Position numbers and translations under genes: made by a program
Part shown: positions 1 to 43,638 of the stretch, piece by piece
Layout: each line of letters opens with the position of its first letter
How positions within the stretch are numbered: the stretch's first letter is position 1
Notes under the pieces: generated by a model
What the model was told of the DNA's origin: nothing
Seen by the model: the letters and a program-made list of their open reading frames with translations, nothing else
Databases searched by the model: none
NCBI GenBank assembly: GCA_024639325.1
Contig: JAHEIO010000028.1
Span: 1-43,638 of the forward strand
Length of the DNA: 43,638 nt
Source: Gammaproteobacteria bacterium
Lineage (GTDB): Bacteria > Pseudomonadota > Gammaproteobacteria > Arenicellales > JAANXG01
Direction of reading: 5' to 3'

Positions 1-506
1 GCCGGGGCGCCGAGGAAGCTCTGTACCTTGCTGAGCGCGGTATCGATTTCGAGATCGTACCCGGCATTACGTCGGCTACGGCCTGCACGTCTTATGCCGG
101 AATCCCGTTGACTCACCGGGATTACGCCCAGAGCGTGATCTTTATCACCGGACACGGTCGAAAAGGAAAACTCTTGGAAAAGGAGATCGCGAGGCAGTAC
201 GGTGGTAATCGGAATGCCACCCTGGTGGTATTCATGGGTGTGGGGCGGCTGCGCCAGATTATGGCCGCGCTCATCGACGGCGGCATGAGTCGCGATACGC
301 CGGTGGCGCTGATAGAGCGCGGCACAACGGCGGATCAAAGGCGTGTTCTGACGACGGTGGCGCGGGCATCTATCGACGCCGTCAAGGCGGAATTGTCGGC
401 ACCGGCGCTGATCGTCATCGGCAAGGTGGTCGAACTGGCTGGGAGACTGGATTGGTTCGTGCCGGCTACCCGATACGATGATGAGTGCGCACAATCAGGA
501 AGCTGA
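1..506 (+). CDS. nirE: Uroporphyrinogen-III C-methyltransferase (SUMT), C-terminal part; 5' end outside window
   Basis: The open frame enters from the left edge (codons start at position 3) and ends at a TGA at 504-506, giving about 167 residues of the C-terminal half of a SUMT. Family hallmarks are the EIVPGITSATACTSYAGIPLTHR stretch near positions 50-118 (shown by its ends EIVPGI and LTHR), the ITGHGRKG segment, and the TLVVFMG and ALIERGTT motifs of the SAM- and tetrapyrrole-binding domain. The enzyme makes precorrin-2, the precursor of siroheme and heme d1. Because it lies directly upstream of nirC-nirF-nirDL, with the nirC ATG immediately after its stop, it is best read as nirE, the dedicated copy of the heme d1 pathway, rather than cobA or cysG. 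The name rests on context; the enzyme family is clear. Confidence 0.85.
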   Translation, partial: RGAEEALYLAERGIDFEIVPGITSATACTSYAGIPLTHRDYAQSVIFITGHGRKGKLLEKEIARQYGGNRNATLVVFMGVGRLRQIMAALIDGGMSRDTPVALIERGTTADQRRVLTTVARASIDAVKAELSAPALIVIGKVVELAGRLDWFVPATRYDDECAQSGS

Positions 507-845
507 ATGATCAGAACGGTGATGGCGCTGATCGTGCCGGTGATGGCCGGGCTCGCGGCAAGCGCGCTCTGGGCATCGAGCGAGCTGACGGATGAGCGAA
601 TTCGCCAGCTCAATCAGATGCTCATACACGACTGTGGATCTTGCCACGGGCTGACCCTCAGCGGCGGTTTAGGGCCGGCTCTGACTCCCGCCGCGATGCA
701 GGGTAAGCCGACGGAAACCATTCGGCAAACAATCGTGAATGGACGCAAAGGCACGCCCATGCCGCCCTTCGGCAGCATGTTGTCCGGCCAGGATATCGAC
801 TGGCTCGTAGACGCCATCAAAGACGGGATAACCCGCGGTGATTGA
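507..845 (+). CDS. nirC: Periplasmic monoheme cytochrome c, NirC-like
   Basis: A 112-residue protein with an N-terminal signal peptide (hydrophobic segment about residues 5-22), one heme c motif CGSCH at residues 43-47, and a C-terminal distal Met in the MPPFG segment. This is the layout of small class I c-type cytochromes of nir operons. NirC is known as an electron carrier for NirS and has also been linked to the last steps of heme d1 maturation. Its ATG follows the nirE stop with no gap, and its last 8 bases overlap the GTG start of nirF, so it is translationally coupled on both sides. The family is certain; the exact role is inferred from the neighbours. Confidence 0.85.
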   Translation: MIRTVMALIVPVMAGLAASALWASSELTDERIRQLNQMLIHDCGSCHGLTLSGGLGPALTPAAMQGKPTETIRQTIVNGRKGTPMPPFGSMLSGQDIDWLVDAIKDGITRGD

Positions 846-2016
846 CGCAAAAAGATTCGCGCGCTTGGCGACGTGCACGGCGTGCCTGTTCGTCGTTGCC
901 TGCACGACCTATCGCGGCACCGGGGATATGGGTCTGGTGGTGGAACGGGAGCGGGGCCGGGTCCATGTCGTAGAACACAGTACCAACACGCGCCTGGCCA
1001 CCGTTTCAGGGATGGGGGATCTGTCTCATGCCTCCGCGGTGTATTCCCGCGATCAGCGCTACGCGTTCGTATTCGGCCGGGACGGTGGCTTGACCAAAGT
1101 CGACCTGCTCCGCGGAAGAATCGTGAAACGGTCGGTGCAGGCGGGTAACAGCATCGGCGGGGCCGTCTCCCAGGACGGCACGGTTGTGGCGGTATCGAAT
1201 TATGAACCCGGCGGCGTCCGGCTATTCGATGCCCAGACCCTGGATATGATCATGGACATTCCAGCAGCGGCCGCCGATGGTTCGCTTTCCAAAGTGGTCG
1301 GCCTGGTCGATGCGCCCGGCGACCGCTTCGTGTTCAGTTTGTACGACGCCGGAGAAATCTGGATTGCGGACGTGGGAGACCGATCGAACCCGATCATTAC
1401 ACGATTCCCCGACGTCGGGCGCCTCCCTTACGATGCCCTGCTTACACCCGACGGCCGCTTCTACATTGCCGGACTTTTCGGCGAGGACGGCCTCGCGCTG
1501 CTCGATTTATGGCATCCCGACGGCGGGGTGAGGCGCATCATGGATAACTACGGCCGCGGTGACGAAAAACTGCCGGTGTACAAAATGCCGCATCTCGAGG
1601 GGTGGGCCATGTCCGGGCGGCTGGCATTCGTCCCCGCCGTCGGGCGGCACGAGGTGTTAGTGATAGACAGCAAGGATTGGACGGAGAAGGGGCGCATCCC
1701 CGTGCACGGTCAGCCGGTGTTTGTCATGGCGCAACCCGCCGGCCGCCAGGTGTGGGTAAATTTTGCCCTGCCCGAAAACGATACCGTGCAGATCATCGAT
1801 ACCGAGACCCTCGAGATTGTCCACACCCTGCGGCCGGGCCCGGCCGTGCTGCATATGGAATTTACGCCGAGGGGGGAGCGCGTCTGGCTCTCGGTAAGGG
1901 ACGATGACCGGGTGGCGGTGTATGATACCAACAGCTTCGAGCGGGTAGCGCAGCTCGACGTGCACAAGCCAAGCGGCATATTTTTCAGCAGCAGGGCGAC
2001 CCGGATCGGCCTATGA
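838..2016 (+). CDS. nirF: Heme d1 biosynthesis protein NirF (lipoprotein, beta-propeller)
   Basis: A 392-residue protein resembling the d1-type eight-bladed beta-propeller of cytochrome cd1 without a heme c domain. The N-terminus carries a signal sequence ending in a lipobox-like VVAC (Cys near residue 22), so it is probably a periplasmic lipoprotein. Repeated blade motifs are visible, such as SRDQRYAFVFGRDG, TPDGRFYIAGLF and FTPRGERVWLSVRDD. NirF is known to be required for heme d1 production and binds a d1 precursor; the chemistry usually proposed is at the propionate side chains. The GTG at 838 is chosen because the gene then overlaps nirC by 8 bases and keeps a full signal peptide. Its stop overlaps the next start as ATGA at 2013-2016. 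Confidence 0.9.
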   Translation: MIDAKRFARLATCTACLFVVACTTYRGTGDMGLVVERERGRVHVVEHSTNTRLATVSGMGDLSHASAVYSRDQRYAFVFGRDGGLTKVDLLRGRIVKRSVQAGNSIGGAVSQDGTVVAVSNYEPGGVRLFDAQTLDMIMDIPAAAADGSLSKVVGLVDAPGDRFVFSLYDAGEIWIADVGDRSNPIITRFPDVGRLPYDALLTPDGRFYIAGLFGEDGLALLDLWHPDGGVRRIMDNYGRGDEKLPVYKMPHLEGWAMSGRLAFVPAVGRHEVLVIDSKDWTEKGRIPVHGQPVFVMAQPAGRQVWVNFALPENDTVQIIDTETLEIVHTLRPGPAVLHMEFTPRGERVWLSVRDDDRVAVYDTNSFERVAQLDVHKPSGIFFSSRATRIGL

Positions 2017-3041
2017 AGTTGAACGATCTTGAATGCGAGCTGTTGAACAACTATCAGCGTGGCTTTCCACTGACGCCGCGGCCGTTCGCGGTCCTGGCTC
2101 GGGAACTGGGCACCGTGGAAAGCACCGTTATCGCGCTGCTGCGGCGGTTCGCACGCTCGGGAGTCGTAAGCCGTGTGGGGGCCGTGTTCCGGCCTAATAC
2201 GGTTGGGGTCAGCACCCTGGCCGCAGCGTCCGTGCCGGAACGTGATCTGATCGCCACTGCTGACTGCGTCAATTCCTTTGCCGAGGTCAATCACAACTAC
2301 GAACGCGAGCATCATTTAAACCTCTGGTTCGTGATCAATACGGCCACGAGCGAGCGACTCGACGCCGTACTGTGTGAAATCGAGCGTCGGACCGGGCATC
2401 CGGTTATTTCACTCCCGCTGATTCGGGATTACTATATCGACCTCGGCTTCGAACTGGATTTCGGCAACGGGCGGCGGTCAGGGCAAAAGATGAATTCAGC
2501 GAAGTCCAACGCGTGCATGACCAGAAAGCATGAATGGCATGAATGCGGCGAATCGATTGCCGCGCTGCAGGCAGGTTTGCCGCTGGAGCAGAAACCCTAT
2601 GCCGCGATCGCGGAGCGCGCCGGCCTCACCGAAGAAGCCCTGATCGGACTCATCGGCAACATGCAGAGCGCCGGTGTGATCAAACGTTTTGGGGTGGTGG
2701 TGCGTCATCATGAACTGGGGTACCGCGCCAACGCCATGTGCGTGTGGGACGTGGCGGATGAGCGAGTGGATGAGCTGGGAGAGCGCATGGCAAGCCTGCC
2801 ATTCGTAAACCTGTGCTATCGTCGCGAGCGGCGCGCTCCCGCTTGGCCGTACAATCTGTTCTGCATGGTTCACGGCAAAGAACGGGATCGGGTGCTGGGG
2901 CGGGTGGAACAGCTGAATCGGGATTTGCGGCTGCTGAAGCTGCCCCGGGCCGTGCTGTTCAGCGCGCGAAGGTTCAAACAACGGGGGGCCCTGTATCGCG
3001 TGGACGAATCGATCGACAACGAACGTACGGCTCATGGATGA
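2013..3041 (+). CDS. nirDL: Siroheme decarboxylase NirD-NirL fusion
   Basis: A 342-residue protein of two tandem AsnC/Lrp-like units. The N-terminal half (about residues 1-155) has a winged-helix segment and the HNYERE motif at residues 94-99 typical of NirD/NirG. A linker rich in Lys, Ser and Asn (about 155-175) leads into a second unit with the WPYNLFCMVHG motif of NirL/NirH. These proteins decarboxylate siroheme to 12,18-didecarboxysiroheme, the step after NirE and siroheme synthase. NirD and NirL are separate genes in some denitrifiers and fused in others, so the fusion is known but taxonomically informative. It overlaps nirF by 4 bases and nirG by 8 bases. Confidence 0.9.
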   Translation: MKLNDLECELLNNYQRGFPLTPRPFAVLARELGTVESTVIALLRRFARSGVVSRVGAVFRPNTVGVSTLAAASVPERDLIATADCVNSFAEVNHNYEREHHLNLWFVINTATSERLDAVLCEIERRTGHPVISLPLIRDYYIDLGFELDFGNGRRSGQKMNSAKSNACMTRKHEWHECGESIAALQAGLPLEQKPYAAIAERAGLTEEALIGLIGNMQSAGVIKRFGVVVRHHELGYRANAMCVWDVADERVDELGERMASLPFVNLCYRRERRAPAWPYNLFCMVHGKERDRVLGRVEQLNRDLRLLKLPRAVLFSARRFKQRGALYRVDESIDNERTAHG

Positions 3042-3477
3042 CCTGGATCGTCGCATCATCAACAATTTGCAGGGCGGCTTTCCGTTGGAAGACCGGCCTT
3101 TTCGGGTAGCCGCCGCCCGTCTGGATATCAGCGAGGAGCGGCTGATTGAACGAGTACGGGCCATGCTTGCCGATGGCCGGCTGTCGAGATTCGGCCCGTT
3201 GTACAATGTGGAGATGATGGGCGGCAGCTTCTCGCTGTGCGCCATGAGGGTGCCGGTCGAACGCTTCGAGGAGGTGGCCGAGCAGGTAAATTCCCTGCCG
3301 CAGGTGGCCCACAATTACGAGCGGGACCACCCATTCAACATGTGGTTCGTACTGGCGACGGAGTCGATGGATGGAATTGCCGAGGTCGTGGCCGAACTGG
3401 AGAGATCAACCGAACTCCCGGTCTACGAGTTTCCAAAGCTCGACGAGTACTATGTCGGATTGCGTTTCAATGTGTAG
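3034..3477 (+). CDS. nirG: Siroheme decarboxylase subunit NirG
   Basis: A 147-residue AsnC/Lrp-like protein starting MDDLDRRIINNLQGGFPL and carrying the NirD/NirG-type motif HNYERDHPFNMWFV in its C-terminal ligand-binding fold. It is a partner in the NirDLGH siroheme decarboxylase. The start at 3034 lies inside the end of nirDL (8-base overlap), which supports translational coupling. The gene ends at 3477. The following 207 bases break the otherwise overlapping operon and hold a palindromic repeat before nirH. Despite the fold, it is not expected to act as a transcription regulator. Confidence 0.88.
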   Translation: MDDLDRRIINNLQGGFPLEDRPFRVAAARLDISEERLIERVRAMLADGRLSRFGPLYNVEMMGGSFSLCAMRVPVERFEEVAEQVNSLPQVAHNYERDHPFNMWFVLATESMDGIAEVVAELERSTELPVYEFPKLDEYYVGLRFNV

Positions 3478-3575
3478 ACCGCATTTCTCACCAGGCGGCT
3501 TTAAATGCTTGCTAAGGACTTACAATGCTAGGGAATTTAGTATTTACTGAAATACAGTCTGCTTTGACAACGCCT

Positions 3576-3635
3576 ATCGCGGCGAGGGCGCCGCTCCTAC
3601 ACTACTTTCTTGTAGGAGGCGCGCCTCGCGCCGAT
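3576..3635. repeat. REP-like palindromic element, copy 1 (between nirG and nirH)
   Basis: The left arm ATCGCGGCGAGGGCGCCGCTCCTAC (first base 3576, last 3600; key core GGCGCCGCTCCTAC) faces a right arm TGTAGGAGGCGCGCCTCGCGCCG at 3611-3633, so the transcript can fold into a long GC-rich hairpin. The same left arm recurs base for base at 18186-18210. GTAGGAG...CGCGG palindromes of this kind are common interspersed REP elements in Gammaproteobacteria. The insertion lies inside an operon and could lower transcription or set an mRNA end ahead of nirH. The rest of the gap (3478-3575 and 3636-3684) holds no gene; a TTGACA sequence at 3564-3569 has no convincing -10 partner. Confidence 0.75.
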
Positions 3636-3684
3636 TTGGTCACTCGCTGTCGTCGCCAATTCAAGTGGTGACGACTCGAATGCA

Positions 3685-4203
3685 ATGAACGGTTTGACAG
3701 AACTCGATCGCCGGATTGTGCTCGCCACCCAGGGCGGCCTGCCGCTAACGGCGAGGCCTTTCGACATACTTGCCGAACAGTTGGACGTGGACGCCGATCT
3801 GATACGACAGCGCATGCAGCGCATGCTCGATCGCGGTGCGATAAGGCGGATCGGCGTTGTGCCCAACCATTACAAGCTCGGCTTTCGCGCCAACGGCATG
3901 TCGGTGTGGGATGTGGATGACGAGAAAATAGCGCACCTTGGCGAGCGTATCGGCGGTCTGGACTTCGTCAGCCATGCCTACCATCGTCCGCGCCGTTTGC
4001 CCGAGTGGCCGTACAACCTGTTCGCCATGGTCCACGGCAAGTCCCGCGACGAAGTCGCCCGCAAGGTAAAGCTGATTGCCGGGATCCTCGGTGACGCGCA
4101 GCGTCAACATGAGGTGCTGTTCAGCACTCGGGTTCTGAAAAAAACCGGTCTGCGACTGCTGGAACAGACTGTGATGACCGCGAGAAAATCAGAGGTTGCT
4201 TAA
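3685..4203 (+). CDS. nirH: Siroheme decarboxylase subunit NirH
   Basis: A 172-residue AsnC/Lrp-like protein beginning MNGLTELDRRIVLATQGG, with the NirL/NirH-type signature YHRPRRLPEWPYNLFAMVHG in the second half. It would complete the NirDL-G-H siroheme decarboxylase set. The ATG at 3685 has only a weak ribosome binding site. The gene is separated from nirG by 207 bases containing a REP-like palindrome, unlike the overlapping joins elsewhere in the operon. Its stop (TAA, 4201-4203) directly abuts the nirJ ATG at 4204. Confidence 0.87.
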   Translation: MNGLTELDRRIVLATQGGLPLTARPFDILAEQLDVDADLIRQRMQRMLDRGAIRRIGVVPNHYKLGFRANGMSVWDVDDEKIAHLGERIGGLDFVSHAYHRPRRLPEWPYNLFAMVHGKSRDEVARKVKLIAGILGDAQRQHEVLFSTRVLKKTGLRLLEQTVMTARKSEVA

Positions 4204-5418
4204 ATGTTCCGAATTTCCCAGTACATGAATGAGGTGAAGGCGCCGACGCCGGTCAAAGCCCCCCGGCAGCCGAAGGGGCCGGTGGTTATCTGGAATCTGA
4301 TACGGCGCTGTAATCTGACATGTAAACACTGCTATTCCATATCCGCAGACATCGACTTTCCCGGCGAACTCGACACGTCCCAGGTTATCGCTGTCATGGA
4401 GGACCTCAGGTCGTTCGGTGTTCCGGTGCTGATACTGTCCGGAGGCGAGCCGTTGCTGCGGCATGACATCTTCGAAGTCTCGAGGCAGGCCAAAAATATG
4501 GGTTTTTACGTTGGTCTGTCCACCAACGGGACCTTGATTACAAATGACAACATCGAACAGATCGCGAATATCGGCTACGATTATGTGGGCGTTAGCCTGG
4601 ACGGCACGCGGGAGACCCACGATCATTTCCGCCAGAAAGCGGGGGCTTACGATCAGTCATTGACGGGTATTCGATCGTGCCTCGATCACGGCATCAAGGT
4701 TGGCATGCGATTCTCCATAACGCGGGACAATGCATGCGAACTTCCGCTCATGCTGAAGCTCATGGAAGAAGAGGGTGTAGATAAATTCTATCTGTCTCAC
4801 CTCAACTACGGCGGCCGCGGCCAACGCCATCGGACCCACGACGTCGAACACGGCATTGGCCGTCAGGCCATGGATCTGCTGTTCGAAACCTGCTGGGCCG
4901 ATGTGCGCGGCGGCGGCAAGCGAGAATTCGTCAGCGGCAACAATGATGCCGACGGGGTGTACTTCCTGCGCTGGGTAAAAAGCCGATTCCCGGAACGCTA
5001 CGATCATTTGCTGCAGAAGCTCGAGCAATGGGGCGGCAACTCATCCGGGGTCAATATTGCCAACATCGACAACCTGGGAAATGTCCACCCCGACACGTTC
5101 TGGTGGAACTATACCCTGGGAAACGTAAAGGAAAGGAGCTTTTCCGAGATCTGGCCGGATGACTCCGATCCGATCATGGCCGGTCTCAAGAAGCGGCCCA
5201 GGCCGCTGCGAGGTCGTTGCCGCGTGTGCCGTTTTCAGAATATTTGTGGCGGCAACACGCGGGTGCGCGCTTTTCAAACCACCGGTGACCCCTGGTGGCA
5301 GGACCCCGGGTGCTACATGAACGACGAAGAGCTGGGAATCCGGCCCGAGGAGTACGAAATGGATCAACCGGTGCCGCTGGGGAGTATCAACAAACAGCAA
5401 GTGCGTTTCCCAGGCTGA
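4204..5418 (+). CDS. nirJ: Heme d1 biosynthesis radical SAM protein NirJ
   Basis: A 404-residue radical SAM enzyme. The cluster-binding motif CNLTCKHC (Cys36, Cys40, Cys43) is followed by the GGEPLL motif. A C-terminal SPASM-like Cys set (CRVCRFQNIC) indicates an additional Fe-S cluster. NirJ acts on didecarboxysiroheme, replacing propionate groups by the oxo groups of heme d1. It starts immediately after nirH and is followed after 13 bases by nirN. Length and motifs match full-length NirJ, and no damage is seen. Confidence 0.92.
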   Translation: MFRISQYMNEVKAPTPVKAPRQPKGPVVIWNLIRRCNLTCKHCYSISADIDFPGELDTSQVIAVMEDLRSFGVPVLILSGGEPLLRHDIFEVSRQAKNMGFYVGLSTNGTLITNDNIEQIANIGYDYVGVSLDGTRETHDHFRQKAGAYDQSLTGIRSCLDHGIKVGMRFSITRDNACELPLMLKLMEEEGVDKFYLSHLNYGGRGQRHRTHDVEHGIGRQAMDLLFETCWADVRGGGKREFVSGNNDADGVYFLRWVKSRFPERYDHLLQKLEQWGGNSSGVNIANIDNLGNVHPDTFWWNYTLGNVKERSFSEIWPDDSDPIMAGLKKRPRPLRGRCRVCRFQNICGGNTRVRAFQTTGDPWWQDPGCYMNDEELGIRPEEYEMDQPVPLGSINKQQVRFPG

Positions 5419-5431
5419 GCGGTCCGCGATT

Positions 5432-6976
5432 ATGCGCGGCTGGTTCGTTTTTTTGCTGGCATTACTCTGCACCGGGCCGGTGGCAAAGGGGGGAACGGCA
5501 TCCGGGCAACAACTCTACGCGCAGCACTGTGCGGGATGCCACGGCACCGATCGACTGGGCGGCACGGGCCCCGCTCTGCTGCCACAGAATCTCAAGCGGC
5601 TCAAGCCGGAGAAGGCGGCCCGGATCATCAACCGCGGCGCTGCGGCTACGCAGATGCCGGCATTTGATCAAACCCTATCGGAAAGCGACATTGCGAGCCT
5701 GGTTGCGTTGATCTACACGCCGCCGGATCGCGTGCCTGAATGGAAATTGGAGCAGATCATCGGGAGTCATGTCGCACCGGGGCCGCAGCCAGATACCGGG
5801 GGCCGGCCGGTATACAGCGCCGATCCGCTCAATCTCTTCGTGGTCGTTGAATCCGGTGATCACCACGCCACCATACTCGACGGCGATACCTTCGAGCCCA
5901 TTCATCGCTTCAAGACCCGATTTGCGCTGCACGGCGGCCCCAAATTCTCGAATGACGGCCGCTACGTGTACTTCGCCTCACGCGACGGCTGGGTTACCAA
6001 ATACGATTTGTACAAACTGCAGGTCCTGGCAGAAGTGCGGGCTGGTATCAATACGCGCAACCTCGCGGTATCCGGTGATGGCCGTTACGTCATGGTCGCC
6101 AACTATCTTCCTCACACCCTGGTATTGCTGGATGCCGCGGACCTTCGTCCCATTTCGGTAATTCAAGTGTCGGATTTGCGCGGTAATACGTCCCGGGTGT
6201 CGGCGGTATACGACGCGGGCCCCCGCCAGAGCTTCATCGCGGCACTCAAGGATCTTAAGGAAGTCTGGGAGATACCGTACTCGGATGACCCGCCCTATTA
6301 CGGCCCGGTGCACGATTACCGCGTGGAAGGTCCTATCGGTGAAGCCGTAAAATTCCAGGTGCGCCGGATAAGACTGGACGACTACCTCGACGATTTTTTC
6401 TTCGATCTGCGCTATGACAACCTGATCGGCGCGGCACGCAACGCAAAAAACGGCCAGGTGGTCAACCTCATCGTCGGACGAAAGATCGCTGATATCGATC
6501 TCAGCAGCATGCCGCACTTGGGTTCGGGAATCACCTGGCAGCGCAACGGCGTTACGTTGATGGCGACTCCTCACCTGCACGAGGCCGCGATATCGATCAT
6601 CGATACCGGTTCCTGGAAAAAGGTTGCACGAATCGAGACCCTCGGCCCCGGTTTTTTCATGCGCAGTCATGCCAATTCCGAGTACGCGTGGGCGGACGTT
6701 TTTTTCGGACCGCACCGGGACGCGGTCCACGTCATTGACAAGAACACCCTGGAGATCGTGAAAACGCTCAGGCCGGAACCCGGGAAAATCGCTGCGCATG
6801 TGGAATTCACCCGTGACGGACGCTATGCCCTGTTGAGCGTATGGGACATGGACGGCGCCCTGGTGGTCTACGATGCGAAAAGCCTGGAGGAGGTGAAGCG
6901 CATACCGATGGTCAAGCCGTCGGGTAAATACAACGTCTACAACAAGATCACCAAGGCGGAGGGCACCAGCCACTGA
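5432..6976 (+). CDS. nirN: Dihydro-heme d1 dehydrogenase NirN (cytochrome c / d1 propeller)
   Basis: A 514-residue protein with a signal peptide (about residues 1-23), an N-terminal cytochrome c domain with heme motif CAGCH (residues 33-37), and a C-terminal d1-type beta-propeller with blade motifs such as SNDGRYVYFASRDG and FTRDGRYALLSVWDMDG. NirN is known to introduce the acrylate double bond of heme d1 as the last biosynthetic step in the periplasm. It is called NirN rather than NirS because it follows nirJ, is shorter than typical NirS, and its propeller starts with the FALHGGPKFS segment I associate with NirN. The NirN/NirS distinction rests on recall and context and should be checked by alignment. 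It is the last gene of the cluster visible here. Confidence 0.82.
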   Translation: MRGWFVFLLALLCTGPVAKGGTASGQQLYAQHCAGCHGTDRLGGTGPALLPQNLKRLKPEKAARIINRGAAATQMPAFDQTLSESDIASLVALIYTPPDRVPEWKLEQIIGSHVAPGPQPDTGGRPVYSADPLNLFVVVESGDHHATILDGDTFEPIHRFKTRFALHGGPKFSNDGRYVYFASRDGWVTKYDLYKLQVLAEVRAGINTRNLAVSGDGRYVMVANYLPHTLVLLDAADLRPISVIQVSDLRGNTSRVSAVYDAGPRQSFIAALKDLKEVWEIPYSDDPPYYGPVHDYRVEGPIGEAVKFQVRRIRLDDYLDDFFFDLRYDNLIGAARNAKNGQVVNLIVGRKIADIDLSSMPHLGSGITWQRNGVTLMATPHLHEAAISIIDTGSWKKVARIETLGPGFFMRSHANSEYAWADVFFGPHRDAVHVIDKNTLEIVKTLRPEPGKIAAHVEFTRDGRYALLSVWDMDGALVVYDAKSLEEVKRIPMVKPSGKYNVYNKITKAEGTSH

Positions 6977-7013
6977 GTGTCGTCGGCAGGTGCAAGGAAC
7001 GACCCGAGGCAAT

Positions 7014-7050
7014 GCGCCGGTTATGACCAACGACACCTGCTCACCGGCGC
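7014..7050. terminator. Possible stem-loop downstream of nirN
   Basis: GCGCCGGT at 7014-7021 pairs exactly with ACCGGCGC at 7043-7050 around a 21-base loop, in the 160-base convergent gap between nirN and the minus-strand phosphoesterase. There is no T-run, so this is at best a weak or bidirectional transcript end. Nothing else was recognised in 6977-7136. Confidence 0.3.
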
Positions 7051-7136
7051 GGATTCACGGTGTAGGGACATCGGCATCATCACGTTCAGCACCTGTTCTA
7101 CCTATGTTCGAGAGGTGATCCCCCAAGCCGGCGTAC

Positions 7137-8171
7137 TCAACCTGAATGCCTTCGGCGAAGGTTGTCGTTTGTTTGACGGCATGGCCGGAGGCTCCGATCT
7201 CCAATCTCGTCCAGCCCTGACCAGTCATACTCGTAGATGACCCGGAATTGATCTGCCGGCACATGCGCTGGTATGCCGATGAATCGAACGCGAACATAGA
7301 GGTGTTGATCCATATCGAGCACCGCAAACCCGCTCATGACTTGCTGAAAGCGAAATATCTTATCGCTTAGCCGGGTACCGTTCATTCGCCTCGAGTGTCT
7401 GGGGTTCTGTTTTGCTCCCGCCCCGCCGCATCCCTGAACGATGTGCTCACAAGCGGGGCCGGTGGTGTGACTCTGGTGGTGTTCATGGCCGCTCAGATAG
7501 AAATGGACGCCAGTGCCGTCTATCATTTCCCGGAGACGACGCATGCACCGTATTTCGCCATCTCCCCGGTAACGATAAGTCCGCTTCCCCGCTGTAAAAA
7601 CAGGGTGGTGCCCGACCAGAATCTTTAGCCCCTGAAATCCGGAAAAATATTCAGTGGCGGCGTCGAGTTCGCGTTCCATCTCACGTACGGAGAAATGTTC
7701 CCCCTCTGCGAAAGTGCCGTCGAATCCGAACACATTGCTGTTCAGCACGTGGACAGCCACCCAGGGTGGCAGGACTCGGATACTGTAGCTTGACGATGGC
7801 ATTCGCCAAATTCTGGACTGGTATGTGTGTGCAATCATCGGGGCGGGGTCTCCGCCGAACACATCGATGAGATCGTGGTTGCCGAGGCACTGGAAAAAAC
7901 TGGCGGCCAGGTCTTGGTAGTACGTATCGAAGCGTTCGGACAGCATCTCGGCGGACGGGGCGCCGGTGAGAAGATCATCGCCTGCTAAGTATATGCAGTC
8001 GCCCGTGCCCAGCACGAGATCCGGTGGTTCGTCGCGCGCCAGCAGCGTCATGGCTTCCGCGACCTTTGCCTGCCACGCATCGCCGGATCCGTAATCCCCG
8101 ATAATGTATGCACGCAGCCGCGCGCATCCGGATTTGTCCGGTGCCAATTCAAATTGAGCGCCTGACACCAT
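7137..8171 (-). CDS. Metallophosphoesterase (purple acid phosphatase-like)
   Basis: A 344-residue calcineurin-like phosphoesterase. The dimetal motifs appear in order: GDYGSGD near residue 25, GTGDCIY, GNHD, GHHP and GHEHH. The spacing, with the YxGD segment and a mixed Asp/Tyr/His ligand set, resembles tartrate-resistant (type 5) acid phosphatases. No signal peptide is obvious, since the protein begins MVSGAQFELAPDKSG, so a cytoplasmic location is likely unless the start is wrong. It overlaps the upstream minus-strand gene by 23 bases, which suggests one transcript. The substrate is unknown. The last 20 residues are basic and of low complexity and may be a drifting tail. Confidence 0.75.
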   Translation of the reverse strand: MVSGAQFELAPDKSGCARLRAYIIGDYGSGDAWQAKVAEAMTLLARDEPPDLVLGTGDCIYLAGDDLLTGAPSAEMLSERFDTYYQDLAASFFQCLGNHDLIDVFGGDPAPMIAHTYQSRIWRMPSSSYSIRVLPPWVAVHVLNSNVFGFDGTFAEGEHFSVREMERELDAATEYFSGFQGLKILVGHHPVFTAGKRTYRYRGDGEIRCMRRLREMIDGTGVHFYLSGHEHHQSHTTGPACEHIVQGCGGAGAKQNPRHSRRMNGTRLSDKIFRFQQVMSGFAVLDMDQHLYVRVRFIGIPAHVPADQFRVIYEYDWSGLDEIGDRSLRPCRQTNDNLRRRHSG

Positions 8172-8733
8172 CTACCGCCAAAGGCAGCGCGATCCGCTTG
8201 CCAAGCTGCACCATCAACCAACGGAAGTCGGTATGCGGCCGGTCTCCTTTGGCGATGGATATCCATTCGCGCCCGGAAACCTTGCCGCTCGCGTAATAAT
8301 CGACTTCAACGGGAAGCACGATCTGACGCAGCAATTCATCCAGCCTTTCAAAGGTCGGCAGTTCCTCCCAAGCCACCTCGACCGCATCCGGGCGGCGCCG
8401 TGCAAGCCAGACAGCAACATCGCAGCAAAATCGATAGTGCAAACGGGACCCTTCAATGCCCGTATCCGTCGTTGCCTCAGCCTCGTGGCGGCCGAAGGAA
8501 GCAATACGCCGGGGAAACTCTTGCAGTGCCTGTCCGGCCGACTGATAGTGGGTGACGCCGTCTGGAAACGCCCTGATGAAACACAAACTCTGGTGAAACG
8601 ATCCCAGCAGTGATGCCTTCGGTATCTGCTCGCGTCGCAGCGCCTCCATCGGATCAAGCTTTTCCCTCGCCGCCTCGGGTGTGTATACGCCCAGTATTCG
8701 ATGCAGTTTTCTAATAGACGCGCTTATCGACAT
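8149..8733 (-). CDS. Conserved-looking hypothetical protein upstream of phosphoesterase
   Basis: A 194-residue protein that I do not recognise. It begins MSISASIRKLHRILGVYTPEAAREKLDPMEALRREQ. It has no signal peptide, membrane segment or nucleotide-binding motif, a mixed alpha/beta composition, and a segment rich in Arg and Asp in the middle. Coding character is supported by the length, by the conserved-looking RFCCDVAVWLARRRP region, and by the 23-base overlap with the downstream metallophosphoesterase gene. The two may form a pair. The abrupt end (GVRRSI) leaves open a C-terminal truncation. Confidence 0.55.
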   Translation of the reverse strand: MSISASIRKLHRILGVYTPEAAREKLDPMEALRREQIPKASLLGSFHQSLCFIRAFPDGVTHYQSAGQALQEFPRRIASFGRHEAEATTDTGIEGSRLHYRFCCDVAVWLARRRPDAVEVAWEELPTFERLDELLRQIVLPVEVDYYASGKVSGREWISIAKGDRPHTDFRWLMVQLGKRIALPLAVDGVRRSI

Positions 8734-8831
8734 GACACGGGAATTATCACATAAACGCGCATCATGCCAATCAGGTTGCGCGTTCCATTCTACATGGCTT
8801 GCAATTACATAGCGTGGGGTACAATTCCGTC

Positions 8832-9053
8832 ATGAAACTTGCCGAAAGTCTGCCGCATGCATTGAAGGCGCGGGGCGCAGGCGAAATGTTAGGAATTTCC
8901 GGAGACTTCGCGCTGCCCTTATTCAAAGTCATTTCCGATTCCGCTATTCTGCCGCACTACACCCTAAGCCACGAGCCCGCGGCAGGGTTCGCCGCCGACG
9001 CTGCGGCTCGAATGCGTTCCTGTCTGGGCGTTGCGGTTGTGACCTAAGGCGCG
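8832..9053 (+). pseudogene. Truncated thiamine-diphosphate-dependent 2-oxoacid decarboxylase remnant
   Basis: From the ATG at 8832 the frame reads MKLAESLPHALKARGAGEM, then GISGDFALPLFKVI and LSHEPAAGFAADAAARM. This is the Pyr-domain start of indolepyruvate/phenylpyruvate decarboxylase-type enzymes, including the catalytic Glu of HEPAAGFAADAAAR. After residue 71 (VAVVT) a TAA at 9045-9047 stands where the family has the Tyr of VTYGAG. The frame then reads GAA before homology stops at about 9053, next to the end of the DAHP synthase gene. About 70 of the expected 540 or so residues remain. This is a dead fragment produced by deletion or rearrangement; the retained motif is clear by recall of the family. 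Confidence 0.75.
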
Positions 9054-9055
9054 GC

Positions 9056-10441
9056 TTACCGCATGAGATGATCGACGGCGTGCGCGTTGTTTGCGCTGCG
9101 CCTGTTTTTCAGCTCCTCGGCTATGAGAAAAGCCAGTTCCAGCCCCTGCGAGGCGTTGAGGCGCGGGTCACACAAGGTGTGATAGCGGTCGACCAGCCGG
9201 TCTTCCGTGATGGCGTGGGCACCGCCGGTGCATTCGGTGACGTTCCGGCCCGTCATTTCGATATGGATCCCGCCGGGAAATGTCCCTTCCGATGCGTGCA
9301 CCTGAAAAAATGCCCGCACTTCCGACAGAATGTCCTTGAAGTCCCGGGTTTTGTATCCGCTCGACGACACGTGTGTATTCGCGTGCATCGGATCGCACGA
9401 CCAAACGACTTTGCGTCCCGCGCCGGCGACGGCACGGATCATTCCCGATAGTTTTGCGAGGGTGTTTTCCACTCCCAATCGGGTGATCAGTGTAATCCTG
9501 CCCGCTTCGTTTTGTGGATCCAGTATATCCAGCAAATACAAAAGATCGTCGTTGCGGATATCCGGCCCGCATTTGATCCCTATGGGATTAGCAATCCCCC
9601 GGACGAACTCGATGTGCGCTCCATCCGGTGCGCGCGTGCGATTGCCGATCCACAGGGTGTGCGCCGAACAGTCGTACCAGCGTTCATCCGGATCCTGACG
9701 GGTAAGGGCCTCCTCGTAAGGCAGAAGCAATGCTTCGTGGGACGTGAACAGATCGGTTTCACTGATTTGCGGCGTCGTGTCGGCGGACAGGCCGCAGGCG
9801 GCCATGAACTCCAGCGTCTCGGTGAGACGATCGGCCAGTTCCCCGTAACGCGTGCTCTGGGGCGTCTCGGCGACGAAATCGAGGTTCCAGCTGTGCACCT
9901 GGTTCAAGTCGGCCAGACCACCCTGCGCGAACGCCCTGATCAGGTTGAGCGAGGCAGATGCCTGCGCGTATGCGGTGATCATGCGCCTGGGATCGGGTGT
10001 GCGTGCGCCGGCTTGAAACTCCGCGGAATTGACGATATCGCCACGGTAGCTTTCCAGTTCGAGCCCATCCCTCGCTTCCGTCGGTGACGATCTCGGTTTC
10101 GCGAACTGTCCGGCTAAACGGCCGACTTTGACCACGGGGCAAGCCGCGCCAAACGTAAGGATCACCGACATCTGCAGAAGCACGCGGAGGGTATCGCGAA
10201 TATTGTCGGTGCCAAAGTCGCCGAAACTCTCGGCACAATCCCCGCCTTGGAGTAGGAACGCATCGCCGTCCGCGGCCTTCGACAGCATTTCCCTCAGGCG
10301 GCGAATCTCGCCGGTAAGTACCAGGGGTGGATATCCACGTAGCGTTTCCTCGGTGCGTGCAAGTTCGGCGCTGTCCGGATATTCCGGAATTTGATTCGCG
10401 GGTTTATTTCGCCAACTTCCTGGCGCCCATTGGTTGCTCAT
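9056..10441 (-). CDS. Class II 3-deoxy-7-phosphoheptulonate (DAHP) synthase
   Basis: A 461-residue plant-type (class II) DAHP synthase, which joins phosphoenolpyruvate and erythrose-4-phosphate in the first step of the shikimate pathway. Visible hallmarks are the N-terminal [43 protein letters not shown], the WIGNRTR segment, [19 protein letters not shown], and the metal-site [15 protein letters not shown]. Length is normal for the family. It is monocistronic as far as visible, and its 3' end borders the truncated decarboxylase pseudogene. The start ATG at 10441 gives the family N-terminus. Confidence 0.95.
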
Positions 10442-10581
10442 GGATTGACTACTTTGCCAGCCGCAGTGACGGGTGGTTGCGGCGTTTCGATGTACAATAT
10501 GGTAACAGACATCGGTGGCAGGGCAGCAAACGTTCCGACGTCAAAATCATCATAATTGTAACGCAGTCCGCTATTGGAAAT

Positions 10582-10740
10582 ATGATCCGGGACCCAGACG
10601 AGTCCATACCGCCTGCTGAGCCGGCCGAACCGGGAGAATCGCCGGGCCGTATCGAAATGGCTCCAGAGGGTACGCTCGAGCAATCTGCTGGAAAGGCCAG
10701 GCGCGTGCTGGAACGCGGAACGAAAGCTGCTGACGAGTAA
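10582..10740 (+). CDS. Possible small acidic protein (53 aa) in the 10442-10747 gap
   Basis: An ATG at 10582 opens a 52-codon frame ending TAA at 10738-10740. The product is hydrophilic, rich in Pro and Glu, and begins MIRDPDESIPPAEPAEPGES. It has no recognisable domain and only a weak ribosome site (GGAAAT). It lies head-to-head with the DAHP synthase gene and tail-to-tail with the SirB2 gene. The rest of 10442-10747 would hold the DAHP synthase promoter, for which I see no clear boxes. It may be spurious. Confidence 0.25.
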   Translation: MIRDPDESIPPAEPAEPGESPGRIEMAPEGTLEQSAGKARRVLERGTKAADE

Positions 10741-10747
10741 AGCAGTT

Positions 10748-11134
10748 TTACAACAAGAACGGGGTCCGAGTCACCGCGACGATAACGATGTAAAGAAAGA
10801 CCGCTTGCGCCAGAACCCATGCGATGAGCTTTGACCGCCGGGTCTTGCAAAAACGAAAAGCCGCCATACCCAATCCTATATACAGAACCAGACAGACGAT
10901 TTTCACATTCAGCCAAGTCAATGCGCCGGGATACTGATGGGTGACAACGACCAATCCGATGGCGCTGGCCAGCAGCAGGCTGTCAACCACGTGCGGGACG
11001 ACACGTACCCAGGTGGCCTCAAGGCGTTTAGGATCGCTGAACATCCAATAACCTCTGCTAAAGAAAAGAACATACGCCACAAGCGCACAGGTCACGTGGA
11101 CTGTCTTGATAACGATGTAGATCGTGTAGGCCAT
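10748..11134 (-). CDS. SirB2-family membrane protein
   Basis: A 128-residue protein with four predicted transmembrane helices (about residues 5-25, 45-65, 72-92 and 103-123). The N-terminus is MAYTIYIVIKTVHVTCALV and motifs include LFFSRGYWM and VVPHVVDSLLLASA. These are features of the SirB2 family, inner-membrane proteins of uncertain role that are common in Gammaproteobacteria. It lies 32 bases downstream of the hemerythrin gene on the same strand, so the two could be co-transcribed. Confidence 0.8.
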   Translation of the reverse strand: MAYTIYIVIKTVHVTCALVAYVLFFSRGYWMFSDPKRLEATWVRVVPHVVDSLLLASAIGLVVVTHQYPGALTWLNVKIVCLVLYIGLGMAAFRFCKTRRSKLIAWVLAQAVFLYIVIVAVTRTPFLL

Positions 11135-11166
11135 TCAAGCCCGCAACCCGAATTTACCGCGACCTT

Positions 11167-11619
11167 TTAGCGCAAACCCTTCTCTCGAAAAAATTCCCTG
11201 TATTTATAATCCTCTTCATTGATGTGATTAATCAGCCAATCCCAAAGCATCGAGCCGAATTTTTCCTTAAAGGCGATCTTGCGGTTGTTGATTTTCGACT
11301 GTACCTTGATCAGGTCGTTTACGAACCTATCGTGCAGCTGCTTGTGCGCATCGAAGTATGGATAACCATGCGCCTTCATCAGCTCCTCTTCCTCGCTGAA
11401 ATGAGTTTGCACGTAGCGCGTGACGCGCGAAAAAAGCGCATCTATTCTGTGCCAGTCCTTGTTGGTAGCTTCTTTTTTTGCGAGATCTTCGACAATCTGG
11501 TTGAATTCCACGGCGTAGCTCGCCAGACGAAGATGCTGCCGGTTTATTGAATTGACACCCACGTCTTTCAAAAGGCAGTGGGACGCGTTTTTGGGATTGG
11601 AGCTTTTCAGGCCAAACAT
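11167..11619 (-). CDS. Bacteriohemerythrin
   Basis: A 150-residue four-helix hemerythrin. All di-iron ligands are visible: His29 (NRQH), His73 and Glu77 (HFSEEEE), His92 and His96 (HKQLH), and His132 and Asp137 (HINEED). It is cytoplasmic, with no signal peptide or membrane segment. Such proteins bind O2 and in some bacteria react with or protect against NO. Its place between the heme d1 cluster and a heme-copper/NO-reductase candidate makes an O2- or NO-handling role attractive, but that is inference. A TATAAT-like -10 (minus strand, 11646-11651) lies just upstream. Confidence 0.92.
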   Translation of the reverse strand: MFGLKSSNPKNASHCLLKDVGVNSINRQHLRLASYAVEFNQIVEDLAKKEATNKDWHRIDALFSRVTRYVQTHFSEEEELMKAHGYPYFDAHKQLHDRFVNDLIKVQSKINNRKIAFKEKFGSMLWDWLINHINEEDYKYREFFREKGLR

Positions 11620-11658
11620 ATTCCAGCTCTTTTTCGTGTGTGGCGATTATAAATCAAT

Positions 11659-11679
11659 CTAGCCGTATACGCAGGCTAG
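11659..11679 (-). terminator. Hairpin between exported protein gene and hemerythrin
   Basis: CTAGCC (11659-11664) and GGCTAG (11674-11679) form a 6-bp stem with a 9-base loop, 7 bases past the stop of the minus-strand gene ending at 11686. On the minus strand it is followed by an A/T-rich stretch (ATTGATTTATAAT). It could end that transcript; the same A/T stretch contains the likely -10 of the hemerythrin gene. Confidence 0.35.
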
Positions 11680-11685
11680 CGGCAG

Positions 11686-12198
11686 CTATTCCGCCTGGTC
11701 TGGAACCAGGTCATAGGCCGTGACGTGGTCTTTGACCATGCCCTTTTGAATGATTTTCATTCCGTTGTCATTGAACTCTATTCTGCAGGGCGTTGAAACG
11801 CCACAGTCAAAATAATATTCTTCCTCGATGATCCGGATGGTATCCAGCTGCGCGACAATCCTTTCCTCTAGCACCCCGAACGTGTCCGAAATGTAGGCGC
11901 TCCCCGACGTCCTGCTCACCGCCGATTTGAAGGCTGTGCGTATCGCGTCCGGGCTGATTGTCGTGGAATAGGGAAAGGGAATGATCAGCCTGACTATGCG
12001 GTTTTCAGGATAAAATCTTATGTAATGGCTATTACGCGAGGCGCGCGCCATCTCGCCGTTATTCTGTTCTCTCGAGTAGTAGCCGGAGTAGATGTCGAAA
12101 TCGCTTCCAGCAGGATCCGCCAAAGCCATTTTGAACAACAGCATGCATAGACACCAAACCACCACGCAATGTCTGCACGACCGGCAGTATATGTTCAC
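11686..12198 (-). CDS. Exported protein of unknown function
   Basis: A 170-residue protein starting at a GTG (12196-12198). The hydrophobic N-terminal stretch rich in Cys (CVVVWCLCMLLF) ends ALADPAG, consistent with a cleavable signal peptide of about 27 residues. The mature part is polar with two later Cys (FDCGVSTPC) that could form a disulfide. I recognise no domain. The start codon lies inside the loop of a perfect 9-bp inverted repeat (12185-12226), which could fold in the mRNA or bind a regulator. The gene is divergent from the plus-strand SCO/DUF420 group. Confidence 0.5.
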   Translation of the reverse strand: MNIYCRSCRHCVVVWCLCMLLFKMALADPAGSDFDIYSGYYSREQNNGEMARASRNSHYIRFYPENRIVRLIIPFPYSTTISPDAIRTAFKSAVSRTSGSAYISDTFGVLEERIVAQLDTIRIIEEEYYFDCGVSTPCRIEFNDNGMKIIQKGMVKDHVTAYDLVPDQAE

Positions 12199-12226
12199 TA
12201 ATGCTCTCGCCTCATTGCATATACTG
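12185..12226. promoter_or_regulatory. Perfect 9-bp inverted repeat between divergent genes
   Basis: CAGTATATG at 12185-12193 and CATATACTG at 12218-12226 are exact inverse complements separated by 24 bases. On the minus strand the loop carries a purine-rich GAGGCGAGAG, a plausible ribosome site, and the GTG start of the exported-protein gene, so a leader hairpin would present or hide the start. It may alternatively be an operator for both divergent genes. Confidence 0.45.
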
Positions 12227-12252
12227 GTAGAATACCATCGATTGATTTACAT

Positions 12253-12627
12253 GTGCTGCGTACCACGTTTTTGAACAACGAAATCTCCATACAGCGATAT
12301 AATTTCCTCTCAATCCTCGGTCGAATACAAACAGCTCTGCCGGTCGTTTTAGTGCTCCTGTCTATTTTCTCCTGGGACTGGTCACATGCGCAGAGCGACT
12401 CTGGTGTCGAGCGAGTGAGTGCTTCGGTGACGAGCCACCAAACGCAGGTGAATGAAGAGAACCCTCTCGCCGTGGAGCCCGGTCAGGCCCAGGAAAAACC
12501 GAATAAGTTGACCACATTCTTTAAAATCGGGATCTTGATCAACGCCCTGATACTGCTGCTGTTTGCTGTCTGGGTCATCAGAGAATGGAAAAAGAACGGG
12601 AAAAAAAGCGGGGAAACCGGGAATTGA
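12253..12627 (+). CDS. Small membrane protein ahead of SCO1 gene
   Basis: A 124-residue frame from GTG 12253; a TTG at 12271 is an alternative start. An N-terminal hydrophobic segment (TALPVVLVLLSIF) with a possible signal cleavage at HAQS is followed by a polar region rich in Glu and Gln (about residues 48-85). A C-terminal transmembrane helix (ILINALILLLFAVWVI) ends in a basic tail. No family is recognised. It overlaps the next gene (SCO) by up to 43 bases, so it probably belongs to the same copper/oxidase-assembly transcript. Confidence 0.5.
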   Translation: MLRTTFLNNEISIQRYNFLSILGRIQTALPVVLVLLSIFSWDWSHAQSDSGVERVSASVTSHQTQVNEENPLAVEPGQAQEKPNKLTTFFKIGILINALILLLFAVWVIREWKKNGKKSGETGN

Positions 12628-13259
12628 AGAAATATTTCCCAATAGGGACCATTACTCTGTTCGGGATTCTTGTGTGTCTTGTGATTGCGGCGAGCGTGCT
12701 GGTAAACAGATTGATCCCGGACATCCCGAACGATCTTGCCGGTGTACTGCGGCCGGCCCCAAGGGCGTTACAGCCGATTGCATTCAAGGATCACAAGGGC
12801 AGGCTCTATACTCTGGCGGAGCTGGAGGGGAAGTGGACGTTCCTCTTTTTTGGATACACCTACTGCCCGGACATCTGCCCGACGACGTTAACACTGTTGA
12901 CCTCGCTGGTCGACCAGCTCGGGCAGGAGCCGGGTGTGGCGGAAGAGATCCAGGTCGTATTCGTTTCCGTCGATCCGCAGCGTGATAAACCCGAGACCCT
13001 TGCCCGGTATCTGGCCTATTTCAACGATGAATTCGTCGGCATCACGGCCGATGAAACCAAGACCCGCGCCTTCGCGGACCAGTTCGGTGCCTTGTTTTTC
13101 AAGGAGCGGGAAACGGACCCGGAAAACTATCTGATGGCTCACGCCAGTTCAATATATCTCATCGGGCCGAACGCGGAAATCATCGCGTCGTTTTCACCGC
13201 CCCACGATCACAATACCATAGCGTCACAGTTTCGTATAATTCGAAAGCTGAAATCATAA
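12585..13259 (+). CDS. SCO1/SenC family copper chaperone
   Basis: A 224-residue membrane-anchored thioredoxin-fold protein. A basic N-terminus and one transmembrane helix (about residues 20-42) precede the SCO domain, which has the copper motif TYCPDICPTT (CxxxC) and the later conserved His in LMAHASSIYLIGP. SCO proteins deliver copper to, or reduce, the CuA site of subunit II of heme-copper enzymes. A CuA subunit II is encoded at 20962-21498. The start is uncertain: ATG 12585 overlaps the upstream gene by 43 bases, while TTG 12624 would give a 4-base overlap (TTGA). It is one of two SCO genes in this island. Confidence 0.88.
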   Translation: MEKEREKKRGNRELKKYFPIGTITLFGILVCLVIAASVLVNRLIPDIPNDLAGVLRPAPRALQPIAFKDHKGRLYTLAELEGKWTFLFFGYTYCPDICPTTLTLLTSLVDQLGQEPGVAEEIQVVFVSVDPQRDKPETLARYLAYFNDEFVGITADETKTRAFADQFGALFFKERETDPENYLMAHASSIYLIGPNAEIIASFSPPHDHNTIASQFRIIRKLKS

Positions 13260-13273
13260 TCCTTCAACCCTAC

Positions 13274-13702
13274 ATGGACCTCATACCGGTTATTCCACCG
13301 TTCCTGGCAGTGCTCAACACCACGGCGGCATTGTTGGTGATCACAGGATACGTTTTCATTCGAAAAGGGAACCGCTCGGTACACAGGGCCTGTATGGTCA
13401 GCGCTCTCTTGGTATCCACCATCTTCATGGTGTTCTATCTTTATTACCATGCAAAGATCGGCAACATACCTTTCGCGGGCACCGGAATCGTTCGACCGAT
13501 CTATTTTTCAGTCCTGGCAACCCATGTGATACTGGCAGCGTTTCTGTTCCCCATGGCCCTGGTCACGGCAGGATTCGCGATCAGAAGTAAGATTACACGG
13601 CATCGACGGATAGCCCGGTGGACGCTGCCGATATGGCTGTATGTCTCCGTTACGGGGGTTGTCATCTATTTCATGGCATTTCACATGTACCCCGGCGCGT
13701 AA
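13274..13702 (+). CDS. DUF420 family membrane protein
   Basis: A 142-residue integral membrane protein with four transmembrane helices and conserved histidines in RSVHRACM, YLYYHAK, LATHVILA and FHMYPG. This is the DUF420 (CtaM/YozB) pattern, a family linked to assembly of CuA-type heme-copper oxidases. It starts 14 bases after the SCO gene, so the two are probably co-transcribed. It runs convergently into the degenerate heme-copper gene, with a composite hairpin between them. Confidence 0.85.
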   Translation: MDLIPVIPPFLAVLNTTAALLVITGYVFIRKGNRSVHRACMVSALLVSTIFMVFYLYYHAKIGNIPFAGTGIVRPIYFSVLATHVILAAFLFPMALVTAGFAIRSKITRHRRIARWTLPIWLYVSVTGVVIYFMAFHMYPGA

Positions 13703-13711
13703 ACAGTGAAT

Positions 13712-13749
13712 CCCGCGTTGTCAGTCAAAAATTGACTCGTTGGCGCGGG
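13712..13749. terminator. Composite hairpin between convergent genes
   Basis: CCCGCG (13712-13717) pairs with CGCGGG (13744-13749), and inside it AGTCAA (13723-13728) pairs with TTGACT (13732-13737) around an AAA loop, with unpaired bases between the two stems. It lies between the DUF420 gene and the end of the heme-copper-like gene and overlaps the last codons of the latter. It is a candidate bidirectional terminator without a clear T-run. Confidence 0.4.
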
Positions 13750-15133
13750 TGGTCGTCATCGCCCGATACACGATGATCAGGAAGAGAATGCCGCCGATAA
13801 CGGCGATCAGACCGCCAAGCCCCATTAGCCCCATTCCGGCGATTTTCTCTATGCCGTCCAGCGCCTGTGACTCGCCCGCGGTCTTTCTCTGAACACCGTA
13901 ACCACCTGACCATGCCAGACCAATGACATGGAGCAATTGGCCCGCTCCATAAAACCAGGGTTGCAGGACCACCATCCGGCCCCGGGGCCGTCTGAATCCG
14001 AGTAAAGGCAGGATGTGGTAAGTCACACCCATATATGCCAGCGTGACGGCGACAATGGAGCCATGATAATGGGCCGGGACCGTCACATCGCTGCCCTGGA
14101 TCATGAATCCGATCACGCCGCCCACGCCAAACAGTATCATCGACGATAGCAGCGAGGATCTTTCCGCGCTGAGGTTCTTTTCGCTTCGATAAGAATTAAC
14201 CAGATTGAACAGGATGATGAGACCGATAGGCAGTGCGGCCAGGCCTCCCCCGTACTGCATCAACCAGGTCATGGTTTGAATGTGATCTCCCGACTCGATA
14301 TCGAAGCGATAAGCCATCGGAGTCAGCAGCGCGGGGGTGAGTCCGATAATAAACAGAAATAAAACGACCCGCGGCGTCAATCTGGAGGTGATTCCGGACA
14401 CGGTAGCCAGCCACAGCCAGGACACGAGCATCAGCTGGACATGGACGAACTGCAACGTGTGGCCGCTTCCCCAGAACAGGAGTTCGAAGTAGCGTTCGCC
14501 TTCGATCGTGTCCGGCAGGCGAATGTAAGAAGCGAACAGCGCGCCGATGGAAACAAAAGCCGATATTAGTGCTGAATACAACCCGAACCGGAGCGCGCCC
14601 TGTCCGCTCACCAGCGCCCCGATTGGTCTCGAACACAGCAGTCCGCGGATCACCAGGATCAAAAAACCCACACCGAAAACAATTAATCCCGCAAAAAAGA
14701 ACGGGTCTGCCAATATCGGTATATAGTTGGTCATCATTGGCCCTCCGGCGCCCACGAAAGGCGAGAGAGCCAGGATCAATGAACCGGCGATACAAAAGAA
14801 AAGGGCCATCCAGCCGGACCGTTGACCCGCGACCTTGCTGTTGATGCTCCAGAACACACCTGCCATCGACAGGAACCAAACCAGCACGGTCATGTCCACA
14901 TGAACGACGAGAGCGGTGTGGAAAATATCCGTCCACGGAAAGATGTGCTGAAGGAATGGTGTGCGCGACAGCACTATGACCACGGTCAGAAGACCGCCGA
15001 CTACCAGTGAGCCCAGGGCAAGCAGCAGCCAACCGGTGCTCAACCGGCGGACACTGGCCTCCGGCATGTCGAGCACGTAGGCGTTAAGATATTCGTGCCG
15101 GCTGTGTTGGGCCGGAGGAAACGCCCTGATCAA
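13721..15133 (-). CDS. Heme-copper oxidase subunit I-like protein lacking the CuB His pair
   Basis: A 470-residue polytopic protein with the subunit I layout (about 12 helices). Helix II has the low-spin heme His (VVHVDM, His78). Helix VI has a GSGHTLQFV motif (His225). Helix X has PAHYHG (His355 and His357), the usual ligands of the high- and low-spin hemes. The helix VII region, where heme-copper enzymes carry the adjacent His pair for CuB, reads LTPALLTPMAYRF (265-277); no HH occurs anywhere in the protein. The position of the cross-linked Tyr (His+4) is Phe. A normal CuB site therefore seems absent. It is encoded last in the minus-strand operon, overlapping the 178-residue gene by 4 bases. 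Function is unknown: perhaps a heme-bearing membrane electron-transfer partner of the adjacent cytochrome b fusion. Confidence 0.8.
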   Translation of the reverse strand: MIRAFPPAQHSRHEYLNAYVLDMPEASVRRLSTGWLLLALGSLVVGGLLTVVIVLSRTPFLQHIFPWTDIFHTALVVHVDMTVLVWFLSMAGVFWSINSKVAGQRSGWMALFFCIAGSLILALSPFVGAGGPMMTNYIPILADPFFFAGLIVFGVGFLILVIRGLLCSRPIGALVSGQGALRFGLYSALISAFVSIGALFASYIRLPDTIEGERYFELLFWGSGHTLQFVHVQLMLVSWLWLATVSGITSRLTPRVVLFLFIIGLTPALLTPMAYRFDIESGDHIQTMTWLMQYGGGLAALPIGLIILFNLVNSYRSEKNLSAERSSLLSSMILFGVGGVIGFMIQGSDVTVPAHYHGSIVAVTLAYMGVTYHILPLLGFRRPRGRMVVLQPWFYGAGQLLHVIGLAWSGGYGVQRKTAGESQALDGIEKIAGMGLMGLGGLIAVIGGILFLIIVYRAMTTTRANESIFD

Positions 15134-15666
15134 TTGACAGAAAACCCGTTTTTATCCGGATCGAAAGATAACACGAGGCGTTGTGCAGGCAACAATTTCA
15201 CGGTCTTTTCGAACTCGAAAGTGGGGCCGTCCACGTTTGAATCGTCGTTCATCCAGACCGAAAGATGGTGTTGTCCCTTAGGCACCTTGATGTTCCGGTA
15301 CACATCGATGCTCTGGTCCTGATAGAGGCCGGGAGGCCGGAGGACCTCCCTGGCGGCGAGCTCGCCATTGAGGCGCAGTTCGATGGTTACCGGCGAGCGC
15401 TGGCGCGGGCAGTCCATGGGCTTGCGCATATTCGGAGCCAGTTTGTCGAGCTCTTCCTGGGTGAGCACGCTGCATTCGGAAACCCGCTTCGAGGCGTGCC
15501 CGAAGGCCAATGTGACAACCGCACTGTTCTCGGCGAGCTGCCGATAGGGTGGGCTGAATGAAAAATACCAGACGATGGCCATGAACACCGCATAGTTGAC
15601 CGCCTGCAGCAGGAGGTAACCGACGTTGCTCCGGCTTGGTGCAATTTGCGGGTTAGATTCCGGCAT
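15130..15666 (-). CDS. Membrane-anchored periplasmic protein of the respiratory island
   Basis: A 178-residue protein with one N-terminal transmembrane helix (about residues 15-36) and a soluble, beta-rich C-terminal domain with two Cys (VSECSV and MDCPRQ). I recognise no catalytic motif. It overlaps the cytochrome b fusion gene by 14 bases and the heme-copper-like gene by 4 bases, so the three are tightly coupled in translation and probably make one complex. It may serve as an accessory or assembly subunit. Confidence 0.65.
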   Translation of the reverse strand: MPESNPQIAPSRSNVGYLLLQAVNYAVFMAIVWYFSFSPPYRQLAENSAVVTLAFGHASKRVSECSVLTQEELDKLAPNMRKPMDCPRQRSPVTIELRLNGELAAREVLRPPGLYQDQSIDVYRNIKVPKGQHHLSVWMNDDSNVDGPTFEFEKTVKLLPAQRLVLSFDPDKNGFSVN

Positions 15667-17227
15667 CCTGGGTATCTCGGTCAGTGCCCAAACGGGACGG
15701 TTCGTGATCCGATGCGTTCAGCCCGGCAATCGCGCTGTGGAAATCGGCTAACGATTTTCTTATTCTGGCGCCGTCGATTTCCGCGCCTCGGGAGACCATG
15801 ATACGCCTCCGATCGGCGCGTGCGCGCAGTCTCGGTTTACGGCTGCCTTCGAACCTTTTGTCCAGCCAGACATTGCCATAGCGAAAGTAACAATCGCCGG
15901 TGCGGCAGCCGGTTATGAAGATGCCGTCGGCGCCTTTTTTCAGCGCGTATTCCATCAGGGTGGAAGGCAGCATGCCGATACAATACACCTTCACCACTGC
16001 GGAATTGTCGGACTCCAGAGCCGATACATCGAACGTGTTGTCACAGCCGAAGACCAGAATCTTGGTGTCAGCTTTGAGACTGGAAATCGCACGGTCGGTC
16101 TCGTCTCTGAGTTGGTTGGCGGATAGCTGCGGCATGTCTATTCCGGTAACCAGCGGCTCGTGCTTCTGCCGGAACGGGTTTGAAGAAGGACACGAGCCCA
16201 GGCAGATGCCGCAGGCGGCGCACTGATTAGGCTGGACCACGACCTCGTGCGCCCAGCGCGCTCCATCCGTCCTGGCACGGACATCGATCGCATCGAACGG
16301 ACAGTCGTCCGCACACTGTCCGCAGCCGTTGCAGTGGTCGAGATGAACCACGGCTGGTTTTCCGGTTTTCTTTGGCGGCAGCCACGGCAGGAGCATCAGT
16401 AGGAACGTGGTCCCCAGGGTGATCATCCAGGTTTGGCGGGCGGTGTAATAATCCAGCAGCGGGTACACGTTGAGGTAAAACCAGTCTAGGTGCAGCACCC
16501 TGGGTACCTGCGAAAGGTTGGCCGGGCCATGGCTCTCCACCGGGGCGATAAGGGACAGCGCCAGCAACGCGATAAAGCTTCCTATGGCGAGGCCTCGCGG
16601 TGCGTTGATTTCCACGTAGGACAGCCGTTTGACGTGAATCCATACTGCGAACACCAGGAGAATCGGCTGTCCCAGCAGATGGAGAAACCCCATTAGTGTA
16701 AAGAACCTGTCGGTTAGCTGCCCCTCGAGGAAGTTGCGTGCCATGGAACCCGATACAAAAGGCAGGGCGTCGGCCAGTTCCGACGACCGTACCGCCAAAT
16801 AGAGCGCCAGTTCATCCCACACCAGCCAATAACCGGTGATGCCAAGGGTGATCACGAACCACAGCGTTGGCACCCCGGTGATCCAGGAAAACCAGCGGAA
16901 ACCCCTGTAGCGGTCCAGCGAAAATTCCCGGAACATGTGCAAAATAATGGTGATGACTGCGGCATCAGAAGCATATCTGTGCATGCTGCGCATGACGCCG
17001 GCCATGTACCATTGTTCGTGGCTGATGTACTCGACCGATTTGTATGCGCCGGCGATACTGGTGTCGAAGAAGATGAACAGATACAGTCCGCTGACCAACA
17101 CCACCCAGAAAAAGAAAAAGGTCAATGTGCCAAGATTGTAGAGCGGGTTCCACGAGGGACCGAACGAAAAGTTGAACCACCCTTCGAGCAAACGGTAGCC
17201 CAGCTTGATCGGGTTGATCTTGGTCAA
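15653..17227 (-). CDS. Cytochrome b / 2x[4Fe-4S] ferredoxin / MvhD-like fusion protein
   Basis: A 524-residue three-part protein. (1) Residues 1-280 are a cytochrome b N-terminal-type membrane domain with heme pairs His83/His97 (13 residues between) and His183/His198 (14 between, as in b6-type proteins). (2) Residues 295-350 are a ferredoxin with two cluster motifs, CNGCGQCADDCP (Cys299, 302, 305, 309) and CAACGICLGSCP (Cys336, 339, 342, 346). (3) Residues 388-460 resemble MvhD/FrhD of hydrogenase and heterodisulfide systems, with ILVFGC (Cys395), VYC (416) and GCRTGDC (441, 446). It could move electrons between quinone and a soluble donor or acceptor. The start is TTG at 17225-17227, with AGGA about 8 bases upstream. 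The partners are encoded directly downstream. The physiological donor is unknown. Confidence 0.85.
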   Translation of the reverse strand: MTKINPIKLGYRLLEGWFNFSFGPSWNPLYNLGTLTFFFFWVVLVSGLYLFIFFDTSIAGAYKSVEYISHEQWYMAGVMRSMHRYASDAAVITIILHMFREFSLDRYRGFRWFSWITGVPTLWFVITLGITGYWLVWDELALYLAVRSSELADALPFVSGSMARNFLEGQLTDRFFTLMGFLHLLGQPILLVFAVWIHVKRLSYVEINAPRGLAIGSFIALLALSLIAPVESHGPANLSQVPRVLHLDWFYLNVYPLLDYYTARQTWMITLGTTFLLMLLPWLPPKKTGKPAVVHLDHCNGCGQCADDCPFDAIDVRARTDGARWAHEVVVQPNQCAACGICLGSCPSSNPFRQKHEPLVTGIDMPQLSANQLRDETDRAISSLKADTKILVFGCDNTFDVSALESDNSAVVKVYCIGMLPSTLMEYALKKGADGIFITGCRTGDCYFRYGNVWLDKRFEGSRKPRLRARADRRRIMVSRGAEIDGARIRKSLADFHSAIAGLNASDHEPSRLGTDRDTQDAGI

Positions 17228-17259
17228 GTACGGATTCCTGATGGAGTGTAGTTTTGAAA

Positions 17260-17281
17260 ACGTGTAAACGAGGCTACACGT
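17260..17281. promoter_or_regulatory. Short hairpin between SCO and cytochrome b fusion genes
   Basis: ACGTGTA (17260-17266) and TACACGT (17275-17281) form a perfect 7-bp stem with an 8-base loop, in the 68-base gap upstream of the TTG start of the fusion gene. It may modulate transcript level or stability within the operon. Confidence 0.35.
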
Positions 17282-17295
17282 GAAGTTAGGGGTAA

Positions 17296-18144
17296 TTAGA
17301 CCGTGGGGCGGCGTTTGCCGCGCCGGTATTCACGAATTATGAAGCCTGCTGCCAGCATAATGATTATGCCGCCGATCAACATGCCAATGAACAGGGAATA
17401 ATCGAAACTGTATGAATCGCTGGCCGGATCGTATGCCGTACAGAATAATCTGACCTTGTCGATCAGTTCGTCCACAAAGGACTGGTTTGGCTTAGGCCGG
17501 CCGAGCACCAGGTCCATCAGGGGTTCGATTAGCTGCGGGGTCTCAAATGTCTCTCCGTAGACCTGCCTGTAAATTTTCCCATCAGCATCTATGATGGTCG
17601 CCTGGACGATATGATCGAAGCCGTTGGGGGAAGTAAAAAACTCGAAGCCAAGTTCGTCCGCAAGTTTATCGATGGTTGTCTCGTCGGCACTGAGCAAATG
17701 CCAACCGGCGTCATCGACCCCCTGTTTTTGCGCGAATTGCTTCATCGCCTGTGGACTGTCGAACCTGGCATCGAATCCGAGCACGGCAACCGAAAAACTG
17801 CTCGTACCCAGCGCATCCCTCGCTTTTTCTATAACCTTCGAAAGGTGTCTTATGGTAATCGGACAGATCGCGTAACAACTAGTGTAAATCAGGCTAAGTA
17901 CCAGAGGTTTGCCTTTGAGATCAACGAATGGCAACGCTTCGCCGGATGCATTCGTCAGTCGGTGATCCGAGACCTCTTTGCCGATGGCGTTCTGGCTTGC
18001 ACTGAGCGCGGTCTTGTACTGGAATTGTGCGATGGACTCCCTGGTGTTCGGTCTGGATTTACCGGTTGCCATCCCGGGGAATACGAGGGCCAGGGTCATG
18101 ACCACAATAGCCGACCACCGACTAACATTGAGCACAGTTATCAT
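17296..18144 (-). CDS. SCO1/SenC-like protein with C-terminal membrane anchor
   Basis: A 282-residue protein with a signal peptide (about residues 1-27, ending GMATG) and an SCO thioredoxin-fold domain. The copper motif is TSCYAICPIT (CxxxC) and the His is in NGFDHIVQATIID. A C-terminal transmembrane helix (about residues 250-272) ends in a basic tail. It probably supplies copper to the CuA subunit encoded upstream in the same operon. The anchor sits at the C-terminus, unlike the N-terminal anchor of the other SCO at 12585-13259, which suggests two sub-families with separate jobs. Confidence 0.85.
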   Translation of the reverse strand: MITVLNVSRWSAIVVMTLALVFPGMATGKSRPNTRESIAQFQYKTALSASQNAIGKEVSDHRLTNASGEALPFVDLKGKPLVLSLIYTSCYAICPITIRHLSKVIEKARDALGTSSFSVAVLGFDARFDSPQAMKQFAQKQGVDDAGWHLLSADETTIDKLADELGFEFFTSPNGFDHIVQATIIDADGKIYRQVYGETFETPQLIEPLMDLVLGRPKPNQSFVDELIDKVRLFCTAYDPASDSYSFDYSLFIGMLIGGIIIMLAAGFIIREYRRGKRRPTV

Positions 18145-18185
18145 CTTCGTCGGAATTCCCTAAGACCACCTAATGAAGCTGATTG

Positions 18186-18234
18186 ATCGCGGCGAGGGCG
18201 CCGCTCCTACTGCAGGAGGCGCGCCGTCGCGCCG
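18186..18234. repeat. REP-like palindromic element, copy 2
   Basis: The left arm at 18186-18210 is identical over 25 bases to that of copy 1 (3576-3600), followed by TGCAGGAGGCGCGCC and GTCGCGCCG to 18234, then TTTTT. The hairpin plus T-run could act as a transcription terminator on the plus strand, and the folded RNA on the minus strand lies between the heme o synthase and SCO genes. Like copy 1, it interrupts a respiratory operon. The remainder of 18145-18289 holds nothing else recognised. Confidence 0.75.
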
Positions 18235-18289
18235 TTTTTGACCGGTACGACTCACACAATTGTTTATCGATAAGAGGTTTCCAAAGGGA

Positions 18290-19138
18290 TCAGATCACAT
18301 CCAATACGGCAAAGATTAGCAGGGCCACCAGCTGAATCAGGGAAGCAAAAAAGCTTTTCATTGCGGTTTTACGGCATGGATTTCCAGCGAGTTGAACGCT
18401 ACGGTAGATAAAATATGCTCCGCCAGCGAGTGCACCAGCCAGGTAGATCCACCCCAGGCCAAAGAAAAAAGGCAGTATCGAGCAGACGACCAGCGCGGTC
18501 GTATTCCACAATACCGCGTTGGCGGCGCTCTGGTCGCCAACCACCACGGGCAACATCGGTACTCCGGCCGCCGCATATTCATCTCGCTGGGCGATCGCAA
18601 GGCTCCAGAAGTGGGGCGGTGTCCACAGAAAAAGCACCATCGCAAGGAGCATCGGAACCGGGCCAAGCTGTGGATCAACCACCGCCGCTCCCGCCAATAC
18701 CGCAAAGCTGCCCGACGCACCCCCGATGACGATGTTCAACCAGGTGCGGCGTTTTAGCCAGATCGTGTATACCACGGCATAGAAGAATGCACCGAGAAAT
18801 ACGTACAAACCCGCCATGTCGTTCAGCATGAGAGCGGCGGCACCGACGCCAACGACGAGAAGGAGGGCGATCGGCAGGAGCCACCAGGCATTGTGGACGA
18901 ACGAACCCGTCACGAACGGTCGATTTCGGGTTCGCCGCATACGCGAATCAAGATCCGTCTCGAAGTACTGGTTGAAGGCGCCGGCGCTGCTGGAAGCCAG
19001 CAATACTGAAAGAAAGAGAACTGCCGATTCCCACACAGCCACAGGGCGGCCGGGTGTCACCGCAAGTGCCACTACTGCGGTGATGGACATTAATATGCCT
19101 ATGCGAACCTTGAACAGATCAACTAACTGCTTAACCAT
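18290..19138 (-). CDS. ctaB: Protoheme IX farnesyltransferase (heme o synthase)
   Basis: A 282-residue UbiA-family prenyltransferase with about nine transmembrane helices. The prenyl-diphosphate motif is visible as NQYFETDLDSRMRRTRNRP, with the second conserved loop YTIWLKRRTWLNIVIGG and the LFLWTPPHFWSLA segment typical of CtaB/CyoE. It converts heme b to heme o. Its place just downstream of the heme-copper subunit I gene implies that this enzyme, or its degenerate relative, carries an o- or a-type heme. No heme a synthase (CtaA) is seen in the window, so heme o is possible as the final form. Confidence 0.92.
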   Translation of the reverse strand: MVKQLVDLFKVRIGILMSITAVVALAVTPGRPVAVWESAVLFLSVLLASSSAGAFNQYFETDLDSRMRRTRNRPFVTGSFVHNAWWLLPIALLLVVGVGAAALMLNDMAGLYVFLGAFFYAVVYTIWLKRRTWLNIVIGGASGSFAVLAGAAVVDPQLGPVPMLLAMVLFLWTPPHFWSLAIAQRDEYAAAGVPMLPVVVGDQSAANAVLWNTTALVVCSILPFFFGLGWIYLAGALAGGAYFIYRSVQLAGNPCRKTAMKSFFASLIQLVALLIFAVLDVI

Positions 19139-19218
19139 TTTTAGAGAAACCTTCGCATAGTGATTCTGGTCTGCGCTGCCGGAGCGGGTCGAAATACAAT
19201 CCGCTCCGATATCGTTGC

Positions 19219-20955
19219 TCAGCCCAGCGGCCAGACGGAAGCCAGGTACTTCCAGTTGATGAAGTAATAAACCACAAACGAAACCAGAAGTACCATCGCC
19301 AGCGCAAAAGTGCCCGGTGCCTCGAAGCCGCTCGAACCGTGTTCCTCCACGCTCAGCTTCGGTGCCATCGGCAGCGTCTCCGGACGGTTGGTGTTGTACA
19401 CGGATGCGGCGAGTGATTTACCCAGGAAGCTTTGCAGGAAGCCGGCCGACGGCTCCAGTTTTTTCCCGAACATCAACGACCCTACCGCTACGAGCAGGTA
19501 GATCGCGCCGCCGACAATGGCCAAAAGCCCGCCTATCGCCGCAATAGCCATCAGCGTATAGGCCATACCGGGATATTCGAAGCCGAGCGCCGCTCCGGTG
19601 AAATCCATATCCCAGTGCCGGCGTGACACGCCAAGTGTTCCGGCGCCGAGCATGAACAGGATCAGGATGGTCATGCCGCCGCCAAAGATGTACGGCTGCA
19701 GCTTGGCGAGTTTGGGAAAGATCATCTCACGCCGGAAAAGGACGGGTATGAGCAGATAGGTCAGCGCCATGAACGCCAGCGTGGTTCCAACGGCCACCGT
19801 TGCGTGGAAGTGTGCGGGAACATATATGGTGTTGTGGATGATCAGGTTGATCTGCAACGTTCCCATTACGACACCGGTGATGCCGCCAATGAACCCGAAA
19901 ACCAGTAGCGAAATAAACATACCGGAAAAAACCGGGTTGTCCCAGGGCGCCTTGCGTAGCCATTCGAATATCCCGTTGGTCAGGCCTTTTTTGCGCTGCG
20001 CGACCTCGATTGAACCCGGAACGGTCAGGCCATGGATCATGCTGGCCAGTACGGCCAAATACATCGCGTAGCTGGTGTTGAATATTCTCCACTCCGTACT
20101 GACCCCGGGGTCCACCAGGATGTGGTGAGCGCAAGCCAGCTGCAGGAATAAGATGTAAAGTAGAAATGCCATGCGGCTGACCTTCTCCGACATGGGTCGT
20201 GCCCCAAAAAGGACTCCGGCTAGCAGGTACCAGACCGACACGTGTGCTGCAACGTTGACCTGCTGGGATGAATGTCCCAAGCCCCACCACACGATCCGGT
20301 ACATCTCGGCGTCTATGTGGCTGATATAACCGATCGACCACAGGAATGTGGGGATCAATATGATTGCCCCGGAAGCGATGGTGAACACGGCGATGATGGC
20401 CGCGGTTATCGCACCAAAGGTGACCAGCGGAACAGAGCCTTCGTAAGTTTTCTCCTGGTGGGCAACCACCAGGGTGCCAAAGAAGACGAATACCTGCAGC
20501 AGCGCACCGACCGCAAACAGGATGAGTCCGAGGTAGAAGTGCGGAGCCGCCTGCATCGGCGCGTAAGACGTCATCATCACGCTCGAGTTGCCTTGGAATA
20601 CGGCCACGTTATTCATGACCGCGCCGATAACCATCAGGATGAATCCAATCCAAGCCCAGGCAGGCGTCGCCAGACGGCACCTGAGCAGGGTAGAGGAGGC
20701 GAAATGCAGGATCGCCATCTCGAAGAAAATGATCCAGAAGATGAGTGCGTTGATGCCATGCGCAGTGAGGCCCATGTAGAACGCCTCAGCGGACAGCAGA
20801 TGCACCTCCTGCCAGCGAGTCAGAACTACTCCCACGGCCAGGACACCAGCTACCAGCAGGAAGACGACCCCAAGCACCGCATTCACCTTCATCAGGCTTT
20901 CGGCGGACTTGTGAAAATAGAATCCAGAATCCGGACATGTACGAAATTCTGCCAT
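19219..20955 (-). CDS. Heme-copper reductase subunit I (CuA-type; probable nitric oxide reductase)
   Basis: A 578-residue, polytopic heme-copper subunit I. Ligands: low-spin heme His66 (TAHGIN) and His384; high-spin heme His382 (PAHFH); metal-B His228 (GLGHSSQQV), His277 and His278 (CAHHIL). At His228+4, where O2-reducing A-type oxidases have the cross-linked Tyr of GHPEVY, this protein has Gln232. Loss of that Tyr is a mark of nitric oxide reductases derived from oxidases. Several such families (eNOR, sNOR and others) have been described, some with a CuA subunit. With subunit II, SCO and DUF420 nearby and a heme d1 cluster in cis, an electrogenic NO reductase is the best reading, but O2 reduction is not excluded. 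ATG 20955 has GGGGAG upstream. Confidence 0.85.
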   Translation of the reverse strand: MAEFRTCPDSGFYFHKSAESLMKVNAVLGVVFLLVAGVLAVGVVLTRWQEVHLLSAEAFYMGLTAHGINALIFWIIFFEMAILHFASSTLLRCRLATPAWAWIGFILMVIGAVMNNVAVFQGNSSVMMTSYAPMQAAPHFYLGLILFAVGALLQVFVFFGTLVVAHQEKTYEGSVPLVTFGAITAAIIAVFTIASGAIILIPTFLWSIGYISHIDAEMYRIVWWGLGHSSQQVNVAAHVSVWYLLAGVLFGARPMSEKVSRMAFLLYILFLQLACAHHILVDPGVSTEWRIFNTSYAMYLAVLASMIHGLTVPGSIEVAQRKKGLTNGIFEWLRKAPWDNPVFSGMFISLLVFGFIGGITGVVMGTLQINLIIHNTIYVPAHFHATVAVGTTLAFMALTYLLIPVLFRREMIFPKLAKLQPYIFGGGMTILILFMLGAGTLGVSRRHWDMDFTGAALGFEYPGMAYTLMAIAAIGGLLAIVGGAIYLLVAVGSLMFGKKLEPSAGFLQSFLGKSLAASVYNTNRPETLPMAPKLSVEEHGSSGFEAPGTFALAMVLLVSFVVYYFINWKYLASVWPLG

Positions 20956-20961
20956 GGCTAT

Positions 20962-21498
20962 TTACTCCCCGACGTAGATTCTGCCGACCATCAGATGGTG
21001 GCCAATACCACAGTATTCATTGCAGACAACCCCATATTCGCCCGCTTGATCGGGGGTTATCTGTAATACCATTTCATACCCAGGCACGACTTGCAGATTG
21101 ACGTTGATCGGCTGCAGCGAGAAACCGTGCTGCCAATCCATGGAGGACAAATGCAGTCTATAGCTTTGGTCCTTCTCCAGTTCGAAGATTGGATACCATT
21201 GCCACAGCCGGCCCAGCATATAGATGTCACTTCCGGCAGGGGGCTTGACAACGGGAATCCCTGATTCTTCCCTGACCTGATATTGTTCGACCATCTCCTG
21301 GACCCTGGCACCGAATTTCGCCGGCGTCGTTTGATAGGCCTCAGTTGCCGGGTTTTGTTTACCGTAGATATGCCAGTACGGCATCATCAGAAACATGATC
21401 AAACACCAGACGAGTGATATGGCGATCCATACCAGTTCTTGCCGGCCCACGGGCATTTTCCACCAAATGCGTTCGGCCGGGGGCATATATGAAGTCAT
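20962..21498 (-). CDS. Heme-copper enzyme subunit II with CuA site
   Basis: A 178-residue protein with one N-terminal membrane helix (about residues 22-40) and a periplasmic cupredoxin domain. The full CuA ligand set is present: His124 (DWQHGF), Cys159, Glu161, Cys163, His167 and Met170 in CNEYCGIGHHLM. It would accept electrons from a periplasmic cytochrome c and pass them to subunit I, whose gene starts 6 bases downstream. The ATG is preceded by AGGAGG. The short single-anchor form resembles B-type (ba3-like) and NOR-type subunit II rather than the two-helix form of aa3 oxidase. Confidence 0.9.
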   Translation of the reverse strand: MTSYMPPAERIWWKMPVGRQELVWIAISLVWCLIMFLMMPYWHIYGKQNPATEAYQTTPAKFGARVQEMVEQYQVREESGIPVVKPPAGSDIYMLGRLWQWYPIFELEKDQSYRLHLSSMDWQHGFSLQPINVNLQVVPGYEMVLQITPDQAGEYGVVCNEYCGIGHHLMVGRIYVGE

Positions 21499-21523
21499 AG
21501 AAAACCTCCTAGTCTGTGTTCAA

Positions 21524-21718
21524 CTATGGTGCGACAGGCAAAGTTACGATTTCCATGATGCCCCAGATGAGGTAAAAAACCGTGGGCATAGCGACGCCGA
21601 TGAAAAGGAGCAGGAAAGGATTGTCCAGTAATGATTGCATCCCCGGGATGCGCTCGTACTTTTCGTCGGAGGGGTTGGTCGGATTGGCACTCGAGGATTG
21701 GCTCGCGTTGTCTGTCAT
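21524..21718 (-). CDS. Small single-helix subunit of the heme-copper complex
   Basis: A 64-residue protein with a polar N-terminus rich in Ser, Asn and Thr and one C-terminal transmembrane helix (PFLLLFIGVAMPTVFYLIWGI). It has a strong ribosome site (AGGAGG, about 7 bases upstream). It is the first gene of the minus-strand operon, 25 bases ahead of subunit II. Small subunits of this type are common in ba3-like and NOR complexes. Homology cannot be judged from so short a sequence. Confidence 0.7.
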   Translation of the reverse strand: MTDNASQSSSANPTNPSDEKYERIPGMQSLLDNPFLLLFIGVAMPTVFYLIWGIMEIVTLPVAP

Positions 21719-21792
21719 TCTCTATCCTCCTGTCAAAAGAGCGGTGACTGTGATTTGGGCCTTGGGCGATGATCTCACCGCGGGCTCGCGCA

Positions 21793-21834
21793 ATTTAAAC
21801 AACTTGGGAGGAGCGCCGCCTTGACGTTTGTCAA
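21793..21834 (-). promoter_or_regulatory. FNR/NnrR-type box and putative -10 of the respiratory operon
   Basis: TTGACGTTTGTCAA at 21821-21834 is a perfect TTGAC-N4-GTCAA palindrome of the FNR/DNR/NnrR class. About 31 bases downstream on the minus strand, centre to centre, lies an A/T hexamer (TTTAAA or TTAAAT, 21793-21799) that could be the -10. That spacing is the class II activator arrangement (box centred near -41.5), putting the start near 21786 and leaving a leader of about 67 bases to the first gene. It suggests induction by low oxygen and/or NO. The remainder of 21719-21896 shows no gene. Confidence 0.65.
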
Positions 21835-21896
21835 TCGGCGAGAGGTGGCGTAATTCTCTGATTTTATTGATGCTAATCGGTTTCGGCGTATTCGTT

Positions 21897-23105
21897 TCAA
21901 CCGAACGGATCGTCGATGGAACGGGCGGGTTGGGTGAACCACTCGGGTCCGTCGCGGGTCATGTAGAAGTGATCCTCGTGTCGAATGCCGAATTCACCCG
22001 GTATACAGATCATCGGCTCGTTGCTAAAGCACATTCCGGCTTGCAGAGGCGTGTTGTCGTTGCGGACCAGGTTAGGACCTTCATGGATATCCAGTCCGAT
22101 GCCGTGCCCGGTTCGATGGGGCAGTCCGGGTAGCTCGTATTCGGGCCCGAAGCCCTGGTACTCCAGATAGCTCCTTGCCGCCAGATCGACGGACGAGCAG
22201 GACGACCCCGGTTTCGCGGCCCGAAAAGCCTCGGCCTGCGCCGCCTTTTCGATATCCCATACCGACCTTTGTCTGGCGTTGGGTTCGCCGTACACGTATG
22301 AGCGAGTGATATCGGAGTTGTAGCCGTGTAACCGGCAGCCCGTGTCTATCAGCACCATATCGCCAAATTCGAGCACCTGCGGATGTTTTACGCCATGGGG
22401 GTAGGCGGTCGCTTCCCCGAAGAGCACGATGCAAAAACTGGATCCCTCGGGCGCACCAACTGTTCGATGTGCCTGGTCGATGAATTCGTTGACTTCCGTT
22501 GTGGTAACGCCCCGCTTCAGGACCCGTGCGGCAGCTTTGTGGACCTCCATTGTCATGTCCTTGGCGTATTGGAGGAGCGCGATCTCGGGCCGCGATTTCA
22601 ACATCCGGCAGCCCTGCGTAACCGGCTGGGCGCTGCGGATGCGCATCGAGGGGCTGGCTGTGCGGATGCCGTCGTACATGAAGAAGGGCGTGGATTCATC
22701 AATGCCAAGCGCGGCCGACGTGATGCCCAGCTCCGACACGACCCCATGCAGCAACGCATAAGGGCTTTCGTGCTCTTGCCAGCACCGGACATCGCCCTCG
22801 ATACGCATGAAGTCGCGCAGCGTGTCTCGTTCGAACGCGGGTGCAATGTAGGTAATGTCGCCAGTCTGCGGGATCAGAACTCCGACCATTCGTTCACTCG
22901 GGTGCCATCGGGTGCCGGTAAAATAATACAGGTTGGTGCCGGCATTGACGTAGATGCAGTGTAGGCCCTCGCGCTTCATCAGATCGCGTGCGCGCTCGAG
23001 GCGGTTCTCGAACTCCGGTATTCCGATATCGACCGCATCCGCGGCCATATTCCGGAGCCCCGCAAGTTCCTTCCGCGTCGTTGAACCGCCCACACCGATG
23101 GTCAT
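21897..23105 (-). CDS. M24 family metallopeptidase (Xaa-Pro peptidase-like)
   Basis: A 402-residue protein with an N-terminal creatinase-like domain (about residues 30-165) and a C-terminal pita-bread domain. The metal ligands are visible in order: IDTGCRLHGYNSDITR (two Asp), HRTGHGIGLDIHEGP (His), SNEPMI (Glu) and RHEDHF (Glu). It is probably a cytoplasmic aminopeptidase acting on Xaa-Pro peptides, though members of the family also cleave other substrates. Its ATG overlaps the stop of the upstream glycosyltransferase gene (ATGA, 23102-23105), so the two are co-transcribed. Confidence 0.88.
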   Translation of the reverse strand: MTIGVGGSTTRKELAGLRNMAADAVDIGIPEFENRLERARDLMKREGLHCIYVNAGTNLYYFTGTRWHPSERMVGVLIPQTGDITYIAPAFERDTLRDFMRIEGDVRCWQEHESPYALLHGVVSELGITSAALGIDESTPFFMYDGIRTASPSMRIRSAQPVTQGCRMLKSRPEIALLQYAKDMTMEVHKAAARVLKRGVTTTEVNEFIDQAHRTVGAPEGSSFCIVLFGEATAYPHGVKHPQVLEFGDMVLIDTGCRLHGYNSDITRSYVYGEPNARQRSVWDIEKAAQAEAFRAAKPGSSCSSVDLAARSYLEYQGFGPEYELPGLPHRTGHGIGLDIHEGPNLVRNDNTPLQAGMCFSNEPMICIPGEFGIRHEDHFYMTRDGPEWFTQPARSIDDPFG

Positions 23106-24163
23106 GTTGAATGCCCCGTTATCAGTTCTGCGAGCATGGGCTGCAGCCGCTTTATTACGATTTCGGGCGTGATTTTGCGATAGAAGAAATGCTGATTTTG
23201 CCGGAATTCACCCACGCGCTGATGCCAAGTCCGCTCATCGATATCGAGCGCGTCGCACATGTCGACTCCCCGATGCCTGGGTCCCCTGTGCGGAATCCAG
23301 GCGAATTTGCTTATGGGCGGGGAGAAGATGGTAAACGTGGGGATACCGCTCGCTTCGGCGACGTGTCGGGGACCGCTGTCATTGCCTATAAACAGGGTGC
23401 ACAGTCGCGACAGTGCCGCCAGCTCGCGTAAGCTTCGGGTTTCGATCGAAGTAGATATCCGCGTGGGAACATCGATCCTGCGGCCGAGTGCAAGAACATC
23501 TTCCCGCTCGCCAGGGCCCCAGATCATGATCCCTTGAATATCGAAATGCGTCAGGCAATGATTGATCAGTTCCGTGAAAAAATCTCCCGGCCAATTCTTT
23601 GAACCCAGCCGGCTGATCGGGGAAAATAGCAGGGTGGGCTTATCCGGTGACAGGTTCTGGGCTGTCATTCTTGCTCTCATATCGCTCAATTCCTCGTCCT
23701 TCAAAACGATTTCGAAACTGCGCACCCGGTTCACTTCGAACGGCAGTCCCGTGAGGATTGACAGCTTGGCATCGAGACTGCCTCCTGCTCCAGGATGAGG
23801 TACCGATGTCTTGTACAGCTTCGATCGCCATTTGCCCTTGTCGAAACCCAACTGGAGCGGTGCGGCGGAATACCGGGTCATCAATGCGGTAACGGGAACG
23901 GTCAGCAGGTCGATTACGAGGTCGTAGCGCGCCCTGCGTAACTCGCGCATCTTGAGAAAGTACTTCCACCGGTTCCTGCGTTCTTCCGGAGAAATGGTCA
24001 ATACGTTGTCAACGGCCGGATGGTGAAGGAAGAGCGGCGCGATGTGCTCATAGACCAGATAGTCGATCTGCGCATCCGGCAGCGTGGATCGGAGACTTTT
24101 GCACACCGGTAGTGAGATCAGCGCATCGCCGATTTGCTTCAGCCTGATTACCAGTATCTTCAA
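23102..24163 (-). CDS. Glycosyltransferase family 9 (heptosyltransferase-like)
   Basis: A 353-residue GT-B protein beginning MKILVIRLKQIGDALISLPV, the typical GT9 N-terminus. The C-terminal nucleotide-sugar motif is FIGNDSGPRHVAEASGIPT. GT9 enzymes add ADP-heptose to the lipopolysaccharide inner core, so this fits a Gram-negative host. No other LPS gene is next to it, so the acceptor is unclear. It is the first gene of a two-gene unit with the M24 peptidase. Confidence 0.88.
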   Translation of the reverse strand: MKILVIRLKQIGDALISLPVCKSLRSTLPDAQIDYLVYEHIAPLFLHHPAVDNVLTISPEERRNRWKYFLKMRELRRARYDLVIDLLTVPVTALMTRYSAAPLQLGFDKGKWRSKLYKTSVPHPGAGGSLDAKLSILTGLPFEVNRVRSFEIVLKDEELSDMRARMTAQNLSPDKPTLLFSPISRLGSKNWPGDFFTELINHCLTHFDIQGIMIWGPGEREDVLALGRRIDVPTRISTSIETRSLRELAALSRLCTLFIGNDSGPRHVAEASGIPTFTIFSPPISKFAWIPHRGPRHRGVDMCDALDIDERTWHQRVGEFRQNQHFFYRKITPEIVIKRLQPMLAELITGHST

Positions 24164-24192
24164 GCGGGCACTCCGCGATCCCGGCGGTGGAC

Positions 24193-24222
24193 ATCCGCTC
24201 CAGCGTTGCCTATAGAGCGGAT
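24193..24222. promoter_or_regulatory. 8-bp inverted repeat upstream of the GT9 gene
   Basis: ATCCGCTC (24193-24200) and GAGCGGAT (24215-24222) are perfect inverse complements with a 14-base spacer, 30 bases upstream of the glycosyltransferase ATG (minus strand). It may be a leader hairpin or an operator. No other element is clear between 24164 and 24398; the DNA from 24223 to 24310 is A/T-rich and may hold the promoter. Confidence 0.3.
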
Positions 24223-24398
24223 TGCAGCGTAATCACTACTATAAAAACAGAGCAAAAACAATTGGATATATGATTTAGCTAATGTGTTTATCGATTTTAT
24301 TTAACGGTAGAATACACACGCGCATCCCAATTGAACAGATATCCCGGACCAGCGCAGGATGCTGCCGCTGGAAAATCTGAGGAAGCTCTGATTAATTG

Positions 24399-24511
24399 TG
24401 TCATTGCGATGAGCGTGCCGAAGCTGCGAGCGAAGCGCGGTAGGACCTAGCAATCCAGAAGTTCTTATATGACAATAGTGCTGGATTGCTTCACTTCGTT
24501 CGCAATGACGG
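24399..24511. repeat. Imperfect palindromic intergenic repeat (CERSEAIQ type)
   Basis: The ends GTCATTGCGATGAG (from 24400) and TTCGTTCGCAATGAC (to 24509) are near inverse complements. The inner arms GCAATCCAG (24450-24458) and CTGGATTGC (24481-24489) are exact. This is the widespread bacterial intergenic palindrome whose minus-strand translation gives the artefact peptide CERSEAIQ. It does not encode a protein. It lies in the 505-base gap between the GT9 and EamA genes; the rest of the gap (24512-24668) shows no gene. Confidence 0.75.
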
Positions 24512-24668
24512 AACACTGAACTAAGCAGGCATTGCGTAAGTCTTGTCGCCGATTAAGATTGGGGCCGAACAGGGCAATATGTTGAATATGACATGCATGC
24601 TGTAGTTGCGCGATTGCTGAAATCGATTCCTTGGCCTGACCAGCCGGTGGGCCCGCGCCGCTAGACCG

Positions 24669-25559
24669 ATGCAGCCTTCGCCGCAGGATGCCTCGGATAA
24701 GCCCCTGGCGGGAGTAATCTGGGTGATGTTCGCCATGCTGTGGTTCGTCAGTCTTGACACCCTGGCGAAATACCTGATGCAGGAATACCCCCTTATCCAG
24801 GTGGTGTGGGCGCGATTTTTCTTCCACATTGTCATCGTTACGGCGTTACTGGGAAAAAAGCGAGCGGCGCAGGTAAAGAGCAGGTCGATCAAGTTTCAGA
24901 TATGGCGTTCCTGTCTGATGCTGGCGACCACATCTCTGTTCTTTACCGGGCTTCAGTTCCTGCCGCTGGCTACCGCAACAACTCTAATGTTTCTATCTCC
25001 GATATTCGTCACGGTTCTTGCGATTCCGATGCTCGGTGAAAGGGTGGGCATGCGGCGCTGGGTGGGGATCGCGATCGGCTTCGCTGGGGCTATGGTGGTG
25101 GTGCGTCCGGGCATAATCGAGATGGAGTGGAGTATGGTGTTTCTGATCGCGGCAGCGCTGTCACACGCTCTGTATCAGATTTTTACACGCGGCGTTCGGG
25201 TGCACGACGGCTCGATGACGTCGCTGTTCTATACCGGCCTGGTCGGTGCGCTTGTCATGTCGCTGCTGGTCCCGTTCAACTGGCAGCCCGTTCCTGCCCC
25301 TCAATGGCCTTTGTTCGCGGGTCTGGGGCTTGCGGGATGCGTCGGCCACCTTTGCTTTATCCGCGGTTTTCAGTGTGCGCAGGCGTCCGTCGTCGCCCCT
25401 TTCAACTACACCACGCTGGTCTGGGCAGTGTTGTCTGGTTATATCCTGTTCGACGAAATTCCGGATCGCTGGACACTGATGGGCGCGTCGTTGATTATAT
25501 TTGCCGGATTGTATATTTTTCACCGTGAACGTCTGGTAAAGCAGAATCAATCTCAGTGA
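24669..25559 (+). CDS. EamA/DMT-family transporter (first copy)
   Basis: A 296-residue inner-membrane protein with ten predicted helices in two EamA repeats (about residues 12-142 and 153-286), the drug/metabolite transporter layout. Typical segments are VWARFFFH, FLSPIFVTVLAIPMLGERV at the end of repeat 1, and FDEIPDRWTLMGASLIIFAG at the end of repeat 2. These proteins usually export metabolites or amino acids; the substrate here is unknown. Its stop overlaps the GTG start of the rhodanese gene, so they are coupled. A second, divergent EamA gene lies at 28806-29711. Confidence 0.85.
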   Translation: MQPSPQDASDKPLAGVIWVMFAMLWFVSLDTLAKYLMQEYPLIQVVWARFFFHIVIVTALLGKKRAAQVKSRSIKFQIWRSCLMLATTSLFFTGLQFLPLATATTLMFLSPIFVTVLAIPMLGERVGMRRWVGIAIGFAGAMVVVRPGIIEMEWSMVFLIAAALSHALYQIFTRGVRVHDGSMTSLFYTGLVGALVMSLLVPFNWQPVPAPQWPLFAGLGLAGCVGHLCFIRGFQCAQASVVAPFNYTTLVWAVLSGYILFDEIPDRWTLMGASLIIFAGLYIFHRERLVKQNQSQ

Positions 25560-25957
25560 AAAATTGCGCTAAAGCGGGCCCGCTTGTCACGACCTGTTTC
25601 CTCCTGCTATACATTTCCGCACCGGTGTTTGCCGGGGACACCATCACGTCCCGGGCGCTGATCGATCGAATAGAAAACGGAAATGCGCCGTTTATCCTCG
25701 ATGTGCGGACGCCGGAGGAATTTACGCGGGGACACATACCAGGCGCAATGAACATCCCCGTTTCCGATCTTGCAACCCGCGCACAAGAACTCATGCCGTT
25801 TCGCAACAAGGAGATCGTCGTCTATTGCGAGGTCGGGCCAAGGGCGCATTTCGTGGGTATGCTGATGAAGCAGAACGGGTTTAGCGGCGTTCTGGATCTC
25901 AAGGGCCACATGCATGACTGGTTGGCGAAGGGCCACCCGATCTACAAAGTTCATTGA
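25556..25957 (+). CDS. Secreted rhodanese-domain protein
   Basis: A 133-residue protein starting at GTG 25556, with a signal peptide (about residues 1-26, cleavage near VFAGD) and a single rhodanese domain. The domain shows FILDVRTPEEFTRGHIPGAMNIP and the active-site loop VVYCEVGPRA with the catalytic Cys. It is presumably periplasmic and could transfer or bind sulfane sulfur. It is coupled to the upstream EamA transporter by a GTGA overlap, suggesting a sulfur metabolite as cargo, though this is weak inference. Confidence 0.88.
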   Translation: MKNCAKAGPLVTTCFLLLYISAPVFAGDTITSRALIDRIENGNAPFILDVRTPEEFTRGHIPGAMNIPVSDLATRAQELMPFRNKEIVVYCEVGPRAHFVGMLMKQNGFSGVLDLKGHMHDWLAKGHPIYKVH

Positions 25958-25969
25958 CCGCGTTATTGC

Positions 25970-25987
25970 GAGTGAGCCAAATCACTC
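25970..25987 (+). terminator. Weak hairpin after the rhodanese gene
   Basis: GAGTGA (25970-25975) and TCACTC (25982-25987) form a 6-bp stem with a 6-base loop 12 bases past the rhodanese stop, followed by TTGTCT. It may end the EamA-rhodanese transcript. From 25988 to 26173 nothing was recognised. Confidence 0.35.
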
Positions 25988-26173
25988 TTGTCTAAAACCG
26001 CCTGTGAGCGTCATTGGTATGTTGGCGTTTCCCCCGTCGACAGTCCGATTCAAAGTGGCTGAAAAAGAGTCGCGGCAATGCAGATAGTTCAAAATGGAAA
26101 GACCCTCGCGATTGTTGTTGGTGGGAAGAAATTCAGGCGAGATGATTTGGCCGATTATGCGCTCCGGCATGCG

Positions 26174-26398
26174 CTACTGAATGAACGGAATCATCAGGAT
26201 ACCGTGCGCGTAAGTGTCGAGCAGGCACTCCACCATGGGGATGAGGGAGGAATCGACCATGTTGCACGCATAAGCCGGCGTGTGAACCGAGGTCTCCCCG
26301 GCCATGAACAGGTCAAGGTATTCCCGGCATACGGGGTGCAATTGTTCCGGAAACGCGCAAAATGACGCTGCTTTCGCAAAAAAGGCGGGATTTGCCAT
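26174..26398 (-). CDS. Possible small protein of unknown function (74 aa)
   Basis: A minus-strand frame starting MANPAFFAKAASFCAFPEQL and containing a well-structured stretch (HPVCREYLDLFMAGETSVHT, then VDSSLIPMVECLLDTYAHGI). It has no signal peptide or membrane helix. The composition reads like a real, mostly helical protein rather than a chance frame, and GC is high at third positions. It may be a small protein or the leftover of a larger one. No clear ribosome site is seen (TGGAGA is about 16 bases away). It lies downstream of the saccharopine dehydrogenase genes on the same strand. I do not recognise the family. Confidence 0.35.
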   Translation of the reverse strand: MANPAFFAKAASFCAFPEQLHPVCREYLDLFMAGETSVHTPAYACNMVDSSLIPMVECLLDTYAHGILMIPFIQ

Positions 26399-26472
26399 GG
26401 TTCGGTGCGGGATCTCCAGGGATGTCCTAGTAGTGGCTTTAGACTGGGCATTGCCGTTAAGTTCAGAGCGCT

Positions 26473-27630
26473 CTAGGCCAGGTGATCAATCCTCTCTACT
26501 CGCTCGCCCAGCACTTGCAGCGTGGAGAACCAGTCCTTCACGATATCTTCGTCGCTCGGTGCCGACGATACTCCGGGTGGGATTTTTCCCGCCGCGACCG
26601 CTTCGATTGCCAGGCTGACCGTAAGGGAGACCAGTCTTGCCATTGCCGTACCGTTCTCGTTACCCAGCGCGTCGATGGCATAGCTCTGGTGCCAGACAGC
26701 GCGCCCGTGGGCCCTGGCTTCGAGTTCCACGCAGAGCACGACTCGGTCGGGTTCATCGGGATCGTAGGCCTGATTATTCCAGAGCTCGTCACTCATCTGT
26801 TGAAGCCGCTTATCACCGGCGGCGCCCTGCAGGGTTTCGATCTCCTCGAATATCTCTTTCCATGCATCCGCCCACCCGCTCAGGCGCAGGGTACCGCGGA
26901 CGAATTGCCGCACGTCCCAGCTCGGGTCGAACCCGTAGGCGGCGATGAAGGGAACGGCGTCTCGATTCGGGTACGCCTCGAACGCCTCCTTGCGGCCGCC
27001 GGGCAGGCTGGCCAGGTAGTCGTCGATCGCATGCCAGGGACGCTGGACGTCGACCGTTTCCCCATCCCGAATACTGCGGGAGGGCGACCGGAGTGCCTTC
27101 AGCACGCCCAACGGTGACCAGCTGAACTTGTACCGGAAATCGTTGGGGATGCTGGGAAAGCCGCCGCAGTAGGAGCGAAAGAAGACCTGGTTGCCCGGCG
27201 AGTATGCGCTGGAGTTGCGGTAATCATGGACCAAAGAATGCGCCATCAGGTGATCGATGCCCGGGTCGAGACCAACCTCATTGACCAGGCACAATCCCTT
27301 TTCCCGGGCGCGGCCGTCGAGTGCCTGCATTTCCGGTGAAATGTATGAACTGGATACGAAATGCGCATCTTTGGCCAGCGACAGCTCCGCGATCCTGACG
27401 TGCCAGTCGCCCGGCAGCATGGATACCAGTATATCCCCCGCCTGAACCTCGTCGCTCAGCGCATCCAGATCGAGTTGTCTGATGCCAACTTGTTTGTGGA
27501 TTCCCGAGACGGCTTGTTCGGCCTTGTTGACCGTTCGGTTCCACAACACCAGGGGCAAATCGCCCTGCGCCAGTCTGCGGATGCCCGGAACGGTCGAAAG
27601 TCCGGTACCGAGCCAGTGTACGGTTTGCAT
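26473..27630 (-). CDS. Saccharopine dehydrogenase (glutamate-forming, LYS9-like)
   Basis: A 385-residue protein with an N-terminal Rossmann segment (VHWLGTGLSTVPGIRRL) and the saccharopine dehydrogenase C-terminal fold, with LVNEVGLDPGIDHLMAH and FRSYCGGFPSIPNDFRYKFSWSP as recognisable family segments. It splits saccharopine to glutamate and 2-aminoadipate semialdehyde. The start is set by GGAGG at 27638-27642, 7 bases before ATG 27630; the TTG two codons upstream would leave no room for the ribosome site. It follows the lysine-forming partner gene after 15 bases, as a two-gene operon. With the antiquitin-type dehydrogenase at 43113 it makes a lysine degradation route. Confidence 0.9.
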   Translation of the reverse strand: MQTVHWLGTGLSTVPGIRRLAQGDLPLVLWNRTVNKAEQAVSGIHKQVGIRQLDLDALSDEVQAGDILVSMLPGDWHVRIAELSLAKDAHFVSSSYISPEMQALDGRAREKGLCLVNEVGLDPGIDHLMAHSLVHDYRNSSAYSPGNQVFFRSYCGGFPSIPNDFRYKFSWSPLGVLKALRSPSRSIRDGETVDVQRPWHAIDDYLASLPGGRKEAFEAYPNRDAVPFIAAYGFDPSWDVRQFVRGTLRLSGWADAWKEIFEEIETLQGAAGDKRLQQMSDELWNNQAYDPDEPDRVVLCVELEARAHGRAVWHQSYAIDALGNENGTAMARLVSLTVSLAIEAVAAGKIPPGVSSAPSDEDIVKDWFSTLQVLGERVERIDHLA

Positions 27631-27645
27631 AGTCAATCCTCCGGG

Positions 27646-28734
27646 TCAACTTTTTGATGGTCTTATGTTGAGCGTTTTTTCTTGGAACACGTCGAGCGCG
27701 CGCCGCCACACTCCCGTGGGATCGGTGCCTAACTCGAGCAGGTGGGGAAGCAGCTGGTTACCGAAATCTTCGGTTGCTTCCACCGGCAGCATCGATGGCA
27801 AATGATCTATGGCCGTTACATCCAGCGGCGGCGAATCTATGACGCGAATCGCGGGATCGGTGAACGTGGTGGCTTTGCTGTAAACGGGGACGGGATTATA
27901 TTCGCCTGGATCACAGCTGACATCCGAAATAACGGACAGGCGCCTAGTCCCTTTGGTCAGCGTTTCCATGGTAACGAAAGGCGCGATCTTGCGATCGACC
28001 AACACGCAGTTCACAAACAGATCGTGCTCGAGGATCTCGTCGAAGGGGCCGCCGCGCGCGGTCTCCTCGATGTCCCAGCGGGTAACGTCCAGTCCGACAC
28101 CTTCCGCGAGGTCACACGCGCCCGTTCCCACCCGGCCCGCGGCTCCGACTACGATCAGGTTCGGCTTGCGGCCGACTGCCGCCGCAGCTTCGGCAAGTTG
28201 CCGTTCCAATTCATCGAGCAGTTGGTCCCGTCCCGGGTAGGGTAGGATCGAAGGCACTACCGGGTCGCGTCCAAGCTGCTGGCCTGTCCAAACCTTGACG
28301 CCGACGGCACAGCCGGTGAAACCGGCCCAGTATCCAAATGCGGCCACGCGTCTGCCCGAACCGTCGACCAGATACTCGATATCGTATAGTTTGCCGTTCC
28401 CGTCCTTGAACCGGCGCAACAGCGATTGCCATCCTCGCTGTTCCTTGTAAGCGTGGCCAAAGTAGATATGCCGGTGATGTAATGGCTGAGCATCATCAGG
28501 TAAGTCTTTGACCCCAATAATGAAAGCATCTTTCGGCGCCTGGACCCAGCTGCCGGCTTCGACCAGTATGCAGCCTGCCGCCGCGTAGCTCTCATCCGGG
28601 ATGGCGCGCTGGCGCGATCGTTCCACCCGGACCTCGAAACCGTGGGCTATGAGTGATCGGGCATGGTCCGGCGCAATCGCGCTGCGGGCTTCCTGGGGCT
28701 TGGTCTCCGCCCTGAGCCATAGAATTGTCGTCAT
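27646..28734 (-). CDS. Saccharopine dehydrogenase, lysine-forming type (lysine-2-oxoglutarate reductase, LYS1-like)
   Basis: A 362-residue protein of the alanine dehydrogenase/PNT-like fold. The N-terminus MTTILWLRAETKPQEARSAI sets the start at 28734; an upstream in-frame ATG at 28833 would add 33 residues unlike the family and run under the divergent EamA gene. Family segments include FGHAYKEQRGW, GFTGCAVGVKVW and a second Rossmann motif VVGAAGRVGTGACDLA. In the catabolic direction it condenses lysine with 2-oxoglutarate to saccharopine. In bacteria with separate LYS1- and LYS9-like genes, lysine degradation is the usual role. It is the first gene of the pair and divergent from the EamA transporter at 28806. 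Confidence 0.88.
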   Translation of the reverse strand: MTTILWLRAETKPQEARSAIAPDHARSLIAHGFEVRVERSRQRAIPDESYAAAGCILVEAGSWVQAPKDAFIIGVKDLPDDAQPLHHRHIYFGHAYKEQRGWQSLLRRFKDGNGKLYDIEYLVDGSGRRVAAFGYWAGFTGCAVGVKVWTGQQLGRDPVVPSILPYPGRDQLLDELERQLAEAAAAVGRKPNLIVVGAAGRVGTGACDLAEGVGLDVTRWDIEETARGGPFDEILEHDLFVNCVLVDRKIAPFVTMETLTKGTRRLSVISDVSCDPGEYNPVPVYSKATTFTDPAIRVIDSPPLDVTAIDHLPSMLPVEATEDFGNQLLPHLLELGTDPTGVWRRALDVFQEKTLNIRPSKS

Positions 28735-28805
28735 GAGCAATGGGTCACAAAATTGATCAGAGCGCGCCAGTCTAGCGAAACAGGAGTGTACGACGCTACT
28801 ATCCA

Positions 28806-29711
28806 TTGATGAGGCACCAACCCGCAGCGGCAAATCCTCGAGCCTATCTGCTGCTTACCATGACCGCGCTGTGCTGGGGCGGCAACGCCGTGTTCGGGCG
28901 GCTCGCCGTGGGCGAGATCTCGCCCATGCTCCTGGTCACCTTCAGATGGATGGGAGTGCTGCTCCTGATTGCTCTCTTCGCCAACCGGTACATCAGAGAG
29001 GACTGGCCGGTACTGAAGCAGAACCTGTTGTTCATCGGCACCATGGGTGGACTGGGCTTCACCGTTTTCAATGCGTTGTTCTACGTCGCGGCGCACTACA
29101 CCAAGGCGATAAATATCGGCATCATCCAGGGCTCGATCCCCGTGTTCGTAATCATCGGTGCGTATTTCGCCTACCGGACCCCGGTGGCACCGATGCAGAT
29201 CGCCGGCGTCGTACTGACCATGCTGGGGGTCGGCTTCGTTGCGTTGGAGGGGAGCTTCGAGCGAATGGCTTCCATGATCATCGGCCGGGGCGACGCGCTG
29301 ATGGTGCTCGCCTGCCTGCTCTATGCTGGATATGCCGTGGGGTTGGTCAAGCGGCCGCAGGTATCTCCTATGGCCTTCTTCACGGCGATCGCCGGAGCGG
29401 CGTTTCTTGCGTCTATCCCCCTTGTCGTCGCCGAGCTGGTGACCGGGCAGAGTCAATGGCCGACGCTGACCGGCTGGATCGTGGTCGTGCTGGTAATCCT
29501 GTTTCCGTCATTTCTCGCCCAGATATTCTTTATCCGGGGCGTGGAGCTGATCGGACCCGGACGCGCCGGTGTATTCGTTAATCTGGTCCCCGTGTTTGCC
29601 TCCCTGCTCGCGGTGATCCTGCTGGGTGAATCGTTCGAGAGGTATCACGCCATAGCGCTTTGCGCGGTCCTGGTAGGGATATGGCTGTCCGAGAAGGGGA
29701 AACCCGACTAA
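28806..29711 (+). CDS. EamA/DMT-family transporter (second copy)
   Basis: A 301-residue inner-membrane protein with ten predicted helices and two EamA repeats. Examples are LTMTALCWGGNAVFGRLAVG at the start and GPGRAGVFVNLVPVFASLLAVILLGE (ends shown) in repeat 2. It starts 71 bases from the divergent LYS1-like gene, so the two may share control. It belongs to a different branch from the EamA protein at 24669, judging by sequence. The substrate is unknown; amino-acid or metabolite export is typical. Confidence 0.85.
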   Translation: MMRHQPAAANPRAYLLLTMTALCWGGNAVFGRLAVGEISPMLLVTFRWMGVLLLIALFANRYIREDWPVLKQNLLFIGTMGGLGFTVFNALFYVAAHYTKAINIGIIQGSIPVFVIIGAYFAYRTPVAPMQIAGVVLTMLGVGFVALEGSFERMASMIIGRGDALMVLACLLYAGYAVGLVKRPQVSPMAFFTAIAGAAFLASIPLVVAELVTGQSQWPTLTGWIVVVLVILFPSFLAQIFFIRGVELIGPGRAGVFVNLVPVFASLLAVILLGESFERYHAIALCAVLVGIWLSEKGKPD

Positions 29712-29828
29712 CCCGCATAATGCGGCGGCACGGTCGTGATTGTTCTATCTCTTATCGATCTTGTTGTCGAATGTACCAAAGTTCTGCAAATCCCATGACG
29801 TTATTGGTAACAACCGCGAAATGTGGTC

Positions 29829-29857
29829 TGATACACTTGCGTATCAACCATTGGAGG
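29829..29857 (+). promoter_or_regulatory. Inverted repeat plus ribosome site of the ABC transporter operon
   Basis: TGATAC (29829-29834) and GTATCA (29841-29846) are perfect inverse complements with a 6-base spacer, immediately followed by GGAGG (29853-29857), 9 bases before ATG 29867. It may be a repressor operator or a leader hairpin controlling the solute-binding protein. The rest of 29712-29828 shows no gene. Confidence 0.4.
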
Positions 29858-29866
29858 ACAGAAACA

Positions 29867-30709
29867 ATGCTAAAGAAAGCGATCACCACCGGTTTGCTGG
29901 GGACCGCACTGGCTTCGACCTCAGCGATGCCAGTGCAAGCAGACCAGTGCACCAACGATGTTTTCAATAAAATCATGAGTGGCGGCAAAATCATCGTAGG
30001 AGTCAAGGCCGACTACAAGCCCTGGGGCTACCGGGACGAGAACGGGAATATCGTCGGAATGGAGGTCGACTTGGCGCAGGACGTCGCGGATGCACTCGGC
30101 GTGGACCTGGAAGTGGTGGCAGTTCAGTCTTCCAACCGCATGCAGTTTTTGGAGCAGGGCAAGATCCACATGATGATCGCCACCATGTCAGACCGTCCGG
30201 ACCGACGCAAGCTCGTTGGGATCACCCAGCCCAACTACTACACCTCGGGTACCAACGTGTTGGCTCCCAAGGCCGTGGGCATCAAGCAGTGGGATGAACT
30301 CAAGGGAAAGCCGGTCTGCGGCAAGCAGGGCGCGTTTTACAACAAGATCGTGGCCGAGCGTTATGGCGCCGAGGTCGTAGCGTTCACCGGCAACGCCGAG
30401 GCCAAGCAAGCATTGCGAGACAAGAAGTGCATCGCCTGGGTCTACGATGATTCATCGATCATGTCGGATCTGGCATCCGGCAACTGGAACGATTTCGAAA
30501 TGCCGCTGGCTTCCGAGGACGACAACCCCTGGGGTCTCGCCGTGCCCATTGGTGAACTGAACTGCGCCTTTGGCCAGTTCATGTCCGGCATGACTTTCAA
30601 CTGGCACCAGTCGGGGCGGTTGATCGAACTGGAGAAAAAGTGGGGAATTCAGCCCACGGCTTATCTGCAGAATCAGAACGAGCGGTTCAAGGACTGGCTT
30701 GCTGAATAA
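29867..30709 (+). CDS. Amino-acid ABC transporter, periplasmic solute-binding protein
   Basis: A 280-residue family 3 solute-binding protein with a signal peptide (MLKKAITTGLLGTALASTSA, cleavage near VQADQ). Binding-fold motifs are ADYKPWGYRDENGNIVGMEVDLA and NRMQFLEQGKIHMMIATMSDR. The ATG at 29867 is supported by GGAGG 9 bases upstream and by the signal peptide; a longer frame from 29660 would start inside the EamA gene. It would deliver a polar or charged amino acid to the permeases encoded next. The ligand cannot be told from sequence, though lysine is plausible from the saccharopine genes nearby. Confidence 0.9.
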   Translation: MLKKAITTGLLGTALASTSAMPVQADQCTNDVFNKIMSGGKIIVGVKADYKPWGYRDENGNIVGMEVDLAQDVADALGVDLEVVAVQSSNRMQFLEQGKIHMMIATMSDRPDRRKLVGITQPNYYTSGTNVLAPKAVGIKQWDELKGKPVCGKQGAFYNKIVAERYGAEVVAFTGNAEAKQALRDKKCIAWVYDDSSIMSDLASGNWNDFEMPLASEDDNPWGLAVPIGELNCAFGQFMSGMTFNWHQSGRLIELEKKWGIQPTAYLQNQNERFKDWLAE

Positions 30710-30726
30710 GGCTTTGACATGACGAT

Positions 30727-30745
30727 AGGGGTGCTTTGCGCCCCT
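30727..30745 (+). promoter_or_regulatory. Intercistronic hairpin between binding protein and permease genes
   Basis: AGGGGTGC (30727-30734) and GCGCCCCT (30738-30745) form a strong stem, with one T-G pair and a TTT loop, ending one base before the permease ATG at 30747. Such hairpins are known to protect the 3' end of the binding-protein message and lower permease expression. Here it would also hide the only candidate ribosome site of the permease. Confidence 0.55.
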
Positions 30746-30746
30746 T

Positions 30747-31514
30747 ATGTCTGATGCCATGATCGAATCGATCCGGGAGTTTTTTAGGCAGCTCGCCGAG
30801 ACCCACCCAAAATGGAACTTTATCTATATCTATGACCCCGGGGTAGGCGAGCGGGTGCTCGACGGCTTCTGGATGACCATCCAGTTGTCGGTGGTCTGCG
30901 TGATTTTGAGCGTCGTTATCGGCGTCGTGGGGGCCTGGCTGCAGAGAAGCCACCATGTCTGGGCGCGACTTCTGGTGCAGGGCTACGTCCAGTTTTTCCG
31001 AAACACACCGCCGCTGATCCAGCTGCTTTTTTTCTATTTTGCACTGGGCCAGTTCACGCCGACCTATTCGCCCGACGGCTGGCTAGAGCAGCCGGTAATC
31101 TCCAATGTGGGCTGGGCGATCATATCCCTGTCGTTTTTTGCCGGCGCCTTCAACGTCGAGATCTTCCGGTCGGGCATCGAGGCGGTGCCGGAATCAACCA
31201 TCGAAGCGTCTGAATCACTCGGAATGAGCCATCTGCAGACCTACATCTACGTGATTCTGCCGCTGGCTTTCAGGGTGAGCCTGCCGGCGTTGAACAATAA
31301 TCTCGTCAACCTGGTCAAGACGACCACCCAGGCGATAGTCATCGCCGTGCCCGAACTGTTGTATCAGCTGGTCAGTATCTACAATGACTATTCCACGGCG
31401 CAGAACGCCTGCATGGTATTGATGTTTGTCGTGTATATCGGGCTGGTGGGCATTCTGGTGCTCGGAATGAATCGCTGGGAGCGTGGCATGCAAATTCCCG
31501 GTTACGGAGCCTGA
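30747..31514 (+). CDS. Amino-acid ABC transporter permease (first)
   Basis: A 255-residue HisM/GlnP-type permease with five or so helices. It contains the family segments QFFRNTPPLIQLLFFYFALG and the EAA loop ESTIEASESLGMSHLQTYIYVILP that contacts the ATPase. The first start ATG 30747 abuts a hairpin; ATG 30759 is an alternative. It forms the membrane pore with the second permease, whose gene follows after 2 bases. Confidence 0.88.
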   Translation: MSDAMIESIREFFRQLAETHPKWNFIYIYDPGVGERVLDGFWMTIQLSVVCVILSVVIGVVGAWLQRSHHVWARLLVQGYVQFFRNTPPLIQLLFFYFALGQFTPTYSPDGWLEQPVISNVGWAIISLSFFAGAFNVEIFRSGIEAVPESTIEASESLGMSHLQTYIYVILPLAFRVSLPALNNNLVNLVKTTTQAIVIAVPELLYQLVSIYNDYSTAQNACMVLMFVVYIGLVGILVLGMNRWERGMQIPGYGA

Positions 31515-31516
31515 CG

Positions 31517-32416
31517 ATGGGTGCCAGAATCTCAATCCCCGGAATAAACAGCGAAGCCGCCACCGATCTTCCGGTGTTGCTTCCCTTCAGGGGCCGTCCG
31601 GCAGGTGAAGCCGAGGATCTTCGGTTCAGCCGTTGGGTCGGTTCCGTTCCGCCCTACTATCTGTTGGCGGCGCTGTGCGCGGCGGCTCTGTGGCCGCTGG
31701 TAGTGTCCGCGCAATCCAACTATACCCAGGCCGAGGCATGGGATGCGCTTTGGCGCTGGATGCCGTATCTCGTGACCAGCGGTTTCGCGCTCAATCTTCT
31801 GATCAGTTTTCTGACCATGCTGATCGGAACCCTGGCCGGAGTGGCGCTGGGCTTGTGGCAGATCTCCCCAAAGAAATGGATTCGAAAGGTAGCCTGGGCG
31901 ATCACGCAGGCATTCCGCAATTCACCCTGGTTGGTGCTGTTGTTCATCGTAATGCTGGCTTTTCCTTTCCAGATCGAGATCGGCGACACCGTCATTCCCA
32001 TTCCCGACTGGGTCAAGGCGGTGGTCGGTCTGTCGTTGCCGATCATGGCGAATATTTCGGAAGTGGTCAGGGGTGCCATACAGTCGGTGCCGACGGGACA
32101 ATGGGAAGCCGCGGAATCCCTGGCTTTTTCCCGGGGGCAGACGCTGTGGCGGATCATCCTGCCGCAGTGTTTCAAGAGAATGATTCCGCCCTGGATGAAC
32201 TGGTACGCGATTCTGGCCATGGCGACGCCGCTGGTTTCGTTGTTGGGCGTCGAAGAAATCGTCACGCTTTCACGACAGGCGATGGAGTCGGAGGACAACC
32301 ACCCCGAACTGCTCATGCCGTTCTACGGATTCTGCCTGGTTATCTTCTTCGCCTACTGCTACCCCATCGCGAGATTGACCATCTCACTTGAAAAGCGCTA
32401 TGCCGTGAAACTGTGA
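31517..32416 (+). CDS. Amino-acid ABC transporter permease (second)
   Basis: A 299-residue HisM/GlnP-type permease with a longer polar N-terminus (about 40 residues) before the first helix. It contains AFRNSPWLVLLFIVMLAFPF and the EAA loop PTGQWEAAESLAFSRGQTLWRIILP. Two unequal permeases are usual for importers of the general or glutamate-type amino acid family. It is followed after 12 bases by the ATPase gene. Confidence 0.88.
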   Translation: MGARISIPGINSEAATDLPVLLPFRGRPAGEAEDLRFSRWVGSVPPYYLLAALCAAALWPLVVSAQSNYTQAEAWDALWRWMPYLVTSGFALNLLISFLTMLIGTLAGVALGLWQISPKKWIRKVAWAITQAFRNSPWLVLLFIVMLAFPFQIEIGDTVIPIPDWVKAVVGLSLPIMANISEVVRGAIQSVPTGQWEAAESLAFSRGQTLWRIILPQCFKRMIPPWMNWYAILAMATPLVSLLGVEEIVTLSRQAMESEDNHPELLMPFYGFCLVIFFAYCYPIARLTISLEKRYAVKL

Positions 32417-32428
32417 GCGGAGTGGACA

Positions 32429-33184
32429 ATGACTGAAAACAACTGGGATTCGACGCAGCCTATCGTATCTATAAAGGACGTATACAAATCGTTCGGGGCA
32501 CTCGAGGTTCTGAAAGGGCTATCCCTCGACGTCATGAAAGGGGAGGTGATCTGCATCATCGGCCCTTCGGGTTCCGGGAAATCCACGCTGATTCGATGTG
32601 TAAACGGCTTGAATGACATCAATTCAGGGTCCATCACCGTTGAGGGACAGGAAGTACACGATGAAAAGCTGGACAAGCTCGAGCTGCGCAAGAAGGTCGG
32701 CATGGTGTTTCAGCAATACAACCTGTTTCCCCACAAGACCGCGCTGCAGAACGTCATGATGGCGCCGGTTCTGGTGCTCAAGGAACCCCGTGCGGAAGTG
32801 GAGCAGCGGGCACGCGCTTTGATCAAGAAAGTGCGCCTTGAGGGCAAGGAAGACAGCTACCCCGGGGAACTGTCCGGCGGGCAGCAGCAGCGGGTGGCAA
32901 TTGCGAGGTCCCTCGCCATGCAGCCGGACGTCATGCTGTTCGACGAGGTCACGGCGGCGCTTGACCCGGAGACCGTCAAGGAGGTGCTGGTGACGATCAA
33001 AGAATTGGCCCAGGAAGGCATGACCTGTATTCTGGTTACGCACGAAATGGGCTTTGCACGGGAGCTGGCCGACCACATCTACTTCACCGATCGCGGCGTC
33101 ATCGTGGAACACGGTCCACCCCGCACTTTCTTCAACGACGCCAAGGATCCGCGAACGAAGGAGTTCCTCAGTCAGATTCTGTGA
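32429..33184 (+). CDS. Amino-acid ABC transporter ATPase
   Basis: A 251-residue GlnQ/HisP-type ATPase with Walker A GPSGSGKST, the Q-loop in GMVFQQYNLFP, signature LSGGQQQR, Walker B VMLFDEVTAALDPE and the switch His in LVTHEMGF. The Pro normally following the Walker B Asp-Glu (DEPT) is Val here, a minor variation. It powers import with the two preceding permeases and is the last gene of the four-gene operon. Confidence 0.93.
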   Translation: MTENNWDSTQPIVSIKDVYKSFGALEVLKGLSLDVMKGEVICIIGPSGSGKSTLIRCVNGLNDINSGSITVEGQEVHDEKLDKLELRKKVGMVFQQYNLFPHKTALQNVMMAPVLVLKEPRAEVEQRARALIKKVRLEGKEDSYPGELSGGQQQRVAIARSLAMQPDVMLFDEVTAALDPETVKEVLVTIKELAQEGMTCILVTHEMGFARELADHIYFTDRGVIVEHGPPRTFFNDAKDPRTKEFLSQIL

Positions 33185-33358
33185 GCATTCGGGGTGCGAC
33201 CACATCGTTCCCGTGCCATGTCGTCCCGGTGAGCCCCTTTAGCCAGTGATGGCGCTCCGTAAGTGCCGAATGCCGCACCGTGCGTGCGGAAGTCAGGCGG
33301 TTTGAATTGTGTCGGGCAGGTTTTGTGCAGTGTGAACTCATTGGCATCGATGATATGC

Positions 33359-33465
33359 TTCACGCTTGTAAAATCTTCACGGCCCGGGATTTCATGTGAC
33401 TGCGATGTGACCGGCGAAGCCGATAGCATTCACGAACCATTCACGCCGAGCCGCGCAATCTTCAC
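33359..33465 (+). promoter_or_regulatory. Direct repeats of 11-bp period upstream of the DUF1499-response regulator operon
   Basis: GTGAC occurs at 33396-33400 and 33407-33411, and TTCAC (GTGAA on the other strand) at 33429-33433 and 33440-33444; both pairs have an exact 11-bp period (N6 between). Single TTCAC copies stand at 33359, 33376 and 33461. Tandem half-sites one helical turn apart are typical of OmpR/PhoB-family regulators, one of which is encoded downstream, so autoregulation is likely. The rest of 33185-33358 holds no gene; CCGCAC (33273-33278) and GTGCGG (33284-33289) form a small hairpin that may end the ABC operon. Confidence 0.55.
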
Positions 33466-33470
33466 CGCTG

Positions 33471-33971
33471 GTGTTTTCAATTAGACAGGTTAATGAAAAG
33501 AACGTGGACCGATCAGGTTGGGCCCGTATTTCAATTTCCGGTATAGTCCTGATGGCGCTGTGCAACGGTGGATCAGGTGCGGATGCCGAGGGTTATGGAT
33601 TCAAACCGGCGCCGTGCCCGTCATCCCCGAATTGCGTATCCAGTGTGGATCCGGACGATCCGCACTACATCGCACCGTTTACACTCACGGTAGAGCGCGC
33701 CGAGGGCTGGTCCGCAGTCCGCGAGGCCGTGTCCACACTGCCGCGGACGCGAATTGTCAGTGAATCGAAATACTATCTTCACGCGGAGTGTCGCAGCAAG
33801 GTTTTCGGTTTCGTGGACGACCTCGAACTCGGCTTAGACGGATCAACCGGCGTTGTGTTGGTCAGATCTTCTTCACGCTTCGGTTACAGTGATCTGGGAG
33901 TTAATCGCAGGCGGGTAGAACGCCTCCGAAAACAGCTTGTTGACGTGGGAGTTGCTGAGGACTTGAAATAA
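33471..33971 (+). CDS. DUF1499 family protein
   Basis: A 166-residue frame from GTG 33471; an internal GTG at 33504 is perhaps better, as it places a hydrophobic signal segment (ISGIVLMALCNGG) near the N-terminus. The DUF1499 hallmarks are the CPSSPNCVSS motif and the terminal domain with FVDDLELGLD and VLVRSSSRFGYSDLGVNRRRVE. These proteins are predicted exported or membrane-associated and have no known reaction; they are often found in stress regulons. Its stop overlaps the response regulator ATG (TAATG), so the two are coupled. Confidence 0.8.
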   Translation: MFSIRQVNEKNVDRSGWARISISGIVLMALCNGGSGADAEGYGFKPAPCPSSPNCVSSVDPDDPHYIAPFTLTVERAEGWSAVREAVSTLPRTRIVSESKYYLHAECRSKVFGFVDDLELGLDGSTGVVLVRSSSRFGYSDLGVNRRRVERLRKQLVDVGVAEDLK

Positions 33972-34672
33972 TGTCTACAGAGAACACAACGGTCCTCCTG
34001 GTCGAGGATCACAAGAATCTGGCCGAAGCCGTCGGCAACTATCTTGAGAGTTGTGGTATCAATGTCGATTTTGCCTATGACGGATTGTCCGGCATGCATC
34101 TCGCAACCACCAATCTCTATGACGCTATCATATTGGACATTGCGTTACCGGGCATTGACGGCTTCGAAATCTGCACCCGACTTCGGCAGGACGCTCACCT
34201 TGCAACCCCGGTATTGATGCTGACCGCCCGCGATCAGCTGGACGACAAGCTCAGAGGTTTCAGTACGGGTGCGGATGATTACCTGGTCAAGCCCTTCGAT
34301 ATGCCGGAACTCGAGGCCCGTGTTCTGGCTTTGATACGACGCCAGCGGGGTGAGCTGGACAGCGCCGTCTATCAGGTTCACGACCTGGAGTTCAATACCC
34401 GTTCTATGCAGGTGACGCGGGGCAAGGATCGCATCCAGCTGTCCCCAACCTGCCTGAGAATACTGCGAATACTCATGCGCGAATGCCCCAAGCTCGTTAC
34501 ACGCGAGCAGATGGAACATGAGCTATGGGGCGATTTCGTGCCCGATAGCGACACGTTGCGAAGCCATCTATACAAACTGCGCAAGGCAATCGACAAACCC
34601 TACGACGTTCAGTTGCTCGAGACCAGACAGGGGATCGGTTACCGACTTGCTGCACCGGAGGACGCAGATTGA
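33971..34672 (+). CDS. OmpR/PhoB-family response regulator
   Basis: A 233-residue regulator with an N-terminal receiver (acidic Glu12-Asp13, phospho-acceptor Asp56 in ILDIALPG, Lys in LVKPFD) and a C-terminal winged-helix DNA-binding domain (EHELWGDFVPDSDTLRSHLYKLR). The cognate kinase is probably the gene on the opposite strand at 34639-35982, whose tail overlaps this gene by 34 bases. Its likely sites are the 11-bp-period direct repeats upstream of its own operon and in the promoter near 41769. Confidence 0.92.
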   Translation: MSTENTTVLLVEDHKNLAEAVGNYLESCGINVDFAYDGLSGMHLATTNLYDAIILDIALPGIDGFEICTRLRQDAHLATPVLMLTARDQLDDKLRGFSTGADDYLVKPFDMPELEARVLALIRRQRGELDSAVYQVHDLEFNTRSMQVTRGKDRIQLSPTCLRILRILMRECPKLVTREQMEHELWGDFVPDSDTLRSHLYKLRKAIDKPYDVQLLETRQGIGYRLAAPEDAD

Positions 34673-35982
34673 CTTCTTTTCTGACCCATACGCCGACCAC
34701 CCGGAAATAGAACGCAAGCCTCGGTGCCATGGCCGGGCTTGCTGGCTATCCTGAGCGTCCACCCGAATCGGTTACAAAATCGCTTGACGATGGACAGGCC
34801 CAGGCCATGACCCTGGGCATCCGATTGACCCCTGAAGAACGGTTTGTATACGTTTTCGAGGACCTTTTCCTCCATGCCGACACCGCTGTCGCGGATGGTG
34901 ACCGATGCGTCGTCGATAGTCACGGTGATTTCCCCATGCCGGGTGTAGGAGAACGCGTTCCGAAGCAGATTCGAAAACAGGATGTTCAGCACGCGTTCAG
35001 GCGCACTTACCGACAACAGGCACTTCTCCTCGAGTGTCGTCTTGATCCGTGTGTTCCCGAACGCCTGTTCCATCTGGTACGTAATGTTCGACAGCAGGTC
35101 ATTCACCAGTATGTCTTCCGCCGGCAGGGGGTCGCTCTCTTCTCTTGCCAGGAGCAGCAGCGTTTCGATCAGCGACCCCATGTCGGACGTCGTGCGCTTG
35201 ATCAGATCGAGAGCCCTCGCTTCATTAGCCTGCCAGTCTCCGCGTTTGTCCAGCAGCGCGGTCGAGCTCTTGATTACGGCTAGGGGAGTGCGCAGTTCAT
35301 GGCTGGCATCACGGGTAAAATCCTTCTCCCGCTCGATGAAACGCTCCACGCGCTCGGTAAACAGGTCGATGGCTTCTACCAGTTTGGCAACTTCTTCGTC
35401 GGAGGCGGTCCTGAATTCGTCGAGGTCGAGATCGCTCAGTCGATTCTTTTTGAAGTCAAAAGACTGCACTTTTTCCGCCAGGCGCACTACGGGCGATACG
35501 GCCCGCCGGGATAGGCGATAGGAAAACCAACTCAGCAGATAGATCACAATGAGTGCCAGGCTGAGGGGTACGATACCGAAGTAAAAAGCCAGACCGGACA
35601 CCTGCTCCTCATCGAAAACAAGAAACAGCCGGGCGTTGCCCCGATCTTCGATGTAGACTAGAGGTTCGTTGCCGTCCATAGGGACTCGTCTGTAACCGGG
35701 CAGAAGGTCTTTCAGCTGCGGGGGAACTTCCGTGAAATCGTTGCCAACCGCCAGATAACCCAGCAGGTTCAGGGTGTCGGGGCGGGCGGCTGCGTCGTCA
35801 CTTTCAAAGCGATCCCAAAAGTGGTCCGCTTCGCCTTCGAGGGCTTCCTGCACCAGCACGTTCTCGAATATTTTCGCCGAGATGAATATTCCCAACGCGA
35901 TCGCCGCGCTGATGAGCACGGCCTGCAGCAGAAAAACTCTCGTCAGTTTGTGCTGTAATCCCTTCTTACCGAGGCTAGCCAT
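34639..35982 (-). CDS. Sensor histidine kinase, last gene of the lipid-modification operon
   Basis: A 447-residue membrane kinase. Two transmembrane helices (about residues 17-38 and 130-152) flank a periplasmic sensor of about 90 residues. A HAMP-like region leads to the H-box DASHELRTPLAV, the N-box NLLRNAFSYTRHG, and the G-boxes DSGVGM and GHGLGLSIVKRF. The start overlaps the end of the methyltransferase gene by 8 bases, so the kinase is co-translated with the lipid genes. Its tail overlaps the response regulator gene tail-to-tail by 34 bases. The signal is unknown; a membrane-lipid or envelope stress is suggested by its operon. Confidence 0.92.
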   Translation of the reverse strand: MASLGKKGLQHKLTRVFLLQAVLISAAIALGIFISAKIFENVLVQEALEGEADHFWDRFESDDAAARPDTLNLLGYLAVGNDFTEVPPQLKDLLPGYRRVPMDGNEPLVYIEDRGNARLFLVFDEEQVSGLAFYFGIVPLSLALIVIYLLSWFSYRLSRRAVSPVVRLAEKVQSFDFKKNRLSDLDLDEFRTASDEEVAKLVEAIDLFTERVERFIEREKDFTRDASHELRTPLAVIKSSTALLDKRGDWQANEARALDLIKRTTSDMGSLIETLLLLAREESDPLPAEDILVNDLLSNITYQMEQAFGNTRIKTTLEEKCLLSVSAPERVLNILFSNLLRNAFSYTRHGEITVTIDDASVTIRDSGVGMEEKVLENVYKPFFRGQSDAQGHGLGLSIVKRFCNRFGWTLRIASKPGHGTEACVLFPGGRRMGQKRSQSASSGAASR

Positions 35983-37012
35983 CCGAATCTTTCACGAAAC
36001 GATAGTGCGCAACCATCCATTGTTCTCCATCATCGAAGCCGAACAGCTCGGAGCAGGCCATGAAGAACATTCTCCATCGTTGTACCCATAAATGTCCATT
36101 GCCGGCACCGTATACACGGTTGAACAAATCGGATATCGGCTTTCTGAATTGATCCAGATTCGACAGCCAAGCCTCGGCGGTCCTCCGATAGTGCTCCCCC
36201 GAGTAGTCCCATTGGCGTTCGACGGTCAACACATCCTGAAAATGGAGGAGAGTGTCGCGGGCGGGCATCAGACCTCCGCTAAAAAAGTGTCGACCCATCC
36301 AATTGTCGTTGCCCTGGCTTTCGAATGGGTAAGCTAGAACACGGTGGCAAAATATGTGCACAAACAGCTTGCCGCCAGGTTTCAGCCAGTTATAAATCCT
36401 GTTGAATAGAGTTTCATAATTTCGCACGTGTTCGAACATTTCGACCGAAACGATCCGGTCGAAGCGTTTGTCAATTGAGAGCTCGTTAACGTCGCAAGTG
36501 ATAACCGAGACGTTGTCGATGCCGCGAAGCTTAACCTGACGTTCGATGTGCTGTCGTTGGCTTGTCGAGTTGGATACCGCGGTGATCGTGCAGGCTGGAA
36601 ACCTCTCCGCCAGCCAAAGCGTCAGTGAACCCCACCCGCAGCCCAGTTCCAGTATTTCCTGGCCGTCCTCGATCTCGGCATTGTCCAGATATAAGTCCAG
36701 CATGTTTTGCTCGGCCTGGCCGAGGAACTCGGTGTTTTCATCCCAGTAACAGGCCGAATACTTGAGATTTTCACCCAGCACGTACTGAAAGAACTCCGCC
36801 GGGACCTCGTAATGCTGGTCGTTTGCTGACGCCGTTTCAATCGCGATCGGACTGGATTTCAGGTCCTGCAAAAGCGTTTGATAACGCCTACCGCGTCGAT
36901 CGGGATCATCGATGTACTCGTCCGACAGGCGCTTTCGCAGCAATTGCCTGATCCCGACCCGAATCAGGCTGTCGGGGATCAGCCCCTTTTCAGCCAACGT
37001 TATTGTGTTCAT
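35975..37012 (-). CDS. SAM-dependent methyltransferase of the cyclopropane-synthase family
   Basis: A 345-residue protein related to cyclopropane fatty acid synthase and coclaurine N-methyltransferase. It shows the pre-motif region NLKYSACYWDE, SAM motif LELGCGWGSLTLWLAE, SVEMFEHVRNYE, and FCHRVLAYPFE. It is shorter than and distinct from the second family member at 38318-39574 and may methylate a different lipid. It overlaps the DUF1295 gene by 4 bases (ATGA) and the kinase gene by 8 bases. The acceptor is unknown. Confidence 0.85.
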   Translation of the reverse strand: MNTITLAEKGLIPDSLIRVGIRQLLRKRLSDEYIDDPDRRGRRYQTLLQDLKSSPIAIETASANDQHYEVPAEFFQYVLGENLKYSACYWDENTEFLGQAEQNMLDLYLDNAEIEDGQEILELGCGWGSLTLWLAERFPACTITAVSNSTSQRQHIERQVKLRGIDNVSVITCDVNELSIDKRFDRIVSVEMFEHVRNYETLFNRIYNWLKPGGKLFVHIFCHRVLAYPFESQGNDNWMGRHFFSGGLMPARDTLLHFQDVLTVERQWDYSGEHYRRTAEAWLSNLDQFRKPISDLFNRVYGAGNGHLWVQRWRMFFMACSELFGFDDGEQWMVAHYRFVKDSDG

Positions 37013-37794
37013 GGATTTTCATGCCGTATTGAAGGCGGCCATGGGAAAAAAGCGCTGGTTTGTTCCTGGTATCTCCGGTAATCATCGCCGCGGGATCGGA
37101 GTGCCTGCTGCTCGCTAAACGGAATGCCGGTGAAGAAAATCAAAAACGCCAGCATGCCCAGCGGGGCCAGCCACAGCCAGTAACCGAACGGACCGCCAAA
37201 TCCCATGATGGGATACGCGAACCAGTGCAGCCATTCGAAGAAGTAGTTCGGGTGTCGTGAATAGCGCCACCAACCCTGTCTGCAGGTCAATCCTCTGTTC
37301 TGGGGATCGGCTCTGAATTCCTCGAGCTGTTTGTCCGCGGTGGCTTCACCCAGAAACGCCACTATAGCGACCGCGATTCCCGCCACTACCATGACCACGC
37401 TGGGTTCCGGCGTGTTGGCCACGGCTAAAAACGGCAGGGAAAGCAGCACGATGAATCCCGCCTGGAGCTGGAAAAACGCAAAGAAGCCGATGCCGGCATG
37501 ATTTCCCAACCATGCCCTCATCGCCTGGTAGCGCCCGTCTTCCTCGCTTTCTCTGATTAAACGGCGCAGGATGTGGAAGCCAAGGCGCAGGAACCATCCC
37601 GCAGCCAATGCCGCCACGACCATGCGAAGCCAACCCGGCGCGGACCCGGTGTATGCGTAGTAGGCCCCCGCGAGCATCATGCCGAATGCCCAGAACACAT
37701 CCACGATTCCGGCATTACTGGTTTTCCGCTCGATCACCCAGGCAACGAGCATTGCCGTGCATGCGGAAACCGAGATCAGGCTCACTCCGGTCAC
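37009..37794 (-). CDS. DUF1295 membrane protein (steroid 5-alpha-reductase-like fold)
   Basis: A 261-residue protein with about six helices and the C-terminal family motif SRHPNYFFEWLHWFAYP, followed by GIPFSEQQALRSRGDDYRRYQ. DUF1295 members are membrane enzymes related to ICMT and steroid reductases and are thought to act on lipid double bonds or methyl groups. The start is GTG, overlapping the stop of the DUF2878 gene as GTGA. It lies in the middle of the lipid operon. Confidence 0.85.
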   Translation of the reverse strand: MTGVSLISVSACTAMLVAWVIERKTSNAGIVDVFWAFGMMLAGAYYAYTGSAPGWLRMVVAALAAGWFLRLGFHILRRLIRESEEDGRYQAMRAWLGNHAGIGFFAFFQLQAGFIVLLSLPFLAVANTPEPSVVMVVAGIAVAIVAFLGEATADKQLEEFRADPQNRGLTCRQGWWRYSRHPNYFFEWLHWFAYPIMGFGGPFGYWLWLAPLGMLAFLIFFTGIPFSEQQALRSRGDDYRRYQEQTSAFFPWPPSIRHENP

Positions 37795-38339
37795 AAGGAT
37801 CGACCGAGGATTTCGGGCTTGTCCAGGCTGCGTGCGAACAGGAGCAGCAAGGGGATAAAAACAGCCCAGCTCAGGCCGAGGAGCACATAGAGCCGCAATG
37901 GTTCAATAATCTCCGCCGCGCCCAGCCGGGAGGCGGCAAAATACGAGAGCGGCGCGGAAATCATGGATAAAACAGCCGCCGTAAGCGGGCGGAATTGGAG
38001 CCAGCGCAATGAGTGATTGACGGTAAGCGCCAGGCCCGCCCAGAGCATGACGATCCAAAACGGCGCAAATCCGGGATGAGGAGTAGCATAGCTGAATTCC
38101 AGCAAGCCGAGTTGAACCCACAGGCTGTCCAAAACAAAACCCACCGGGGCTGCCAACAGGACGATGGCCAGATCCCGCCTGGCGTGTTCATTGAACAAGG
38201 CGTGCCAAAAGAAGAATATTACAAACCAGACAAACGCCGCCATCATCATTTCGTTCGCAGCCCCCAGGACGGCGCCGAACCAAAGCACCTGAAGAAATAT
38301 GACGTTCAAGAGCACGTTCACTTTGGTATTGCCAACCAC
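37791..38339 (-). CDS. DUF2878 membrane protein
   Basis: A 182-residue protein with about five helices, including LNVIFLQVLWFGAVLGA and the segment LLAAPVGFVLDSLWVQLGLL. I place it in DUF2878 from these segments and from its position beside DUF1295 and cyclopropane synthase genes, where that family is usual. The start is GTG 38337-38339, inside the end of the upstream gene (22-base overlap); an internal GTG (codon 7) is also possible. Function is unknown. Confidence 0.75.
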   Translation of the reverse strand: MVGNTKVNVLLNVIFLQVLWFGAVLGAANEMMMAAFVWFVIFFFWHALFNEHARRDLAIVLLAAPVGFVLDSLWVQLGLLEFSYATPHPGFAPFWIVMLWAGLALTVNHSLRWLQFRPLTAAVLSMISAPLSYFAASRLGAAEIIEPLRLYVLLGLSWAVFIPLLLLFARSLDKPEILGRSL

Positions 38340-39574
38340 TGGTTGCCACGGTTTTTAGGTTTCGCAAACAGGAACTGGGCGTTCGAAATTGTCCTCTCGA
38401 GAAATCCGCCTTCGCAGTAGGCCAGGTAAAATCGCCACCTGCGTATGAATTCTTCGCTGTATCCCAACTGCCTGATCCGCGCGAGATTCGATTCGAACTT
38501 GCGGCGCCACGCCCCAATGGTGAGCGCGTAACTTTCGCCCTGATCTTCCAAATTGATCAACCTCAAATCCGTGCCGTTTCCAGCGCCGCCGACGATTGCG
38601 CTGACCGAGGGTATGAAGGCGCCGGGAAAAATACAGCGCTTGATGAAATCCACGCTGTGCAGGGATTGTTTATAGCGCCGGTCCTCTATCGTTATCGCCT
38701 GGATCAGCGCCATTCCGGTAGGCCTCAACAAGCCGGAGCACTTGGCGAGATATGTCTCCAGGTACTGGTGCCCGACCGCCTCGATCATTTCTATCGACAC
38801 CAGTTTGTCGAACTTCCCTTCGAGCTTTCTGTAGTCTTCCATGAGCACCTTGACTCGGTCGCCAAGGCCGGCGGCGTTGACCCGCGCCGTAGCCGCTTCG
38901 TACTGCTCCTTCGATATGGTTGTCGTAGTTACCGCGCAGCCGTACCGGGAGGCCGCATAGCAGGCGAATCCGCCCCATCCCGCACCGATCTCGATTAACG
39001 AGTCGGACGCTCCAAGCTCGAGTTTTCTGCATATCCGATCGATTTTTTCCGTAGAGGCGCGGTCGAGCGAATCATCCGGATCCAGATAGGTCGCCGAGGA
39101 GTACATTCCGTGCTCGTCCAGAAACGTTCCGAAGAATTCATTACCGACGTCGTAGTGCTCGGATATATTTCTGCGGCTTCCGCGGATTGAATTACGCCTC
39201 AACCAATGTGGAATGCGAATTAGACTGTTTGCCAGCCGAGCGAGTCCTCCCTCCATACCGTCCAGCAGGTCCTGATTGCGCGCGAAGACGCGTACCAGGT
39301 TGGTCAGGTTGTCTGCATTCCATTCCCCCTGGATGTAGGACTCCGCGCCGCCCACGGATCCACCCGTGACAGCCTTGCGGTAAAAATCCAATTCGAAGAC
39401 GTCGAGCTTAACCCTCAGGTCCGATGAATCCAGACCGATGACTTTGGTGCCCACCGGATCGGAGATTTCGATCTGCGCATCTTTGAGCCGCGACAGCTGA
39501 TTAATCAACGTGTTGCGAAAAAAGTTATCCAGACCAAGGCCTGTCCATCTTTGGCTCTTAGCGATCGTGCTCAT
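38318..39574 (-). CDS. Cyclopropane-fatty-acyl-phospholipid synthase
   Basis: A 418-residue protein with an N-terminal lipid-binding domain (about residues 1-130) and a C-terminal SAM domain (LIEIGAGWGGFACYAA). Family motifs are SEHYDVGNEFFGTFLD, MYSSATYLDPDDSLD and SIEMIEAVGHQYLETY, with the conserved IFPGAFIPS segment. It adds a methylene (or methyl) group from SAM to unsaturated acyl chains in phospholipids. It overlaps the DUF1365 gene by 17 bases and the DUF2878 gene by 22. The family is clear; the exact product, a cyclopropane or other methylated acyl chain, is not. Confidence 0.9.
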   Translation of the reverse strand: MSTIAKSQRWTGLGLDNFFRNTLINQLSRLKDAQIEISDPVGTKVIGLDSSDLRVKLDVFELDFYRKAVTGGSVGGAESYIQGEWNADNLTNLVRVFARNQDLLDGMEGGLARLANSLIRIPHWLRRNSIRGSRRNISEHYDVGNEFFGTFLDEHGMYSSATYLDPDDSLDRASTEKIDRICRKLELGASDSLIEIGAGWGGFACYAASRYGCAVTTTTISKEQYEAATARVNAAGLGDRVKVLMEDYRKLEGKFDKLVSIEMIEAVGHQYLETYLAKCSGLLRPTGMALIQAITIEDRRYKQSLHSVDFIKRCIFPGAFIPSVSAIVGGAGNGTDLRLINLEDQGESYALTIGAWRRKFESNLARIRQLGYSEEFIRRWRFYLAYCEGGFLERTISNAQFLFAKPKNRGNQWLAIPK

Positions 39575-40334
39575 AGTTGACCTCGTTGAATTGATGCTTT
39601 GGATGATCGTGGATGGGGACCCGTTTCAACCACAATCTCAGGGCTTGCCAGTAAATACGGAAAATGATCCGCATCGTAATGAACGGATACCTGATGGGCA
39701 CCCGTCTCATGGACGAAGCGGTGATCGGCTCATGTGCGAGATCGAGAACAACCTGGAAACAGATTGAATCTTCTTCATAAAGCGCCATCCGGACCACTAT
39801 TCTCCCGTCACGCAGACGAACGCGCCACCGGTATTCCAGATCCATCGGCATGAACGGCGAAACGTGAAAACGTTTCGGGAAAGTAAACTCCAGTTGTTCC
39901 CCGTGATGCTTGCTGCATTCGAGAACGTAGCAGTGCCGTTCGTTCCAGGGAGTGTTGTTTACTTCGGCCAAAATGAATGCCGGATGGGTGTGATCTTTTT
40001 CGTAACAAAAGTAGAAACTGACCGGGTTGAAACAGAATCCGAGGTACCTAAGGTGAGTCAATAGATATACCTTTCCGTTGAAACGTCGTCCCGTGCCGTC
40101 GGCAATCCTTTGCTTTACTTCGGTGTATATATCCTCATCGCCTTGGATGTAATCATCACGGTGGAAACTGATCAGGTTGAATCGACCAATGGACCACAAC
40201 CGGCTGCGCTTGAAAATGCTCCCAATTTCATCGACATCCAGCAAACTCATGAAGACGGGGTAGGTAAACGAGTGCCGCTTCGGTTTGATCCGAAGGTGAT
40301 TGATAGTACCCCGCTGGATTCCACTATGCAGCAT
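39558..40334 (-). CDS. DUF1365 family protein
   Basis: A 258-residue protein in its best form. The ATG at 40334 (MLHSGIQRGTINHLR) is chosen because it leaves only an 11-base overlap with the upstream gene; an upstream ATG at 40361 would add nine atypical residues. DUF1365 segments are HSFTYPVFMSLLDVDE, LTHLRYLGFCFNPVSFYFCY and FHVSPFMPMDLEYRWR. The family always travels with flavin amine oxidase and cyclopropane synthase genes and is thought to act on fatty acids, but no reaction is proven to my knowledge. Confidence 0.88.
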   Translation of the reverse strand: MLHSGIQRGTINHLRIKPKRHSFTYPVFMSLLDVDEIGSIFKRSRLWSIGRFNLISFHRDDYIQGDEDIYTEVKQRIADGTGRRFNGKVYLLTHLRYLGFCFNPVSFYFCYEKDHTHPAFILAEVNNTPWNERHCYVLECSKHHGEQLEFTFPKRFHVSPFMPMDLEYRWRVRLRDGRIVVRMALYEEDSICFQVVLDLAHEPITASSMRRVPIRYPFITMRIIFRIYWQALRLWLKRVPIHDHPKHQFNEVNYEHDR

Positions 40335-41580
40335 TGGACACCCGCAGTCTTTCGATTGCATCTATCGCCCGGCGGGCACTCCTCACGCCGTCCTCATGGA
40401 AACCCCAGCCCAGGTAGGCCCCGGCAAAATAGATTCTGTCGCGACCGTTGACATTCGCCATTTCGCGCTGAGCGCGCAGCGATTCCGGAGTATACACGGG
40501 ATGGTCATAGTGTCGGCGCAGCAGAATTTTGTTCCTATCGATACGGCAATCGGCGTTGAGTGATACCAGCAGCGGGGTGGATTCATCTATGCTTTGCAGC
40601 AGGTTCATATAGTAAGTAACCACGCAGTCTTCGCGTCGGCCCGCAAACCTGACCACGTTCCAGCTGGCCCATGCCTTCTGATTGCGGGGCATTACTGAAG
40701 CGTCGGAATGCAGCGTTACTTCATTGCTCTGATACGGGATAGCACCCAGAATCGATCTTTGTTCGACCATGCGCTCGTCTAACACGGCGCGGGCCTGGTC
40801 GCTGTGACACGCCAACACGACCGCATCGAAAACGACGTCATCGTCCGTGGTGGTCACCAGCACCCCATTGAGGGACTTTTTGACCTCGATTACCGGGGAA
40901 TTGACCCTGACACGGCCCGAATATTGTCTCTCGAATGCTTTGACATAAGTGGACGAGCCACCCGTAATCGTTCGCCAGGGCGGACGATTCGCCACCTGCA
41001 GCAAACTGTGGTTGTTCATGAATGCAACGAAATATCGGGCGGGAAAACGCGACACCGCTGCTGGGGGAGACGACCAAAGTGCGCTTGCCATGGGTATGAT
41101 GTGATTATGTACAAAATCACTGCCGTACCCATTGGCATCGAGAAATTCTCCGATGGTCAGATCATCGTCGCCGGAATGTAGAAGGCTCGGACTGTTTCTG
41201 TAGAACTTCAAAATATCCGATAGCATCCTATAGAACCCCGGGCGAATGAGATTCCTGCGCTCACAAATCAGGCCCCCAATGCTGGTCGCATTGTATTCCA
41301 GGCCCGAATTTTTGTCGCTTACGCTGAAGCTCATGTGCGAAGGCTGCGAGGCCACGCCCAGTTCGTCCATAAAACTGCAGAACAGCGGGTAGTTTTGTTG
41401 GTTGAAAACAATAAACCCAGTATCGACCGAACATACCCCGCCGTTTATCGTGACATGGTGAGTGTCGGTGTGTCCGCCCAACTGTGCGTTGGCCTCATAC
41501 AGCGTAACGTCATGACATCGCGCCAATTCGTAGGCCGAGTATATGCCGGAGATGCCTGCCCCGATGACGGCGAGCTTCAA
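40324..41580 (-). CDS. FAD-dependent amine oxidase-family protein (first gene of lipid operon)
   Basis: A 418-residue flavoprotein with an FAD-binding start (KLAVIGAGISGIYSAYELA), the second motif YEANAQLGGHTDTH, and the C-terminal flavin segment IYFAGAYLGWGFHEDGVRSARRA. In clusters with DUF1365 and cyclopropane synthase this family is thought to desaturate or oxidise acyl chains rather than amines. It starts the seven-gene minus-strand operon. Its promoter lies in 41581-41871, shared with the divergent NTF2-like gene; no clear -35 is seen, which fits an activator-dependent promoter. Confidence 0.87.
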   Translation of the reverse strand: MKLAVIGAGISGIYSAYELARCHDVTLYEANAQLGGHTDTHHVTINGGVCSVDTGFIVFNQQNYPLFCSFMDELGVASQPSHMSFSVSDKNSGLEYNATSIGGLICERRNLIRPGFYRMLSDILKFYRNSPSLLHSGDDDLTIGEFLDANGYGSDFVHNHIIPMASALWSSPPAAVSRFPARYFVAFMNNHSLLQVANRPPWRTITGGSSTYVKAFERQYSGRVRVNSPVIEVKKSLNGVLVTTTDDDVVFDAVVLACHSDQARAVLDERMVEQRSILGAIPYQSNEVTLHSDASVMPRNQKAWASWNVVRFAGRREDCVVTYYMNLLQSIDESTPLLVSLNADCRIDRNKILLRRHYDHPVYTPESLRAQREMANVNGRDRIYFAGAYLGWGFHEDGVRSARRAIDAIERLRVSNAA

Positions 41581-41768
41581 GCGAGTTTCCCCGACCGGGT
41601 GGTGCGCTGCCTGAATCCGGCCGCGCGCAATTCGGTACGTGGCATGGATTCGAGCTGCTTAACGTTGCATCTCCGGGTTGAGTGGCCGTGTTTCAGCGGC
41701 ATGGGTAATTTGTAGTTGGGCAAGGATAAAAGATGCGGCAATCTGCGCGGAATACTAATACCCGAATT

Positions 41769-41807
41769 GTGAACAAACCGTGAAGGCGCGGCGCCGGGCT
41801 GTTCACG
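41769..41807. promoter_or_regulatory. Direct repeats of 11-bp period in the divergent promoter of the lipid operon
   Basis: GTGAA at 41769-41773 and 41780-41784 are exactly 11 bp apart. The second copy forms an inverted repeat, CGTGAA...TTCACG (41779-41784 and 41802-41807). The same GTGAA-N6-GTGAA pattern is found on the other strand upstream of the response regulator operon (33429-33444), so these are candidate binding sites of that regulator. The sites lie about 90 bp upstream of the NTF2-like gene and about 190 bp from the amine oxidase gene. A TATCCT hexamer on the minus strand at about 41722 could be a -10. The rest of 41581-41871 shows no gene. Confidence 0.5.
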
Positions 41808-41871
41808 TGGCAATAACACGGGCTGCCCCAAACTTCAGACCGTAAATATTCAATATTGTGGACAGCATTCT

Positions 41872-42417
41872 TTGAAAAAAACGACAGTAGCGATTATGGC
41901 GGGAGTTTTGCTTTCGGGCGCCGCGACAGCGAACGACGATTCCGTAGCAATGTATTTGTCACTGACCGATTCGGGCAAAACGCTCGACCAGGAAATGATC
42001 GGGGGTTTTTCCCGCGTTTACGAAAATTTCCACGACAACACCCTAGAGCAGCGCGTAACAGAAACCTATGCGGAGACCGTTTATTTCAATGACACCCTTG
42101 TCACGCTGTCGACTCGCAAGGAATTGATCGACTATCTCGTAAAGTCGGGAGAGAGAACAAACTACATCAAAACCCGAATTCTCGACGTCGCGCAGAGCGG
42201 CGACGACACCTATGTCAGATGGCAGCTCGAAATGTCGTTCGACGTCATGGGAAGCGCGCGAACCTCGAACACGGTGGGGATGACTCATCTCCGATTTGAT
42301 GAAGGTGGAAAAATCGTCCTGCACCAGGATTTCTGGGACAGCGCCGGCGGATTCTATCAAACGCTTCCGCTAGTGGGACGGCTGATTTCTTGGGTGCGGG
42401 ATGGACTGCATCCCTGA
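41872..42417 (+). CDS. Exported NTF2/SnoaL-like domain protein
   Basis: A 181-residue protein starting at TTG 41872 (an ATG would lie inside the signal sequence). It has a signal peptide (about residues 1-21, cleavage near ATANDD) and a SnoaL/NTF2-like cone fold, suggested by FSRVYENFHDNTLEQRVTET, VRWQLEMSF and the end motif HQDFWDSAGGFYQTL. NTF2-like proteins of this type often accompany the amine oxidase-DUF1365-cyclopropane synthase cluster, so it may bind a lipid product in the periplasm. It is divergent from the lipid operon and probably co-regulated with it. Confidence 0.75.
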   Translation: MKKTTVAIMAGVLLSGAATANDDSVAMYLSLTDSGKTLDQEMIGGFSRVYENFHDNTLEQRVTETYAETVYFNDTLVTLSTRKELIDYLVKSGERTNYIKTRILDVAQSGDDTYVRWQLEMSFDVMGSARTSNTVGMTHLRFDEGGKIVLHQDFWDSAGGFYQTLPLVGRLISWVRDGLHP

Positions 42418-42562
42418 AACCCAAGCCGGACGAAGCCGTTGCTAGATCGACGGGGCCGGGGTGCAACCATTTTGTTACGCGCCGGGTTGCGGCTAGGCCG
42501 ACTTCCATTATCCGTTGCGGAATGAACCCTGCGGATTTGCCGCAACGAGCCGGCGGTGAATG

Positions 42563-42988
42563 TCACCGGACAAATTTCGTCTCGAGTATCACCAGCGAGT
42601 TGGTCCGCTCGACACCCCCGAGGTTGGCCAGCCCATCGAGCGTGGCGCTCAGTTTTTCGGTGGACTCCGCCGCGAGCACCGCGATGAGATCATAATCACC
42701 GCTGACGGCATACAGTGCACGAACCTCTCCGATCTTATCGATCTCGGATAGCGTCCGCCCGGTCAGCTTCTGGTCCACTTGAATCTGCACGTGGGCCTGG
42801 ATCAGATTCCGGTTGAGTTTTTCTCCATATTCGATTCTGTAGCCTGCGATCACTCCGTTGGTTTCCAGGCGCTTTAAACGGCTCTGGGCGGTGGAACGCG
42901 ACACGCCGAGGGCCCGGGCAAGTTGCGAAATCGAGATGCGTACGTTTTTACTGAGAGCACGCAAAAGTTTACGATCGAGATCATCCAT
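42563..42988 (-). CDS. Lrp/AsnC family transcriptional regulator
   Basis: A 141-residue protein with an N-terminal helix-turn-helix (ISISQLARALGVSRSTAQSRLKRLE) and a C-terminal RAM ligand-binding domain (LYAVSGDYDLIAVLAAES). Unlike the Nir proteins at 2013-4203, which share the fold, this one has the standard Lrp length and DNA-binding helix. It is divergent from the antiquitin-type dehydrogenase gene, so it probably controls that gene, perhaps in response to lysine or a breakdown product. Between the NTF2-like gene and its stop, 42418-42562 shows nothing recognised. Confidence 0.9.
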   Translation of the reverse strand: MDDLDRKLLRALSKNVRISISQLARALGVSRSTAQSRLKRLETNGVIAGYRIEYGEKLNRNLIQAHVQIQVDQKLTGRTLSEIDKIGEVRALYAVSGDYDLIAVLAAESTEKLSATLDGLANLGGVERTNSLVILETKFVR

Positions 42989-43112
42989 ATTGCTGTAGAA
43001 GTTCGTTGAATTGCATAGTTAGTATAATCAATATGTATATTATGATCATTCAATTTGACATGAAATAACCCCATCATATCGATTCGAACGATATTAAGGA
43101 GGGTTTGAATAC
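42989..43112. promoter_or_regulatory. Divergent Lrp-type control region and ribosome site of amaB-like gene
   Basis: This 124-base gap is A/T-rich against its surroundings, as expected for Lrp-type binding. It holds a TATAAT at 43023-43028 (plus strand), an ATGATCAT palindrome near 43042, and AATATGTATATT just before it. The downstream gene has a strong AAGGAGGG at 43096-43103, 9 bases before its ATG. The individual boxes are tentative. Confidence 0.45.
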
Positions 43113-43638
43113 ATGCAAACCGTGAGCCTGAAAAACGATTCCAGCGCTTCGAGCCAACGCAGGGCGATAGAGATTTCTCACTCTATCGGGTTGGACCCAG
43201 ATTTGCTCCAACGCGGCGACCTGGCCGTGAACTCACCCATTGACGGCAGCGAGATGGCGCGCGTTGACACGGACGATGAGAAATCGACCTCCGCCAAAAT
43301 TCAGAGAGCCGCGATTGCTTTTCGGGTCTGGCGCACGATGCCGGCGCCAAAGCGCGGGGAACTGATCCGACTGCTCGGCGAAGAGTTGCGGTCGCACAAA
43401 GCAGATCTCGGTGCGCTGGTTACGCTGGAAACCGGAAAGATTTACCGGGAAGGGCTCGGTGAGGTCCAGGAGATGATCGACATCTGCGACTTCGCCGTCG
43501 GGCTGTCAAGACAACTTTACGGACTTACCATGCCCTCTGAGCGCACGGGGCATCGGATGGCCGAGACCTGGCACCCCATGGGGGTTGTGGGGATTATCAC
43601 CGCTTTCAACTTTCCGGTTGCGGTGTGGTCATGGAACG
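43113..43638 (+). CDS. amaB: 2-Aminoadipate semialdehyde dehydrogenase (antiquitin/ALDH7-type), N-terminal part
   Basis: An ATG at 43113 with AAGGAGGG upstream opens a frame that runs off the window end; about 175 of the expected 500 or so residues are present. It shows the ALDH N-terminal NAD-fold with TLETGKIYREGLGEVQEMID and the ALDH7-like TWHPMGVVGIITAFNFPVAVWSWN (ends shown), which is typical of antiquitin. The catalytic Cys lies beyond the edge. It would oxidise aminoadipate semialdehyde, the product of the saccharopine dehydrogenase at 26473-27630, to aminoadipate. The gene symbol is by analogy with Pseudomonas amaB. Confidence 0.8.
   Translation, partial: MQTVSLKNDSSASSQRRAIEISHSIGLDPDLLQRGDLAVNSPIDGSEMARVDTDDEKSTSAKIQRAAIAFRVWRTMPAPKRGELIRLLGEELRSHKADLGALVTLETGKIYREGLGEVQEMIDICDFAVGLSRQLYGLTMPSERTGHRMAETWHPMGVVGIITAFNFPVAVWSWN

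Follow-up and report, generated by a model that had tools for sequence, protein, structure and literature searches.

Nitric oxide reductases of the eNOR type, defined by a glutamine in place of the cross-linked active-site tyrosine (PMC8756737), occur in many lineages, frequently under a wrong annotation, and a proton channel may allow them to conserve energy (PMC8756737, PMC8114936); the sections of these two papers available to us do not state the source of their electrons. In the window (the whole analyzed stretch of 43,638 nt), eNOR genes are adjacent to a gene encoding a fusion of cytochrome b, a double ferredoxin and an MvhD domain. The eNOR as a partner of this fusion is the main new point compared to an earlier note on the same DNA.

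Domain structure of the fusion protein

The fusion gene (15653..17227, minus strand) starts with TTG at 17227 and encodes a protein of 524 aa, with the domain order cytochrome b – 2x[4Fe-4S] – MvhD derived from the ORF call, Pfam, conservation and an AlphaFold2 model (m12fabc5aaa17; mean pLDDT 81, pTM 0.77). The earlier note had the coordinates and the length right and gave no strand; the plus-strand frame over the same interval is interrupted by stops. The triple make-up described there is also borne out, as the Pfam matches to cytochrome b, Fer4/Fer4_7 and FlpD all exceed the curated cut-offs, while none of the NCBIfam matches listed (the best 25 of 70, and 14 in a further listing) reaches its own. 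Conservation was analyzed in the best 80 of 245 relatives, some of them fragments cut by contig ends, and the structure comparison with VIA-align covers mainly residues 11–288, the MvhD part being compared by sequence. The ligands named previously (H83/H97, H183/H198, eight cysteines at 299–346, and C395, C416, C441, C446) are correct, and each is kept in 78–80 of the 80 relatives, hence the fusion is not a chance one. Several matches carry a flag of one in-frame TGA (or TAA), and selenocysteine was considered as an explanation for the TGA; in all seven loci checked the aligned body is stop-free up to query residue 488–501, so the flag was taken as an ordinary gene end.

The cytochrome b domain comprises residues 24–288 (16364..17158, minus strand), as delineated with VIA-align and hhalign. 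PF00033 matches residues 27–200 (E 6e-18), hhalign aligns the membrane domain with the bc1 cytochrome b with probability 98.8, and VIA-align superimposes the fusion on the Mycobacterium smegmatis cytochrome b chain (35–357) with Z 22.0 and rmsd 3.0 over 258 aligned residues. Thus the assignment to cytochrome b stands, but the domain reaches residue ~288, that is, helices A–F, and is not limited to the N-terminal four-helix part. The four haem-ligating histidines of helices B and D, forming the pairs H83/H183 and H97/H198, are present and align with those of b6 and bc1; they are kept in 78 (H83), 78 (H97), 80 (H183) and 80 (H198) of the 80 relatives. The tetrapeptide LDWF (residues 247–250; 16478..16489, minus strand), aligned with PVWY of the gammaproteobacterial bc1 cytochrome b, is a variant of the Qo-type motif rather than a literal PEWY. 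Among 29 aligned rows, D248 and W249 are invariant, position 247 is L or I, and F250 is kept in 28. The bc1 histidine located five residues past the n-side haem ligand is lost, position 203 being Ser in 22 rows, Thr in three, Asn in two, Val in one, Ala in one, and His in none of the 29. To call the b6 haem cysteine absent would be too strong, since its position is occupied by His in 17 rows, Asn in six, Tyr in three, Cys in two, and Gln in one (n = 29). No match to a Rieske family was observed among ten window proteins scanned around the fusion (Pfam, NCBIfam). By these sequence features, the membrane domain belongs with bc1-like cytochromes b, is Rieske-free and keeps helices A–F and a PEWY-like Qo motif.

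The double [4Fe-4S] ferredoxin domain (residues 293–348; 16184..16351, minus strand), identified by Pfam (Fer4/Fer4_7) and conservation, has eight cysteines, of which C299 and C302 are kept in 79 relatives out of 80 and the remaining six in all 80. It is followed by the MvhD/FlpD domain (residues ~388–507; 15707..16066, minus strand), which was also compared with the MvhD chains 5odc_D, 9sw2_D and 8rvv_F. The earlier note would have abandoned its reading if these cysteines were poorly conserved or the C-terminus were not MvhD-like; PF02662 matches residues 407–503 well above its cut-off (E 5e-14, 52.9 bits versus 22.3), and all four cysteines are found in at least 79 of the 80 relatives (C395 in 80, C416 in 80, C441 in 79, C446 in 80). 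Fusion residues 292–507 match residues 572–775 of the NCBIfam HdrA2 model, and this model matches 29/29 members of the fusion family scanned. HdrABC, hydrogenase or formate dehydrogenase proteins are not found among the ten window proteins scanned. Taken together, the quinone-type cytochrome b, the di-[4Fe-4S] part and a true MvhD-family domain support the previously suggested membrane electron-transfer device, as far as it can be predicted from sequence.

The eNOR locus and its conservation

The genes of the fusion operon, all on the minus strand, include, upstream of norC, one for a small single-TM protein of 64 aa (21524..21718), which from reading its sequence is a probable extra eNOR subunit. 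It is followed by norC (20962..21498; PF00116), encoding eNOR subunit II, with the COX2 match over and the CoxB match under the cut-off, and with the CuA motif CNEYCGIGHHLM kept in 47 relatives. The norB gene (19219..20955; PF00115) encodes subunit I with motifs GHSSQQVN, AHH and PAHFH. Residues H228, Q231 and Q232 are found in 20/20 rows of alignment A2 and in at least 95% of 52 relatives, and H228, H277, H278, H382 and H384, which we take to be the set of CuB and haem histidines, are invariant in the same 20 rows. Based on the glutamine at the tyrosine site of oxidases and the CuA-bearing subunit II, norB and norC are assigned to eNOR-type nitric oxide reductases. Hence, the "heme-copper operon" of the earlier note indeed contains haem-copper genes, specifically an eNOR-type norB/norC pair and a paralogue without the CuB histidine pair, but its nitric oxide reductase had been missed. 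This paralogue, pHCO (13721..15133, minus strand; COX1-like, PF00115 E 2e-12), is an optional member of the cluster; it retains GH (H225) and PAHYH, lacks the CuB HH pair, and has no match in PDB at E 0.01. The haem-copper enzymes of the source genome are CtaD/CoxA, CcoN, eNOR and pHCO, with eNOR being the sole nitric oxide reductase found among these. The plus-strand haem d1 biosynthesis genes at 838..6976 (nirF-, nirDLG/H-like, nirJ, nirN-like; PF02239; NirJ TIGR04051 and AhbA/AhbB models above cut-off) provide a denitrification context, the names nirF and nirN being our own reading.

Several genes nearby are related to maturation. These are ctaB/cyoE, encoding haem O synthase (18290..19138, minus strand; TIGR01473 above cut-off), sco2 (17296..18144, minus strand; PF02630), encoding a SCO-family protein with a C-terminal TM helix, CxxxC and an FCTxYDP segment conserved in 71 relatives, and, on the plus strand, the genes of a convergent DUF420 protein (13274..13702; PF04238) and a second SCO1/SenC protein (12585..13259; PF02630). 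The sm gene (15130..15666, minus strand), overlapping the end of the fusion gene, encodes a small protein with one TM helix, a beta-sandwich and invariant cysteines 65 and 86 (alignment A3; structure model with pLDDT 93). A role of sm in place of a Rieske protein or a cupredoxin was considered; fold and family searches yield no convincing match to suggest its function. The best fold match, HGSNAT, is weak (Z 9.5, rmsd 2.6 over 93 aligned residues), Foldseek finds nothing at E 0.001, and family matches among 27 members do not recur (three to ATP-synt_B, best E 0.00016; one to Cupredoxin_1, E 0.18).

This neighborhood suggests the main rival explanation, by analogy with CcoG: the fusion might help to assemble eNOR, either as a haem-based cupric reductase or by assisting metal insertion, together with SCO, haem O synthase and the Ig-like sm. 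CcoG has two [4Fe-4S] clusters, adjoins cbb3 genes, reduces Cu(II) and, according to the part of the paper available, carries an Ig-like C-terminal periplasmic domain (PMC7558416), which may be compared to the single TM helix and beta-sandwich of sm; cytosolic NAD(P)H modules of the fusion paralogues (see below) would also fit a metal reductase. On the other hand, the fusion goes far beyond CcoG in having a full cytochrome b with two haems, an invariant motif of the Qo type and an MvhD domain. Neither Pfam nor the best 25 of 70 NCBIfam matches relate the fusion to FixG/CcoG, and sm likewise lacks a FixH/CcoH match in Pfam and among the NCBIfam matches listed. We consider an assembly role unlikely.

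Gamma- and Alphaproteobacteria share the gene order norC-norB-(ctaB)-sco-fusion-small protein. Among the best 80 of 245 relatives, restricted to loci with enough flank, norB is found upstream of the fusion in 48/51 loci, norC in 47/49 and sco2 in 68/72, sm is downstream in 72/75, and pHCO is present in 19/35; norB and the fusion share the strand in 65/65 cases. Four loci seemingly representing the fusion without eNOR are explained by the rest of the genome: L059, L060 and L062 are extra copies, a complete norC-norB-ctaB-sco2-fusion-sm-pHCO operon being located elsewhere in each genome, and for L063 norC-norB are on another contig. Overall, eNOR is present in 8/8 genomes tested, seven with no adjacent eNOR (L059, L060, L062, L063, L039, L044 and L057, the latter with eNOR as a fragment) and a control, L064, with an adjacent one. 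Cultivated carriers of the fusion include Thioalkalivibrio denitrificans ALJD (L064), with two copies, and Defluviimonas sp. SAOS-178_SWC (L124), where the copy is on a plasmid.

Across genomes, the co-occurrence of the fusion and eNOR is approximately one to one. In the set of 369 Gammaproteobacteria genomes, the fusion occurs in 34, eNOR in 34, and both in 33; the eNOR count excludes G362 (35 profile hits if counted), whose subunit I contains GHPIVY with the oxidase tyrosine and is 32% identical to norB of the window. In 299 genomes of the phylum, these numbers are 33, 29 and 28, respectively. Fisher's test uncorrected for kinship yields p 1.5e-43 for Gammaproteobacteria, with G362 counted as eNOR, and 3.6e-33 for the phylum. 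In both genomes with eNOR and without the fusion, G264 and G426, contigs end shortly past norB or sco2; in the sole gammaproteobacterial one, the distance from norB to the contig end is 18 bp. The fusion without eNOR is observed in six genomes (G215, G473, G489, G497, G577, G628), five of them 69–82% complete, and G497 listed as 96% complete (730 contigs). Plasmid-borne eNOR operons of Thermus and Thermomicrobium (plasmids only were considered) have no fusion alongside, hence eNOR may do without it in some lineages.

These data also bear on the possibility that the fusion is a NarI/FdnI-like quinol dehydrogenase that serves an unknown cytosolic reductase, responding to NO or to redox stress, and shares regulation with eNOR without being its donor. 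Extra copies outside eNOR operons would agree with this, as would the ability of MvhD to serve various partners, described in the available part of PMC6085437. Still, each of the seven searched genomes with no eNOR next to the fusion locus does contain eNOR, and the pairing is nearly one to one, making such a role very unlikely.

Proposed role of the fusion

As the fusion is nearly always found with eNOR in the bacteria examined, it is probably the private electron line of eNOR. Our preferred reading, to which we assign a probability of about one half, is that it is a dedicated transmembrane electron-transfer partner of proteobacterial eNOR, connecting the quinone/NOR side to a low-potential carrier in the cytosol and perhaps forming a physical complex with eNOR. 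The MvhD domain with a predicted [2Fe-2S] cluster and two [4Fe-4S] clusters, presumably cytoplasmic, would exchange electrons with a soluble low-potential carrier. The electrons would then pass via the n-side haem (H97/H198) and the p-side haem (H83/H183) of the Rieske-free bc1-like cytochrome b, and further to quinone or straight to the CuA side of eNOR, which would use them to reduce NO to N2O. We think that the usual direction is from the cytosol to the membrane and periplasm. A point against this reading is that neither a soluble donor nor HdrA is seen in the fusion operon, the closest MvhD-bearing HdrA-like protein being encoded on a different contig.

In favor of this reading, paralogues with other cytosolic modules have been observed, though they are rare. 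L110, located inside an eNOR cluster, combines cytochrome b with a CysJ diflavin module (TIGR01931 E 5e-163, below its cut-off), L112, outside an eNOR cluster, has cytochrome b, Fer2 and an FAD/NAD-binding reductase, and L111 is a second cytochrome b truncated by the contig end, beside pHCO in an eNOR cluster. The fusion and paralogues of these types form one clade relative to the bc1 cytochrome b (support 100/100), with no resolved order among the MvhD, FNR and CysJ forms in the tree.

Another scheme, in line with the energy coupling or bifurcation held possible in the earlier note, is Rieske-free bifurcation, in which quinol would be oxidized at the Qo-like site, one electron going to CuA of eNOR in Rieske's place, and the other via b haems and [4Fe-4S]/MvhD to a cytosolic carrier. 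Helices A–F, the ef loop and LDWF are retained, the bc1 Qi-side histidine is seen in 0/29 rows, and tight pairing with eNOR, a high-potential acceptor at the periplasmic side, fits this scheme. However, the operon contains no Rieske-type mobile carrier, the CysJ and FNR paralogues resemble electron-input modules, and, since MvhD and [4Fe-4S] centers are usually of low potential, the uphill branch would be demanding. We regard bifurcation as quite improbable, and slightly more so its extended form, a supercomplex of eNOR, SCO, cytochrome b–Fe-S–MvhD and sm bifurcating quinol electrons to NO via CuA and uphill via b haems to a ferredoxin- or HdrA-type cytosolic acceptor; were it true, NO reduction would drive the making of a low-potential reductant.

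Replacement of bc1 by the fusion as a general rule is ruled out, as 31/34 fusion genomes have another, bc1-type cytochrome b; hence, the usual route could feed eNOR, a point against a dedicated line. In the source genome (95.6% complete) the fusion is the single PF00033 protein; as in G265 and G355, which also lack a bc1 cytochrome b, a gap in the assembly may account for this.

If the dedicated-partner reading holds, a membrane protein that is closely paired with eNOR and whose cytosolic redox modules can be swapped is a direct, testable candidate for the eNOR feeder, bearing on energy conservation in NO-to-N2O reduction by sulfur-oxidizing and sediment bacteria. In metagenomes, the fusion gene may also serve to mark proteobacterial eNOR.

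Comparison with known systems

The earlier note did not recognize a described complex here, and this holds for the open-access literature searched and the NCBIfam matches listed: among the literature matches listed, considered mostly at the title and abstract level, we recognized nothing describing the fusion with eNOR, the main eNOR studies (Murali et al., PNAS 2024; 2022 BBA) lying outside this set and possibly showing the operon. Judging by its table entry, RME88945.1 from a Chloroflexi survey has the same triple combination, listed as the domains PRK03735 (cytochrome b6), DMSOR_beta-like and FlpD; unlike the fusion, it also has a C1 cytochrome domain (Table A3, PMC8756737). The available part of that paper neither links this protein to eNOR nor discusses the triple combination.

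Membrane haem proteins of the MsrQ-like and PepSY-like types with C-terminal NAD-binding domains similarly combine a cytosolic donor domain, a membrane part and an extracytosolic acceptor, but belong to other membrane families; MvhD and FlpD are not mentioned in the main text of PMC8238504, as far as it was available. The cupric reductase CcoG of the cbb3 oxidase is also a membrane protein with two [4Fe-4S] clusters encoded beside haem-copper genes (PMC7558416, available part). Among NCBIfam models, ExtP, named as a b-type cytochrome of a selenite/tellurite operon, scores best against the membrane domain (residues 29–201), and ExtQ from the same operon type matches residues 218–292, but with 99 of 290 and 27 of 150 bits, respectively, both are far below the curated cut-offs, and these models lack the Fe-S/MvhD part. 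To our knowledge, CcoG has neither a cytochrome b nor an MvhD domain.

The C-terminal ferredoxin and MvhD cassette of HdrA2, as well as free-standing MvhD/VhuD, share the cysteine framework with the fusion, which differs in having no FAD domain, in being joined to a membrane cytochrome b, and in having no HdrBC or hydrogenase among the neighbors scanned. With the cytochrome b of bc1 and b6f, the fusion shares helices A–F, two bis-histidine haem pairs, a PEWY-like motif and Z of ~22 to respiratory chains. On the contrary, no Rieske or cytochrome c1/f gene is found among the fusion neighbors scanned, the bc1 Qi-side histidine is retained in 0/29 and the b6 extra-haem cysteine in just 2/29 fusion-family rows, and the fusion, unlike bc1 and b6f, has a cytosolic Fe-S/MvhD extension.

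Domain composition of the fusion protein and its operon

The fusion gene (15653–17227, minus strand) starts with TTG and encodes 524 residues. The earlier note described this ORF, confirmed here, as a cytochrome b/double ferredoxin/MvhD triple fusion, and the domain search it had suggested finds all three parts above Pfam cut-offs: cytochrome b (residues 27–200), ferredoxin motifs (293–348) and FlpD/MvhD (407–503). The His and Cys ligands it named also hold: a scan of species genomes gave 245 relatives, and among the best 80 each of the 16 is kept in 78–80 sequences; in a 29-row alignment four His, eight ferredoxin Cys and C395, C416 and C446 are invariant, and C441 nearly so. In the PDB, the membrane part is related to cytochrome b6 and to the cytochrome b of bc1, and the remainder to MvhD chains and polyferredoxins. 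Residues 292–507 match the C-terminus of the NCBIfam model HdrA2, which is matched in 29/29 members scanned; for the window protein, none of the models among the matches listed attains its cut-off. A plasmid copy is annotated only as "cytochrome b N-terminal domain-containing protein".

The heme-copper setting proposed earlier is confirmed, with CuA subunit II (norC), haem-copper subunit I (norB) and a COX1-like paralogue (pHCO, 13721–15133) on the strand of the fusion, together with a small single-TM protein of 64 aa (21524–21718), haem O synthase (ctaB), an SCO-family gene (sco2) and a small protein (sm, 15130–15666). The fusion, sm and pHCO genes overlap successively by 14 and 4 bases. Subunit I has the motif GHSSQQVN, with Gln at the site of the oxidases' cross-linked Tyr and all other His present; this replacement is given as the eNOR criterion in PMC8756737. 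In pHCO, a paralogue of subunit I conserved in part of eNOR clusters, the haem-side ligands GH and HxH persist but the CuB HH pair is lost. The sm protein is predicted to form a beta-sandwich beside its one TM segment; two of its Cys are invariant, and it matches no Pfam family.

Haem d1 biosynthesis genes (nirF-like, nirDLG/H-like, nirJ, nirN-like; 838–6976, plus strand) lie 7 kb from the operon, at the contig start; no further PF02239 match in the genome fits NirS. Genes like nirJ or nirF occur within 12 of the 80 fetched fusion loci (best 80 of 245). As the other haem-copper enzymes found are CtaD/CoxA and CcoN oxidases, both above NCBIfam cut-offs, eNOR is the only NO reductase found in the genome.

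The genome is 95.6% complete, and the fusion is its sole PF00033 cytochrome b found, despite the CtaD and CcoN oxidases; since a second one is present in 31/34 fusion genomes, its absence is probably due to an assembly gap. The genome also has an HdrA-like protein (G000:C97:22540-22986; open frame of 1085 aa) with FAD, Fer4 and MvhD domains, possibly a soluble relative or partner of the fusion. By ORF reading, a two-component sensor gene adjoins minus-strand cyclopropane-fatty-acid-synthase-like and amine-oxidase-like genes at 34639–41580.

Conservation of the pairing with eNOR

The genome survey, likewise suggested by the earlier note, yields a recurrent norC/norB/sco2/sm neighborhood. Counting only loci with sufficiently long contigs among the best 80 of 245 relatives, we observe upstream norB in 48/51, norC in 47/49, sco2 in 68/72 and ctaB in 44/65 loci, and downstream sm in 72/75; pHCO is optional (19/35), and norB shares the strand of the fusion in 65/65 cases.

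Among 369 Gammaproteobacteria genomes (E limit 1e-60), 34 have the fusion, 35 match the eNOR profile, and 33 have both; among 299 phylum-wide genomes (limits 1e-40 and 1e-60), the numbers are 33, 29 and 28, the source genome belonging to both samples. G362, one of the 35 gammaproteobacterial profile matches, was dropped as an eNOR genome, the oxidase Tyr being present. In the two eNOR genomes lacking the fusion, G264 and G426, contigs stop 18 bp past norB and 31 bp past sco2, respectively. Across the two samples, six genomes have the fusion and no detected eNOR, five of them 69–82% complete and one (G497) 96%. Searching eight genomes, seven without adjacent eNOR at the locus and one adjacent control, recovered eNOR in all, once as a fragment; three loci (L059, L060, L062) are extra fusion copies, with the complete operon elsewhere in the genome.

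Tandem copies are present in G488, G552, G577 and G628, all from one family (three read at the sequence level), and Thioalkalivibrio denitrificans has a second copy after sm. Duplicates inside the eNOR cluster are observed in the latter (L064) and, outside its family, in L115, L116 and L117, which come from a single family.

No fusion is seen beside the eNOR genes (GHGAQQVN) of Thermus and Thermomicrobium plasmids, and a plasmid search with the fusion as query gave no Thermus match; hence the pairing is shown for Pseudomonadota only.

Module-swapped paralogues and a candidate electron path

In 3/369 genomes a second protein has the same cytochrome b (43–54% identical to that of the window) and another cytosolic part. 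One, inside an eNOR cluster (L110:1675-4224, minus strand), carries a CysJ-type NADPH diflavin reductase (residues 314–849 against 58–596 of 597 in TIGR01931; 544 bits, below the cut-off of 668). Another, elsewhere in its genome (L112:3583-5571, minus strand), carries a Fer2, FAD and NAD-binding reductase (Fer2-FNR); the third (L111), adjoining pHCO in an eNOR cluster, is truncated by the contig end, its visible linker resembling that of L112. Paralogues and MvhD forms constitute one clade versus bc1 cytochrome b (100/100), with no branching order inside it. In the known families of CysJ-type and Fer2/FNR-type modules NAD(P)H is the electron donor, which suggests electron passage between cytosolic carriers and the membrane as the common role.

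The operon and co-occurrence indicate that the fusion most likely works with eNOR. A cytosolic carrier would reduce the MvhD domain; within the protein, judging by ligands and fold, electrons would pass via the two [4Fe-4S] clusters to the n-side and then the p-side haem, and from there they would go to quinone, or straight to eNOR CuA, and then to NO. The outward direction from the cytosol seems the most likely one for both the fusion and its paralogues, and is the weakest step of the mechanism; a rival reading is a quinol dehydrogenase serving some cytosolic enzyme. The pattern of a membrane redox protein that carries NAD-binding domains on the cytosolic side and is linked to redox proteins of the periplasm is already known (PMC8238504). 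Another rival role would be that of an assembly factor, by analogy with CcoG as treated in PMC7558416.

Comparison with known cytochromes b

The earlier note recognized no described complex, which is justified so far: no description of the fusion with eNOR turned up among the open-access matches listed, a set that leaves the main eNOR paper outside. Table A3 of PMC8756737 contains one protein in which the three domains of the fusion occur together with a cytochrome domain. The fusion adds a new arrangement: its cytochrome b is Rieske-free, carries a Fe-S/MvhD tail of HdrA type and is linked to eNOR.

In the AlphaFold2 model (29-row alignment as input; mean pLDDT 81, pTM 0.77), residues 24–288 superpose on the cytochrome b chains of respiratory complexes, the best match giving Z 22.0 and rmsd 3.0 with 258 aligned; by this comparison six membrane helices with both termini cytoplasmic are predicted. 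Profile comparison with bc1 cytochrome b (three sequences of related genomes) pairs LDWF (247–250) with a Qo motif of the form PVWY, D248 and W249 each being present in 29/29 rows; quinol bifurcation without a Rieske protein is a rival reading. While this Qo-type motif is kept, the bc1 His five residues past the n-side haem ligand is replaced, by Ser in the window protein, and is found in 0/29 rows. The position of the Cys that holds the extra haem in cytochrome b6 is occupied, in the 29 rows, by His in 17, Asn in 6, Tyr in 3, Cys in only 2 and Gln in 1.
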